Assembly: GCA_964036295.1 (NCBI GenBank)
Contig: OZ038465.1
Span: 12,238,667 to 12,302,666 of the forward strand
Direction: 5' to 3'
Length of the DNA stretch: 64,000 nt
Source of the DNA: Plumapathes pennacea
Taxonomy: Eukaryota; Cnidaria; Anthozoa; Antipatharia; Myriopathidae
Shown in pieces: positions 1 to 64,000 of this stretch; the first letter of the stretch is position 1, and every line of letters begins with the position of its first letter. Position numbers and translations under genes: made by a program. The notes beneath the pieces were generated by a model. It did no database searches. It saw only the letters and a list, made by a program, of their open reading frames with translations, and was not told where the DNA came from.

Positions 1-944
1 CAGTTGGTTTTCACATTGCTGTTGACCATCTACGCAGTGGTAGAAGCAGGATACCTTCACCAACCTTTCTCACTACATGAATTGGTGCTGTTGCACCCTC
101 TGGTCAATATGATTTTTGCTTGCTGATCAATCCTTCATTAACCTTAGCTAGTGTACTACATCATTCTTGGTTTCTTTATTGTTTGTCCAAAAAACAAAGG
201 TGTTGCTTAGCTGTGGTCATTTACAGTACCAATGAGTGAATGCAGAGATATAATATTGATTCTGCTTAAAACAAAATAATATATTGTTACATTAAAATAA
301 TTTATTTTGTGTAAACTAGAGTATTTTCTGTGTGGTATATTGAACATACATAGGGATACAAGCAAGATTTCAAAGAGTCAAATTGTGATAAAAATTCTCA
401 TTTATGGTACTGTGCATGCAGCTACATATAGTTAGTTGTACTGGTTCAGTATTGAAAGTATAAACATGTATTCTGCATGCAGTAGCAGTGTAGTTAGTTT
501 TTAACCAGTTTTTGTACCAGTAAATAGCTGCTTCTGCTCAGCTTATGTTAGATGGTATCATGACATAAGGCTTGATTAAAAAATGTTAAAATAAAACTGA
601 TGTTGTATTCTTCATTTCAAACCTCCTGTAATACACCTAATATGATTATACACTGTCTTATACTCTTGAATCTACACCTTGTAATCCTGGAACTATGATA
701 GACCATTTTAGTAAGTTTTGCAGGTGAAATTGAAGGACTAATCAACCACATTTATAGTTATGACTAACTTTTTACCCACCCTGCCCCACTTTATTTTTTG
801 GAGGGGAAGGGATGGGGACTAGCAAAATGGTAGTTCTATAATACCATTACTCTCATAGATATGATTCCCAGCTATGAATTTAGATGCATTTGGACTTGTT
901 TCAGGTTTTAACTGCTGCATGTACCAACAGCTGTGTCAAGCTTG
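1..944. other. intergenic DNA downstream of NUDT1
   Basis: No coding region is supported here. The stretch is AT-rich and lies beyond the NUDT1 stop codon, so its right part should be the 3' UTR of that minus-strand gene. I see no transposon termini or RNA gene. Confidence 0.5.
790..795 (-). terminator. candidate poly(A) signal of NUDT1
   Basis: TTTATT on the plus strand is AATAAA on the minus strand, about 150 bases past the NUDT1 stop codon. A second minus-strand AATAAA lies near position 301. The hexamer is common in AT-rich DNA, so its use is inferred. Confidence 0.4.
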
Positions 945-2605
945 TTACGAAGATAAGCTAACTGGTGTAATATTTCCTTCACAAGGTTTCAGTGTATAGT
1001 CTATAATGTTTGAATGCCCCTCAAACTTAAAATAACCAGAAAATTTTTGTCCTTTGAGCATCATTGGGAACCACAACTCATCATCTGGCCACATTTCCTG
1101 GAAAGGTATGGTACCAACGTCAAACCACTTGGGTCTCATTTCTGTTGACAAGACCACAACCAGTACAAAATGGTCAAAACAAGAACACCTGGAAACTATA
1201 CCCTACCCTTCCCTGCTACCCCTTGTTTAGGCCTAATAAAACATTGTATTCAGAGAAGTTCCTGCTGCAAGGTCCTGCTGTAGTTTTGGCCTCTGCTTGC
1301 CATACTGTAAAATCCCAGTTGTAAGCCCAGCCTCGATCTCTAAATCTAATTAATAACCTGGAATTTATGGTATGATAGTTTTGTTGATACATTGCAGTTT
1401 GCTTTTGTTACCGATTACTGTAGTACTATTGAATATAGAGTTTGTCAATCATGTGGAATGCTTCAATATACTGCTTATCTCACCTTCTGACTCTGTAGGA
1501 GTGCCTTCATATTTATATGTATCAAACACATGGACTTTGAGAATCACAGGATCTCCCACAAATTCAAACTGGAGTAGGCCTACTGCATTGAGGGTCTGCA
1601 CTGTTAGACCAGACTCTTCAAGAAGTTCTCTGAGAAAAAAGAAAAATAATGTAAATAATTTAGTTTGTGAACAGGTCTAGAGTCTGAAGACTGTACTAAG
1701 TAAGCAGAAAAACAGAGTTCTTCTATTTCCATACCTCATGTTATCATCAAAAGGAAACAACTTTTGGTTCAAAATATAGGAAAGTTCGAGTTATTGGGGT
1801 TCCATTGTAGTTTGTTAAGTCTGATCTCTGGTGAGATTTTAGGAGTTTAATTTGAATGGTATAAGATGGAGGGGAGGGAGATAATCTCATCTTATTCTTC
1901 TCCCCTTGCAAAAGAAGCCTGAAAAATCCCTGGAGGTGTGGTTGGTGGGGCTTGGCCATAAGGTTCCCTGGTTCCCAGAGTTCCTCTCACTCTCCGTCTG
2001 GGGCAGGTATGCCAAAGGTGCTTGAGTGTGAGGGCAAACTGTTTTCACATCCTTGGCTTCAGGCCACTGACCATGAGTGAGAGTTAACCTCTGGGGACCA
2101 GGATGGGGATAATGTTTGATTTGCATAATGATGAGCAATATGCCAACCTCAACATAGTCAGGTGGGAATTTCAGTCCAGGGGTCTGGGTCCCACACAGTT
2201 GAGGGGTGGAATCCTCTGGGGTTGGGGCTGAGGTAGGTTTAGAGCGACTTTTGCCAGAAAAAGAAAGTTGGTCAGCTCTTTTATGTATCATCTAAAGAAT
2301 AAAGTTCCAAACTACAGCTATACTGTCTTATATTCATTAGTGGGAGATTAACGTGATTTTTCGCGGGAGGTGACAAACAGTTGCATAGTTCAATTGGCCT
2401 CACTTAAAGGCAATATTGATTTTATTGATGCACTATATATAAATTAATCTCACCTTTTAGCGGCCTCCTCGATCGTTTCCCCCTGATCAACTTTCCCGCC
2501 AAAGCCATTCCATCGCCCAACACCAAATCCTCTCTTTTTCATTCCAAGAAGAATCTTTCCTTCCCCTCTGACAAAAGCTAATGTCAGCAACTTCTCCTGG
2601 GCCAT
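945..2605 (-). CDS. NUDT1: NUDT1/MTH1, oxidised purine nucleoside triphosphatase
   Basis: Spliced minus-strand gene with three coding exons at 2605-2454, 1629-1484 and 1141-945, giving 164 residues (human MTH1 p18 has 156). Intron phases fit exactly (2, then 1). Introns are GT-AG. The Nudix box GX5EX7REUXEEXGU is complete at residues 37-59 and is cut by intron 1 inside the Arg51 codon. Residues equivalent to human Asn33, Trp117, Asp119 and Asp120, which form the base pocket, occur at the same numbers. The family hydrolyses 8-oxo-dGTP and 2-hydroxy-dATP to monophosphates and so sanitises the nucleotide pool in cytosol and mitochondria. I chose the ATG at 2603-2605 because it aligns with the human start; an in-frame ATG ten codons upstream is possible. 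The C-terminus extends a few residues past the conserved DYTL motif. TECPR1 lies head to head. Confidence 0.93.
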
Positions 2606-3072
2606 GTTTACGCAAGAGACTATTAATTCTTGCACGTGTGCAGCGCTGTGCGTTTGCTTGCACGTGTGCAGCGTTGAGAATGTACGAGCACATGTCGGAA
2701 AATTCCGACGTTATCTCGAAGATTCTCGGGATATTTGTTTCCACGATTCTTCTTCACTGAGCATCTGATAAACATAAGGACTTTGAAAGAACGTTTAGAA
2801 AGCTTTCTGACGTTCATTGGAACCATATCCAATAGTGGAAATGAAAAGATCTAGAAGCTCGAATTCTATCCCACAGTTCTCCGAATTTGCCAGTAAGCGG
2901 TCAGCAGTCGTAAGCGGTAAATATTGCGCAGTCAGAAGTGACGTAGTCACGCGAACGCCTGGTGGAAGTTTGTTATTATTATTTTCCTCTTCGGTTTTTC
3001 GATCTTTCTTCTCTCACATTTAGTTCGGCCTGTGCTTGACTATGCTGCACGGAACGGGTTAATGAAGAAAAT
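2606..3072. promoter_or_regulatory. shared divergent promoter of NUDT1 and TECPR1
   Basis: The 467 bases between the two start codons must hold both 5' ends. A 17-base stretch containing the E-box CACGTG occurs twice, with E-boxes at 2633-2638 and 2661-2666 (28-base spacing). A CCAAT pentamer is at 2828-2832 and a TGACGT half-site near 2938. No TATA box is obvious next to either start codon. Transcription start sites are not visible from sequence, so the promoter role is inferred from gene layout. Confidence 0.6.
2631..2675. promoter_or_regulatory. tandem E-box pair (CACGTG x2)
   Basis: Two CACGTG palindromes, each followed by TGCAGCG, repeat at a 28-base interval just upstream of the NUDT1 start codon. 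CACGTG is the core recognised by bHLH-Zip factors (USF, MITF/TFEB, MYC/MAX). Binding is not shown by sequence alone. Confidence 0.5.
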
Positions 3073-5871
3073 ATGGCAACGACAGCCAGTGATCTATGGG
3101 TCATCGATCGGGATGGTCGAACGTTCGTTCTCAATTTGCAAGATAATTCATGGCGACACATTTCAACCCCTCGTCTGCGCTCTAGGAACTGCTTCAAGCG
3201 CGTAGCGGCCGCGGAGAGATGTGCATGGGCCATTAATGCTAGCCAACAGCCATGTCTGTACGTGCGATCCAGTGATCTGCCATGCAGAATAAAGGTCGAA
3301 ACTTTTGAGAATCAACGGTGGGCGCCATTGAAAGGTTGGAGCGAAAAGTCGGTAAGATTATAGAACACGATGTGTTGATCACTTTCATGACTGTGGAACA
3401 GCATAATGGGAATATAGCCAAACCGCAGGACAGAATAAAAAGATTGTCTTACACTGGAAAAAATGTCTCATAATTTTCAAGGATTTTTGCATGCTATCTC
3501 ATTATGCCAGTGGCATGGGCCAAGAGTTTTTACAGTCAACTCCCTCATAATGGGCACCCCTTCTAAGATGGACACCTCTCCAGGACAGACACATGTTAGG
3601 AGCGGTCCCTGCCATTTCTTCAGGTTGATATTTTAATCTTACTGAAATCTTTTTAAGATGGACATCTCTGCAAAATGTATAGTTGGAGCATCAGAGGTGT
3701 CCGTCTTAGGGGGAGACTGTAAATATGTTTATCCTTTAATAGGCCAGAATTCATATCTTATACAAAGTTTTGCAGAAATATTGCACTTTTAGAGCCATCT
3801 ACGTGCTTTATCCGAACATCAGCACATCTTGAAATGTCCAACACCCATGTACAAAATGAACTGTTCATTGCTTATTACTGCATCCCAGATGTTCCCAACT
3901 GATCGCTGGGCATGGAGCAGTCAGGATGGCAAAAGGAAACTTCCTCAGGATTCCTTTCAGTTACCTTCAGAAAACTGGGTGTGGGAAGAACCCTGGGCTA
4001 TTGACAGAGGACTCCCAGGGGACATCGAGGTAACTATGGCTTTATACAGTCACGTACATGCCCAAAACACATTATGAAATTATCATTATATGCATTTTAT
4101 AATATCATAACTATTCATCTAGATACATGATTCTTTGTTGTGAAAGGGAAGAAAAAGGATACATATTGTTACTGGATTTATATTAATTATTATTTTGTGA
4201 GTTGGAATAAAAAAATATCACATCATGTATGATGATATGGAAGAGTAGATAAGGTATATTTGTGGGTAGTAAGAGAAAAAGTACTAAAATTTTGACCTGC
4301 ATATTAATTATTTCCTTCCATAGGGATGGCAATATGCTATTGATTTCCCACGGACTTATCATGCAGAAAAATTCCAGGCAGCATTTGTGAGGAGACGTCG
4401 CTGGATGAGATACTACAGATTTGATGGATATGATTGCTGGCTGCAGGTTTGTAGCTAAAACAACTTACATTGTGTTATATCCAAAGTTTCCTAAACTTTC
4501 TCATTAAGATAAGTTTTACAACACAAATAACTTCATCAATAAACAATTTTTTGAGTACACATTCAAATGCCAGATTCCCCTCATAAAACTGTATTAATAA
4601 ATCCAAGACAAACTTGAAGTTGATCACCTTCCGCCAGACATTGTATTGTAAAGGTCATACTGTATAGCATTTCAACAAAGGTACAGGCACTAAGGGTGCA
4701 TTCGATTGACCATATTCAGAGTACCTGTAGGAATAACTAAAAGGATCCAAAAGTCTTGCTTGTTCTGGGTGGGGGAATTTTTTTCAGGAGTGTTTTTAAA
4801 ACCTTCACACTGACATTTTGAACAGCTCCTGATACATCTCAACATAATTCAGCCCCAAAACAAATTATTTTATCAATCAGTATTCCTATTCCTATTCCAG
4901 AATAGACCCAATTGAATACGCCCTAAATTATCCCAAACTCCAGAGAAATGACAGTCTGATCAGCTTGACTACATGCAAAAGAAGACCTCCATTTTCCCTA
5001 TACCACGATAATTATATTATTAATTTTTTGAGATCAAGAGTGAATTAAAGTGTTTTATCGAGCAAATGTCAATGCACTTTGGATTCAAAGATTAACTGCA
5101 TATTAATTTATTCATACTATTTACAGATTCCTGGAATATGCAGTGACCCAGTCAAGCACCCATTCCAGGACATAGCTGTTGGTGGCACAGCAATTCCTGG
5201 AAGAGAACCTGGATGCCTGTCTGTCTGGGCAGTAACCTTCACTTGCAAGGTACTCACTATGCAGTCACTGATGTTTTATTTGTTAATTATTGTAATTTGC
5301 ACTACAAAGATAGCACTAAAAATAAGTTTCAAGATGTCCACTCTGAATTTTTGTTAAGCTCTTCGGGTACTAGCCACCTCACATTGGGCAGAAAGGCTGC
5401 CTGATGTGAAGCTGCTGTATTCACAGGCTACTCACTCAGGCACTTATTTGAGGAAATGTTGTAATGATTGTTTCAGACTGCTTTTTTTTTTTTAGAAGTT
5501 GACCATTACTTGATAGGGCTGTTAATTCATAAATGTATTATATTGTAGTTTTAACAAACATTGACAATATGTATTTGTATCCTCCTGGCTTTTCTCTGTG
5601 CAGATAGTGTACCGAGAAGGGGTAACTGAGATGTGTCCTGAGGGAACGGAGTGGGTTGAAGTGCCCTGTCCCCCACAAAATGTTACACAACTCTCCATCA
5701 GTCAGACAGGAGTTGTATGGGCAGTGACCTGGGCAGAAGTAGCCTATGTGCGTGTTGGGGTGACATACTACCAGCCAATGGGTAAGAATTTAAATACATT
5801 GCACTTACTGTTCTCTAAACTTCTTCTACTTCTACTTTATTACTCTACAACGGTTTCCCATCAAGTAGAGA

Positions 5872-5947
<76 letters not shown>

Positions 5948-8900
5948 AAATAAATACTAAATACAAGGCTTGTACAACTCAATGAGCACCTAGCAATTTA
6001 TTACTAGGCAACTCTCTCTAAGTGGGCACCTCTCTCAAGTGACAATTTAATAGTCAAATTTAGTAGTCAATACAATAAGTCAACTCTCTCTAAGCGATAG
6101 GATAGGATAATGCCTATATTTAACCACGAGAGGACAAGCGGACACCTCTCTAAAGTGGACATCATGCAGATTTGTTCCTTGCTGATTTTAATTTGTTTTG
6201 CTATAACTGAATTCTCTAAGATGGACACTACTAAAATGCTAGTCCCCAGGGTGTCCGCCTTAGAGAGAGTTCAAGTTGTTATTTTCCATCCCAATATCAC
6301 ATAATCAATAGGCACGGCCTGGGTGGAAGTAAACAGTCCAGTACAGTCGCCTGGTGCTGAACCTTCTGCGTTGTTTCAAATCTCCGCTGGTAATCACAGC
6401 GTGTGGGCCCTCACGAAAGACTATCAGGTGAGCAAAAGCATTTATCTGTAATGTATAAAGAGCATTTGACCCGTTGAGCGTTTGACTCTATTGCACGTTT
6501 TAAACGCAGATTCTCCCAGCTATTCAGACATACAGAAAATGTATTGAATTATAGGCCGATTTACACGATGCGATTTTTGCTTACGACTGTTGTGGTTTTT
6601 GTAGGACTCTACGACACAAAGCGTATTCATAGTGTGTAAATCAACCCTTCGACTTGGTTACGACTGTCGCATGCGACACTTAAAAAGTCGTAATTACGAC
6701 AATCACATTGATGTGCAGCACGGCACATCTATTGAACTTATGTTTGAGTATTGAGTCATAACTTCTGAGTTCCCTGGACAAGTCTTGAGGTTTTGCATGC
6801 GTTGCACGCCAACTACGAAAACTGCATTTCAATTTGTTGGACAGGTGTGGTTTAGAAAAGGTACGACATGTGCGTCCCTGCACCAGACAGAAACTGATGT
6901 GGCTGGCACGGGCTGGGTGCAGATGGTTGGTGAATTTTACCTTCTCTCTGTCGGACCAAACGACCAGGTAATGTGACAAGTTGCATCCCACATTCAAAAC
7001 AGACAAACTTCCAGCGCACTCCCACTCCAGGGTGTTTATAAGGCCCCGTCCACGCGTATACGTTTACGTTCGTAAGCGCATACTTTCTTTTAGCTAAACC
7101 GCATCGAAAGGTTTCCTTCCACAGGAACCCGGAGAGCGTTTACGAGCATTAGTGCACTTGGTTGCATCATTAATAGGTCTCTTGCAGCTAGAGATCTCAT
7201 AACACACGTCCAATACTACGGCTCGTAACGACCCGTAAAAGTGAAATCACAATCCGTACGAATCGTTCGGTTTGCATGATGAATTCACAAGTCGTAAGAA
7301 CAGTCGTCGATCTGTATGAATCGTCAAGTGTATTCACTGCTCGTGAAAGTGAAATTCACCTATCCCTAAAGTCGTTACGAGCCGTACTATTGGACAACCC
7401 TCTCAGTGTGACCCAAAATTCAAAAGAAAAGCTCCCTTATTGAGAAGTAGCCTCGCATGCAACCGCCTCCCGTTGGCGGGCCGAGTATGGGAATGTCGTA
7501 CAACGTTTTTTTTTTTTTTTTCGTTCCTCCTTCCAGGTGTTCGCACTCAGTACACATGGGGACCACATCTACTTCAGAACCGACATCACTCCAGATGAGT
7601 TGTGTGGTAGAGGGTGGAAAGCTGTACGTACCACGTGGCCCGAATCCGCGATCATCGCTGAGGGTAACCAGGCCTTTTTGTAATAGGTCATTTCTGAGAG
7701 GTCTGTTGCTTCTGTTTCAAAGCGAGGGCTGGTGCGAAAGCTTTCTTATGAAAATGAGTTTGATTTACATGGAAATGAACGCACGAGTGAAACTAATTTG
7801 AACGGTTTTGAACCACAGTGAACTCTCTCTAAGACGGACAGCCTCGGGACCTGGTCTAGGTGTCCGGCTTAAAGAGCGTTTAGATACAGAGAAATAAGTG
7901 GAAATCCGCTCGCCGGATTTAAAACAGTCTTATTCTTGCGTTACAATTCTAGGTCAACTTATGGAGTCTAGAAGAGACAGCACTGTAGATTCGCAGTCCG
8001 CGGAGTCCAGCTTACCAAGTCAGATCGAGTTCTTGATTTGGATCGATAGCGGCGCTTGTCAAATCGACGGATCCTTTTTCAGTGACAGCCGCCGTGGTTT
8101 GTTTTCCTCTGTGAGCAGCACGAGTCTACAGAATGTTGGCTACCGGGACGCACAGTGGAGAAATACTGTACTGAAACTGCTCATAGAACGAGACCGTCAA
8201 GTTGCTAGCGGATTCGACGCGTTCGAAGAAGCAGTTTCCCAGGTATTGGAAAATTTGGTTGGGGATGTAGAGATTGGGACAGAAGGAGGCGGTGACAAAG
8301 ACAGGAACGGACAGACAATGAGAGACAGTCAGACAGAGATAAGAGATAGACGGTTAGATAGAGCCGTAAACTCTAGACAGGCAGGAAGATTTTGTGAATC
8401 TTCACTCGCAGATTTGTGCTGGTAGTTTGAAAAGTTACCGATGGAGCGATTTTTGGATGACTTTTTAATTTGTAGATTCAAATCCAAAATAATTGGAGCG
8501 CCAATCACAGAGGCAAAGTAGTTTGCGTTTGGTTTACTTCGGAGAAGAAATCAATCAGCATTGCCACTTCCTTGCTTGTGTGAGCAGATCGCAATCGGAT
8601 TATGCTTTTATTCCTGATTGGCCGAGAATGCTACAAAACTTGTTTGGACCAATCCAAAAGCGTCGCAAAAGCAAAAGCAAAACGAAAGCAATCACAGGAA
8701 TACCTTTGGCAGTAATCGTAAAATTGCTCTAACTGTTCATATCACCTAGTAAGCATTCCTGTAACTCTTGAGTGATCGACTTCAATCTTCTCTGTTCGTT
8801 CTCTTTCGAGATTATAAATCGTACTGTAAGAAGAATTTGATTTTTCTTTTAATATGTTACTCGTATGTGAGCTAATTAAAACTGCCAATTCTTACCAAAT

Positions 8901-11900
8901 TATTGGACCATATTGTTCCTGGATGACTAGAGAATTGTTGTTTTGTGCTAAGGATTGAAAGGGTCAAAAGTAAACGATTTTTTTCATAATCCGTAGGGAA
9001 CTTGGTTCAAGAAAGGTCGTTTCCAGCTGCTCACTGATAAAGACTGCAACCTCTGGAGTGAGTGTGTGGCGAAACTTGACCAGGGCAGCGAGGACAGAGA
9101 AGGGGCGATGCTATGCTACTTCGAGAAGAATTCCTGCTACGAGGAAATGCGAATTCCGCTCACCGACATCAAGTGTGTCTGTATAGTGCGTAGGATGTCG
9201 CGCCACAACTGCTTTGCTATTCACACTCCCGACCGAACTTCGGAGCGAAACCCCTTCGTGCTGGCATGTGCGGACGAAAAAGACTTGACCGACTGGGTAA
9301 CCGCCCTCGCGACTGTTGTGTCACGGGTTCACAACTCAATCGGAGCCGCTGCCCAGAAAGCTTTCTGGGCCACCAGTCTCAGTGGAGACGTTTTCGTGTG
9401 TGAAGCGCCTTCCTATGAGGGCTTGCTTCATCCAAACCCGAACCACTTGTTTTGGCGCCAAATCGGTGGCCACATGCGCCAGGTCGAGGCTGGTGCCGGC
9501 GGGGTCGTTTGGGGGATTGGGTTTGACGGTGTTCCGTACGCTTACACTGGGGGGTACGGTGGGGGAATTTTTAGCGGTTTCAGCAGCAGTGCGCACGGTA
9601 TATGTTCTCAAGAGGACTACGATGTGCAGTATATTTATGAAAACCAGCGATGGAATCCGATCCAGGGATTCTCTGACAGGTACGCAAGGAGAATATTCAA
9701 TTGACATTTGCAACTAAAAGTTATGACATGAAAAAGGTCATTGGTTAGATACTACTTAAACTCGTTTTTCTCTTACTATCAGAGGTGGAGTGGTATGAAT
9801 AGCAGCAGCCGTGCAGTATTGTACCAAAGATGACTTCTTGGGAAGTTAGAATTTTTGTTGAACCAGAAAGAAAGTAGTGTAGTAATTGTTTTAAGTGTAC
9901 ACTTTCATCTTTGTGCATTATGTGTTGTTTTGTCACGCATGGTAAGCTGGTTTAGTACGACACTTGTCAGACCTAACCAGACCTGTCAGCGTTCAAACGT
10001 TTGCTTGTTTTTTTTTTTTCACTTTCCTTTGTGTACAGGAGGCTCCCTAGTGATCGGTGGAACTGGAGTGACGCGTCAGGGGTATACGAGCGTACACGTG
10101 AGGGCTTCAATCTGCCGTCTAGTCAGTGGCAGTGGGCAGGACAGTGGACAGTGGAAACCAACCCGGAACTCACAGACCTTGACGGCTGGCGCTATGCCAT
10201 CGACTTCCCTCGGTATGTCAGACTGCTTTGTGAATGAGAGATGAAATGATGTCACAGGGCACCTTGTATAACTCATCCTTCTCCGCCTTGTTCTTGTTTA
10301 TCTTCTTGTCTTTAGGCTCCTCGTCCTCCTCCTTGATCTTAACCTTGGTGTTCTCGTTATTGTTCCTCTTTACCTTCTTGTTCTTTGAGCTCCTCGTTGT
10401 TCTTCGCGTTCCCGAGGGCTGATTTGTATTTTGATATCTCTTTTGAAGGCAATATCATCGCGATAAAGGATGGAATGATTACGTCCGGCGAAGAAGGTGG
10501 CACAGGTGAGTTATTTAAGCCGTTTACTCTTAAGAGTGATCAACATGTGTGTGATAAATTGCCGCTTAGAGAAAAGCTCGTGGAATGAGCACTTCTCATT
10601 CTGCAATTTACAACTTTTCTTTGTAAATGGTTAGCCGGATCCACTGTCAAATAGTTCAGAAGTAAAAGAGTTGAAGACATCCCTCAGTCAAATAAAGGAC
10701 AGGACAATCATAAAAATATTTTGGTCAGAATGCTCTTTGAATAACCAGCTTGGTGTGCCAGTCGATCAGTTCGGTCTGTTTATCATCAAATCCACCCCAC
10801 CCGTCTTTCCACCCTTTCCCCTGGTACTCCTCGGAGATTTTTATTTTTTGTGCCCCGGAGCGGACGGATATTCTACCAGAAGAGTGGGGTTGTGCTTTGC
10901 TCTTTTCGGGAATTAAATTTTTTGTTTTTCTGCAGGCGGTGTAAACTGACCACAACTGGTCCGTGGGCTTACGTGACTCCTTCAGTGAAGCTTAAGGATT
11001 GCTCTATCCAGATTGACTCAGTAGACTCGGTGGACACTTGTTTGGGTGTGTGGGCGGTAGACAGTAAGGGCAACGTGCTCTTCAGACACGGTGTGACTCC
11101 CAGATGTCCTCAGGTGTGTTGTTATTACAAGTTTCACGTACCTTCGCGAGCAGATGTACTGAGGGACCTATGAAGTCTTTCTTGTTTATTCCTTTCTTTG
11201 TTTGTTTAGGACATCTTCTCTTGTTCGTCTCATCTTTGTTTTGTTTTGTGTTTTACTGATTGATTGACTGATTGATTGATTGATTGATTTCTCCTCCTCC
11301 TCCCCTTCCCACAATCCGTTTGTCTCTGCATCCTTTGTTTTCTCCCTTCTTTTTTCCCCTTCTTTTTCTTTGCTTTCTCCCCTAACCCTTCCTCCTTTTT
11401 TCTCCGTTCCTTTGTGTGTTCCATCAATCCGTCCTTAGTTTCTTCCCTTCCTTTCTCGCCTTCATAATTCTTTCCTTCCCTTTTTCCCTCCTCCGTTTCC
11501 CCCTCTATTCTTTCTTCCCACGATCCTTCTATTTTTATCTCCATCCGTCCACCATCTCTCCCTCCCTACCTCTCTTCCTTTCCTCGTGACAAGACTGCAG
11601 GTTTTAAGGCGTTGATTTCTTTCACCAAGGGCACATCATGGGAGTTTATTTCAACTGATGTGCCATTTGTGAGCATATCCATTGGCTGCAAGCGGAGAAT
11701 CTGGGGAATCGCTGAAAATGGAACGGCCTACTTCAGAGCGGGATTTAGCAGGGAAAAAGCAACAGGTACGTTAAGGACGTACTCCAACAAATCTGCCCTG
11801 TTTTTCTGAAAACAATAGCTGACGTTTCCGAGAAATGACTTGCAGAGACCGAGGAAGTCTTGGTACAGGACCCGCTTAGCGCACGCTCAGTAGCAGAAAC

Positions 11901-13848
11901 GAAAATTGCCATGAGAACACGATTACCAGCTATTCCGTCTAGTCCCTCTATTCTGCTATCGGGAATAGAATTTATAGAGTATTATTGGAATTAGAATAGG
12001 TCCCAAAAGCACACGATTACCGTCTATTCCATGTATTCGCATTCCAGAATAGTTACAAAAGAACGCGCCTTTAGAAACTGTTTTCTGAAACAGATATTCC
12101 GACGACTTATCCATACCAAGCTATTCACAGCTTTTTTTTAAGTGAAGGGATAATGTTGACCGTGATCATTGGTTTTTATCGCCCACTTTACACGATATGT
12201 ATTACACAGGAGACCGTTGGTTCCACATCAGTGAGAGGCCCCCAAATTTAGTTCAGGTTTCCGCAGGGGCCTCTTCAGTTTGGGCCCGTGATAGAGAAGG
12301 TAAGATTGTGCCTCTGTGGCGACCCGTTTTATTAGTCCGCATTTGCGTTCGTTTTTGTTGTTTTCTTTTTATGTTAATTTTCTCTACTATATCCAGAGTC
12401 ATGACCCTTGTGACTGAAACTGTTTTCGGATTCAGAAAGAAATAGAAAGAAGAATAATCCAGAAAGAATAACTGGTAAAATCAGTTATATAAGTTTTAAA
12501 TATAATACAGACGTGTATAAAGGTAATTCATCTCGACCAACAAGTTTTTATACAATAAATGATACCCGGGTGGACGTCACGTTATTAGCATATTCGAAGT
12601 TTTAACCTTATAATTTATAGGCGCGACATTCAAACCAAGAAAGATTGTACTAATCAGCTATTTACCAGTCATCGATTTTAACGTCGCTTAAAATTTTGAC
12701 ATTATAGGCACTTTACAGTGAAACCTTCAAAGTCATTCTAGCTGTATTATGTTACACTTAGCTGTAGTTTTTACATTCAGTATCCTATCTTTGTGTATTA
12801 TTTTTTGTCAGGTGTGTGTTGGTACAGAGAAAGCATCACGGATTCTTACCCAGAAGGCACTGCATGGAAGGCCTTGCAGGGTCAGGTGACCCACTTGTCC
12901 GCTGGACCTAAAGACCAGGTGCGCAGCACTGGGGTTGAGACACTAATTTTTTGCTTTTCTTTTGCGCTCAAATAAGAGCGCAACGTGAAACATATTCGTT
13001 GAGGCCGAATACAGTCCACCATAAAAGAAAGTTGAAATTGAAGCTCTTGGCCCATCAAGCGTGGAATCGCGTGCATCCTTGAGAAACTGGTCTCTTCACC
13101 GTATTGTAACTTTATGTTCATTCGTGTGTTTTCACTTCAGTTGTGGGTGTGCCACAATAACGCAGTGGAGGAGCGGTACGGCATCACAGCTGAAAATACG
13201 CAGGGCATTGGCTGGCTGGTGGCTCTCTCGGTACGTGAAGTTTTTTCTTTGTTCTTGATTCATTCCACCGTTCTTCCCATCCTTAGGCCCTCTCAGTAAT
13301 TTACTGTAGATTGTCCCTCTATTAAACGGCCACTTCTATTAAGCGGCCGGGGCCACCTACGAGCATTTCGCATTGTTTTTTTAAACCTGTGTCAAACGGC
13401 CAGCTTAAATTATCTTGACACAATTTTTACGGTAAGGGAGCCGGAACTAAAACTAAATTAGGGAACTTAGAAAACAACACGTCACTTGAAACCTCTGTCA
13501 AGTTTACAGGTAATCAATCCAGCGAAGATTTTTTTCACTCGCCGCTTATACAGGTTCGACTGTGTTCGATCTTCCTTCCTGTCTCATCTGTTTCTCCGCT
13601 CTCTGTCTGTCTGTCTGTCTGTCTGTTTGTGTCAGGAGTGCTGGTGGAAGGTGTGCGTGCGTGCAGACAGCCCCGATGACGTTGATGAAGGAGAAGAAGT
13701 CGTACAAGACGAGCTTGAACCGAAGTCTGTCAGCTTACAGTACAACCTGGACCTGAGCGACGTGGATATCTACACGAAGTATGCACCAGAAAGTCCCGAA
13801 GCATCCACGGACGATTCGGACGAAGACGGGAGTCAGGAATGGAGATAG
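3073..13848 (+). CDS. TECPR1: TECPR1, tectonin beta-propeller repeat protein 1
   Basis: Eighteen coding exons join in phase to 1075 residues (human about 1165): 3073-3351, 3889-4029, 4324-4446, 5127-5249, 5604-5781, 6312-6427, 6845-6967, 7537-7663, 7953-8242, 8997-9679, 10039-10212, 10449-10505, 10936-11113, 11630-11765, 12210-12299, 12812-12918, 13141-13230, 13636-13848. All introns are GT-AG. Domain order matches the family: DysF region at about residues 60-180 (ENQRW, DRWAW, YAIDFPR, VRRRRW motifs), tectonin repeats to about 400, PH domain at about 500-620, a second DysF region at about 705-810 (ENQRWNP, VRRRRW), then more tectonin repeats and an acidic tail. Vertebrate TECPR1 binds ATG5-ATG12 and damaged lysosomal membrane and promotes LC3 lipidation and autophagosome-lysosome fusion; the DysF domain senses exposed sphingomyelin. 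The ATG at 3073 has A at -3 and G at +4. Exons 12 and 14 depended on choosing acceptors that keep frame and are the least certain. Confidence 0.92.
3533..3719. mobile_element. pogo/Tc1-mariner-like MITE in TECPR1 intron 1
   Basis: The element begins CAGTC and ends GACTG, flanked by TA on both sides (3531-3532, 3720-3721). Its ends carry an imperfect inverted repeat built on a CTAAGAYGGACACC-type motif. It is 187 bases long with no ORF. CAGT termini with TA targets are typical of pogo-related elements. Relatives lie in introns 5 and 8. Confidence 0.6.
4694..4923. mobile_element. PIF/Harbinger-like MITE in TECPR1 intron 3
   Basis: Termini GGGTGCATTCGATTG and, on the other strand, GGGCGTATTCAATTG form an imperfect inverted repeat. 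TAA flanks both ends (4691-4693 and 4924-4926). A three-base TWA target duplication fits the PIF/Harbinger superfamily. It is 230 bases and non-coding. Confidence 0.6.
5871..5957. repeat. (AAAT)n microsatellite
   Basis: About twenty near-perfect ATAA tetramer units in TECPR1 intron 5, immediately followed by a sequence related to the CTCTCTAAG MITE family. Confidence 0.9.
5990..6275. repeat. CTCTCTAAG-family MITE relic in TECPR1 intron 5
   Basis: CTCTCTAAG-type motifs occur repeatedly on the plus strand (about 6012, 6080, 6148, 6212) and inverted near 6263, where it reads GTCCGCCTTAGAGAG. This matches the ends of the 3533-3719 element. Boundaries are unclear and it may be two nested copies. 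Confidence 0.4.
6553..6648. repeat. short inverted-repeat element, TECPR1 intron 6
   Basis: GATTTACAC at 6558-6566 is mirrored by GTGTAAATC at 6634-6642, enclosing a run of TACGAC-type motifs. It resembles a decayed MITE. No target duplication could be fixed. Confidence 0.4.
7208..7395. mobile_element. palindromic MITE in TECPR1 intron 7
   Basis: The first 25 bases (GTCCAATACTACGGCTCG and onward) recur in inverted orientation at the right end with one mismatch. The 188-base element has no ORF. The superfamily is not assignable because no target duplication is clear. Confidence 0.6.
7818..7882. repeat. CTCTCTAAG-family fragment, TECPR1 intron 8
   Basis: A short stretch with AACTCTCTCTAAGACGGACA at the left and GGTGTCCGGCTTAAAGAGCG at the right. 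It looks like a terminal-repeat-only remnant of the family seen in introns 1 and 5. Confidence 0.4.
8444..8729. mobile_element. degenerate GAGC-TIR MITE in TECPR1 intron 9
   Basis: It starts GAGCGATTTTTGGATGA and ends with the degraded complement ending GCTC, followed by TA. The interior is rich in AAAGCAAAACGAAAGCAATC-like blocks. It is related to the better preserved elements at 17955-18287 and 45372-45691. Divergent ends suggest an old insertion. Confidence 0.55.
11254..11290. repeat. (TGAT)n microsatellite
   Basis: TGATTGAT-type units in TECPR1 intron 13, followed by a long pyrimidine-rich tract up to about 11590. Confidence 0.7.
13600..13632. repeat. (CTGT)n microsatellite next to TECPR1 exon 18
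   Basis: Seven or so CTGT units lie within the pyrimidine tract directly before the acceptor of the last coding exon at 13636. Length variation here would alter the polypyrimidine tract. Confidence 0.75.
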
Positions 13849-14390
13849 GATAAACGCACATGGGCTAACAGCCTCCTGATTAGGACGACCACCTCTCTAC
13901 AACGGCCAAGGGTTTTCGTGTCGGCCGCCGATCCATGCATTTACTATTTTTGAAACTTCCCCACAACACCCACATAATCAACACTTGGTTTGCGATGCCA
14001 ACACGTGTTTACGAAATAGGTTTTAAAGTTTATCAAAAAGTCTCGAACCCTATCCATGCCATGATAGACACTTGAACTGTAAAGTGACCGTTTCTTTGGG
14101 AAACGTTTGCAATACTCGATACAGGATCATACTTGCGTGGTCTCTTATTTCTCACAACGGCTGGTAAACTAGTCTGTTCCCTGGATGACCGTTGTAGAGA
14201 GTTTAACTGTGTGTGTTTATATTTGATGAGTCGGTCACGTGAACTCTGCTACCGCAGAAATGGTCTGCACGTCACTTCCGTTGGTCAGCAATCATCAATT
14301 CACGCTTCGTCTATGATGTGGCGCGAGAGGGGTGTTTATAGCTACTTTTATCCCGTTCCAGTATGTCTGGCTTTCGTCAATAGCGTCTTA
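13849..14390. other. downstream flank of TECPR1
   Basis: Expected 3' UTR and flank of TECPR1. I see no AATAAA in this stretch and no other feature. Confidence 0.4.
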
Positions 14391-14621
14391 AGCCTGGTTT
14401 CCATATAATCGTCTCTGACGTAAGGATCGTCTCTGTCGCAGAATTTTTTGTCAAGCGATCGGGACGATTATATGGAAACACTCTTGCGATTGTTTCAAAC
14501 GATCCTTATGTCAGAAGCGACTCGATCATCCCGATGGAACCATGTTCTATCCTTGCGTCGGAGACGACCGGAAATGCAGAGACGATCCTTACGTCAGAGA
14601 CGATTATATGGAAACCAGGCT
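14391..14621. mobile_element. PIF/Harbinger-like MITE with TTA target duplication
   Basis: Terminal inverted repeats of about 45 bases, starting AGCCTGGTTTCCATATAA, are near perfect. TTA occurs immediately outside both ends (14388-14390, 14622-14624). The interior holds further direct and inverted copies of a CGTCTCTGACGTAAGGAT-type block. It is 231 bases with no ORF. Confidence 0.75.
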
Positions 14622-16242
14622 TTAAAGTTACTTGGCTTCGCTGGAAGTCTATGCGATGCTTAGGATGAGTGAGTTTGCCACTTACTCTTGGACATTGCGT
14701 TTTAGCCAGTAGCCCTGACAACAATGAAAATACAACAAATATTTTAGTACAATAGAAGTAAACAGAAGAGCTATAATTATTGTAAATGAAAGACAATAGT
14801 AAAGAGATCATTATTTATTGTACAACTTCTTGTATAACTTCTTTGAGCTTTTCATCAAATAGATTTTCAGTATGAGTAGAGCTGGATCCCGGATTGAACT
14901 TTATGTATGCCTTCAGAGATCGTAGTCGATACAGCTTCTTAAGTCACCTTCACCACCCCCCTGACTGAAAATGATACTTTACACCTCCTCCTCCCCTGGG
15001 GCGTAGTTTTTACAGGCGCGGCTACTAAGGCTGAACACTGGAGTTGGCGTGGCGGCGCGATACGATGACGGTAAAAGTACGCTGATTTGGCATTAGCGTG
15101 CTGCGCATCGTCCAAGCGTGATGAGTTATCCGGCGACACGTTACAAAAAGGAATGTGCTATTAAAACGTTGTACGTTTTCCGAGAGCAGAATTATTATCT
15201 GTATGTAGAAGGGCCCAATCTGCAGGCTGCAGGTTAAAACGAAAAATTGAAATAAACCAATAAACCAATAGTGTTATCCTAAAACGGCCGTATGGCAATA
15301 GTACCTGCAAACTGCCTAAACATCTTGATCTTGACCGTGACCCCGAAGCGGGAAACTGGGGCGAATGTTGAGCGAAGACTGAGCTGAGCCAAACAAAGAT
15401 GGCCGACAACCGGCTAAAAGTCGTTCAATATAAAAACCAGGAACAGGAACTATTTTATTAGCTGCATGGTACAACTGAACAGAACTGGGGCGCTCCGTTG
15501 TTCTATCGTACGCCAGGGAAAGAAACTAGAACTCACCAAATACTTGGATTCGACCACGAAATGCGAACGTGATATCGGTATGTCCGACTTGTTTATAAGA
15601 TGATGTGTTCATCGGTCAAGAGTTTATTTCATTTTCTCGTTTTAACTTGCAACTGCAACTTGCAGATGGGTCCCCCGTCTGTACGTTTTCAGTCTGCTTT
15701 GCTAACCACATGAAACATACCCCCGAGCTTTAAAATAGAATCTTTCAGTTGGAAGTCAGGTCAGCATTTCACAAGGGGTCAGGCAACCCGGGGTCAGCTA
15801 GCCTTTTGTCGAGTGTGGCGCGACGTTTGAAAACAATTTAAAGTTCGGACCATGAGCTCGCCAAGCTAGAGGAATCTAGCTTCTGTGCCGCGCTGGCTCA
15901 CCAGTGGCACGACATGGTTTCAAAGGTCATGTCGTAGCCGTGTTGACATCAGTGCAAAGTACATTATAATGATTTTATATTATTTCTTTATAAAGCCAGT
16001 TTCCTTACGATTTGACACCACTGCCGTGCTATTGCCGCGCCACACTCGAACCGATCATTTCAATTGAGTTAGGCTCGGCAACACTTGGCGCGACGTTTGA
16101 AACGTGTGTTTCTGTAGAACGGTCGCCCATATGTTCTCATGTTTACAAACATGAGGTGACTGTAAATTTTCTGACCAATGAGATCGACCGACTTTACTTG
16201 TACGGGGAGAGTCGGTCCAGGTTTTTAATCCCTTGCCCTTTA
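14622..16242. other. intergenic DNA, no gene recognised
   Basis: Only short unsupported reading frames. One inverted pair, CGAGTGTGGCGCG at 15810-15822 and its complement at 16036-16048, hints at a decayed inverted-repeat element near 15.8-16.05 kb. Confidence 0.4.
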
Positions 16243-16663
16243 TGCACCAGTCAATTGTAACCCCCACCCCCCCCCCCCCCCCCCCCCCCCCCCACCTCGG
16301 GGAATGGTGGGGCAATGTGGGGCATTTTTTCGTATTTGAAAGGTGTTTAAGCCCAAAGGGGTGGGGGATTTTCTCTTCATGATTCCCGACCTGCGGAGGT
16401 GGGGCTCAAGGTGGGAGATTTGACCAAAAATATGATGCAGTGCGGCCTCGTCCAGTTCGACCACGCGGTTCGTTCGTGAGAAGTTTCTGTGCAAAGCCTC
16501 TTGTAAGATTTTGCCAAGTTTTTGGCCCCACAATGTGGGGGACTTGTCAGCACATTATGTCCCATGGGGTGGGGGAATAGTCGATTATTGCAACAAAGAA
16601 AATCCATGTCCCCACTATTCCCCGAGGTGGGGGGGGGGGTGGGGGTTACAATTGACTGGTGCA
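16243..16663. mobile_element. PIF/Harbinger-like MITE with poly-C/poly-G termini
   Basis: Left end TGCACCAGTCAATTGTAA followed by CCCCCACC and a C run of about 30; the right end is the inverted counterpart. TTA flanks both ends (16240-16242, 16664-16666). It is 421 bases with no supported coding sequence. The long G/C runs within the terminal repeats are unusual. Confidence 0.7.
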
Positions 16664-16993
16664 TTAATGGACTTGGGGCGACATATCATCCTAATGTGTA
16701 CACACGCTCCTTTTATATACTACCTGTCGTCAGTGTTTTAAGCGGCCGCTGCCAATTTTGGTCGTCCCGACGAGGGTTCTCCTGTTGTTTTTACGAGTCC
16801 GAAGGCTACGACTGATAAAAACATTCTGACACGCATGCAACAGTTGTCGCAAGCCTCCAAGCGTATTTGTATTCAAATACAGTGACGTTTCTATCAGGCC
16901 TTTTATGGTAATTTCCTTACGAAGCCTTATTGGCCACTAGCAATTTCCCCGAGTGCGGCTCGACTGTAGTGGGCCACAGTGGACGCTGACGAA

Positions 16994-17007
16994 CGGAAGT
17001 GACGTCA
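16994..17007 (+). promoter_or_regulatory. composite ETS/CRE motif
   Basis: CGGAAGT overlaps TGACGTCA by one base, forming a joined ETS-site plus full CRE palindrome. This composite is a known animal core-promoter motif. It lies upstream of an exon-like stretch ending in a consensus donor at 17241. Promoter activity is inferred. Confidence 0.45.
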
Positions 17008-17241
17008 GATATGTATTGCCGCCGTGAGTTTGTGCTCTCTTCAGTTTCGTGTCCATTCGCCTTTTCCAGGATGTGGCTAAGCAATCAGCGTCAGTGTCTT
17101 CCCTTTCGTAAGAGGCGTTGTTGGTTACTGAGGTTGGCGAAGACTCGCAAACGGAGAGTGGCGAACTACTGCCGAACTAGGAAGATTTCGTTGCTTCCCG
17201 ACCTTTTTCATTGCTGTTGACGTCTTCATTTGCGTTCTAAG
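17008..17241 (+). other. candidate non-coding first exon
   Basis: The stretch after the ETS/CRE motif ends CTAAG followed by GTGAGTGAT, a near-perfect splice donor. It has no convincing reading frame. It could be the 5' leader exon of the gene whose start codon is at 21218, about 4 kb downstream; an acceptor-like TTTTTATAAAAACAG precedes that start. This is inference from signals only. Confidence 0.3.
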
Positions 17242-17360
17242 GTGAGTGATGTAAAGATCCGAAGAGTGGAGACACGAGGTAGTTAAACAGAAGCCATTTA
17301 ATAACACGTGGGTTCCGAGCCCGTACGAAGATTAACCACTCGTGGCTAGCTAGTTACATA

Positions 17361-17912
17361 CCCAGGGGGGGGGGGGGGGGGGTACTCTGGTATATTAGTG
17401 ACGGGGAGGAGCGAATGAGGCCAAAATGTCAGACCCAAAAAAGGTCCAATGGTGCAGAACGTAACCCCCCAAAAAAGACCAATGGCTCAGATCGTAACCG
17501 GCCAAAAAAAGTCCACCACCCCTCCCCCTCCCCCCCCCCTCCCCCCCCAAAAAAAGACCCCGGGAATTGAACGTGATCTGTTAGCTAGAGTCCACCTGCA
17601 GCAAGTGAATGAAGGTGTAAATAATGTGCATGGCTTTTGTAACTGCGGTAACATGATCTCACGAATAAACCCCTTTCTACAGGAAGTCCTTGTCATTTGT
17701 TGTTCGTATGAGCTGGAAAAGGAAATCAGATAAAAAGTTACGAAAGCTACGGCACGCTTTTTCCAACCCTAAAAAGGTTCTGCCAAAATATTTCTACCCC
17801 AAATACTTTCTACCCCAAAAAAGGTCCAAACATCGCGAATTTCGAACCAAAAACGGCCTTCACCTCCCCGTCACTAATATACCGGAGTACCCCCCCCCCT
17901 CCCCCCCCTGGG
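17361..17912. mobile_element. hAT-like inverted-repeat element with G/C-run ends
   Basis: The left end CCCAGG plus a G run and GGTACTCTGGTATATTAGTG is mirrored at the right end over about 50 bases. An 8-base direct repeat flanks it, GTTACATA at 17353-17360 and GTTACGTA at 17913-17920, one mismatch. Eight-base targets fit hAT. The interior has repeated AAAAAAGRYCMAA-type blocks and no ORF that looks like a transposase. Confidence 0.65.
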
Positions 17913-17954
17913 GTTACGTAACCACATACGTGCTTGGCTGATTACCATACGATA

Positions 17955-18287
17955 GAGCGCTTTTTGGATGACTGTCGAAAACCAAAACCAAAACAATCAC
18001 AGAGCCAATCAGTGGGGCGAGCAAAAGTACATCAGACCAATTAGGTCCGAGCAAAACCAAAGTCACAACCAAGTAATTGCGACTGGTTTTACAAACCAAT
18101 CAACAGACTAGTGCGAGAACACGCCATCGCGACTTGCTTTCTTGCGTGAGAATATCGCAATCAGATTTTGCTTGCTCTTGATTGGCCCAGAATGTTGTTG
18201 AAGTTGTGTGGACCAATCGGAAAGCGTAGCAAACACAAAACCAAAGCAATCACACGATTACTTTCGACAGTCATCCGAAAACGGCTC
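17955..18287. mobile_element. GAGC-TIR MITE with TA target
   Basis: Starts GAGCGCTTTTTGGATGACTG and ends with the complement (CAGTCATCCGAAAACGGCTC). TA lies outside both ends (17953-17954, 18288-18289). The interior is built from AACCAAAACCAAAGC and AATCACA motifs in both orientations. It belongs to the same family as 8444-8729 and 45372-45691. Confidence 0.7.
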
Positions 18288-18406
18288 TAGTGCACATGAT
18301 ATAGCAAGTTATAGAGAAATAGAGACATACCTTGCGTACCATGTAGACATCTAACTGTTTTGGACACTGGAGCTAGTACACTGACTCACCAGTTGCAATT
18401 GAAATG

Positions 18407-18583
18407 CAGTCAAACCTCGTTATTTCGAACTCGGTTAATTCAAAGTCCCCGTTATTTCGAAGTCAAGCCGAATCCCCGTGGATATTTTTTTTCAGTCATT
18501 TACTATCGGCTATTTCGAAACTCCGCTATTTCGAACTTTTTTTTTCATGTCCCGTGCGACTTAGATATAGCGGGGTTCGACTG
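18407..18583. mobile_element. pogo-like MITE
   Basis: Begins CAGTCAAACCTCGTTATTTC and ends GGGGTTCGACTG followed by TA. Several TATTTCGAA direct repeats lie inside. The left flank is TG rather than TA, so one target base may have mutated. Confidence 0.6.
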
Positions 18584-18939
18584 TACACTGAATGCCGCGT
18601 AAATGCTTCACAACTTTTTCTCGTTCTTGTGCAAGATTGCAACAAATAACTGCCGATTTTGTTGCAAAAGCTTGCCTGTAATTTGACTTCGAACTGAACT
18701 CCGGCGAAGAAAGTGTCAACTGCACAGCGAGTGAATTTGTTAAGTCCGTTGAATTAAGCTGTGCTGTTTTCCGGTTTGTGTTGGGGGTCGTTTGTAAAAA
18801 TCTATTCGATTAGGTGTACGATTGAACCCAGTTGGGTTTCGTTTTTGTGTTAAAAACATGCTGGAAACTCTGAGACATCCTGTTTTACTTCACTGCAATT
18901 CGGAGCGAACTGAAAACCCAGCTGATACGGCGACGTACT

Positions 18940-19354
18940 CCCGGGGGGGAAGGAGGGGGGGGGGGGGGTACTCCCATATTTTTCCTATATAGGGACGTTC
19001 CGCCCGATAGGGTATCATTTTCAGGGTCTTCTGTCTTAAACAGGGTATCAATTTTTACATTTTCGTGTCTTAAACAGGGTTATTTTCCGAAGATTTTCTC
19101 CTCTTCCCCTCCCCACTCAACGACATTTTTGCTCTCGCCATTTTCGCGCGATTTCTTCTTATGCTCCAGTGGAAACGCGTGCAACGCAGGCTAACTTATC
19201 TAAACTTAGTCTTGAACAGGGTATCAAATCAGAGCACTTTGACTTAGACTTAAAATTTCCATTTTTGTGTCTTGAATAGGGTCAGGGTTTTATAGAGTCA
19301 GCGGAACTCCCCTACCCAAATTCCTATTGAGCTATTGAGTACCCCCTCCCCCGG
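18940..19354. mobile_element. hAT-like element of the GGGTATC family
   Basis: C/G-rich termini (CCCGGGG at left, CCCCCGG at right) are flanked by 8-base direct repeats GACGTACT (18932-18939) and GACGTACC (19355-19362). The interior contains repeated CTTAAACAGGGTATCA blocks. It resembles 24271-24720 and, in its ends, 17361-17912. Confidence 0.55.
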
Positions 19355-21217
19355 GACGTACCATCACAGAGCGGGCAAGAGTGCTTCGTTCCAGGAATCG
19401 CTCCATAAAAAGCTGTATGGTGTAGCGATGTTTTATGTCACCTTTTGTTGTTAACCAGAGATCTATTTGCAATATGTGTAGGGTGGGGGTGGAACACAAT
19501 AGCTAAAAACATCTTTATAATTAAGTTCCTATGTAAACCAACATCAGGGGGGAGGGGGGAGGCAAAAATGGTCGTTATATCGTTTTAGTCCCGAACTTCT
19601 TCTCAATCTAATCAGCCATACAAATTTCTGTCAGGTTCTTTTTATTTTTTAATGATACGGTGGATCGAAACTAAATAATATTAATCGAACGAGTCTAGGG
19701 AAATGGATCGACAATTATTATTGATTGGCGGTCTCGGAACCCGGTGGCAGTTGCAAAATTCCGATGCTTTAAGCTTCCTCTTTTCCATGCTGTTTTCCCT
19801 ACCCCACCGGAAAAGAGCCTGGAAACGCTAGAAGAGTGTGACTGTTGGTTAATGCAAATATTTGACCTGTTTATCAGTATGTTGTAGTTACCAAGTAGTT
19901 TTCTTTGTGAATTAAAGCAAACCTCACCTGCTTTTACGATTATGAAATATTTATGTGTATTTACAAACGTGTGGGTTCGATATACGCGTGACCAAATCCG
20001 AGTTAATCTTGTACAGTTGTTGGCTTTACAAATTGCCATGTCGTTAAGAATTGTTCAGGACGAAGTGTTTTGTTGAGATAGCGTAGTTGTATTGATTTGG
20101 TTCCAACTGGGCGTTATTTTTTAGTGTCCTTACCGCCAGTTTAAGGGTTATCAATATTGTTTTATTTGTCTTTATTTTCTGGTTTGTTTTTACTCCCCGA
20201 CTTACCAGTCATAATTGGTTCTTGTACACGCACGTGTTTACTGCTGCATTCGACTTGAATATTGTTTCAATTAGTATTGGCTTCTGTACCTAATTTCCTC
20301 GTTTGGTTTATGCTGGTACCGTTTATACTAATCCAAATATTGCTGAGTAACACTATTACGATATTTTATCTGTATAAGCGAAATGAAAAGAATTTCCATT
20401 CGCTCCTTTTCTTAAGTACATTACTAAGATATCGTAAAGCCTAGTTCCGACGAAGGGCTATCGCTCGAAATGTCAGCTACCACTGTCTTCGACGGCGTTC
20501 CGACTTCCCACACCAAACTCAGGTTGATCAATTATACCGTTTCTTTTGCGAGTATGGTCTAGTCCAGCGTTGAACTATTTGTCAATGGTCGAGTTCAATG
20601 CAAAATGAACAAACTAACATTGTTCAAAGAGCATTCGAATTGAATACTTCACATGATTGCTGAATTTGACGTTTAAAACGGGCGAAATCAGTAATATCAA
20701 ACAACGCTGTGTATACACTGAATGGTACGGTCCTATAAATTAGCTTTCGCCAATACGCATTCAGGTGCTCAGAAAGCAACAAATTGTGTGAGATAAATAT
20801 TGATAGAGCGATAGGTACGTTTACACTAAGTATCGAATTGTTGCTGAATCTGGAGTGAAGAGATTTCACTCGTTTATGCCCATTTAAACATGGATGAAAA
20901 TAGGAGTAATTCATGGTGTTGTGTAATATAAGAAAGCATGGAAATTCGATAAAAACTGGAGAGCTAAGACTAATTTTATCTGGGATCCTGGAAAACAAAG
21001 TTGCCGGTTGAGTTTGCAGTTTTATGAAGTCTTTTTATAAAAACAGGCTGTCGGTGCGGTTTTTTGTTATTATATAAAAAGGCTTGAAGTAAACAATGTT
21101 TTCGTTTGACCACTTCACACAAAAACATGCAAAAGTAACGAAAGCGCGCATAAGACTGTGAGGCTAAGGAAAAGTACCACAACGAAGTGTCAAATTCACT
21201 GGACTGCTAAAATCAAA
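19355..21217. other. intergenic DNA upstream of the 821-codon gene
   Basis: No gene or clear transposon. A G-rich patch lies at about 19545-19565. The last 300 bases before the start codon are AT-rich and presumably hold leader or promoter sequence. Confidence 0.4.
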
Positions 21218-23683
21218 ATGGCGGACGAATTGGCCGATATGTTTGACGTGCCGCCGGAGGACCCAATGGCTAAACAGCGAACTATAACAGAAGAGTTTCT
21301 TGCGATCGTGGAAGACTTTGGTGAATACATTGAAAAGTTCATGTTTGAGATAGTCACCTTACTGGCTGTTGTTGATTCTAGTATGGGCCTAATAAAAGAT
21401 GTTCTTGGTCTGTTTGGATTCGAGGGCTGGAGGATGGCATTCTTTCCAACGTTTTCGTTCATCGTAACAACGTCGGTGTTCTTATTTGGTACGAAGAAAC
21501 GTAAAACGAAACGAGAGGCAGAGGCGGCGGGTGGACTGGGACAAGCTCTGGAAATGTTCGAGGATGTTATGGATGTAATGGATGATGTAGTGGAAGAATT
21601 GGACGAAGGCGACGAGAATGGGGGCGGAGGCCCTGAAGGGGAGTGCGTTGGAAACGGTGGCGACGCGGAAGGTGGACTTGACGATAATGCCCCGGTGAAC
21701 GAGAACAAAGCAAAAATCCGCAAAATTCTTGGCGTTGTTATGTTAGTTGGTGGTATTGTGGCTAAGCTTAGGAAAAAGGATAAGGAAGCAGATACGCCAG
21801 ACAACGAAACAGGGGAGGTCCAAAATCAGGTACCAAATGCACTGGATTGCGCGAACAGTGTAAATGCTCTTGAGGCCGCCAACAGCAGAGTCTCGAGCCT
21901 TGGAAAGACTGCAATAGAGACAGGTGGTCAGGTAGGACTGGCTGCCCTTAATACCTGCACGGCGACCACAAATCTTACAACAAATAACGCGACTTTGGTT
22001 TGCGTTAACGTGCAGCGTACTTCTCGAGAAATCAATGAGGTGGCTGCTGTAGCGAGGCGAGAAGCTGCGGGTTCAACGCAAGAGGTTTGGAGGAATTCTT
22101 TAAACGCCGCGCGCGACTTAGAGCAGGGCGCGATAATCCTCACGGACGCGACACAACGAGAGACGTTAGAAGCTGGAAAGGCTGTAGGCGAACTAGGGTC
22201 AAATATGGCAGGAAACATGGCCCAGGGCACGGCAGAGCTGGCCGGCTCACTGACTGCTGGCGCCGGAAAAGCCGCCGCAAAAGGCGCGCAAAAATCTGGA
22301 GGTTTGATCCCTCTTGTTGTTCGAATGGTTAGGATAGTTGTACGGCTCGCAAATCGCGGAAAGGGTAAAGAATCGAAAACGAAAGACGATACAGAATCCG
22401 CCGCGAAAGAATCCAATAACCAAGAAGGCTCGGGAGAGGTGAAGGGACAGAGAACATCAGGGATTGAGAATATTAGGGGCTCATCGACGACCTTGAATTA
22501 CGATCGCGAATCTATTTATTACGACTGCGAGTCACAGCAAGCCTCTCCGCCTCGCACAGTTCCTAGGAGGTCCATTGTGTCTACAGGGACACAAACTGAT
22601 GGAGATAGTAGTTGGAGCGTTCTTTCACCCTGGCAGAGCCAGGTCCGTCTCCAGGAATTGGAAAGTCGTATTTTTGAGCTGGAGGCTAGAAGAGATAAAA
22701 CTCGCTCCGGCCAAGTTAACCTCGGTGATATTTCAAACATGTCAAACAGGTTTGGAGAAGAATCAGAGAGGCTCACGAGAACAGAAACACCTGGTGCACC
22801 AAAGTCTGATAAAAGGACTACAAAGAGTCAAGATTTTAAGTCAAGCATTTCAGAGGGAAGGAGCGAAAGTCTGAGTAACGTAGACGTTCAAAGTTCAAGA
22901 CTGCAACATCAGTGGCAATTTCCGTCCGCCTCGGGCTTGGCAGACATTGAATTATCTAGGAGCCGGAGTGTGCAGCGTTCCAGTAGGAATGATAGGTTTA
23001 GTGTAGACTCCCCAGTGATAGTGCACCACGAAAGTGCCGAAGCAGCTCCGTATGGCACCAAATTCTCAAGCTACGTAACACACGAAGACTTTACTGGTCG
23101 TCGCACAGGCCGCCGGGATTGCAGTGAGTCCCAGGCCAGGTTCTCAAACGAGGCTGAAACGAATGTGAGTTCAATAGAGGACCTGGAAGCGGGTCATTCA
23201 TTTACTGAAAGATCAGCTTTGTCGCTGTCAAGCGTGAGGTTCGTAGACGAGGTATCCCGCAATGAAACAGAAGCAAAGGATTTTAGTTACAGACAGGGCC
23301 GTCAAAACGATACCTTAAAGACGAAGCGCAGAGATAGCAAGAGATCGAGAGCGAAAGAGAGGAACCAGTCTTATGTCCAACCATCGCGCGATACACTCGA
23401 GAGTTGGAGGCTCTCTAGGAATCAGTTCGTCCCCAACAATCACAGATGGAACAGCGGTAAGTGGACCAGCGATGTTTGTCTTACGGGCCCAAAGCATTCC
23501 TTCAAAAGCAAATTTGCTTCTGAGGACCAAATGACTCGGGAGCGTTGTTTGAGTGAGTGGAACTTACGCCGTGAAAGTGGAGTGTTGAGCAGGCAGCCGA
23601 CCCAGTCCTCCAGGATGACGCGGTCACCCTCCACACTTCACCGCAGCCAATCAAGCTGTTTCGGAGATGACGAGTCTTTTTGA
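21218..23683 (+). CDS. uncharacterised 821-residue membrane-associated protein, intronless
   Basis: I do not recognise a family. The reading frame is open for 2.5 kb, which is far beyond chance here. I chose the ATG at 21218 because its context is strong (AAAATGG); an in-frame ATG at 21158 would add 20 residues. Residues 43-67 and 73-91 are hydrophobic and are followed by a basic cluster (93-99), so a membrane hairpin is plausible. Residues 112-157 are very acidic and glycine-rich. A third hydrophobic stretch is at about 170-182. A middle region rich in Ala, Gly, Thr and Glu, around residues 280-370, looks like an amphipathic helix. A short coiled coil (about 486-505) precedes a long Ser/Arg-rich, probably disordered C-terminal third. 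No signal peptide is evident. The function is unknown; a lineage-restricted gene is likely. Confidence 0.75.
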   Translation: MADELADMFDVPPEDPMAKQRTITEEFLAIVEDFGEYIEKFMFEIVTLLAVVDSSMGLIKDVLGLFGFEGWRMAFFPTFSFIVTTSVFLFGTKKRKTKREAEAAGGLGQALEMFEDVMDVMDDVVEELDEGDENGGGGPEGECVGNGGDAEGGLDDNAPVNENKAKIRKILGVVMLVGGIVAKLRKKDKEADTPDNETGEVQNQVPNALDCANSVNALEAANSRVSSLGKTAIETGGQVGLAALNTCTATTNLTTNNATLVCVNVQRTSREINEVAAVARREAAGSTQEVWRNSLNAARDLEQGAIILTDATQRETLEAGKAVGELGSNMAGNMAQGTAELAGSLTAGAGKAAAKGAQKSGGLIPLVVRMVRIVVRLANRGKGKESKTKDDTESAAKESNNQEGSGEVKGQRTSGIENIRGSSTTLNYDRESIYYDCESQQASPPRTVPRRSIVSTGTQTDGDSSWSVLSPWQSQVRLQELESRIFELEARRDKTRSGQVNLGDISNMSNRFGEESERLTRTETPGAPKSDKRTTKSQDFKSSISEGRSESLSNVDVQSSRLQHQWQFPSASGLADIELSRSRSVQRSSRNDRFSVDSPVIVHHESAEAAPYGTKFSSYVTHEDFTGRRTGRRDCSESQARFSNEAETNVSSIEDLEAGHSFTERSALSLSSVRFVDEVSRNETEAKDFSYRQGRQNDTLKTKRRDSKRSRAKERNQSYVQPSRDTLESWRLSRNQFVPNNHRWNSGKWTSDVCLTGPKHSFKSKFASEDQMTRERCLSEWNLRRESGVLSRQPTQSSRMTRSPSTLHRSQSSCFGDDESF

Positions 23684-24079
23684 TACTGAATGCTATAAGC
23701 CCATCTTCAGTTTAGCAACACAAAATTACCTTCCGGTTTATGGACCGCATCTAGTAAAACTGTGATTACGCTGTGGATTAGCTGTGAAGTTGACTTGCAA
23801 CAAAAATTGCCCCCGAATAAGGGAATTATAAAAAAAAGTATAAGAAGAAGAAATGAAATATTTACAATCAGTCAAAGGGGCTCTTTCAGAAAGTCGAGAG
23901 CAATTGGCAATTGGCAATTCATTTCTGTCCGGCTTGTTTTAGAAGATGTAGTGCCGTCCATGTGTTTACTTTGCCGCTAAAACTTTTGAATCAATGCTGG
24001 CGTTCGGTTTTTACACATTTCTCGATCTAAGCAAAGGTATCAAATTGGCTGAGAGGGCCCCTTTAAACTTTATAGAATG

Positions 24080-24085
24080 AATAAA
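24080..24085 (+). terminator. candidate poly(A) signal of the 821-codon gene
   Basis: AATAAA about 400 bases after the TGA stop at 23681-23683. Use is inferred from position only. Confidence 0.4.
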
Positions 24086-24270
24086 TCTTGTGGAGACGGA
24101 ACATTTTTCTGAATTACTACAATTATCAGCCATGTATTCAAACTTCGTGACATAGAAATATAACTAATTTCCCGATCAGACTATCTGGAAAAAAGTGAAC
24201 CTTTACTTTTCGATTGCATTTCAGATATACACAATGCCAACAGTGCGTCGCAAATTATTTGATATTTTCC

Positions 24271-24720
24271 CCGGGGGGGGGGGGGGGGTTCTCCCATATA
24301 TAAGCCATATAGGCATGTGCCGCCCCAAAGGGTATCGTTTTCAAGCATTTTTAGTCTGAAATAGGGTATCGATTTTGCCTTTTTGGTCTGAAATAGGGTA
24401 TCGATTTTGTCTTTTTGGTCTGGGATAGGTATGATTTTAACAAAAATATGTCGCCGCGGACATTGCACGGCAAATGGAAGAAAACACAGAGCGGAAATCG
24501 TTGCAAAGGAGCAAAAAATCTCTAAACAAAGGTCTGAAATAGGGTATACATTTTGGAGTCAGGTCTGAAATAGGGTATACATTTTTGGAGTCAGGTCTGA
24601 AATAGGGTATAGAAAATCAAGTATTTTGGTCTGAAATAGGGTAAGGGTTTTCAGGACCGGGCGGCACACCCCCACCCAAAATTATAATGAGTGCCCCCCC
24701 CCCCCCCCCCCCCCCCCCCT
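24271..24720. mobile_element. GGGTATC-family element with poly-G and poly-C ends
   Basis: A run of about 16 G at the left and about 25 C at the right enclose at least six copies of a GTCTGAAATAGGGTAT block in one orientation. This is the same interior motif class as 18940-19354. Exact ends and target duplication are obscured by the homopolymers. Confidence 0.5.
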
Positions 24721-24855
24721 CACACCTGAGCACCACTCCATCTTCGCCTGACACGACATAAAAGTTCCAAAACTGACAAACGTCTGCACATGACAGTAAC
24801 GTCATCCAACATGACAACTTGAACAATGTTTTCTAAGAGTACAATATTGGCAGAG

Positions 24856-25695
24856 GTCACACTAGAAAGTTAAAGCGAGCTTTAGGGGTCGAAATCGTGC
24901 TTTACGAAACCGCACGATTTAATCACGCTTTAGGAGACGTAACGTTCAGGTTTCCTTTGGCTGTCAAATATGACAGCCAACATCCTAATCCCATTAAAGG
25001 TTTCACCCGAACACCCGTGGATCAGTTTTTCGAGCACAATGCCGGTCGCAAATTATCATAGCTTTCTTTGCTATTTTTTTGATTAGAAAACTTGTTTGGA
25101 AAGCGCGGTGTAGGCGATTCAAAAGAATCAGGACTATGTTACTTCTGAGACAACGGAGGAGAAGGATTGCTGTCGGTTTGCAGCAATATCTTGGCCACAA
25201 TCGAGAGCACGGACGCCGGCTAAGTGGGTTTTTCCAAGACCACCATTGGTTTACATCAATTCTCAATAGCCCTGACCTAGAAGCGGAATGGAGGAGGCAT
25301 TTTCGGATATCGAGAGAAACATTTGCTAACATTTGTCAACGAGTCGGACCAGAGATCGCCAGGGAAGACACCAAAATGCGAAAAATCAAAAGTGCGGGAA
25401 AAACGTGATTTACTTTCCAACGCATGCTGATGATCAACTTGGGGAATTGACAGCGGCTTTTCCGAGCGTGCATGTGATTGGTCAGCAAATCGAGCTTTCA
25501 CTAAAGCTCGTACTAAGACGTACTTTTTGAAGCGCTTTAGAACGAGAGTTAGCTGTTTGAACTTTGCCGCTATTGGTATCGCTTTACATCCTCACCCATG
25601 CGGTCTCCTAAAGCGCGTTTTTTACAGTCACACACAGATTTATACTAAAGCGTGATTAAGCAGCGCTAAAGCGCGCTTTAACTTTCTAGTGTGAC
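24856..25695. mobile_element. internally deleted PIF/Harbinger element
   Basis: Terminal inverted repeats GTCACACTAGAAAGTTAAAG are perfect for about 20 bases and continue imperfectly with GCTTTAG motifs. The element carries a transposase fragment at 25079-25408. At 840 bases it is too short to be autonomous. The target duplication is not clear. Confidence 0.65.
25079..25408 (+). pseudogene. PIF/Harbinger transposase N-terminal fragment
   Basis: A 109-codon reading frame resembles the N-terminal part of HARBI1-like transposases: a basic start, then FFQDHHW, LNSPDLEAEWRRHFRISR, ETFANICQRVGPEI and EDTKMRK, the typical region before the DDE nuclease. The catalytic domain is absent because the element is internally deleted, so the fragment is not functional as a transposase. 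Confidence 0.6.
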
Positions 25696-27130
25696 TTGAT
25701 TATCAGGACTAGAAAATAAGCTTAACAACGGCCTCGCGTTTCAGTATTAGTTTCAAGTACTGGTTGTTGCATTACGTTTTATTCTAAGCTTGCATAATTA
25801 AATTCGTGATAGTTCGGCTCTTTGATATTCCCTCTGACCTTGAACTTTCGCACGTACTGAAGAGCACGTTGACACCGCTCGATCCGCATTTTTTTTTTTT
25901 TTCCCAGCACTGGCGAACGGTATATGCCTTTAAATTGTGCTTGTTTGCTTACTCGTCCCCCTGTAATTGTTCCCTTTCTTTGCTCGCTCGTTGTTGCGGG
26001 CGATCATTGTACGCCTACAGTACCGGAACCTTTGAACCTCCCTCCTTTGTTACACGTAGACACGTAGAACTTAAATTTCCCCAGCTCTGGACCTTCAGCA
26101 CGTTCGACGAAGGTTGTATACTGTTGAGCAAAGTGTCATTAACATCGATCGTGGAACAGTCGTAGTTCTGGACAGGATTAAGAGATTCGACGATGGTCGC
26201 GGTATTGTAATTGAACAGATGAGTATCGACCTCCGCTCAGTCTGGATTTGTGGCTGCTAAACATTTGAGAAGGTGAGGAATTAAAACAGAAGATACTGTT
26301 TTCCGTCGAGTAGAATTGACAATCATGTGGACGAGAAGGCCCTGAAGAGTTTTCTTGTCGTGCATTCCTCCACCTGCCGGTCAATGAATCGTTGAGTTAA
26401 ACTGAACACATTTTTGTTACAAGAAGCTCTCGTTGTCGTCTGTCGTCGTCAATTGATTGTAATATGTAAAATGTAAGATTTGATAAGGTTTTGAATTCTG
26501 GAAGTTAATTTCATAAAATCTCAACGGTTTGAGAAAATTGACGACTTTTTGAAACGACAGAATTGCTGCCTGCGACACACATTTGTATATTGAGTCATAG
26601 TAGCTTGTGCTGAAGTGGGTAGAATATAGGTTGTGTCTGTAGGCAGAGAGACGTTGCCAAGCAACTGAAGTGTTTAGACAATAGTATTTAAGCGTCGGAT
26701 GCAACTCTTAAAACATGCATGATATTTTAACGAATTACCAGAGATCGTATGATAAAAATTACGTGCGAGAATTTTAAAAAAATTTTGAAGATGTTTAGTC
26801 GGAATCTGAAACAAATAATTCACGTTGTATGTACACTATGATTAAAGCATACAAACAACGGTTTATAAATTTTTTAACTGGTAAAATGTGTATCTACTGT
26901 AGTCTCCCTAATGACTACGGATGTTTTATACAGTGGATCAGAAATACGCCTGAAAGAATGAAGCTAACATGTCCCTTGGCTGATTTGGTTTTATTGTTCA
27001 ATAGAGAAATAACAGGCAATGCGGTGAAACCTTCGATGCTTTATGAGAAATTGCTGTCAAAATTTAATACATGGTTTAAAATATGCCGGGTTGAACAATT
27101 TTCAGTTAATTTCCCTATGTGCCTTATTTC
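25696..27130. other. intergenic DNA, no gene recognised
   Basis: Short frames only (for example 25806-26165 and 26829-27203), with no family resemblance. No transposon ends seen. Confidence 0.4.
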
Positions 27131-27421
27131 TCCATTATTTGTTCCATTGGAAGAACCTCCGAGTCATAGGCGATGGAAAAAGTTGAGTCACGGACGAGAA
27201 TAATGACGAAACCACTTAAAAATGCTATGAAAATATCTATTTGTGGTCAATTGTTGCGGTAGCACAAATATCTATTTGTGGTGTTGCGGTATCAGATGAC
27301 TGAATAAAATGGTCACGGCCGAGTAGACCTGCTATAATTGTATGAACAGTGGCTGGTTGAATACCGTTTCCTGACGGAACTGTGCAAGGTTCTCGAGCTA
27401 ATATCTTGCCCTTATTCACCA

Positions 27422-27473
27422 CTTGTTTGTTAGTACTTTGTACTATTTTGTGATACCCTCGTTAAATAAAGTC

Positions 27474-27519
<46 letters not shown>

Positions 27520-27520
27520 C
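27422..27520 (+). mobile_element. 5'-truncated LINE tail with (TTAC)n
   Basis: About 100 bases ending AATAAAGTC then (TTAC)n split a repeat copy whose intact version (CACCACTTACTCATCAATG at about 28674) lacks them. A poly(A)-signal-like end and microsatellite tail are typical of L2/CR1-type non-LTR elements. Confidence 0.6.
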
Positions 27521-27533
27521 ATCAAATGAACAT

Positions 27534-28790
27534 TGTTGCGGTATCAGGGGACTAAATAAAATGGTCAAGGGTGAACTTGCTATAATTGTATGAACAGTGG
27601 CTGGTTGAATACAACTGCGAGACAGACTTAATGATGCATAATATGTTTCATGGGGTAAAACGTATACCAATGTCCTGAAATAGTCCTGATAAAGTCCACG
27701 AAATAATATACGGATAGAGACACTGCGTATAACTGAATTCTGGAATTTCCTGTTAATTTTGTGATGAAACATTTCCGCTGCAACCGTGACCTTCACGTAT
27801 TATTTGGTATTGAGGTTGACCGCGTATTTGTATAACCTCGTGTCAGAAATCCGCCCTTCTAACGCCCTTCCGTTTCACATATGTTTCCGTTTCCTGACGA
27901 ACTGTGCAACGTTCTCGAGGTAATATCTTGCCCTTATTCACCACTTACTTATCAATGAATATTGTTGCGGTATCAGAAGACTAAATAGAATGGTCACGGA
28001 TGAACTTGCTATAATTGTATGAACAGAGGCTGGTTGAATACTAACGTAAAATATGATTTATGGGGTACAAAATATACCAATGTCCTGAAATAGTCCTGAA
28101 AAAGTCCAAGAAATAATATATAGATAGAGAGACTGCGAATGACTGAATTCTGAGAATTTCCTGTTAATTTTGTGAAACATTTCCGCTGCAACCGTGACCT
28201 TCACTTATTATTTGGTATTGAGGTTGATCGCGTATTTGTATAACCTCGTATCAGAAATCCGCCCTTCTAGCGCCCTTCTGTTTCCCATATGTTTCCATTT
28301 CCTGACGGAACTGTGCAACGTTCTTGAGGTAATATCTTACCCTTATTCACCACTTATTCATCAATGAATATTGTTGCGGTATCAGAAGGCTAAATAAAAT
28401 GGTCACGGGTGAACTTGCTATAATTGTATGAACAGTGGCTGGTTGAATACTGCTGCGAGACAGACTTAATGATGTAAAATATGATTCATGGGGTAAAACG
28501 TATTTTGTGATGAAACATTTCCGCTGCAATCGTGACCTTCACGTATTATTTGATATCAAGGTTGACCGCGTATTTGTATATCCTCGTGTCAGAAATCCGC
28601 CCTTCCGTTTCCCATGTTTCCGTTTCCTGGTGGAACTGTGCAACGTTCTCGAGGTAATATCTTGCCCTTATTCACCACTTACTCATCAATGAATATTGTT
28701 GCGGTATCAGAGGACTAAATAACATGGTCACGGATGGACTTGCTATAATTGTATGAACAATGGCTTAGTACCCTCGCAGGGCGCGGGGAT
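27534..28790. repeat. tandem subrepeats of about 0.32-0.43 kb
   Basis: The landmark ATTGTTGCGGTATCAG recurs at about 27534, 27962, 28373 and 28696, with matching downstream sequence (CTATAATTGTATGAACAGTG, CTGCAACCGTGACCTTCAC, GAAATCCGCCCTTC). The units are the complement of the head region of the 4.15 kb array further right. Confidence 0.75.
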
Positions 28791-29992
28791 TAAACTATGA
28801 ACAACGATGTTTGCTGGTAGAGGTCAACAAACCGTTCAAGCGCTATCCGTCCTATACCAAGACAGTACAGACACAAAATATAATTGTTAGTTCGGCTTGA
28901 GTCAGCAGTGCAGACAATAAATATCTTGCAATTTCCTCCGTGATTTAATGCAAAGCCAATCAAGTGTTAAAAATATTCAGGCGCTAATTTACATACCTTA
29001 TATTAGAAGAACATACGTTCTGATTAGCCAAAATCATTTGGAGCAGAGAACAAAGGAATGGTTATCTTATAAAAGCAATAACACTCGAATGTGTCCATCC
29101 TCGTTCCCAGGCTCTTTTCCCTACCCCGCCCCCCAGGCGAGGAGAGAAAAGCCCGTGTACAATTTTAAGTAAACCCTTCAGTATTTGATTTGTTGTGAGG
29201 TTCACATACAAAACAATTTGAATCAATCATTAAAGTTCTTTAAATCTGGATGCCTGAGACAATGCCACCGTCTAGTGCAGTCCTGAATAGAAAAAATCAA
29301 AGTAGCAAGGCAGCTGTAGCTTTGTAAAAAGTACTTTTGCGGGAGTAGGTATTAGAAATGGCTCAAAGTCACATTTTAAAATTTGCTCAATTTTAGGTAT
29401 GTGGAAGTTTGCATCCGTTTCCGTGGGCCTTCACTTTCGCTGAACCACGTATTCGAATTAGCCTCAGTTTTAACAAGTTTTGTCGCGTGAAAACGCGGCA
29501 GATGCTGAGATTCAAGTTTGGTGTGGCAACGCATCATTAGAATTCTTTAATAAGCGATCTCTGGACTAGAGGGAGACTCCCAAGAGCGATTAACTTCAAT
29601 TTTCTCTTTCAGTTTCTCACCAAAAAAATATCATACAGTATAGGGAACTTGGCCTTTGAATCCTTGCTCAAATGAAAGCTGTTTTAAAAACTATAGTTTA
29701 TAATTACAACACTCATTCAACATTTGGTTCAAAAGGTTGAGAGAATTTTGAGCTTGGGAGTGAAAGAGTCGGCCAGCAAAGAAAAGAGTAATTTGCGTGA
29801 CTTTCTTATAGTCATGCACAATCGATTTCGAACATTTATTTCTAATCACAGGCCACGATTAATCCAGCCTGCGTTTCGTTACTTTTCTGTTGTTGTTCTT
29901 CTTCTAAAATGCATTTCTTCTATCAGGCTTTCTGAATTTCTAGTCGGTCTATTCAAAACCGCAATATATATATATATATATATTTATTATGT

Positions 29993-30160
29993 AGACACGA
30001 GTGTTTTACTGGAAAATATACCGTGCGTAAAATCCATACGAAACTACATCCGGGACCCGAATGGCGTATTTTTCATATCCTCATTAGTGAGGATATCGTT
30101 GGCATCATTTCCCGCTTTTGCACGGTTGTTTGTGCAATTTCTCGTAAAACACTCGTGTCT
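29993..30160. mobile_element. short inverted-repeat MITE
   Basis: AGACACGAGTGTTTTAC at 29993-30009 is repeated in perfect inverted orientation at 30144-30160. No ORF. A TA-repeat tract flanks it on the left. Confidence 0.6.
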
Positions 30161-30177
30161 AATATAATAAAAAGAAA

Positions 30178-30316
30178 ATTACACGGCGGCTTGAAGATAT
30201 GGATTTTATTTTCTTGTGGTAAAAACAATATTTTACTCACTCGCGAAGCGCTTGTTCGCAAAATATTGTTTTTACCACTCGAAAATAAAATTCATATCTT
30301 CGCGCCACCGTGTAAT
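30178..30316. repeat. near-perfect 139-base palindrome
   Basis: The left arm beginning ATTACACGGCGG and containing GGTAAAAACAATATTTTAC is mirrored by the right arm, with a short loop near 30245. The transcript or single strand would fold into a long hairpin. It abuts the MITE at 29993-30160 and a TA/T tract and may be part of a composite element. Confidence 0.65.
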
Positions 30317-30322
30317 ATCCTC

Positions 30323-30324
30323 TA

Positions 30325-30405
<81 letters not shown>
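30323..30405. repeat. (TA)n followed by poly(T)
   Basis: About 50 bases of TA repeats run into about 31 T residues. Confidence 0.9.
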
Positions 30406-30408
<3 letters not shown>

Positions 30409-31079
30409 TGCACGTCAATCAAACTCCAAAATCCTAAAGGGGGGATTCCTTTTACCAATTGTCATGATACCTACGCTTTGGCTTTCGGGTGAAAACAGTT
30501 ATATGCTGGACCCTTAAGCCCAGCATAAAAACCCTCCATTTACAAGGTGGCAGAAGGTGAAAATTATAAAACTTAGTGTGGCGCTTGAAATGGGAGAATT
30601 TAGAATTATTCACTGCCGAATCTCTGAACGGGAAGAGACCGTCGGAAGCCGCAAAGAAAAAAGTCTATTCGTGACTTCATTCGTTCAGTATATATCATGC
30701 ACAGCTTATCTTCGACACCTACATATTCATCAGAGGCCATGATGCTCCAGCCTAGGCTGCATCCAAACTAAATACGTGCGTAAAGAAAACTATGCCTTTC
30801 TTCTTTTGGCTGAGTTTCGAGTAAGTAATCTAAATAGCACAAAGTTATAAATGTTTTAGAATAGATTGTTCTTTTTCTCCTTTCTTTGCGTGCAGCACTT
30901 GACATCCAAGAAGTGTTTGCGTAATACTATTAAAGTGTTTGGGTAATACTATAAAAAAAAAGAATAGAAGTGTTTGCGTCACAAACGTCAGTAAAACAAA
31001 GGCTGCTCTTATTGAGCTACCTTTCTAATAGGCCATTCCATGCCAAGGGTAGGGGTTATCTGCGATTATCTTATTTCTA

Positions 31080-31123
<44 letters not shown>
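31080..31123. repeat. (TA)n microsatellite
   Basis: Pure TA dinucleotide run directly after TTATTTCTAG, which resembles the 3' end of the Helitron at 34611-35921. Confidence 0.85.
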
Positions 31124-31127
<4 letters not shown>

Positions 31128-32289
31128 TTCAAAACTCCCAAGTGTTTACTATGTTATACAGATAATGTAAATTAGCACCTGAATATTTTTAACACTAAAA
31201 TTGGCTCTGCATTAAGTCACAGAGGAAATTGATACTGACTCAAACCGGGTGTCACTAATCTGCTGAACAGCAGACCGCGGAACTAGCGGAACCTTCTAAA
31301 AATGACTTGTTTTTTTTTTTTTGCTAAACCGAATGGAAAAGAAACATAAGGGGGAGGAAAGGAAAAGAGAGAGACAAGAAAAAAAAACTGCAAGTATCAC
31401 ACTAAAGTGGCTACCTCATAATTATTTTGAGCTGATCGAGTATACCTTGTCAAAATACCGATATGCATTATGTAAATTGTGAACCAGACTTTGACTTCAT
31501 TATATAATAAAAACAGATTGACATATAAGTTTCATGACACACGCCAGCCAATTAAACAAAGCTGTTTGTTGTTTTCTTCGAACGGCCATGACGGTGAAAA
31601 GGATTCACGGTAAAATATCCTGTCAATTTTTCAGTCATTTTTTTTTTTTTTTTTTTTTTTTTGAAGACCTGGTATCTATGACTTTGGCGGACAAGCGACA
31701 AAACTCACTCTATCGAACCAATTTTAAAACAGACCATTCAAGAGATATACCGAGAGCATATCAGCGAACGTAAGCCAAACTTAGCACTGAATCCGTTTTA
31801 CCTTTGATGAAACACATTTATCGTGCCAGATAAACGATACAACTTATTTAATCTTATTAAATTTTATTAAATCGTGTTGATGCCAAGAGGCAGTTCACTT
31901 ATATTTGTGTTCTTTGAGTTACTTTTTTGGGCTTGATTGCTGCGACGACAAGATTCGAGCCGAAATATCACTCCAATTTTAGTCAGTGTGAGTCTTCGTC
32001 CAGTCGCTTGTCAGTATACTGACTCTGTTGTAACGCATGGAAGTTATGGACGAGTATGGAAATGTAAGCTTAAAGCAGCTCAAAATATCACTGCAGAAAC
32101 GAAAAGTAGCGAAAAAAGTCATTTTCGGTAGGTTCCGCCGCAGTTCCGCGGTCGCTGTTCCGCAGATTAGTAACACCCACTCAAGCCGAACTAAAACTTG
32201 CTAGAATTTGTGTCTGTACTGTCTTGGCATTGGACAGATAGCGCTTGAACGATTTCAGATGTCCTCTATTGACTATAGTTTAATCCCCG
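31124..32289. other. spacer of the inverted duplication
   Basis: AT-rich, with a T run at 31638-31662 and no supported gene. Some short sequences resemble the flanking arms. Confidence 0.4.
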
Positions 32290-33600
32290 AGCCCTGCGGA
32301 CGGTGGCATTGTCTCGGGCATGCAGATTTAATGAGCTTTAATGATTGATTAAAATTGTTTTGTATGTGAACCTCACAACAAATCAAATACTGAAGGTTTA
32401 CTTAAAATTATACACGGGCTTCAAATCTCAGGGGATAGGGGATTTATACTGTTGTGACACATTCAAGTGTGCTTTAAACATCCCAAGTGTTTACGGTTAT
32501 ATTGCTTTCATAAGATAACCATGCTTTTGTTCTCTGCTCAAACGATTTTTGACCAATCAGACCGTATGCTCTTTCTAAAGTTTTTCTGAAAAGTAAATAT
32601 ACGGCATGTAAATTAGCACCTGAATATTTTTGACACTAAATTGGCTTTACATTAAATCATGGAGGAATTCAGCATGATATTTATTGTCTGCACTGCTGAC
32701 TCAAGCCGAACTAACAATATATTTTGTGTCTGTACTGTATTGGTATAGGACGGATAGCGCTTGAACGGTTTGTTGACCTCTACCAGCAAACATCGTTGTT
32801 CATAGTTTAATCCCCTAGCCCTACGAGGGTACTAATCCAGATCACTATTTCGTTTTTGAATTTTGTCATCCCGGGCTTGTGACGATACGGGTTTCCGAAG
32901 ATTTTGCGTGAATCAGTTTGCATTCTTTCATAGACTTCTCACGTTTGGCAATATTGAATGAAAAACGCAAGTATGAATAAGAGCAAGATATTACCTCGAC
33001 AAAGTTGAACAGTTCCGAACAGGAAACGGAAGGGCGCTAGAAGGGCGGATTACTACATGAGGTTATGCAAATACGTGGTCAACCTTGATACCAAAAATAC
33101 GTGAAGGTTACGGTTGCAGCGGAAATATGTCATCACAAAATTAACATGAAATCCCAGAATTCACTTGTACGCAGTGTCTCTGTATATATACACGACGTTA
33201 TACAAATACGCGGTCAACCTCGATACCAAAGGAAACGTTTCATGTAAAGGCCACGGTTTCAGTGGAAATGTTTCACGAGATTAACAGAAAACTACAGAAT
33301 TCAGGTATATGCAGTCTCTCTATACGTATATTATTTTGTGTGCGATTTTAGGACATCGGACGATTTATTTTTTACCCCATTTCTCCTGTTGTACGCCATG
33401 AACTCTGTTTAGCAGTATTTAACCAGTTTACACAAATATAGCAAATTCATAGCGTGGCTCTTTTATTGAGTCATCTTCCGCAACATTGACCATAAATAGA
33501 TATTAGTAGCATTTTTAAGTGATTTTGTCTCGTTCGTGACTCAACTTTTTCCGTCGTATTTGACTTGTAGGTTCTTCCAATGGAACAAATAATGAAAACC
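32290..33600. repeat. right arm of the large inverted duplication
   Basis: Complementary to 27130-29290 block by block. Its orientation matches the head region of the later tandem units (for example GGAAACGGAAGGGCGCTAGA at about 33021 recurs at 39797, 47000, 51168, 55305, 59457). Confidence 0.75.
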
Positions 33601-33684
33601 ACTACTCTTCAGTATTTAGTTTTGTTAATTTCAAGTTAGTTAATAATACTAATGAAAATAACAGTCTTTGATATGGAAAACATA

Positions 33685-33688
33685 TACA

Positions 33689-33718
<30 letters not shown>
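33685..33718. repeat. (CATA)n microsatellite
   Basis: Eight or so CATA units at the left edge of the KLF-bearing duplicated block. Confidence 0.85.
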
Positions 33719-33719
<1 letters not shown>

Positions 33720-34610
33720 GTCCAGAAAAAAGTTAGCGAGAAAAACGACGCGTGTTGTCTAAAACAACTTTTCTTTGTTCTCGGTTATAGACTGGCATGG
33801 TTTTCAACCAATCAGAGCACGTGTACTATCAAAGCTATTTTTACGTTTAGATATATTGCTAAATGTTGAGGTCCCACCACCATTAACCCTAAATGAACTA
33901 TCCTGCAGATTGGTGTTCGACGAGATTGATTTTGATTTAAAATGGTGTCATTCATGCCAACTATGCCGGGAGTGTTTTACAGGTAAGCTTTCCAATAGTA
34001 TGGAAGTACATTAAAACTGGCTCAAACAGCAACAAGCACGGATTGATGTATTTTCTACGAGTCATTCGTTATCACCAAATAGTTTAAACAAACGCAAACA
34101 CACAACTGTTCAAGGAGTCATTAGTAAAATCGCCATACCAATGCTGTTATGGTCATCACTACCACTAATACTGACTGAAATCTCCTGAAAATTGGTGATC
34201 AACGAAAGAGGCTTTGTTTCAAATGTGCTTAAACGAGCACATCTTGATGTATGTTCCACATTCGTTATCACCGAATCGTCTAAAACGAACGCAAACACAA
34301 CTACTCAGGGTATCGATGATAAGGTATCACCACCCAAATGACCACTTTCCAGCATATTACTTTTAAATGGCATCAACTGACTATAAACATAGGCATGTTA
34401 TATATCAAACTATTTTTTATTAAATTTTCTAGTTGCTGCTTATAGTGTATGTTATTGATACCAAATATGACAAACGTTATTGTGCAATCATCGACGTCAC
34501 AGGTGTTTTTTTCACTTAATATCCCTCGGTATTAAACCGATTGGAACGAAACAAATGGTATATAAAAGGGCCCATGGAGGTCTGAAAAGCTGTATCTCAG
34601 GGATTTTTTA

Positions 34611-35921
34611 TCCCCGAGCGAAGCGAGGGTAATAATTACGACGCTTATGCAGCAAAATCGCCTTATGTGGAGACTCCAAGCGGGTCGCCATCTCGAAGTC
34701 AGTCAGTCAGTGGTACGTACGACCAGGCCCAGAATGCATTGAGAGCACCTCACAAAGGATTGGTCACGCGTGACCGACAGAAAGAAAAGCGATTTGAACG
34801 AAGCAACAATATTGTACTGCATTCACGAAAGTGAATTCGAAAACTGCAAAATTGGAAACACAACAGTCTAACGAATCTCGTCTTCAAAAGAGAAGGGAAC
34901 ACGGGTAATCGTGGGAACGATCGAACAGTCAATTCCGACTCAAGAAAAGACGACATTCATGTGGGCGACAGCGTCGTAAACAGAATTGTGCCGATGAAAT
35001 GACTCCGCAAAGAGAACAGCGCAAGAATGCCGATCAAGAGCGACATGAACAGAACACCGCTTGAAAGGGAATTGGTAACTTCAGGAGAAAAAGCGGGCAA
35101 AATCGCAAGTACGCCGTATATATTCTGTCTGTATCTTGTGACCCGATCACTTCAAGAAAATATTAAAATCTGCTATCTAATATCTAAATCATTTTCTCTC
35201 GAGGTATTGTTTTAATACCGGCTTCTGTCGCCAGTTTCGGCTAGCGTATTTGCTCAGAGGAGTCGGAACCTGGGGTTTTAAATGATTTAGTCAGATGTCT
35301 GTTTTTCTTTCTAGATCTAAAACTGTAATTGTCTATTCGAGAAATGCTACAATCTGACACGCGGTTATTGCAACGAGAATCATTCACAAGCTCTTTGAAG
35401 CATGATTAGATTTGAAGCCCGTGTATAATTTGTTTGATTTGATTCTGGGAGAAATCACGCTGTTTTGAGCGGGTTCACATGGAAAACAACTCGATTCATT
35501 AAATATGCATACCTCAAGGTCCAGTGCATGCATTCCAGAGTACAAAAAAAAAAAAAAAAAAAAAAAAGAAAAGAAATGGCACAGAAAGCCCATTTAATTG
35601 CACTCTATGACTAATTCAAAACTGGAAAATCAGTATTCCTTTTTTCCCGTCCTATGGCGGCCGACCAACTTCACAATTCAAGTGCTAAATGTTTGAGAAT
35701 GTGCCCTGCAGACTGCATGAATTAATTTGGTATGTCGACCGTGAGAAATACCTACGGCGTCACGCAATCGATTCTTCTTTCTACGCGAAAGTATAACACA
35801 CACTTGACTTCGAAGAAATGATTGCGTCAAAACTTCAGCAAAACAAAGGCTGCTTTTGTTGAGCAGTACCAAAGTAATAGTCGCCAGAGCGAGGAGGTAT
35901 CTACGATTATCGTATTTCTAG
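34611..35921 (+). mobile_element. non-autonomous Helitron-like element
   Basis: The insertion begins TCCCCGAGCGAAGCGAGG after A and ends TTTCTAG before T. A hairpin (TACGAT, T, ATCGTA) lies four bases before CTAG. The paralogous copy near 42290 has the uninterrupted site TTTTTATAAGTTTTGCTTC. A TC start, CTRR end, 3' hairpin and A/T host site without target duplication are the Helitron hallmarks. It is 1311 bases long, includes an A run at 35544-35566, and has no Rep/helicase frame. Confidence 0.75.
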
Positions 35922-36858
35922 TAAATTTTGCTTCCAAACGTTCATATGATTTTTGAAATTTCAGCGATGTGAGAAATTTTCACAGTTTACAATAAAACGC
36001 TCATAAAAGATGTTTGAAGCAAAATTTCAAATCTCTGAGACACTTTTTGTAGACCTCTATTATAGCTCTTTCATATACCCTTGGTTTCGTTCCGATCAGC
36101 AAAAAATTTAGTTTTATCCGGGTGGTTTTCCCAACAGTCACTGATCGCGCAATAGGTTCCTCAAGCTCAATATCCATGGCAAACACCACCGAAAATTAAT
36201 GTGCTGATTTGCAACAAACATTTTGATATATCGCATGCCAATGTTTCATGTTTTTTTGTCAAGTAAAAAACTTAAACATGTATAACATATTTTGGGGGAG
36301 TGACACCTTAAGAGAAGTATGTCAGTAAGCATGACTATGATTACCATTTTAGGGTATAATCCGGGATAGTAAAATATTCTTCATAGCTTTAATTTCTAAT
36401 TGGTGATCTAGAATCCGTATGTTCAGTAATTGTACAGGGGGAATTCGGTCATGGTATCAATCACATTTGGGAACATATCTGAGAAAACATATCTGGACGT
36501 GTGACGTAAGATCAAATGTGCAGAAATTAGGAGAGAGATACCAAGCATTTGTATGAATAGGCTCGTTATGGTTTTCAGGCAATCCATGGAGATTCAAACT
36601 ACAAAACTTTGCAGCCCTATTTGAGTCTCTTGCCATAGAACCTAATAACCCTATGGGCGTCATGACGTCATGTAATATGTCTGCATACATGTTTACCACA
36701 CATACATATGCATTATATACTAAGTGTCTGTTCATGCAGTAACACTTCACACACACACACACGACATTCATACATTGGACAACACATTTGTCGGGCACAT
36801 ACATCCTACTCCCCTCTTCCTCCTTCTTCACACGTATGTAATCAGTGCATCAATTGTA

Positions 36859-36862
36859 TATG

Positions 36863-36896
<34 letters not shown>

Positions 36897-36905
36897 TGTG
36901 TGTAT
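36859..36905. repeat. (TATG)n microsatellite, copy 1
   Basis: About ten TATG units; the orthologous tract in copy 2 (43166-43310) is three times longer. Confidence 0.9.
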
Positions 36906-37726
36906 CATATGTTTGTTTTTTTGTATGTTAGTTACTTATGTATTATATATTAAAAGTATGTGGACATGTCAGTCATGTATGTGTGTATGCAGTCCCTGAA
37001 AAGTTTGATCCCTGTTGGTAAACTACGTGTTCCAATACAAGCGTGGAAGTTGCTTTACTACTGTTAAGTTGTCGTATCGGGTGATATTTATCGGAGTATT
37101 TCTCGGCATATGGCACTTAATAAACTTTGAGAAGCATTGGGGATATAACAATACAGTCTTTACCGTTGGAGTAACGTTCTACTTTTTAATATATAAAATT
37201 TGGTGTTCAGTTGATATTGACTTAGTTTGTGGTACGGCAGAGAAACAGCCCAGAATCTTCTCGACCGTAGCCTTTCAACCATGCTCAAAGTGGAATTCAA
37301 AAAGGAAAAAAAAAGACAAAAAATATTAGGAAAAAAGAAATCTGATCACCGTATTTTACGGGGGTCCCGCGAGTATATATATAATACATCAAGCTACGGT
37401 GGATTGAAACCAATAAATCAAACATTGATCATTTGGGAAACTAACGATCGAATTGATTTAAAATGATGACACGTCCTGCTGGTTCCATTTGAACGTTTAT
37501 AGTGAGTTTCAACAAGTATCTTTGGTTAAGTAATGTTCATTGTTGGCAGTAAAAGAGACTTGGCACCACTCGATCTCTTTACTGCACTTCCATTTGAACG
37601 AGTAAACTAAGAAATCCCAACGCTCGGCCGAAGCATGCAGATGATACTCCACTATTGTTCCATGTTTAGACTTTGTTTTAGTTCCACTTGAGCAGTATAG
37701 ACAGCGACAACTTGAGCTGTCTCCGC

Positions 37727-38296
37727 TCAATCTTCTTGGCTTTTCGTGGCCTGTGACTGTTGTACTTCTGGGTGAATTTTTTTGATGTGCGCTGCTCGGT
37801 GGTCAGAGCGACTGAATGGCCTTCCGCACTGAGGACATCGATACGGCTTTTCACCGGTGTGTCTACGAAAATGTCGCTTGAGCTCATCAGACCTCCGAAA
37901 CTTCCAGCTGCACTCCTTCCACGGACAAGTGAAAGGCTTCTCTCCCGTGTGGATCCGACCGTGAGTACAAAGGTGCGAGCTCTTTTTGAAACGGTTGCCG
38001 CAGCCTGGAAAACCGCAAGTGAATACGCAATCCTCCTTAGGCACCTTTAAGCGATTGATACAGACAGTAAATTGAGGGATCTTGGCATTATAGATGGCGC
38101 TTGCTCCAGACATATTCTCCCTTATTTCTGGATAAGGCATTTCGGACGTGCATGCAATTTCAGCGTAAAAACAGCCATTTCTACGTAGTTCAAACTGGCA
38201 ATCACTCCTCTGAGAATTTGCTTCAGCCATTTCAGCTCGCGTGCTACAGGGTTCTAAACAAGTCGTGGAATGACTTGCGCACAAGTAGTGGTCCAT
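37727..38296 (-). CDS. KLF-like three-finger C2H2 transcription factor, copy 1
   Basis: Intronless frame of 189 codons. Three contiguous C2H2 fingers occupy about residues 92-175: CX4C with KKSSHLCTH and HX3H; CX4C with RRSDELKRH and HX3H; CX2C with SRSDHRAAH and HX4H. The linkers HTGEKPF and HTGEKPY and the helix sequences are those of the KLF/Sp family, nuclear factors that bind GC/CACCC boxes. The N-terminal 90 residues are not recognised. In finger 3 the conserved core leucine of the helix is arginine (RSDHR), which is unusual. A second in-frame ATG at codon 22 has a better context. Absence of introns may mean retroposition. Near-identical copy 2 lies 6352 bases away. Confidence 0.8.
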
Positions 38297-39169
38297 TTAG
38301 TCTGAAGTGCTAGTGATTGTAGCTGACCCTCTCGCAAGCGACACATTTAAAATTTCAGACAATAATTATAGTTGCTTAGGTGATTGGTCTGGGTCTCGGA
38401 TCTAGAATTTTCTTTACCTGATGCTGATGTGACCAATGTTTCAGTGATGCTTTCTAATTGCTCTGCCTAACGTGACGCACGTAGGGGAACCTTAGCGATA
38501 CAATATAGAGTATGTCTCGAATTGATGTGTATATACATTATTGATGAGAAGTCGAAGAGAAGAAGAGAAGTTACGGTAATATTTTAAGGGAAGGGGTAGT
38601 CCAGCCGTAACTTTTCATATTCTAATGCTGAAAGAAAGCAGCTCATGCAGCGCTACGATTCAAAAGGCAGATTTACTCGGAATGATTTAAAGCGGTAGGA
38701 GTTTGAAAATATTCTTTACAGAATTTCACCAATCTTGACTTCAAAAGTCTCTCCAGAAGGTTGGATGGGCGGGCGTTAAGCTAACACTGTATAGCAAATT
38801 CCGTTAAATATTTTGCCGTGCACATACGCGAACAAAAGAGATCGGTTACACTACGTGAAGAGCAACAGTTTGAGCGTTGTAGCATGATAAGTTTCAATAA
38901 CTCAGTCACAAGACGATGTACAGAGGCGAAAATGTACCGAGGTTCTCATCTGAAGATGATCTCTTTATTGGTGGAATAGGCAATATTCGTATTCTCATGC
39001 GTCCTCGGAGAATGGGCCGACTTCTGTATCAGATCGAGGCTAATGCGGGCCGATATGAATAGTACACACCGCTGTAGGTGTAGTTTGAGCACGATGAGAA
39101 GTCCGCACTCCAATTGGACATCAACCCAAGCGGGTTTGGAAGGCTGACATTTACATTAACCTTTAGCTT

Positions 39170-39383
39170 CCTTCGATCACATCCGTGGTGCTTTCGTCCT
39201 TGTCTATAGCATCCAGATGAAATTCCTGTGCTTTTACGACCAGTTCTACTGATTCAATGTTGTTTTCCTGGGAAAGCGCGATTCCTTGTTTCTGCAAAAA
39301 CGCTTTAGCTCTGGAACTCTCCAATTACTCAGTTCTTTTCCCGCCATCTTGAAGATTTTGATCCGCACTTGCTTCGATTTCAT
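39170..39383 (-). pseudogene. SAP-domain-like N-terminal relic, KLF block
   Basis: Reading from the ATG at 39345-39347 (or 39381-39383) the frame gives KELSNWRVPELKRF, then a single missing T breaks it; the next frame continues FLQKQGIALSQ and ESVELVVKAQEF. The pattern (ELKRFL..GI) resembles a SAP DNA-binding helix-turn-helix as found at the N-terminus of some transposon-derived proteins. Assignment is tentative. Confidence 0.4.
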
Positions 39384-40126
39384 TTGAATTTATAAACTCT
39401 CTCCAGGCTGCCCGAGAAGAGTATTGCCTATTGACATTATTCTCTTCCTCGGAGTGAATCATCCAAACTCTCGGAAGTAGGGTAATACGAAGCAAGCATA
39501 ACATTGTAGCGTATTATGCTGCAATGCTCAAACTGCAGGTAGTCGCTAATTCTAATGTTTTCACATGACGGATAGCGCTTAAATGAGTTCAGATGTTCTC
39601 TATTGTCTATAGTTTAATCCCTGAGCCCTGCGGGGGTACTAATCCAGACTGTTATTTTATTTTTGGATTTTGCCATCCCGGAGTTGTGACGATACGATTT
39701 TGCGAAAGTTTTGCGTGAATCCGTTTGCATTCTTTCATATAAAGAAAAACGCAGGTGTAGTGAATATTACCTCGAGAAGGTTAAACAGCTCCGAACAGGA
39801 AACGGAAGGGCGCTAGAAGGGCGGATTTCTACACGACGTTTTGCAAATACGGGGTCAACCTCGATACGAAAGGAAACGTTTCAGGGGAAATGTTTCAGAA
39901 AATTAACAGAAACGGCAGAATTCAGTTATACGCAGTATCTATATGTATATAGTTTTGTGGACGATTTCACGACATTGGACGGTTTATTTTTTACCCCATT
40001 TCTCCTGTTGTACGTCATGAACTCTGTTTAGCAGTATTTAACCAGTTCACACAAATTTGCATCTGTATTTATAGTACGTATTCCATATATGGAACAACCG
40101 GACGAGCAAATACCTGGCCCTGGGCC

Positions 40127-40363
40127 CGGTTTTTCGAAAGCCGATTAAGCTAATCCAGGATTAACGAAATTATTTCTCTTGACCTCTCTGCCAATAAACT
40201 GCAGAGTTTTGTTCGAAGATGGATTAATAAGCTTGTTTTAGCTGAAAACGTATCAAGAAAATCGTTGCAGGACAAAACCTTCACATTTTTAGGCTTATAA
40301 ATGACAAGAAAGTTTACACCTAATCCAGAATTAGCCTAATCGTGCTTTGAAAAACCGGGCCCT
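40127..40363. mobile_element. nested GGCCCGGTTTTTCGAAAG-type MITE
   Basis: GGCCCGGTTTTTCGAAAGC at the left is mirrored by GCTTTGAAAAACCGGGCC at the right, inside the 9-bp-TSD element. Copy 2 of the host element (45210-45998) lacks it. CCTG flanks both sides, possibly the target duplication. Confidence 0.6.
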
Positions 40364-40502
40364 GATGAGCAAATACACAACCTTGAATAATAATTAGCCG
40401 TAAATACGTGGCGCACGAGCAAATTCGTGGCATTGAATAATAATTAGCCGTAACTTTGCAACTGGATAAACAGTGTTTGGATTATAGTTTAGACTTAGAT
40501 TT

Positions 40503-40555
40503 AAGGTTAGGGTTAGGGTTAGGGTTAGGATTAGGGTTATGGTCAGGGTTAGGCC
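40503..40555. repeat. telomere-like (TTAGGG)n tract, copy 1
   Basis: Four perfect and several mutated TTAGGG units on the plus strand within the 9-bp-TSD element. Confidence 0.85.
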
Positions 40556-41147
40556 GTAATTTTCGTAGATGTATATGTATTTCTCACTCGCATCAATTCA
40601 ATTTACGGCTAATTATTATTCAAGGTTGCGTATTTGCTCATTGGGCAATGTATTTGCTCATCAGGGCCAGGTATTTGCTCGTCCGGTTGTGCCTTATAAG
40701 GAATACGTACTATATATACCTATCCAAATTTAGCAAATGCATAGCGTGACCCTTTTATTGAGTCATTTTCCGCAACATTGACCACAAATAGATATTCGTA
40801 GCATTTTTAAGGGATTTCGTCTCGTTCGTGACACAACTTTTTCCGTCGCATATGACTTGGAGGTTCTTCCAATGGAACAAATATTTTCAGTATGTATTTT
40901 TGTTAATTTCAAGTTAGTTAATAAAATGAAAATAATATTCTTTTCATGATATGGAAAGCACACACATGCATACATACAAATGTCGAGAAAAAGGTTAAAG
41001 AGAAAAACGACGCGTGTTATACTGGTCTAAATATAAACTTTTCTTTGTTCTCGGTTATAGACTGGCATGGTTTTCAACCAATCAGAGCACGTGTACTATC
41101 AAAGTTATTTTTATAACTAAAACTTAAATTAGCGTTTAGATATATTG

Positions 41148-41490
41148 CGCCGATAGAGAACTGTAGTGAAGATCAATTACAAAGCTTACAAAAGTACTGT
41201 AGAATGGCTAATGGGAATGCCACTCTCCAAAGAATGGATTTTAAGGCTTTATCAGTTCAATCAATTCCGAATTTTATGTCTGATTTTATATTATGTTAAG
41301 TCAATTTAAATTTATAACATTTACACATATACACGTAGCTAGATTAGATTAGATTCATGATATTTACATATACATACGTAGCTAGATTAGATAGTTTTAC
41401 ACACGACCCCACAAAGCGGTAACGCTTAAACTTTATCATGTTTAAATAAAGATCATTGAGTGATTGATTGATTGATTGATTGATTGATTG
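41148..41490 (+). mobile_element. 5'-truncated non-LTR retrotransposon tail
   Basis: The paralogous site near 33857 reads AGATATATTG-CTAAATGTTG without interruption; here 343 bases intervene. The insert ends AATAAAGATCATTGAG plus (TGAT)n, and the target itself ends in ATTG. An open frame of about 45 codons at its left end stops at a TAA near 41298 and may be the C-terminus of a reverse-transcriptase ORF; that is a guess. Confidence 0.65.
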
Positions 41491-43165
41491 CTAAATGTTG
41501 AGGTCCCACCACCACTAACCCTAAACGAACTATCCTGCAGATTGGTGTTCGACGAGATTGATTTTGATTTAAAATGGTGTCACTTCATGCCAACTATGCC
41601 GGGAGTGTTTTACAGGTAAGCTTTCCAATAGTATGGAAGTACATTAAAACTGACTCAAACAGCACGTGGCTCAAACAGCACGTGGCTTAAACAGCAACGA
41701 GCGCGGATTGATGTATTTTCTACGAGTCATTCGTTATCACCAAATAGTTTAAACAAACGCAAACACACAACTGGTTCAAGGAGTCATTAGTAAAATCGCC
41801 ATACCAATGCTGTTATGGTCATCACTACCACTAATACTGACTGAAATCTCCTGAAAATTGGTGATCAACGAAAGAGGCTTTGTTTCAAATGTGCTTAAAC
41901 GAACACATCTTGATATATTTTCCACATTCGTTATCACCGAATCGTCTAAAATAAACGCAGACACAACTACTCAGGGTATCAATGATAAGGTATACCCCCC
42001 AAAATGACCACTTTCCAGCATATTATTTTTAAATGGCATCAACTGGCTAAATATAGGCATGTTATATATCAACTATTTGTAACAATAACTATTTGTTATT
42101 GAATTTTCTAGTTGCTGCTTATAGTGTATGTTATTGATACCAAATATGACAAACGTTATTGTTCAATCATCGACGTCATAGGTGTTTTTATATTTTTTAC
42201 TTAATATCCCTCGGTATTAAACCGATTGGAACGAAACCAATGATATATGAAAGGGCCCATGGGGGTCTGAAAAGCTGTGTCTCAGTTTTTATAAGTTTTG
42301 CTTCAAAATGCTTTTATGATTTTTTAAATTTCAACAATGTGAGAAATTTTTACAGTTTACAATAAAACGTTCATAAAAAATGTTTGAAGCAAAATTTCAA
42401 ATTTCTGAGACACTTTTTGTAGACCCCTATTAGCTATCATATGCCCTTGGTTTCGTTTCGATCGGTTAAAAAGTGAGGGACATTAAGTCAAAAAAATATA
42501 TATGTGGCGTCACTGATTGCGCAATAGGTTCCTCAAGCTCAATATCCATGGCAACCACCACCAAAAATTAATGTGCTGATTTGCAGCAAACATTTTGATA
42601 TAATAATCGCATGCCAATGTTTCATGTTTTTTGTCAAGTAAAAAAATATTAAACATGTATGACATATTTTGGGAGAGTGATACCTTAAGAGAAGTATGTC
42701 AGTAAGCATGACCATGATTACCATTTTAGGGTATAATCCGGGATAGTAAAACATTATTCATAGTTTCAATTTCTAATTGGTGATCTAGAATCCGTATGTT
42801 CAGTAATTGTACAGGGGGAATTCGGTCATGGTATCAATCACATTTGGGAACATATCTGAGAAAGCATATCTGGACGTGTGACGTAAGATCAAATGTGCAG
42901 AAATTAGGAGAGGCATACCAAGCATTTGTATGAATAGGCTCGTTATGGTTTTCAGGCAATCCATGGAGATTCAAACTACAAAACTTTGCAGCCCTATTTG
43001 AGTCTCTTGCAGTAGAACATAATAATCCTATAGGTGTCGTGACGTCATGTAATATGTCTGCATACATGTTTGCCACACATACATATGCATTATATACTCA
43101 GTGTCTGTTCATGCAGTAACACTTCACACACATCCTACCCGATATGTAATCAGTGCATCAATTGT

Positions 43166-43310
43166 GTATGTATGTATGTATGCATGTATGTATGTATGTA
43201 TGTATGTATGTATGTATGTATGTATGTATGTATGTGTGCATGTATGTATGTATGTATGTATGCATGTATGTATGTATGTATGTATGCATGTGTGTATATT
43301 ATATATTTCA
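43166..43310. repeat. (TATG)n microsatellite, copy 2
   Basis: About 35 TATG units with occasional TGCATG variants. Frames across it encode only low-complexity Tyr/Val/Cys/Met repeats and are not genes. Confidence 0.9.
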
Positions 43311-44078
43311 TTTTTTGTATGTTAGTTACTTATGTATTATATATTAAAAGTATGTGGACATGTCAGTCATGTATGTGTGTATGCAGTCCCTGAAAAGTTT
43401 GATCCCTGTTGGTAAATTACGTGTTCCAATACAAGCGTGGAAGTTGCTTTACTACTGTTAAGTTGTCGTATCCGGAGATATTTATCGGAGTATTTCTCGG
43501 CATATGACACTTAATAAACTTTGAGAAACATTGGGGATATAACTTTATAATATATAAAATTTGGTGTTCAGTTGATATTGACTTAGTTTGTGGTACGGCA
43601 GAGAGACAAGCCAGAAATCTTCTCGACCGTAGCCTTTCAGCCATGCTCAAAATGGAATTCAAAAAGGAAAAAAAGACAAAAAATATTAGGAAAAAAGAAA
43701 TCCGATCACCGTATTTTACGGGGGTCCCGCGAGTATATATAGAATACATCAAGCTACGGTGGATTGAAACCAATAAATCAAACATTGATCATTTGAGAAA
43801 CTAACGATCGCGTTGGTTTAAAATGATGACACGTCCTGCTGGTTCCATTTGAACGTTTATAGTGAGTTTCAACAAGTATCTTTGGTTAAGTAATGTTCAT
43901 TGTTGGCAGTAAAAGAGACTTGGCACCACTCGATCCCTTTACTGCACTTCCATTTGAACGAGTAAACTAAGAAATCCCAACGCTCGGCCGAAACATGCAG
44001 ATGATACTCCACTACTGTTCCATGTTTAGATTTTGTTTTAGTTCCAGTATAGACAGCGACAACTTGAGCTGTCTCCGC

Positions 44079-44648
44079 TCAATCTTCTTGGCTTTTCGTG
44101 GCCTGTGACTGTTGTGCTTCTGGGTGAATTTTTTTGATATGCGCTGCTCGGTGGTCAGACCGACTGAATGGCCTTCCGCACTGAGGACATCGATACGGCT
44201 TTTCACCGGTGTGTCTACGAAAATGTCGCTTGAGCTCATCAGACCTCCGAAACTTCCAGCTGCACTCCTTCCACGGACAAATGAAAGGCTTTTCTCCCGT
44301 GTGGATCCGACCGTGAGTACAAAGGTGCGAGCTCTTTTTGAAACGGTTGCCACAGCCTGGAAAACCGCAAGTGAATACGCGATCCTCCTTAGGCACCTTT
44401 AAGCGATTGATACAGACAGTAAATTGAGGGATCTTGGCATTATAGATGGCGCTTGCTCCAGACATATTCTCCCTTTTTTCTGGATAAGGCATTTCGGACG
44501 TGCATGCAATTTCAGCGTAAAAACAGCCATTTCTACGTAGTTCAAACTGGCAATCACTCCTCTGAGAATTTGCTTCAGCCATTTCGGCTCGCGTGCTACA
44601 GGGTTCTAAACAAGTCGTGGAATGACTTGCGCACAAGTAGTGGTCCAT
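44079..44648 (-). CDS. KLF-like three-finger C2H2 transcription factor, copy 2
   Basis: Intact 189-codon paralogue of the frame at 37727-38296. By hand I count nine base differences: five synonymous and four changing residues (Ile/Lys in the N-terminal region, Cys/Arg before finger 1, Thr/Ile before the first Cys of finger 2, Val/Ala near the C-terminus). No zinc ligand or helix residue is altered. It shares the odd arginine in the finger 3 helix. Flanking DNA is duplicated too, so this arose by segmental duplication, not a second retroposition. The array units to the right lack it. Confidence 0.8.
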
Positions 44649-45371
44649 TTAGTCTGAAGTGTTTGTGATTGTAGCTGACCCTCTCGCAAGCGACACATTT
44701 AAAATTTCAGACAATAATTATGGTTTTTTAGGTGATTGGTCTGGGTCTCGGATCTATAATTTTCTTTTACCTGATGCTGATGTGACCAATGTTTCAGTGA
44801 TGCTTTCTAACTGCTCCGTCTAACTTGCCGCACGTATTGGAACCTTAGCGATACAATATATAGTATGTCTTGAATTGATGTGTATATACATTATTGATGA
44901 GAAGCCCCAAGTTACGGTAATATTTTAAGGGAAGGGGTAGTCCAGTCGTAACTTTTCATATTCTAGTGCTGAAAGAAAGCAGCTCATGCAGCGCTACGAT
45001 TCAAAAGGCTGATTTACTCGGAATGATTTGGCATGAATACTTAAAGCGGTAGGAGTTTGAAAATATTATTTACAGAATTTCACCAATCTTGACTTCAAAA
45101 GTCTCTCCAGAAGGTTGGATGGGCGGGCGTTAAGCTAACACTGTATAGCAAATTCCGTTATAAGCTCTGATTTTTTACACGGCGCACCATTTATGGGCGC
45201 CGCTGTATGCATCTGTAGTTATAGTACGTATTCCATAAATGGAACAACCGGACGAGCAAATACCTGCCCCTCATGAGCAAATACATTGCCTCAACGAGCA
45301 AATACGCAACCTTGAATAATAAGTAGCCGAAAATACGTGGCGCACGAGCAAATTCGTGACATTGAATAATA

Positions 45372-45691
45372 GAGCGGTTTTCGGATGACTGTCGAAAGTA
45401 ATTGTGTGATTGCTTTGGTTTTGCGTTTGCTTCGCTTTCGGATTGGTCCACACTAGTTTGTCAGCATGCTCAGCCAATCAGGAACAAAACCAAAACCAAA
45501 ACCAAAACCAAACACTTCTCACGCAAGCGATGGCGTGTACTCGCACTGCTGATTGGAAAGTAAAACCAAACGCAAGACCAAACGCAAATGACTTTGGCTT
45601 CCAATTGGCTGAACTGTTTTCTCTCAGTCTCTGTGATTGGCTTGTGTGATTACTTTGGTTTTGGTTTTCGACAGTCATCCGAAAACGGCTC
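45372..45691. mobile_element. GAGC-TIR MITE with TA target, nested
   Basis: Starts GAGCGGTTTTCGGATGACTG and ends with its complement CAGTCATCCGAAAACGGCTC. The unoccupied site in copy 1 of the host element (near 40434) reads GAATAATAATTAG; here it is split with TA on both sides (45370-45371, 45692-45693). This proves the boundaries and TA duplication. Same family as 8444-8729 and 17955-18287. Confidence 0.85.
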
Positions 45692-45756
45692 TAATTAGCC
45701 GTAACTTTGCAACTGGATAAACAGTGTTTGGATTATAGTTTAGACTTAGATTTAAG

Positions 45757-45815
45757 GTTGGGGTTAGGGTTAGGGTTAGAGTTAGGGTTAGGTTTAAGGT
45801 TAGGATTAGGGTTAT
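45757..45815. repeat. telomere-like (TTAGGG)n tract, copy 2
   Basis: Perfect and mutated TTAGGG units inside the 9-bp-TSD element, as in copy 1. Confidence 0.85.
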
Positions 45816-46304
45816 GGTCAGGGTTGGGCCGTAATTTTCGTATATCTATATGTATTTCTCACTCGCATCAATTCAATTTACGTCTAATTATTATTCAAGG
45901 TTGCGTATTTGCTCATGGGGCAATGTATTTGCTCGTCAGGGCCAGGTATTTGCTCGTCCGGTTGTGTTTTATAAGGAATACGTACTATATATACCTATCG
46001 CTGTATGTCATTATTTTTGCCGTGCACATACGCGAACAAAAGAGATCAGTTACACTACGTGAAAGAGCAACAGAGCGTTGTAGCATGATAAGTTCCAATA
46101 ACTCAGTCACAAGACCATATAAAGAGGCGAAACTGTACCGAGGTTCTCATCTGAAGATGATCTCTTTATTGGTGGAATAGGCAATATTCGTATTCTCGCG
46201 CGTCCTCGGAGAATGGGCTGACTTTTGTATCAGATCGAGGCTAATGCGGGCCTGAATACATATCGCTGTAGGTGTAGTTTGAACACGATGAGAAGTCCGT
46301 ACTC

Positions 46305-46541
46305 TCAGTCGGACATCAACCCAAGCGGGTTTGGAAGGCTGACATTTACATCGATCTTTAGCTTGCCTTCGATCACATCCGTGGGGCTTTCGTCGTCAAG
46401 AGCACTCGGATGCAATTCCTGTTCTTTTACGACCAGTTCTACTGATTCTGGGAAACCGTGATTCCTCTTTTCTGCAAAAACGCTTTTAGCCCTGGAACTC
46501 TCCAATTCTTTTTCCGCCATCTCGAAGATTTTGATCCGCAT
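46305..46541 (-). pseudogene. SAP-like relic, array unit 1
   Basis: A 78-codon frame starts MRIKIFEMAEKELESS. Another frame of the same DNA reads RVPGLKAFLQKRGITVSQ, the expected SAP-like continuation seen in the KLF block, and the main frame rejoins at ESVELVVKEQELH. So the open frame is held together by compensating frameshifts and probably no longer encodes the ancestral helix pair. Confidence 0.4.
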
Positions 46542-47156
46542 TTGCCTCGACTATTTCACTTGAATTTATAAACTCTCCCCAGGCTGCCCGAGAATACGAG
46601 TATTGCCTATTGACATTATTTTTTGTGAATCATGCAAAGTTCAATTAAACTCTCGGAAGTATAGGGCAATACGAAGTAAGCATAACATTGTAGCGTATTA
46701 TGCTGCAATGCTCAAACTGCAGGTAGTCGCTAATTCTAATATTTTCACGTGACGCCGGATAGCGCTTAAACGAGTTCAGATGTCCTCTATTGTCTATAGT
46801 TTAATCCCTGAGCCCTGCGGGGGTACTAATCCAGACTGCTATTTCAGTTTTGGATTTTGCCATCCCGAAGTTGTGACGATGCGAGTTTCCGAAAGTTTTG
46901 CGTGAATCCGTTTGCATTCTTTCATATAAAGAAAAACGCAGGTGTAGTGAATAAGCGGTAGTGAATATTACCTCGAGAAGGTTAAACAGCTCCGAACAGG
47001 AAACGGAAGGGCGCTATAAGGGCGGATTTCTACACGACGTTATGCAAATACGCGGTCACCCTCGATACGAAAGGAAACGTTTCATATAAAGGCCACGGTT
47101 TCAGGGAAAATGTTTCAAAAAATTAGCAGAAACAGCAGAATTCAGTTATACGCAGT

Positions 47157-47369
47157 GAATGAATGAAACCTTTGTTTACCCACGGTGAAGATTACATCAA
47201 CTGTTACTCTAGATACTAGATACTAGTTGGTTTTCATGTAAGCCGTGCACTAACTACCTAAGATACCATATAAGTACGACTAGCCATGATATAAAATATC
47301 AAAATAATAACTATGATATAAAAACAGACTAACTATGAAATAAAATATAACACTTTATTCTTAATATGT
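47157..47369 (-). mobile_element. minus-strand retroelement tail in array unit 1
   Basis: The KLF block (near 39934) and the right inverted arm (near 33314) run directly from the CAGT end to TCTATA; here about 213 bases intervene, with GAATGAATGAA at the left and TTTATT near the right. Read on the minus strand this is a 3' end with AATAAA and an (ATTC)n tail. All array units carry it at the equivalent place (about 51314, 55449, 59601, 63763), so it predates amplification. Confidence 0.5.
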
Positions 47370-48150
47370 CTCTATATGTATATAGATTTGTGGACGATTT
47401 AAGGATATTGGACGATATATTTTTTACCCTATTTCTCCTGTTGTATGTCGTTAACTCTGTTTAGAAGTAGTCAACCAGTTCACACAAATTTAGAAAATGC
47501 ATAGAGTGACTCTTTTATTGAGTCATTTCCGCAACATTGACCACGAATAGATATTCGTAGCATTTTTAAATGATTTTGTCTCGTTCGTGACTCAACTTTT
47601 TCCGTCGCATGACTTGGAGGTTCCTCTAATGAAACAAATGATGCAAACCGCTACTCTTCAGTATTTAGGTTTGTATACTTATAAAAATAATAGTCTTTTC
47701 ATGATGTGGAAAACAAATGCATACATACATATGTCGAGAAAAACGTTAACGAGGAAAACGACGCGTGTTGTCTAAAACAAAACTTTTCTTTGTTTTCGGT
47801 TACAGACTGGCATGGTTTTCAACTATTCAGAGCGCGTGTTCTATCAAAGTTATTTGTTATGACTAAAACAATGTAAATTAGCCATTAAATATATCGCTAA
47901 ATCTCTTACAGAAATGTGATGGACTCTTAATGTGTAACCACACACTCTGGAGTTGGGTCACCTGCTTCCTTGCTGATTCTACAGAGAATATTCCTGAGTC
48001 ATTATTGCATCTTGTGTTGTTGAGTTCATAGTCATAGATCATGGGAGTTATACGGTCTAAATGGGAACATGCCACGTGGAGGCAGTGGAATTCAGTTAAC
48101 GTGCATGATCTTGTTTTGTTGTTTTTGTTATAATATTTTCATTTTATTAG

Positions 48151-48228
48151 GAACAGTTCGAGCAATGCTGCAAAACTTAGGAAAAATACTTCAGCAAGGA
48201 CTCATTCACGAAGTAACTGCAAAACATG
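48151..48228 (+). other. exon-like segment of array unit 1
   Basis: Bounded by TTTATTAG and GTGAGA, with the open frame TVRAMLQNLGKILQQGLIHE. It recurs in units 2-4 (about 52292, 56434, 60586); unit 4 has a frame-breaking change. It may be an exon of a lost gene or transposon protein. No family recognised. Confidence 0.3.
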
Positions 48229-48305
48229 GTGAGAAGTAAATTCCTTCCCTGATAATAGTTGCTACTATTGCTACTACCAGTACCACTACATTATACTATT
48301 ACTGC

Positions 48306-48355
48306 CAACTACTACTACTACACTACTACTATTACTACTACTATTACTGGTATAA
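48306..48355. repeat. (TAC)n-type microsatellite in each array unit
   Basis: Imperfect ACT/ATT triplet run. Units 1 and 2 share one allele, units 3 and 4 a longer one (about 56590 and 60748). Confidence 0.85.
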
Positions 48356-48473
48356 AACGATCAGTACTATTACTAACTGAAGTACTACTTCTATTGCTAT
48401 CATTATATACTAGTACTATAATATCACTTGTATATGTTCTACTTCTGATGATGCTGCTGTTTCTACTATAATA

Positions 48474-48932
48474 TAGTCGGTAATTCGAACCTACGCGAAC
48501 TAAAATCGATTTCACCTGCTTTTGCTTTATATATTTACTGTAATTTTACCCCCAGTAACTCAACCTCTGACAATTTCAACCTCCCGCTAACTCGAAGTGA
48601 TTTCGTTTCCCCTTCAGCTCATTTTCTTTATAATTATACCCTTGATAACTCGAACCTCATCTTCCAAAGTCAAAACATACAGATGTAATCCACAATACTG
48701 AGTTTATTAGTGTATACATTTTCCTTTGTGTCAGCAGTTTTTGTTAATAGGAACTCTGAACAGGAACTCAGCAAATCATACGGAACCAGTGTTCATCAAG
48801 ACGTACTGCTGAAAAGTACAGTTGTTTCTTTATAGTGTCAATGAATTTCTTCTGTCCCTTGAAGTTCCCGACTCCCGATAACATTTTCGATTTCCCTTGG
48901 AGGTTCGAGTTGTCAGGATTCAACTGTACTAT
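48474..48932. repeat. pogo-like TIR relic in array units
   Basis: GTCGGTAATTCGAACC at the left and GGTTCGAGTTGTCAGGATTC at the right, with several AACTCGAACCT-type repeats inside, resemble the 18407-18583 element. Ends are decayed. Present in all complete units. Confidence 0.4.
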
Positions 48933-49214
48933 ACTTTTCAGTACTTGATGCTGTGCTACTCTTATGGGACGGCCACGTCTGAATGTGCGAACATTAGCGT
49001 CAAGAATCCCAACTGAGCTCTAGTGATTCTACTTTGCATCATATATTCGTCACAAATATCATGGCAAGAAAACTTGCATGCTTGGCATGTTTAGCACTGA
49101 TACAGTCGGCAAAGTTCAAACCACACTACATCCGTTATTTATAGCACCTTCTCGTGCTAGTAAAAATAAAAAGCCTACACACTGTCCACTAATCCTAAAC
49201 GAATTTTCCTGCAG

Positions 49215-49288
49215 AAGAGTGTTCGACGAAACTGATTTTGATTCAATGGGTCTCACTTCATACCAACTATGCCGGGAGTATTTTACAG
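49215..49288 (+). other. exon-like cassette a of array unit 1
   Basis: 74 bases between CCTGCAG and GTAAGCTTT. A homologous segment in the KLF block (33909-33982) reads in one frame as a Cys-rich peptide with CHSCQLCREC. In array units the first cysteines are lost. Coding status uncertain. Confidence 0.3.
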
Positions 49289-49693
49289 GTAAGCTTTCCA
49301 ATAGTATGGACAGTAAAACTGGCTCAAACAGCACGACGTGGTTCAACCAGCAACGAGCACGGATTGATGTAGGTTCCATGGACAAGTCATTCGTTATCAC
49401 CAAATAGTGCAAACACACGCTAACACAACTACTTCTTTAAGGAATCAGTACTACAGTGGACAAACTAAGGCTGTTTTGGTCACTACCAACACTAATACTG
49501 ACATTTATGATCAACGACTTTGATTCAAATAGGCTTAAACGAGCACGTCTTGATGTATTTTTCACATTCGGTATCACCGAATAGTCTATGAAAAACACAA
49601 ACACAATTACTCAGAGGGCATCAGTCATCAATGTCGACATTTTAAAGCAGTTAGGTCAACAGGACCACTAATGCTAACTGAAATCTTCTACAG

Positions 49694-49770
49694 ATTGGTG
49701 ATTATCAAAGCAGGCTTTGATTCGAATCATGGGCCTCACCACATATCAACTATCCCGGCACACGGAGGAG
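49694..49770 (+). other. exon-like cassette b of array unit 1
   Basis: 77 bases between TTCTACAG and GTAAGCTTT, alignable in part to cassette a (CATACCAACTAT against CATATCAACTAT, same donor). It suggests an internal exon duplication before the unit was amplified. Confidence 0.3.
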
Positions 49771-50309
49771 GTAAGCTTTTGTATGTATAATATACGTATG
49801 CGTGTATCACGAAGCACGAGGTTCATTTCGTTAAAGCAGCAACGTTTCCGGCGATATTTATAAGAGTATTTCTCAACATATGTCACTTAATGAACTTTGA
49901 GAAACAACACAATCTTCATCGATGGAGAAACGTTTTATTCTTTTAACATATATGCTTAGGTGTGCAGGTGATATTGGCTTAGTTTCTGGTACGGCAGAGA
50001 GGCAGGGAAAAAATATATATGATACATCAAGCTACGCTACGAAAATTTCTGATCGTTGTTCTGTGGCAAGCTAAATGGCTCAATCACCAAGCATATCATG
50101 TCCTCGGAAAATCACAACAGTCAAACCAGATGTGCCATATGCATCATTTATGGGAGCCGCTGTATGTCATTATTTTTGCCGTGCACATACGCGATCAAAA
50201 GAGATCGGTTACACTACGTGAAAGAGCAACAGTTTGAGCGTTGTAGCATGATAAGTTCCAATAACTCAGTCACAAGACCATATAAAGAGGCGAAACTGTA
50301 CCGAGGTTC

Positions 50310-50708
50310 TCATCTGAAGATGATCTCTTTATTGGTGGAATAGGCAATATTCGTATTCTCGCGCGTCCTCGGAGAATGGGCCGACTTCTGTATCAGATCG
50401 AGGCTAATGCGGGCCGATATGAATACATATCGCTGTAGGTGTAGTTTGAACACGATGAGAAGTCCGTAGTCTGAGTCGGACATCAACCCAAGCGGGTTTG
50501 GAAGGCTGGCATTTACATCGATCTTTAGCTTGCCTTCGATCACATCCGTGGGGCTTTCGTCGTCAAGAGCACTCGGATGCAATTCCTGTTCTTTTACGAC
50601 CAGTTCTACTGATTCTGGGAAACCGTGATTCCTCTTTTCTGCAAAAACGCTTTTAGCCCTGGAAATCTCCAATTCTTTTTCCGCCATCTCGAAGATTTTG
50701 ATCCGCAT
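50310..50708 (-). pseudogene. SAP-like relic, array unit 2
   Basis: Same relic as in unit 1 (EISRAKS in place of ESSRAKS, and DVNASLPNP), open for 132 codons because a downstream stop is absent. Confidence 0.4.
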
Positions 50709-53700
50709 TTGTCTCGACTATTTCACTTGAATTTATAAACTCTCCCCAGGCTGCCCGAGAATACGAGTATTGCCTATTGACATTATTTTTTGTGAATCAT
50801 GCAAAGTTCAATTAAACTCTCGGAAGTATAGGGCAATACGAAGTAAGCATAACATTGTAGCGTATTATGCTGCAATGCTCAAACTGCAGGTAGTCGCTAA
50901 TTCTAATATTTTCACATGACGCCGGATAGCGCTTAAACGAGTTCAGATGTCCTCTATTGTCTATAGTTTAATCCCTGAGCCCTGCGGGGATACTAATCCA
51001 GACTGCTATTTCAGTTTTGGATTTTGCCATCCCGAAGTTGTGACGATACGAGTTTCCGAAAGTTTTGCGTGAATCCGTTTGCATTCTTTCATATAGAGAA
51101 AAACGCAGGTGTAGTGAATAAGCGGTAGTGAATATTACCTCGAGAAAGGTTAAACAGCTCCGAACAGGAAACGGAAGGGCGCTAGAAGGGCGGATTTCTA
51201 CACGACATTATGCAAATACGCGGTCACCCTCGATACGAAAGGAAACGTTTCATGTAAAGGCCGCGGTTTCAGGGGAAATGTTTCAAAAAATTAGAATTCA
51301 GTTATACGCAGTGAATGAATGAAACCTTTGTTTATCCATGGTGAAGATTACATCAACTGTTACTCCAGATACTAGATACTAGTTGGTTTTCATGTAAACC
51401 GTGCACTAACTATCTAAGATACCATATAAGTACGACTAGCCATGATATAAAATATCTAAATAATAACTATGATATAAAAACAGACTAACTATGAAATAAA
51501 ATATAACACTTTATTCTTATTATGTCTCTATATGTATATAGATTTGTGGACGATTTAAGGATATTGGACAATATATTTTTTACCCTATTTCTCCTGTTGT
51601 ACGTGATGAACTCTGTTTAGTAGTATTCAACCAGTTCACACAAATTTAGCAAACGCATAGCTTGACTCTTTTATTCAGTCATTTCCACAACATTGACCAC
51701 GAATAGATATTCGTAGCATTTTTAAATGATTTTGTCTCGTTCGTGACTCAACTTTTTTCGTCGCATGACTTGGAGGTTCCTCTAATGGAACAAATAATGC
51801 AAACCGCTACTCTTCAGTATTTAGGTTTGTATACTTATAAAAATAATATTCTTTTCATGATGTGGAAAACACATGCATATGTCGAGAAAAAAGTTAACGA
51901 GAAAAACGACGCGTGTTGTCTAAAACAAAACTTTTCTTTGTTTTCGGTTACAGACTGGCATGGTTTTCAACCATTCAGAGCGCGTGTTCTATCAAAGATA
52001 TGTGTTATGTATAAAACAATGTAAATTAGCCATTAAATATATCGCTAAATCTCTTACAGAAATGTGATGGACTCTTAATGTGTAACCACACACTCTGGAG
52101 TTGGGTCACCCGCTTCCTTGCTGATTCGACAGAGAATATTCCTGAGTCATCATTGCATCTTGTGTTGTTGAGTTCATAGTCAGACCATGGGTACGGTCTA
52201 AATGGGAACATGCCACGTGGAGGCACTGAAATTCAGTTAACGTGCATGATCTTGTTTTGTTGTTTTTGTTATAATATTTTCATTTCATTAGGAACAGTTC
52301 GAGCAATGCTGCAAAACTTAGGAAAAATACCTCAGCAACGACTCATTCACGAAGTAACTGCAAAACATGGTGAGAAGTAAATTCCTTCCCTGATAATAGT
52401 TGCTACTATTGCTACTACCAGTACCACTACATTATACTATTACTGCCAACTACTACTACTACACTACTACTATTACTACTACTATTACTGGTATAAAACG
52501 ATCAGTACTATTACTAACTGAAGTACTACTTCTATTGCTATCATTATATACTAGTACTATAATATCACTTGTATATGTTCTACTTCTGATGATGCTGCTG
52601 TTTCTACTATAATATAGTCGGTAATTTGAACCTACGCGAACCAAAATCGATTTCACCTGCTTTTGCTTTATATATTTACTGTAATTTTACCCCCAGTAAC
52701 TCAACCCTCGACAATTTCAACCTCCCGCTAACTCGGCGAGATTTCGTTTTCTCTTCAGCTCATTTTCTTTATAATTATACCCTTGATAACTCGAACCTCA
52801 TCTTCCAAAGTCAAAACATACAGATGTAATCCACAATACTGAGTTTATTAGTGTATACATTGTCCTTTGTGTCAGCAGTTTTTGTTAATAGGAACTCTCA
52901 ACAGGAACTCAGCAAATCATACGGAACCAGTGTTCATCAAGACGTACTGCTTAAAAATACAGTTGTTTCTTTATAGTGTCAATGAGTTTCTTTTGTCCCT
53001 TGAAGTTCCCGACTCCCGATAACATTTTCGATTTCCCTTGGAGGTTCGAGTTGTCAGGATTCAACTGTACTATACTGTTCAGTACTTGATGCCGTGCTAC
53101 TCTTATGGGACGGCCACGTCTGAATGTTCGAACATTAGCGTCAAGAATCCCAACTGAGCTCTAGTGATTCTACTTTGCATCATATATTCGTCACAAATAT
53201 CATGGCAAGAAAACTTGCATGCTTGGCATGTTTAGCACTGATACAGTCGGCAAAGTTCAAACCACACTACATCCGTTATTTATAGCACCTTTTTGTACTA
53301 GTACAAATAAAAAGCCTATACACTGTCCACTAATCCTAAACGAATTTTCCTGCAGAAGAGTGTTCGACGAAACTGATTTTGATTCAATGGGTCTCACTTC
53401 ATACCAACTATGCCGGGAGTATTTTACAGGTAAGCTTTCCAAAAGTATGGACAGTAAAACTGGCTCAAACAGCACGACGTGGGTCAACCAGCAACGAGCA
53501 CGGATTGATGTAGGTTCCATGCACAAGTCATTCGTTATCACCAAATAGTGCAAACACACGCTAACACAACTACTTCTTTAAGGAATCAGTACTACAGTGG
53601 ACAAACTAAGGCTGTTTTAGTCACTACCAACACCAATACTGACATTTATGATCAACGACTTTGATTCAAATAGGCTTAAACGAGCACGTCTTGATGTATT

Positions 53701-54566
53701 TTTCACATTCGGTTTCACCGAATAGTCTATGAGAAACACAAACACAATTACTCAGAGGGCATCAGTCATCAATGTCGACATTTTAAAGCAGTTAGGTCAC
53801 CAGGACCACTAATGCTAACTGAAATCTTCTACAGATTGGTGATTATCAAAGCAGGCTTTGATTCGAATCATGGGCCTCACCGCATATCAACTATCCCGGC
53901 ACACGGAGGAGGTAAGCTTTTGTATGTATGATATAAGTATGCGTGTATCACGAAGCACGAGGTTCATTTCGTTAAAGCAGCAGCGTATCCGGCGATATTT
54001 ATAAGAGTATTTCTCAACATATATCACTTAATGAGCTTTGAGAAACAACACAATCTTCATCGATGGAGAAACGTTTTATTCTTTTAATTTATATGCTTAG
54101 GTGTGCTTATGATATTGGCTTTGTTTCTGGTACGGCAGAGAGGCAGGGAAAAGATATATATGATGTATCAAGCTACGCTACGAAAATTTCTGATCGTTGT
54201 TCTGTGGCAAGCTAAATGGCTCAATCACCAAGCATATCATGTCCTCGGAAATCACAACAGTCAAACCAGATGTGCCATATGAATCATTTATGGGCGCCGC
54301 TGTATGTCATTATTTTTGCCGTGCACATACGCGATCAAAAGAGATCGGTTACACTACGTGAAAGAGCAACAGTTTGAGCGTTGTAGCATGATAAGTTCCA
54401 ATAACTCAGTCACAAGACCATATAAAGAGGCGAAACTGTACCGAGGTTCTCATCTGAAGATGATCTCTTTATTGGTGGAATAGGCAATATTCGTATTCTC
54501 GCGCGTCCTCGGAGAATGGGCCGACTTCTGTATCAGATCGAGGCTAATGCGGGCCGATATGAATAC

Positions 54567-54848
54567 CTATCGCTGTAGGTGTAGTTTAAACACGATGAGA
54601 AGTCCGTAATCTGAGTCGGACATCAACCCAAGCGGGTTTGGAAGGCTGACATTTACATCGATCTTTAGCTTGCCTTCGATCACATCCGTGGGGCTTTCGT
54701 CGTCAAGAGCACTCGGATGCAATTCCTGTTCTTTTACGACCAGTTCTACTGATTCTGGGAAACCGTGATTCCTCTTTTCTGCAAAAACGCTTTTAGCCCT
54801 GGAAATCTCCAATTCTTTTTCCGCCATCTCGAAGATTTTGATCCGCAT
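54567..54848 (-). pseudogene. SAP-like relic, array unit 3
   Basis: Same relic with DVNVSLPNP; the frame stops after 93 codons because of a base change downstream. Confidence 0.4.
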
Positions 54849-57800
54849 TTGTCTCGACTATTTCACTTGAATTTATAAACTCTCCCCAGGCTGCTCGAGA
54901 ATACGAGTATTGCCTATTGACATTTTTTGTGAATCATGCAAAGTTCAATTAAACTCTCGGAAGTATAGGGCAATACGAAGTAAGCATAACATTGTAGCGT
55001 ATTATGCTGCAATGCTCAAACTGCAGGTAGTCGCTAATTCTAATATTTTCACATGACGCCGGATAGCGCTTAAACGAGTTCAGATGTCCTCTATTGTCTA
55101 TAGTTTAATCCCTGAGCCCTGCGGGGATACTAATCCAGACTGCTATTTCAGTTTTGGATTTTGCCATCCCGAAGTTGTGACGATACGAGTTTCCGAAAGT
55201 TTTGCGTGAATCCGTTTGCATTCTTTCATATAGAGAAAAACGCAGGTGTAGTGAATAAGCGGTAGTGAATATTACCTCGAGAAAGGTTAAACAGCTCCGA
55301 ACAGGAAACGGAAGGGCGCTAGAAGGGCGGATTTCTACACGACATTATGCAAATACGCGGTCACCCTCGATACGAAAGGAAACGTTTCATGTAAAGGCCG
55401 CGGTTTCAGGGGAAATGTTTCAAAAAATTAGAATTCAGTTATACGCAGTGAATGAATGAAACCTTTGTTTATCCATGGTGAAGATTACATCAACTGTTAC
55501 TCCAGATACTAGATACTAGTTGGTTTTCATGTAAACCGTGCACTAACTATCTAAGATACCATATAAGTACGACTAGCCATGATATAAAATATCTAAATAA
55601 TAACTATGATATAAAAACAGACTAACTATGAAATAAAATATAACACTTTATTCTTATTATGTCTCTATATGTATATAGATTTGTGGACGATTTAAGGATA
55701 TTGGACAATATATTTTTTACCCTATTTCTCCTGTTGTACGTGATGAACTCTGTTTAGCAGTATTCAACCAGTTCACACAAATTTAGCAAACGCATAGCTT
55801 GACTCTTTTATTCAGTCATTTCCACAACATTGACCACGAATAGATATTCGTAGCATTTTTAAATGATTTTGTCTCGTTCGTGACTCAACTTTTTTCGTCG
55901 CATGACTTGGAGGTTCCTCTAATGGAACAAATAATGCAAACCGCTACTCTTCAGTATTTAGGTTTGTATACTTATAAAAATAATATTCTTTTCATGATGT
56001 GGAAAACACATGCATATGTCGAGAAAAAAGTTAACGAGAAAAACGACGCGTGTTGTCTAAAACAAAACTTTTCTTTGTTTTCGGTTACAGACTGGCATGG
56101 TTTTCAACCATTCAGAGCGCGTGTTCTATCAAAGATATGTGTTATGTCTAAAACAATGTAAATTAGCCATTAAATATATCGCTAAATCTCTTACAGAAAT
56201 GTGATGGACTCTTAATGTGTAACCACACACTCTGGAGTTGGGTCACCTGCTTCCTTGCTGATTCGACAGGGAATATTCCTGAGTCATCATTGCATCTTGT
56301 GTTGTTGAGTTCATAGTCATAGACCATGGGAGTTATACGGTCTAAATGGGAACATGCCACGTGGAGGACTGAAATTCAGTTAACGTGCATGATCTTGTTT
56401 TGTTGTTTTTGTTATAATATTTTCATTTCATTAGGAACAGTTCGAGCAATGCTGCAAAACTTAGGAAAAATACCTCAGCAACGACTCATTCACGAAGTAA
56501 CTGCAAAACATGGTGAGAAGTAAATTCCTTCCCTGATAATAGTTGCTACTATTGCTACTACCAGTACCACTACATTATACTATTACTGCCAACTACTACT
56601 ACTATTACTACTACTATTACTACTACTACTACTACTACTGGTATAAAACGATCAGTACTATTACTAACTGAAGTACTACTTCTATTGCTATCATTATATA
56701 CTAGTACTATAATATCACTTGTATATGTTCTACTTCTGATGATGCTGCTGTTTCTACTATAATATAGTCGGTAATTCGAACCTACGCGAACTAAAATCGA
56801 TTTCACCTGCTTTTGCTTTATATATTTACTGTAATTTTACCCCCAGTAACTCAACCTCTGACAATTTCAACCTCCCGCTAACTCGAAGTGATTTCGTTTC
56901 CCCTTCAGCTCATTTTCTTTATAATTATACCCTTGATAACTCGAACCTCATCTTCCAAAGTCAAAACATACAGATGTAATCCACAATACTGAGTTTATTA
57001 GTGTATACATTTTCCTTTGTGTCAGCAGTTTTTGTTAATAGGAACTCTCAACAGGAACTCAGCAAATCATACGGAACCAGTGTTCATCAAGACGTACTGC
57101 TGAAAAGTACAGTTGTTTCTTTATAGTGTCAATGAATTTCTTCTGTCCCTTGAAGTTCCCGACTCCCGATAACATTTTCGATTTCCCTTGGAGGTTCGAG
57201 TTGTCAGGATTCAACTGTACTATACTTTTCAGTACTTGATGCTGTGCTACTCTTATGGGACGGCCACGTCTGAATGTGCGAACATTAGCGTCAAGAATCC
57301 CAACTGAGCTCTAGTGATTCTACTTTGCATCATATATTCGTCACAAATATCATGGCAAGAAAACTTGCATGCTTGGCATGTTTAGCACTGATACAGTCGG
57401 CAAAGTTCAAACCACACTACATCCGTTATTTATAGCACCTTCTCGTGCTAGTAAAAATAAAAAGCCTACACACTGTCCACTAATCCTAAACGAATTTTCC
57501 TGCAGAAGAGTGTTCGACGAAACTGATTTTGATTCAATGGGTCTCACTTCATACCAACTATGCCGGGAGTATTTTACAGGTAAGCTTTCCAATAGTATGG
57601 ACAGTAAAACTGGCTCAAACAGCACGACGTGCTTCAACCAGCAACGAGCACGGATTGATGTAGGTTCCATGGACAAGTCATTCGTTATCACCAAATAGTG
57701 CAAACACACGCTAACACAACTACTTCTTTAAGGAATCAGTACTACAGTGGACAAACTAAGGCTGTTTTGGTCACTACCAACACTAATACTGACATTGATA

Positions 57801-58600
57801 ATCAACGACTTTGATTCAAATAGGCTTAAACGAGCACGTCTTGATGTATTTTTCACATTCGGTATCACCGAATAGTCTATGAAAAACACAAACACAATTA
57901 CTCAGAGGGCATCAGTCATCAATGTCGACATTTTAAAGCAGTTAGGTCAACAGGACCACTAATGCTAACTGAAATCTTCTACAGATTGGTGATTATCAAA
58001 GCAGGCTTTGATTCGAATCATGGGCCTCACCACATATCAACTATCCCGGCACACGGAGGAGGTAAGCTTTTGTATGTATAATATACGTATGCGTGTATCA
58101 CGAAGCACGAGGTTCATTTCGTTAAAGCAGCAACGTTTCCGGCGATATTTATAAGAGTATTTCTCAACATATGTCACTTAATGAACTTTGAGAAACAACA
58201 CAATCTTCATCGATGGAGAAACGTTTTATTCTTTTAACATATATGCTTAGGTGTGCAGGTGATATTGGCTTAGTTTCTGGTACGGCAGAGAGGCAGGGAA
58301 AAAATATATATGATGCATCAAGCTACGCTACGAAAATTTCTGATCGTTGTTCTGTGGCAAGCTAAATGGCTCAATCACCAAGCATATCATGTCCTCGGAA
58401 AATCACAACAGTCAAACCAGATGTGCCATATGCATCATTTATGGGAGCCGCTGTATGTCATTATTTTTGCCGTGCACATACGCGATCAAAAGAGATCGGT
58501 TACACTACGTGAAAGAGCAACAGTTTGAGCGTTGTAGCATGATAAGTTCCAATAACTCAGTCACAAGACCATATAAAGAGGCGAAACTGTACCGAGGTTC

Positions 58601-58999
58601 TCATCTGAAGATGATCTCTTTATTGGTGGAATAGGCAATATTCGTATTCTCGCGCGTCCTCGGAGAATGGGCCGACTTCTGTATCAGATCGAGGCTAATG
58701 CGGGCCGATATGAATACATATCGCTGTAGGTGTAGTTTGAACACGATGAGAAGTCCGTAGTCTGAGTCGGACATCAACCCAAGCGGGTTTGGAAGGCTGG
58801 CATTTACATCGATCTTTAGCTTGCCTTCGATCACATCCGTGGGGCTTTCGTCGTCAAGAGCACTCGGATGCAATTCCTGTTCTTTTACGACCAGTTCTAC
58901 TGATTCTGGGAAACCGTGATTCCTCTTTTCTGCAAAAACGCTTTTAGCCCTGGAAATCTCCAATTCTTTTTCCGCCATCTCGAAGATTTTGATCCGCAT
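58601..58999 (-). pseudogene. SAP-like relic, array unit 4
   Basis: Encodes the same 132 residues as the unit 2 copy (DVNASLPNP), in keeping with the two-unit periodicity. Confidence 0.4.
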
Positions 59000-61900
59000 T
59001 TGTCTCGACTATTTCACTTGAATTTATAAACTCTCCCCAGGCTGCCCGAGAATACGAGTATTGCCTATTGACATTATTTTTTGTGAATCATGCAAAGTTC
59101 AATTAAACTCTCGGAAGTAGGGCAATACGAAGTAAGCATAACATTGTAGCGTATTATGCTGCAATGCTCAAACTGCAGGTAGTCGCTAATTCTAATATTT
59201 TCACATGACGCCGGATAGCGCTTAAACGAGTTCAGATGTCCTCTATTGTCTATAGTTTAATCCCTGAGCCCTGCGGGGATACTAATCCAGACTGCTATTT
59301 CAGTTTTGGATTTTGCCATCCCGAAGTTGTGACGATACGAGTTTCCGAAAGTTTTGCGTGAATCCGTTTGCATTCTTTCATATAGAGAAAAACGCAGGTG
59401 TAGTGAATAAGCGGTAGTGAATATTACCTCGAGAAGGTTAAACAGCTCCGAACAGGAAACGGAAGGGCGCTAGAAGGGCGGATTTCTACACGACATTATG
59501 CAAATACGCGGTCACCCTCGATACGAAAGGAAACGTTTCATGTAAAGGCCGCGGTTTCAGGGGAAATGTTTCAAAAAATTAGAATTCAGTTATACGCAGT
59601 GAATGAATGAAACCTTTGTTTATCCACGGTGAAGATTACATCAACTGTTACTCCAGATACTAGATACTAGTTGGTTTTCATGTAAACCGTGCACTAACTA
59701 TCTAAGATACCATATAAGTACGAATAGCCATGATATAAAATATCTAAATAATAACTATGATATAAAAACAGACTAACTATGAAATAAAATATAACACTTT
59801 ATTCTTAATATGTCTCTATATGTATATAGATTTGTGGACGATTTAAGGATATTGGACAATATATTTTTTACCCTATTTCTCCTGTTGTACGTGATGAACT
59901 CTCTTTAGCAGTATTCAGCCAGTTCACACACATTTAGCAAACGCATAGCTTGACTCTTTTATTCAGTCATTTCCACAACATTGACCACGAATAGATATTC
60001 GTAGCATTTTTAAATGATTTTGTCTCGTTCGTGACTCAACTTTTTTCGTCGCATGACTTGGAGGTTCCTCTAATGGAACAAATAATGCAAACCGCTACTC
60101 TTCAGTATTTAGGTTTGTATACTTATAAAAATAATATTCTTTTCATGATGTGGAAAACACATGCATATGTCGAGAAAAAAGTTAACGAGAAAAAACGACG
60201 CGTGTTGTCTAAAACAAAACTTTTCTTTGTTTTCGGTTACAGACTGGCATGGTTTTCAACCATTCAGAGCGCGTGTTCTATCAAAGATATGTGTTATGTA
60301 TAAAACAATGTAAATTAGCCATTAAATATATCGCTAAATCTCTTACAGAAATGTGATGGACTCTTAATGTGTAACCACACACTCTGGAGTTGGGTCACCT
60401 GCTTCCTTGCTGATTCTACAGAGAATATTCCTGAGTCATCATTGCATCTTGTGTTGTTGAGTTCATAGTCATAGACCATGGGAGTTATACGGTCTAAATG
60501 GGAACATGCCACGTGGAGGCAGTGAAATTCAGTTAACGTGCATGATCTTGTTTTGTTGTTTTTGTTATAATATTTTCATTTCATTAGGAACAGTTTGAGC
60601 AATGCTGCAAAACTTAGGAAAAATAAGTAGCAACGACTCATTCACGAAGTAACTGCAAAACATGGTGAGAAGTAAATTCCTTCCCTGATAATAGTTGCTA
60701 CTATTGCTACTACCAGTACCACTACATTATACTATTACTGCCAACTACTACTACTATTACTACTACTATTACTACTACTACTACTACTACTGGTATAAAA
60801 CGATCAGTACTATTACTAACTGAAGTACTACTTCTATTGCTATCATTATATACTAGTACTATAATATCACTTGTATATGTTCTACTTCTGATGATGCTGC
60901 TGTTTCTACTATAATATAGTCGGTAATTTGAACCTACGCGAACCAAAATCGATTTCACCTGCTTTTGCTTTATATATTTACTGTAATTTTACCCCCAGTA
61001 ACTCAACCCTTGACAATTTCAACCTCCCGCTAACTCGGCGAGATTTCGTTTTCCCTTCAGCTCATTTTCTTTATAATTATACCCTTGATAACTCTAACCT
61101 CATCTTCCAAAGTCAAAACATACAGATGTAATCCACAATACTGAGTTTATTAGTGTATACATTGTCCTTTGTGTCAGCAGTTTTTGTTAATAGGAACTCT
61201 CAACAGGAACTCAGCAAATCATACGGAACCAGTGTTCATCAAGACGTACTGCTTAAAAATACAGTTGTTTCTTTATAGTGTCAATGAGTTTCTTCTTTCC
61301 CTTGAAGTTCCCGACTCCCGATAACATTTTCGATTTCCCTTGGAGGTTCGAGTTGTCAGGATTCAACTGTACTATACTGTTCAGTACTTGATGCCGTGCT
61401 ACTCTTATGGGACGGCCACGTCTGAATGTTCGAACATTAGCGTCAAGAATCCCAACTGAGCTCTAGTGATTCTACTTTGCATCATATATTCGTCACAAAT
61501 ATCATGGCAAGAAAACTTGCATGCTTGGCATGTTTAGCACTGATACAGTCGGCAAAGTTCAAACCACACTACATCCGTTATTTATAGCACCTTTTTGTAC
61601 TAGTACAAATAAAAAGCCTATACACTGTCCACTAATCCTAAACGAATTTTCCTGCAGAAGAGTGTTCGACGAAACTGATTTTGATTCAATGGGTCTCACT
61701 TCATACCAACTATGCCGGGAGTATTTTACAGGTAAGCTTTCCAAAAGTATGGACAGTAAAACTGGCTCAAAGAGCACGACGTGGGTCAACCAGCAACGAG
61801 CACGGATTGATGTAGGTTCCATGCACAAGTCATTCGTTATCACCAAATAGTGCAAACACACGCTAACACAACTACTTCTTTAAGGAATCAGTACTACAGT

Positions 61901-62751
61901 GGACAAACTAAGGCTGTTTTAGTCACTACCAACACCAATACTGACATTTATGATCAACGACTTTGATTCAAATAGGCTTAAACGAGCACGTCTTGATGTA
62001 TTTTTCACATTCGGTATCACCGAATAGTCTATGAGAAACACAAACACAATTACTCAGAGGGCATCAGTCATCAATGTCGACATTTTAAAGCAGTTAGGTC
62101 AACAGGACCACTAATACTAACTGAAATCTTCTACGGATTGGTGATTATCAAAGCAGGCTTTGATTCGAATCATGGGCCTCACCGCATATCAACTATCCCG
62201 GCACACGGAGGAGATAAGCTTTTGTATGTATGATATAAGTATGCGTGTATCACGAAGCACGAGGTTCATTTCGTTAAAGCAGCAGCGTATCCGGCGATAT
62301 TTATAAGAGTATTTCTCAACATATGTCACTTAATGAGCTTTGAGAAACAACACAGTCTTCATCGATGGAGAAACGTTTTATTCTTTTAATTTATATGCTT
62401 AGGTGTGCAGGTAATATTGGCTTAGTTTCTGGTACGGCAGAGAGGCAGGGAAAAGATATATAAGATGCATCAAGCTACGCTACGAAAATTTCTGATCGTT
62501 GTTCTGTGGCAAGCTAAATGGCTCAATCACCAAGCATATCATGTCCTCGGAAATCACAACAGTCAAACCAGATGTGCCATATGAATCATTTATGGGCGCC
62601 GCTGTATGTCATTATTTTTGCCGTGCACATACGCGATCAAAAGAGATCGGTTACACTACGTGAAAGAGCAACAGTTTGAGCGTTGTAGCATGATAAGTTC
62701 CAATAACTCAGTCACAAGACCATATAAAGAGGCGAAACTGTACCGAGGTTC

Positions 62752-63150
62752 TCATCTGAAGATGATCTCTTTATTGGTGGAATAGGCAATATTCGTATTC
62801 TCGCGCGTCCTCGGAGAATGGGCCGACTTCTGTATCAGATCGAGGCTAATGCGGGCCGATATGAATACATATCGCTGTAGGTGTAGTTTAAACACGATGA
62901 GAAGTCCGTAGTCTGAGTCGGACATCAACCCAAGCGGGTTTGGAAGGCTGACATTTACATCGATCTTTAGCTTGCCTTCGATCACATCCGTGGGGCTTTC
63001 GTCGTCAAGAGCACTCGGATGCAATTCCTGTTCTTTTACGACCAGTTCTACTGATTCTGGGAAACCGTGATTCCTCTTTTCTGCAAAAAAGCTTTTAGCC
63101 CTGGAAATCTCCAATTCTTTTTCCGCCATCTCGAAGATTTTGATCCGCAT
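62752..63150 (-). pseudogene. SAP-like relic, array unit 5
   Basis: Same relic with DVNVSLPNP and a Val-to-Phe change at AKSFF. Confidence 0.4.
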
Positions 63151-64000
63151 TTGTCTCGACTATTTCACTTGAATTTATAAACTCTCCCCAGGCTGCTCGA
63201 GAATACGAGTATTGCCTATTGACATTATTTTTTGTGAATCATGCAAAGTTCAATTAAACTCTCGGAAGTATAGGGCAATACGAAGTAAGCATAACATTGT
63301 AGCGTATTATGCTGCAATGCTCAAACTGCAGGTAGTTGCTAATTCTAATATTTTCACATGACGCCGGATAGCGCTTAAACGAGTTCAGATGTCCTCTATT
63401 GTCTATAGTTTAATCCCTGAGCCCTGCGGGGGTACTAATCCAGACTGCTATTTCAGTTTTGGATTTTGCCATCCCGAAGTTGTGACGATGCGAGTTTCCG
63501 AAAGTTTTGCGTGAATCCGTTTGCATTCTTTCATATAAAGAAAAACGCAGGTGTAGTGAATAAGCGGCAGTGAATATTACCTCGAGAAGGTTAAACAGCT
63601 CCGAACAGGAAACGGAAGGGCGCTATAAGGGCGGATTTCTACACGACGTTATGCAAATACGCGGTCACCCTCGATACGAAAGGAAACGTTTCATGTAAAG
63701 GCCACGGTTTCAGGGAAAATGTTTCAAAAAATTAGCAGAAACAGCAGAATTCAGTTATACGCAGTGAATGAATGAAACCTTTGTTTACCCACGGTGAAGA
63801 TTACATCAACTGTTACTCTAGATACTAGATACTAGTTGGTTTTCATGTACGCCGTGCACTAACTACCTAAGATACCATAAAAGTACGAATAGCCATGATA
63901 TAAAATATCTAAATAATAACTATGATATAAAAACAGACTAACTATGAAATAAAATATAACACTTTATTCTTAATATGTCTCTATATGTATATAGATTTGT

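Follow-up and report, generated by a model that had tools for sequence, protein, structure and literature searches.

The locus considered here raises the question of what an array of long, nearly identical tandem units is and how it arose. The stretch analysed (64,000 nucleotides of Plumapathes pennacea DNA, C4:12238667-12302666, in a genome of 290 Mb in 24 contigs; hereafter the window) ends in head-to-tail copies of a segment of about 4.15 kb. A preliminary description had seen in them a satellite-like array with a dimeric period, whose last expansion duplicated two units together as a block of about 8.3 kb. We find that the array is very probably the outcome of a recent local tandem segmental duplication of the spacer upstream of K2, one of a cluster of KLF-like genes, followed by misaligned exchange that gave rise to five mosaic units.

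Extent and content of the five-unit array

Self-BLAST of the window, together with a BLAST search in which one unit was compared with the chromosome continued beyond the window, delineated five head-to-tail units across window positions 46007-66761 (Table 1), which amounts to an array of 20.8 kb with a copy number of five in one assembly. The head-to-tail organisation and the 4.15-kb spacing from 46007 onwards are thereby borne out, as are the starts given previously for the first four units, while the fifth begins at 62608 and not, as formerly placed, at 62610. The last 2.8 kb of U5 lie outside the window; this unit lacks the final 26 alignment columns of the others and passes unbroken into the remainder of a dispersed repeat. 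Computed over the ungapped columns of all five units, pairwise identity ranges from 97.29% (U1-U4) to 99.11% (U2-U4).

No recognisable gene was found in a unit, in agreement with its characterisation as gene-free. The longest stop-to-stop frames per unit measure 126-135 aa, and 14 of 200 base shuffles matched the length of the 135-aa frame of U2. The frame that had been called "SAP-like" is intact in U2, U4 and U5, truncated in U1 and U3, and matches no Pfam family at E-values up to 1; in an older copy of about 88% identity, stops interrupt it in the one frame read. Given this combination of a missing Pfam match, truncation, a length within the range of chance and stops in an older copy, the proposal of a SAP-like gene does not hold. 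A SAP-domain protein was rejected as a candidate for the unit, no recognisable SAP domain having been found in an intact frame. Across the window ARAGORN predicted no tRNA, and no Rfam family matched at its gathering score. From its sequence, then, we treat the unit as probably non-coding and presumably without function. Elsewhere in the window, positions 9066-9704 hold a frame that matches a PH domain above the Pfam cut-off and Tectonin below it, which we take to resemble a TECPR1-like gene, and positions 21158-23683 hold an open frame of 841 aa that matches no Pfam family at E-values up to 1.

Table 1. Features of the array and its surroundings (positions count from the first nucleotide of the window)
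Feature	Position	Strand	Remarks
Second older partial copy	32237..34308	+	pieces of unit 760-1836 and 3162-3590, about 74-94%
K1	37727..38296	-	KLF-like; 185/189 residues identical to K2
Older partial copy upstream of K1	38811..41974	+	unit 9-1147 at 87%, 1359-1482 at 90%, 1476-1880 at 81%, 3162-3590 at 76%
K2	44079..44648	-	KLF-like, 189 aa, three C2H2 fingers; array upstream of it
Left-flank 21 bp identical to unit end	45188..45208	+	left boundary of duplicated segment
Transposable element, 790 bp	45209..45998	+	imperfect inverted ends, TTAGGG-like repeats; at left edge of U1
U1	46007..50165	+	4159 bp; at the edge of the array; resembles U3 on the right and departs from U2-U4 on the left
U2	50166..54305	+	4140 bp
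U3	54306..58456	+	4151 bp; apparent hybrid: left part U2/U4-like, right part U1-like
U4	58457..62607	+	4151 bp
U5	62608..64000, on to 66761 beyond the window	+	4154 bp; first 1393 bp inside the window

Partial alternation and the mosaic structure of the units

The proposed dimer rested on diagnostic variants at which neighbouring units alternate. These observations were accurate: the six 13-mers that had been quoted fall in units 1-4 exactly as stated, and the Val/Ala series of the "SAP-like" frame (V, A, V, A, V) is exact over U1-U5. The interval from which they came, 48484-50165, corresponds to U1 positions 2478-4159, i.e. to the alternating part of the unit. Among 165 variable ungapped columns, we used 87 to test the grouping of U1-U4, comprising 36 alternating sites (U1=U3 versus U2=U4) and 51 at which U2, U3 and U4 agree against U1, with U5 on either side; the 78 columns left out were private to U2, U3, U4 or U5, showed other groupings or, in four cases, had three states. 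With a single breakpoint set between columns 2203 and 2498, 83 of the 87 sites fall on the expected side, and none of 10,000 random reorderings of the sites did as well. The test was repeated without the 33 of the 51 sites that are private to U1, and hence less telling on the grouping; one breakpoint between columns 1859 and 1868 then sorts 52 of 54 sites, again with no shuffle in 10,000 as good, and the next alternating site beyond it is column 2498.

Counts of differences give the same division. Over the right part of the unit (columns 2498-4100, about 1.6 kb), U1 and U3 differ at 5 of 1579 positions, U2 and U4 at 20 of 1579, and U1 and U2 at 48 of 1579. Over the left part (columns 1-2250, about 2.25 kb), the differences number 9 of 2217 for U2-U3, 13 of 2217 for U2-U4 and 60 of 2215 for U1-U3. 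With sites taken as independent, the disparity between the left and right parts for U1-U3 has a Fisher p of about 1e-9, and that between U1-U3 and U2-U4 within the right part a p of 0.004. By both the site test and these counts, the alternation of neighbouring units stands for the right 1.6 kb and fails for the left 2.25 kb, where U1 stands apart from the mutually similar U2, U3 and U4. Since the left part of U3 is U2/U4-like and its right part U1-like, U3 appears in this one assembly to be a hybrid, of the kind expected from unequal crossing-over or gene conversion. The series is also broken by U5, in which one motif (at 65411) takes the U2/U4 form and another (at 65190) the U1/U3 form; the third occurs there in neither form, its place being absent from the unit.

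A clean dimeric higher-order repeat, in which the last event copied one 8.3-kb block of two units, would draw its support from the 36 alternating sites, 34 of which lie at or right of column 2498, and from the closeness of U1 and U3 in the right part. A single copying of such a block, however, predicts uniform divergence and is rejected on this assembly, since U1 and U3 differ so unequally on the left and on the right. Likeness of the blocks holds for columns 2498-4100 only and not over their full length, and the counts above for U1-U3 and U2-U4 in either part are not those of two complete block copies of equal age. With the left part non-alternating, the copy pairs unequally diverged and U5 outside the series, the claim that the last expansion copied a two-unit block lacks support for whole units, and we consider this course of events quite improbable. 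It survives only with a later conversion of the left part of U3; a two-unit copy followed by such a conversion would give the identical picture, so that more than one order of events may lead to the array as it stands.

The alternation could also be false, if two haplotypes of a shorter array had been strung together in the assembly. Allelic differences can reach the range of 0.9-2.7%, and this is the range of divergence between the units. Yet no two of them are identical (any pair has at least 37 differences, the lowest count being that of U2-U4), every unit has private variants, and U3 is a hybrid rather than an allele of U1 throughout. Moreover, the 144 kb examined contain no N, and the immediate flanks of the array have no near-identical counterpart across it among matches of at least 150 bp, the best being that of the K2 block to the K3 block at about 84%. 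An assembly artefact is thus unlikely, and the assembled count of five units is probably correct.

Boundaries, older copies and the probable course of the duplication

The left breakpoint of the duplicated segment, marked by a stretch of the left flank identical to the unit end (Table 1), lies upstream of K2, about 540 bp from its start codon. Between it and U1 stands the 790-bp transposable element, flanked on both sides by CGCTGTAT (45201-45208 and 45999-46006), an 8-bp target-site duplication that would fit a hAT-type element. Its relatives are abundant in the genome (scoring 40 of the 2701 candidates yielded at least 165 matches), and one of them, also with imperfect inverted ends and internal TTAGGG-like repeats, lies at about 40059-40724 of the window. 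As the element was not found at any of the four internal junctions, it either inserted later than the duplication or was not involved in it. On the right flank of U5, homology to contig C5 is unbroken over 66659-67065, this being the dispersed repeat into which the unit continues, and the four internal junctions cut the same repeat after about 100 bp; hence the right breakpoint of the segment lies inside the dispersed repeat. A few bases at the join, as read by eye, are found in neither flank, and the join may have originated by end-joining. Whole copies of one segment, a novel junction that they share and ancestral continuity at the outer ends characterise the array as a tandem segmental duplication.

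The alternative that the unit is a transposable element or belongs to a dispersed satellite family gains some substance from unit positions of about 1147-1357 and 2469-2907, which are dispersed repeats, and from the many partial matches listed elsewhere by a genome search with the whole unit. Because that search scored 39 of 133 candidates and its matches omitted the array itself, we used three probes taken from outside the widely dispersed parts of the unit, for which every first-look candidate was scored (11 of 11, 8 of 8 and 5 of 5). The probe from unit 455-1095 gave 16 matches. Five of these were the array units, at 98-100%, and one was the older copy upstream of K1, at 87% across 633 of the 641 probe bases; the remaining ten were partial, eight of them close by on C4 and the other two on C1 and C2, respectively. 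The probe from unit 3592-4140 gave eight: besides the five array units, at 96-100%, these were a single partial match close to K1 and short matches on C5 and C12; that from unit 1880-2235 found the five units only, at 96-100%. Genome-wide, then, the three probes revealed no copy of at least 96% identity outside the five units and only partial matches outside C4, so that a transposon or a genome-wide satellite is rejected for the whole unit, in which fragments of dispersed repeats are present, and either origin is exceedingly improbable. Its near-identical, kilobase-sized units lie head-to-tail at this locus only, a trait that the array shares with macrosatellites.

The unit does have older, partial copies in or beside the KLF-like cluster (Table 1). 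The one upstream of K1 is without the dispersed repeat of roughly 210 bp that the array units contain at about unit 1147-1357, for which no clear target-site duplication was seen. Apart from these copies, window positions 27513-28765 hold a tandem repeat of about 410 bp, parts of which match the array unit in inverted orientation at about 68-84%. The older copies also allow a view of which states in the array are derived. Unit-private variants number 33, 9, 4, 10 and 32 in U1 to U5 (chi-square p about 9e-9, in a test that ignores relatedness); 32 of the 33 in U1 fall to the left of column 2350, a region in which no other unit is close to U1, and those of U5 are spread, 10 on the left and 22 on the right. 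At sites where U1 and U5 agree against U2-U4, the U1/U5 state is present at 9 of 11 comparable sites in the copy upstream of K1 and at 8 of 12 in the second older copy, and therefore the inner units share derived states. At the U1-private sites, these two copies carry the state of the other units in 17 of 26 and 12 of 17 cases, respectively; therefore U1 is itself much changed and not simply an unchanged edge.

In the duplication and exchange that we favour, a spacer segment of about 4.15 kb upstream of K2 would have been duplicated by an illegitimate join between the left breakpoint near K2 and the right one inside the dispersed repeat. Once two copies were present, misaligned exchange between chromatids or homologues could have raised their number to five and, by shuffling parts of units, produced the mosaic, with U1=U3 and U2=U4 over the right 1.6 kb and U2=U3=U4 over the left 2.25 kb; crossing-over and conversion may each have had a share in this. 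The transposable element would have landed at the left edge of U1.

The KLF-like gene cluster and comparable systems

A genome search with K2 identified eight closely similar open reading frames (73-100% identity) on the minus strand of C4:12276396-12361548, a span of 85 kb, the next best matches in the genome being of 58% or less over the finger region. The array fills most of the space from K2 to K3. All eight frames are open, and they fall into two types, A (K1, K2, K3 and K7) and B (K4, K5, K6 and K8). A pattern search finds three C2H2 fingers in six of the eight; K4 and K5, the coding sequences of which are identical, lack the first cysteine of finger 1. Among the 28 pairs, dN is less than dS in 27, which are all that differ. 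We take the KLF rule to be three C-terminal C2H2 fingers with CX4C, CX4C and CX2C spacing, and "KLF-like" is a working name based on this finger-spacing pattern; finger 3 of these frames ends in HX4H. When K1 was searched against the PDB, the top chains were Aart, ZNF568, PRDM9 and WT1, with several stretches each, and the first KLF chains were those of KLF4 (E = 3.9e-31).

Duplication has struck this cluster more than once. K1 and K2 lie 6.35 kb apart and are about 91% identical over 2.9 kb; K4, K5 and K6 form a gene-bearing triplication with a spacing of about 9.4 kb, in which the copies differ by 0.74-1.62% and the divergence is similarly patchy; and K3-K4 match K7-K8 at about 90-98% over many pieces. 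The organisation is not that of an isolated satellite, the array being a duplicated spacer within a gene cluster that has gene-bearing duplications of similar identity; it is without a gene because the duplicated segment fell within the spacer. Between K6 and K7, two inverted repeats of 768 bp, 99.3% identical, lie close together (C4:12344743-12347604).

Several known systems invite comparison. In the higher-order repeats of alpha satellite, units alternate at diagnostic sites and form regular multi-unit blocks. The present array shares this alternation in part of its unit; unlike alpha satellite, it has a left part that breaks the period, units of 4.15 kb and a single small locus inside a gene cluster. 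With the human macrosatellites RNU2, D4Z4, RS447 and DXZ4 it shares kilobase-sized tandem units and variation between them, and probably also change of copy number by misaligned exchange. RNU2 alleles are reported to have 5-82 copies of a 6.1-kb unit (PMC4132748), and macrosatellites are described as usually spanning hundreds of kilobases (PMC3599962), whereas the array here has only five copies over 20.8 kb and no gene recognised in its unit. Among anthozoans, almost a third of the predicted genes of two coral genomes are given as tandem duplicates (PMC10236652), and the account of the Nv1 cluster of Nematostella discusses both concerted evolution and birth-death for its highly similar copies, which change in number (PMC9842752). 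In contrast to these tandem gene duplications, it is a spacer and not a gene that has been multiplied five-fold here, and the neighbours are KLF-like. A cluster of three related Sp genes is described in Nematostella (PMC3087555). Topic searches of the literature found no publication on the present array or on an anthozoan KLF gene cluster. In sum, the array resembles a macrosatellite of very small size, or tandem segmental duplications in general, and is one of several duplications at its locus.

The locus is a small and fully readable case in which a repeatedly duplicating gene cluster also multiplies bare spacer DNA. It further implies that an alternating "dimer" pattern can arise from exchange of sub-unit segments in an array of five units, and warns that variants read in one part of the unit are a poor basis for calling a higher-order repeat. 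At some other loci, the repeat number of a spacer or macrosatellite tunes dose. That the five-fold spacer is likewise a regulatory array for K2, offering five copies of the region upstream of the gene together with promoter, enhancer or first-exon elements, is a speculative idea to which we attach a very low probability; if true, copy number would tune the dose of a fast-duplicating KLF-like factor. The cluster itself, with eight genes of two types, may be of interest for studies of anthozoan transcription-factor families. As a separate observation on the genome, the mitochondrial COX1 gene (code 4) on C24 is interrupted by an intron-like stretch, an arrangement that would fit a sea anemone or another hexacoral; the stretch holds a frame of 232 aa.
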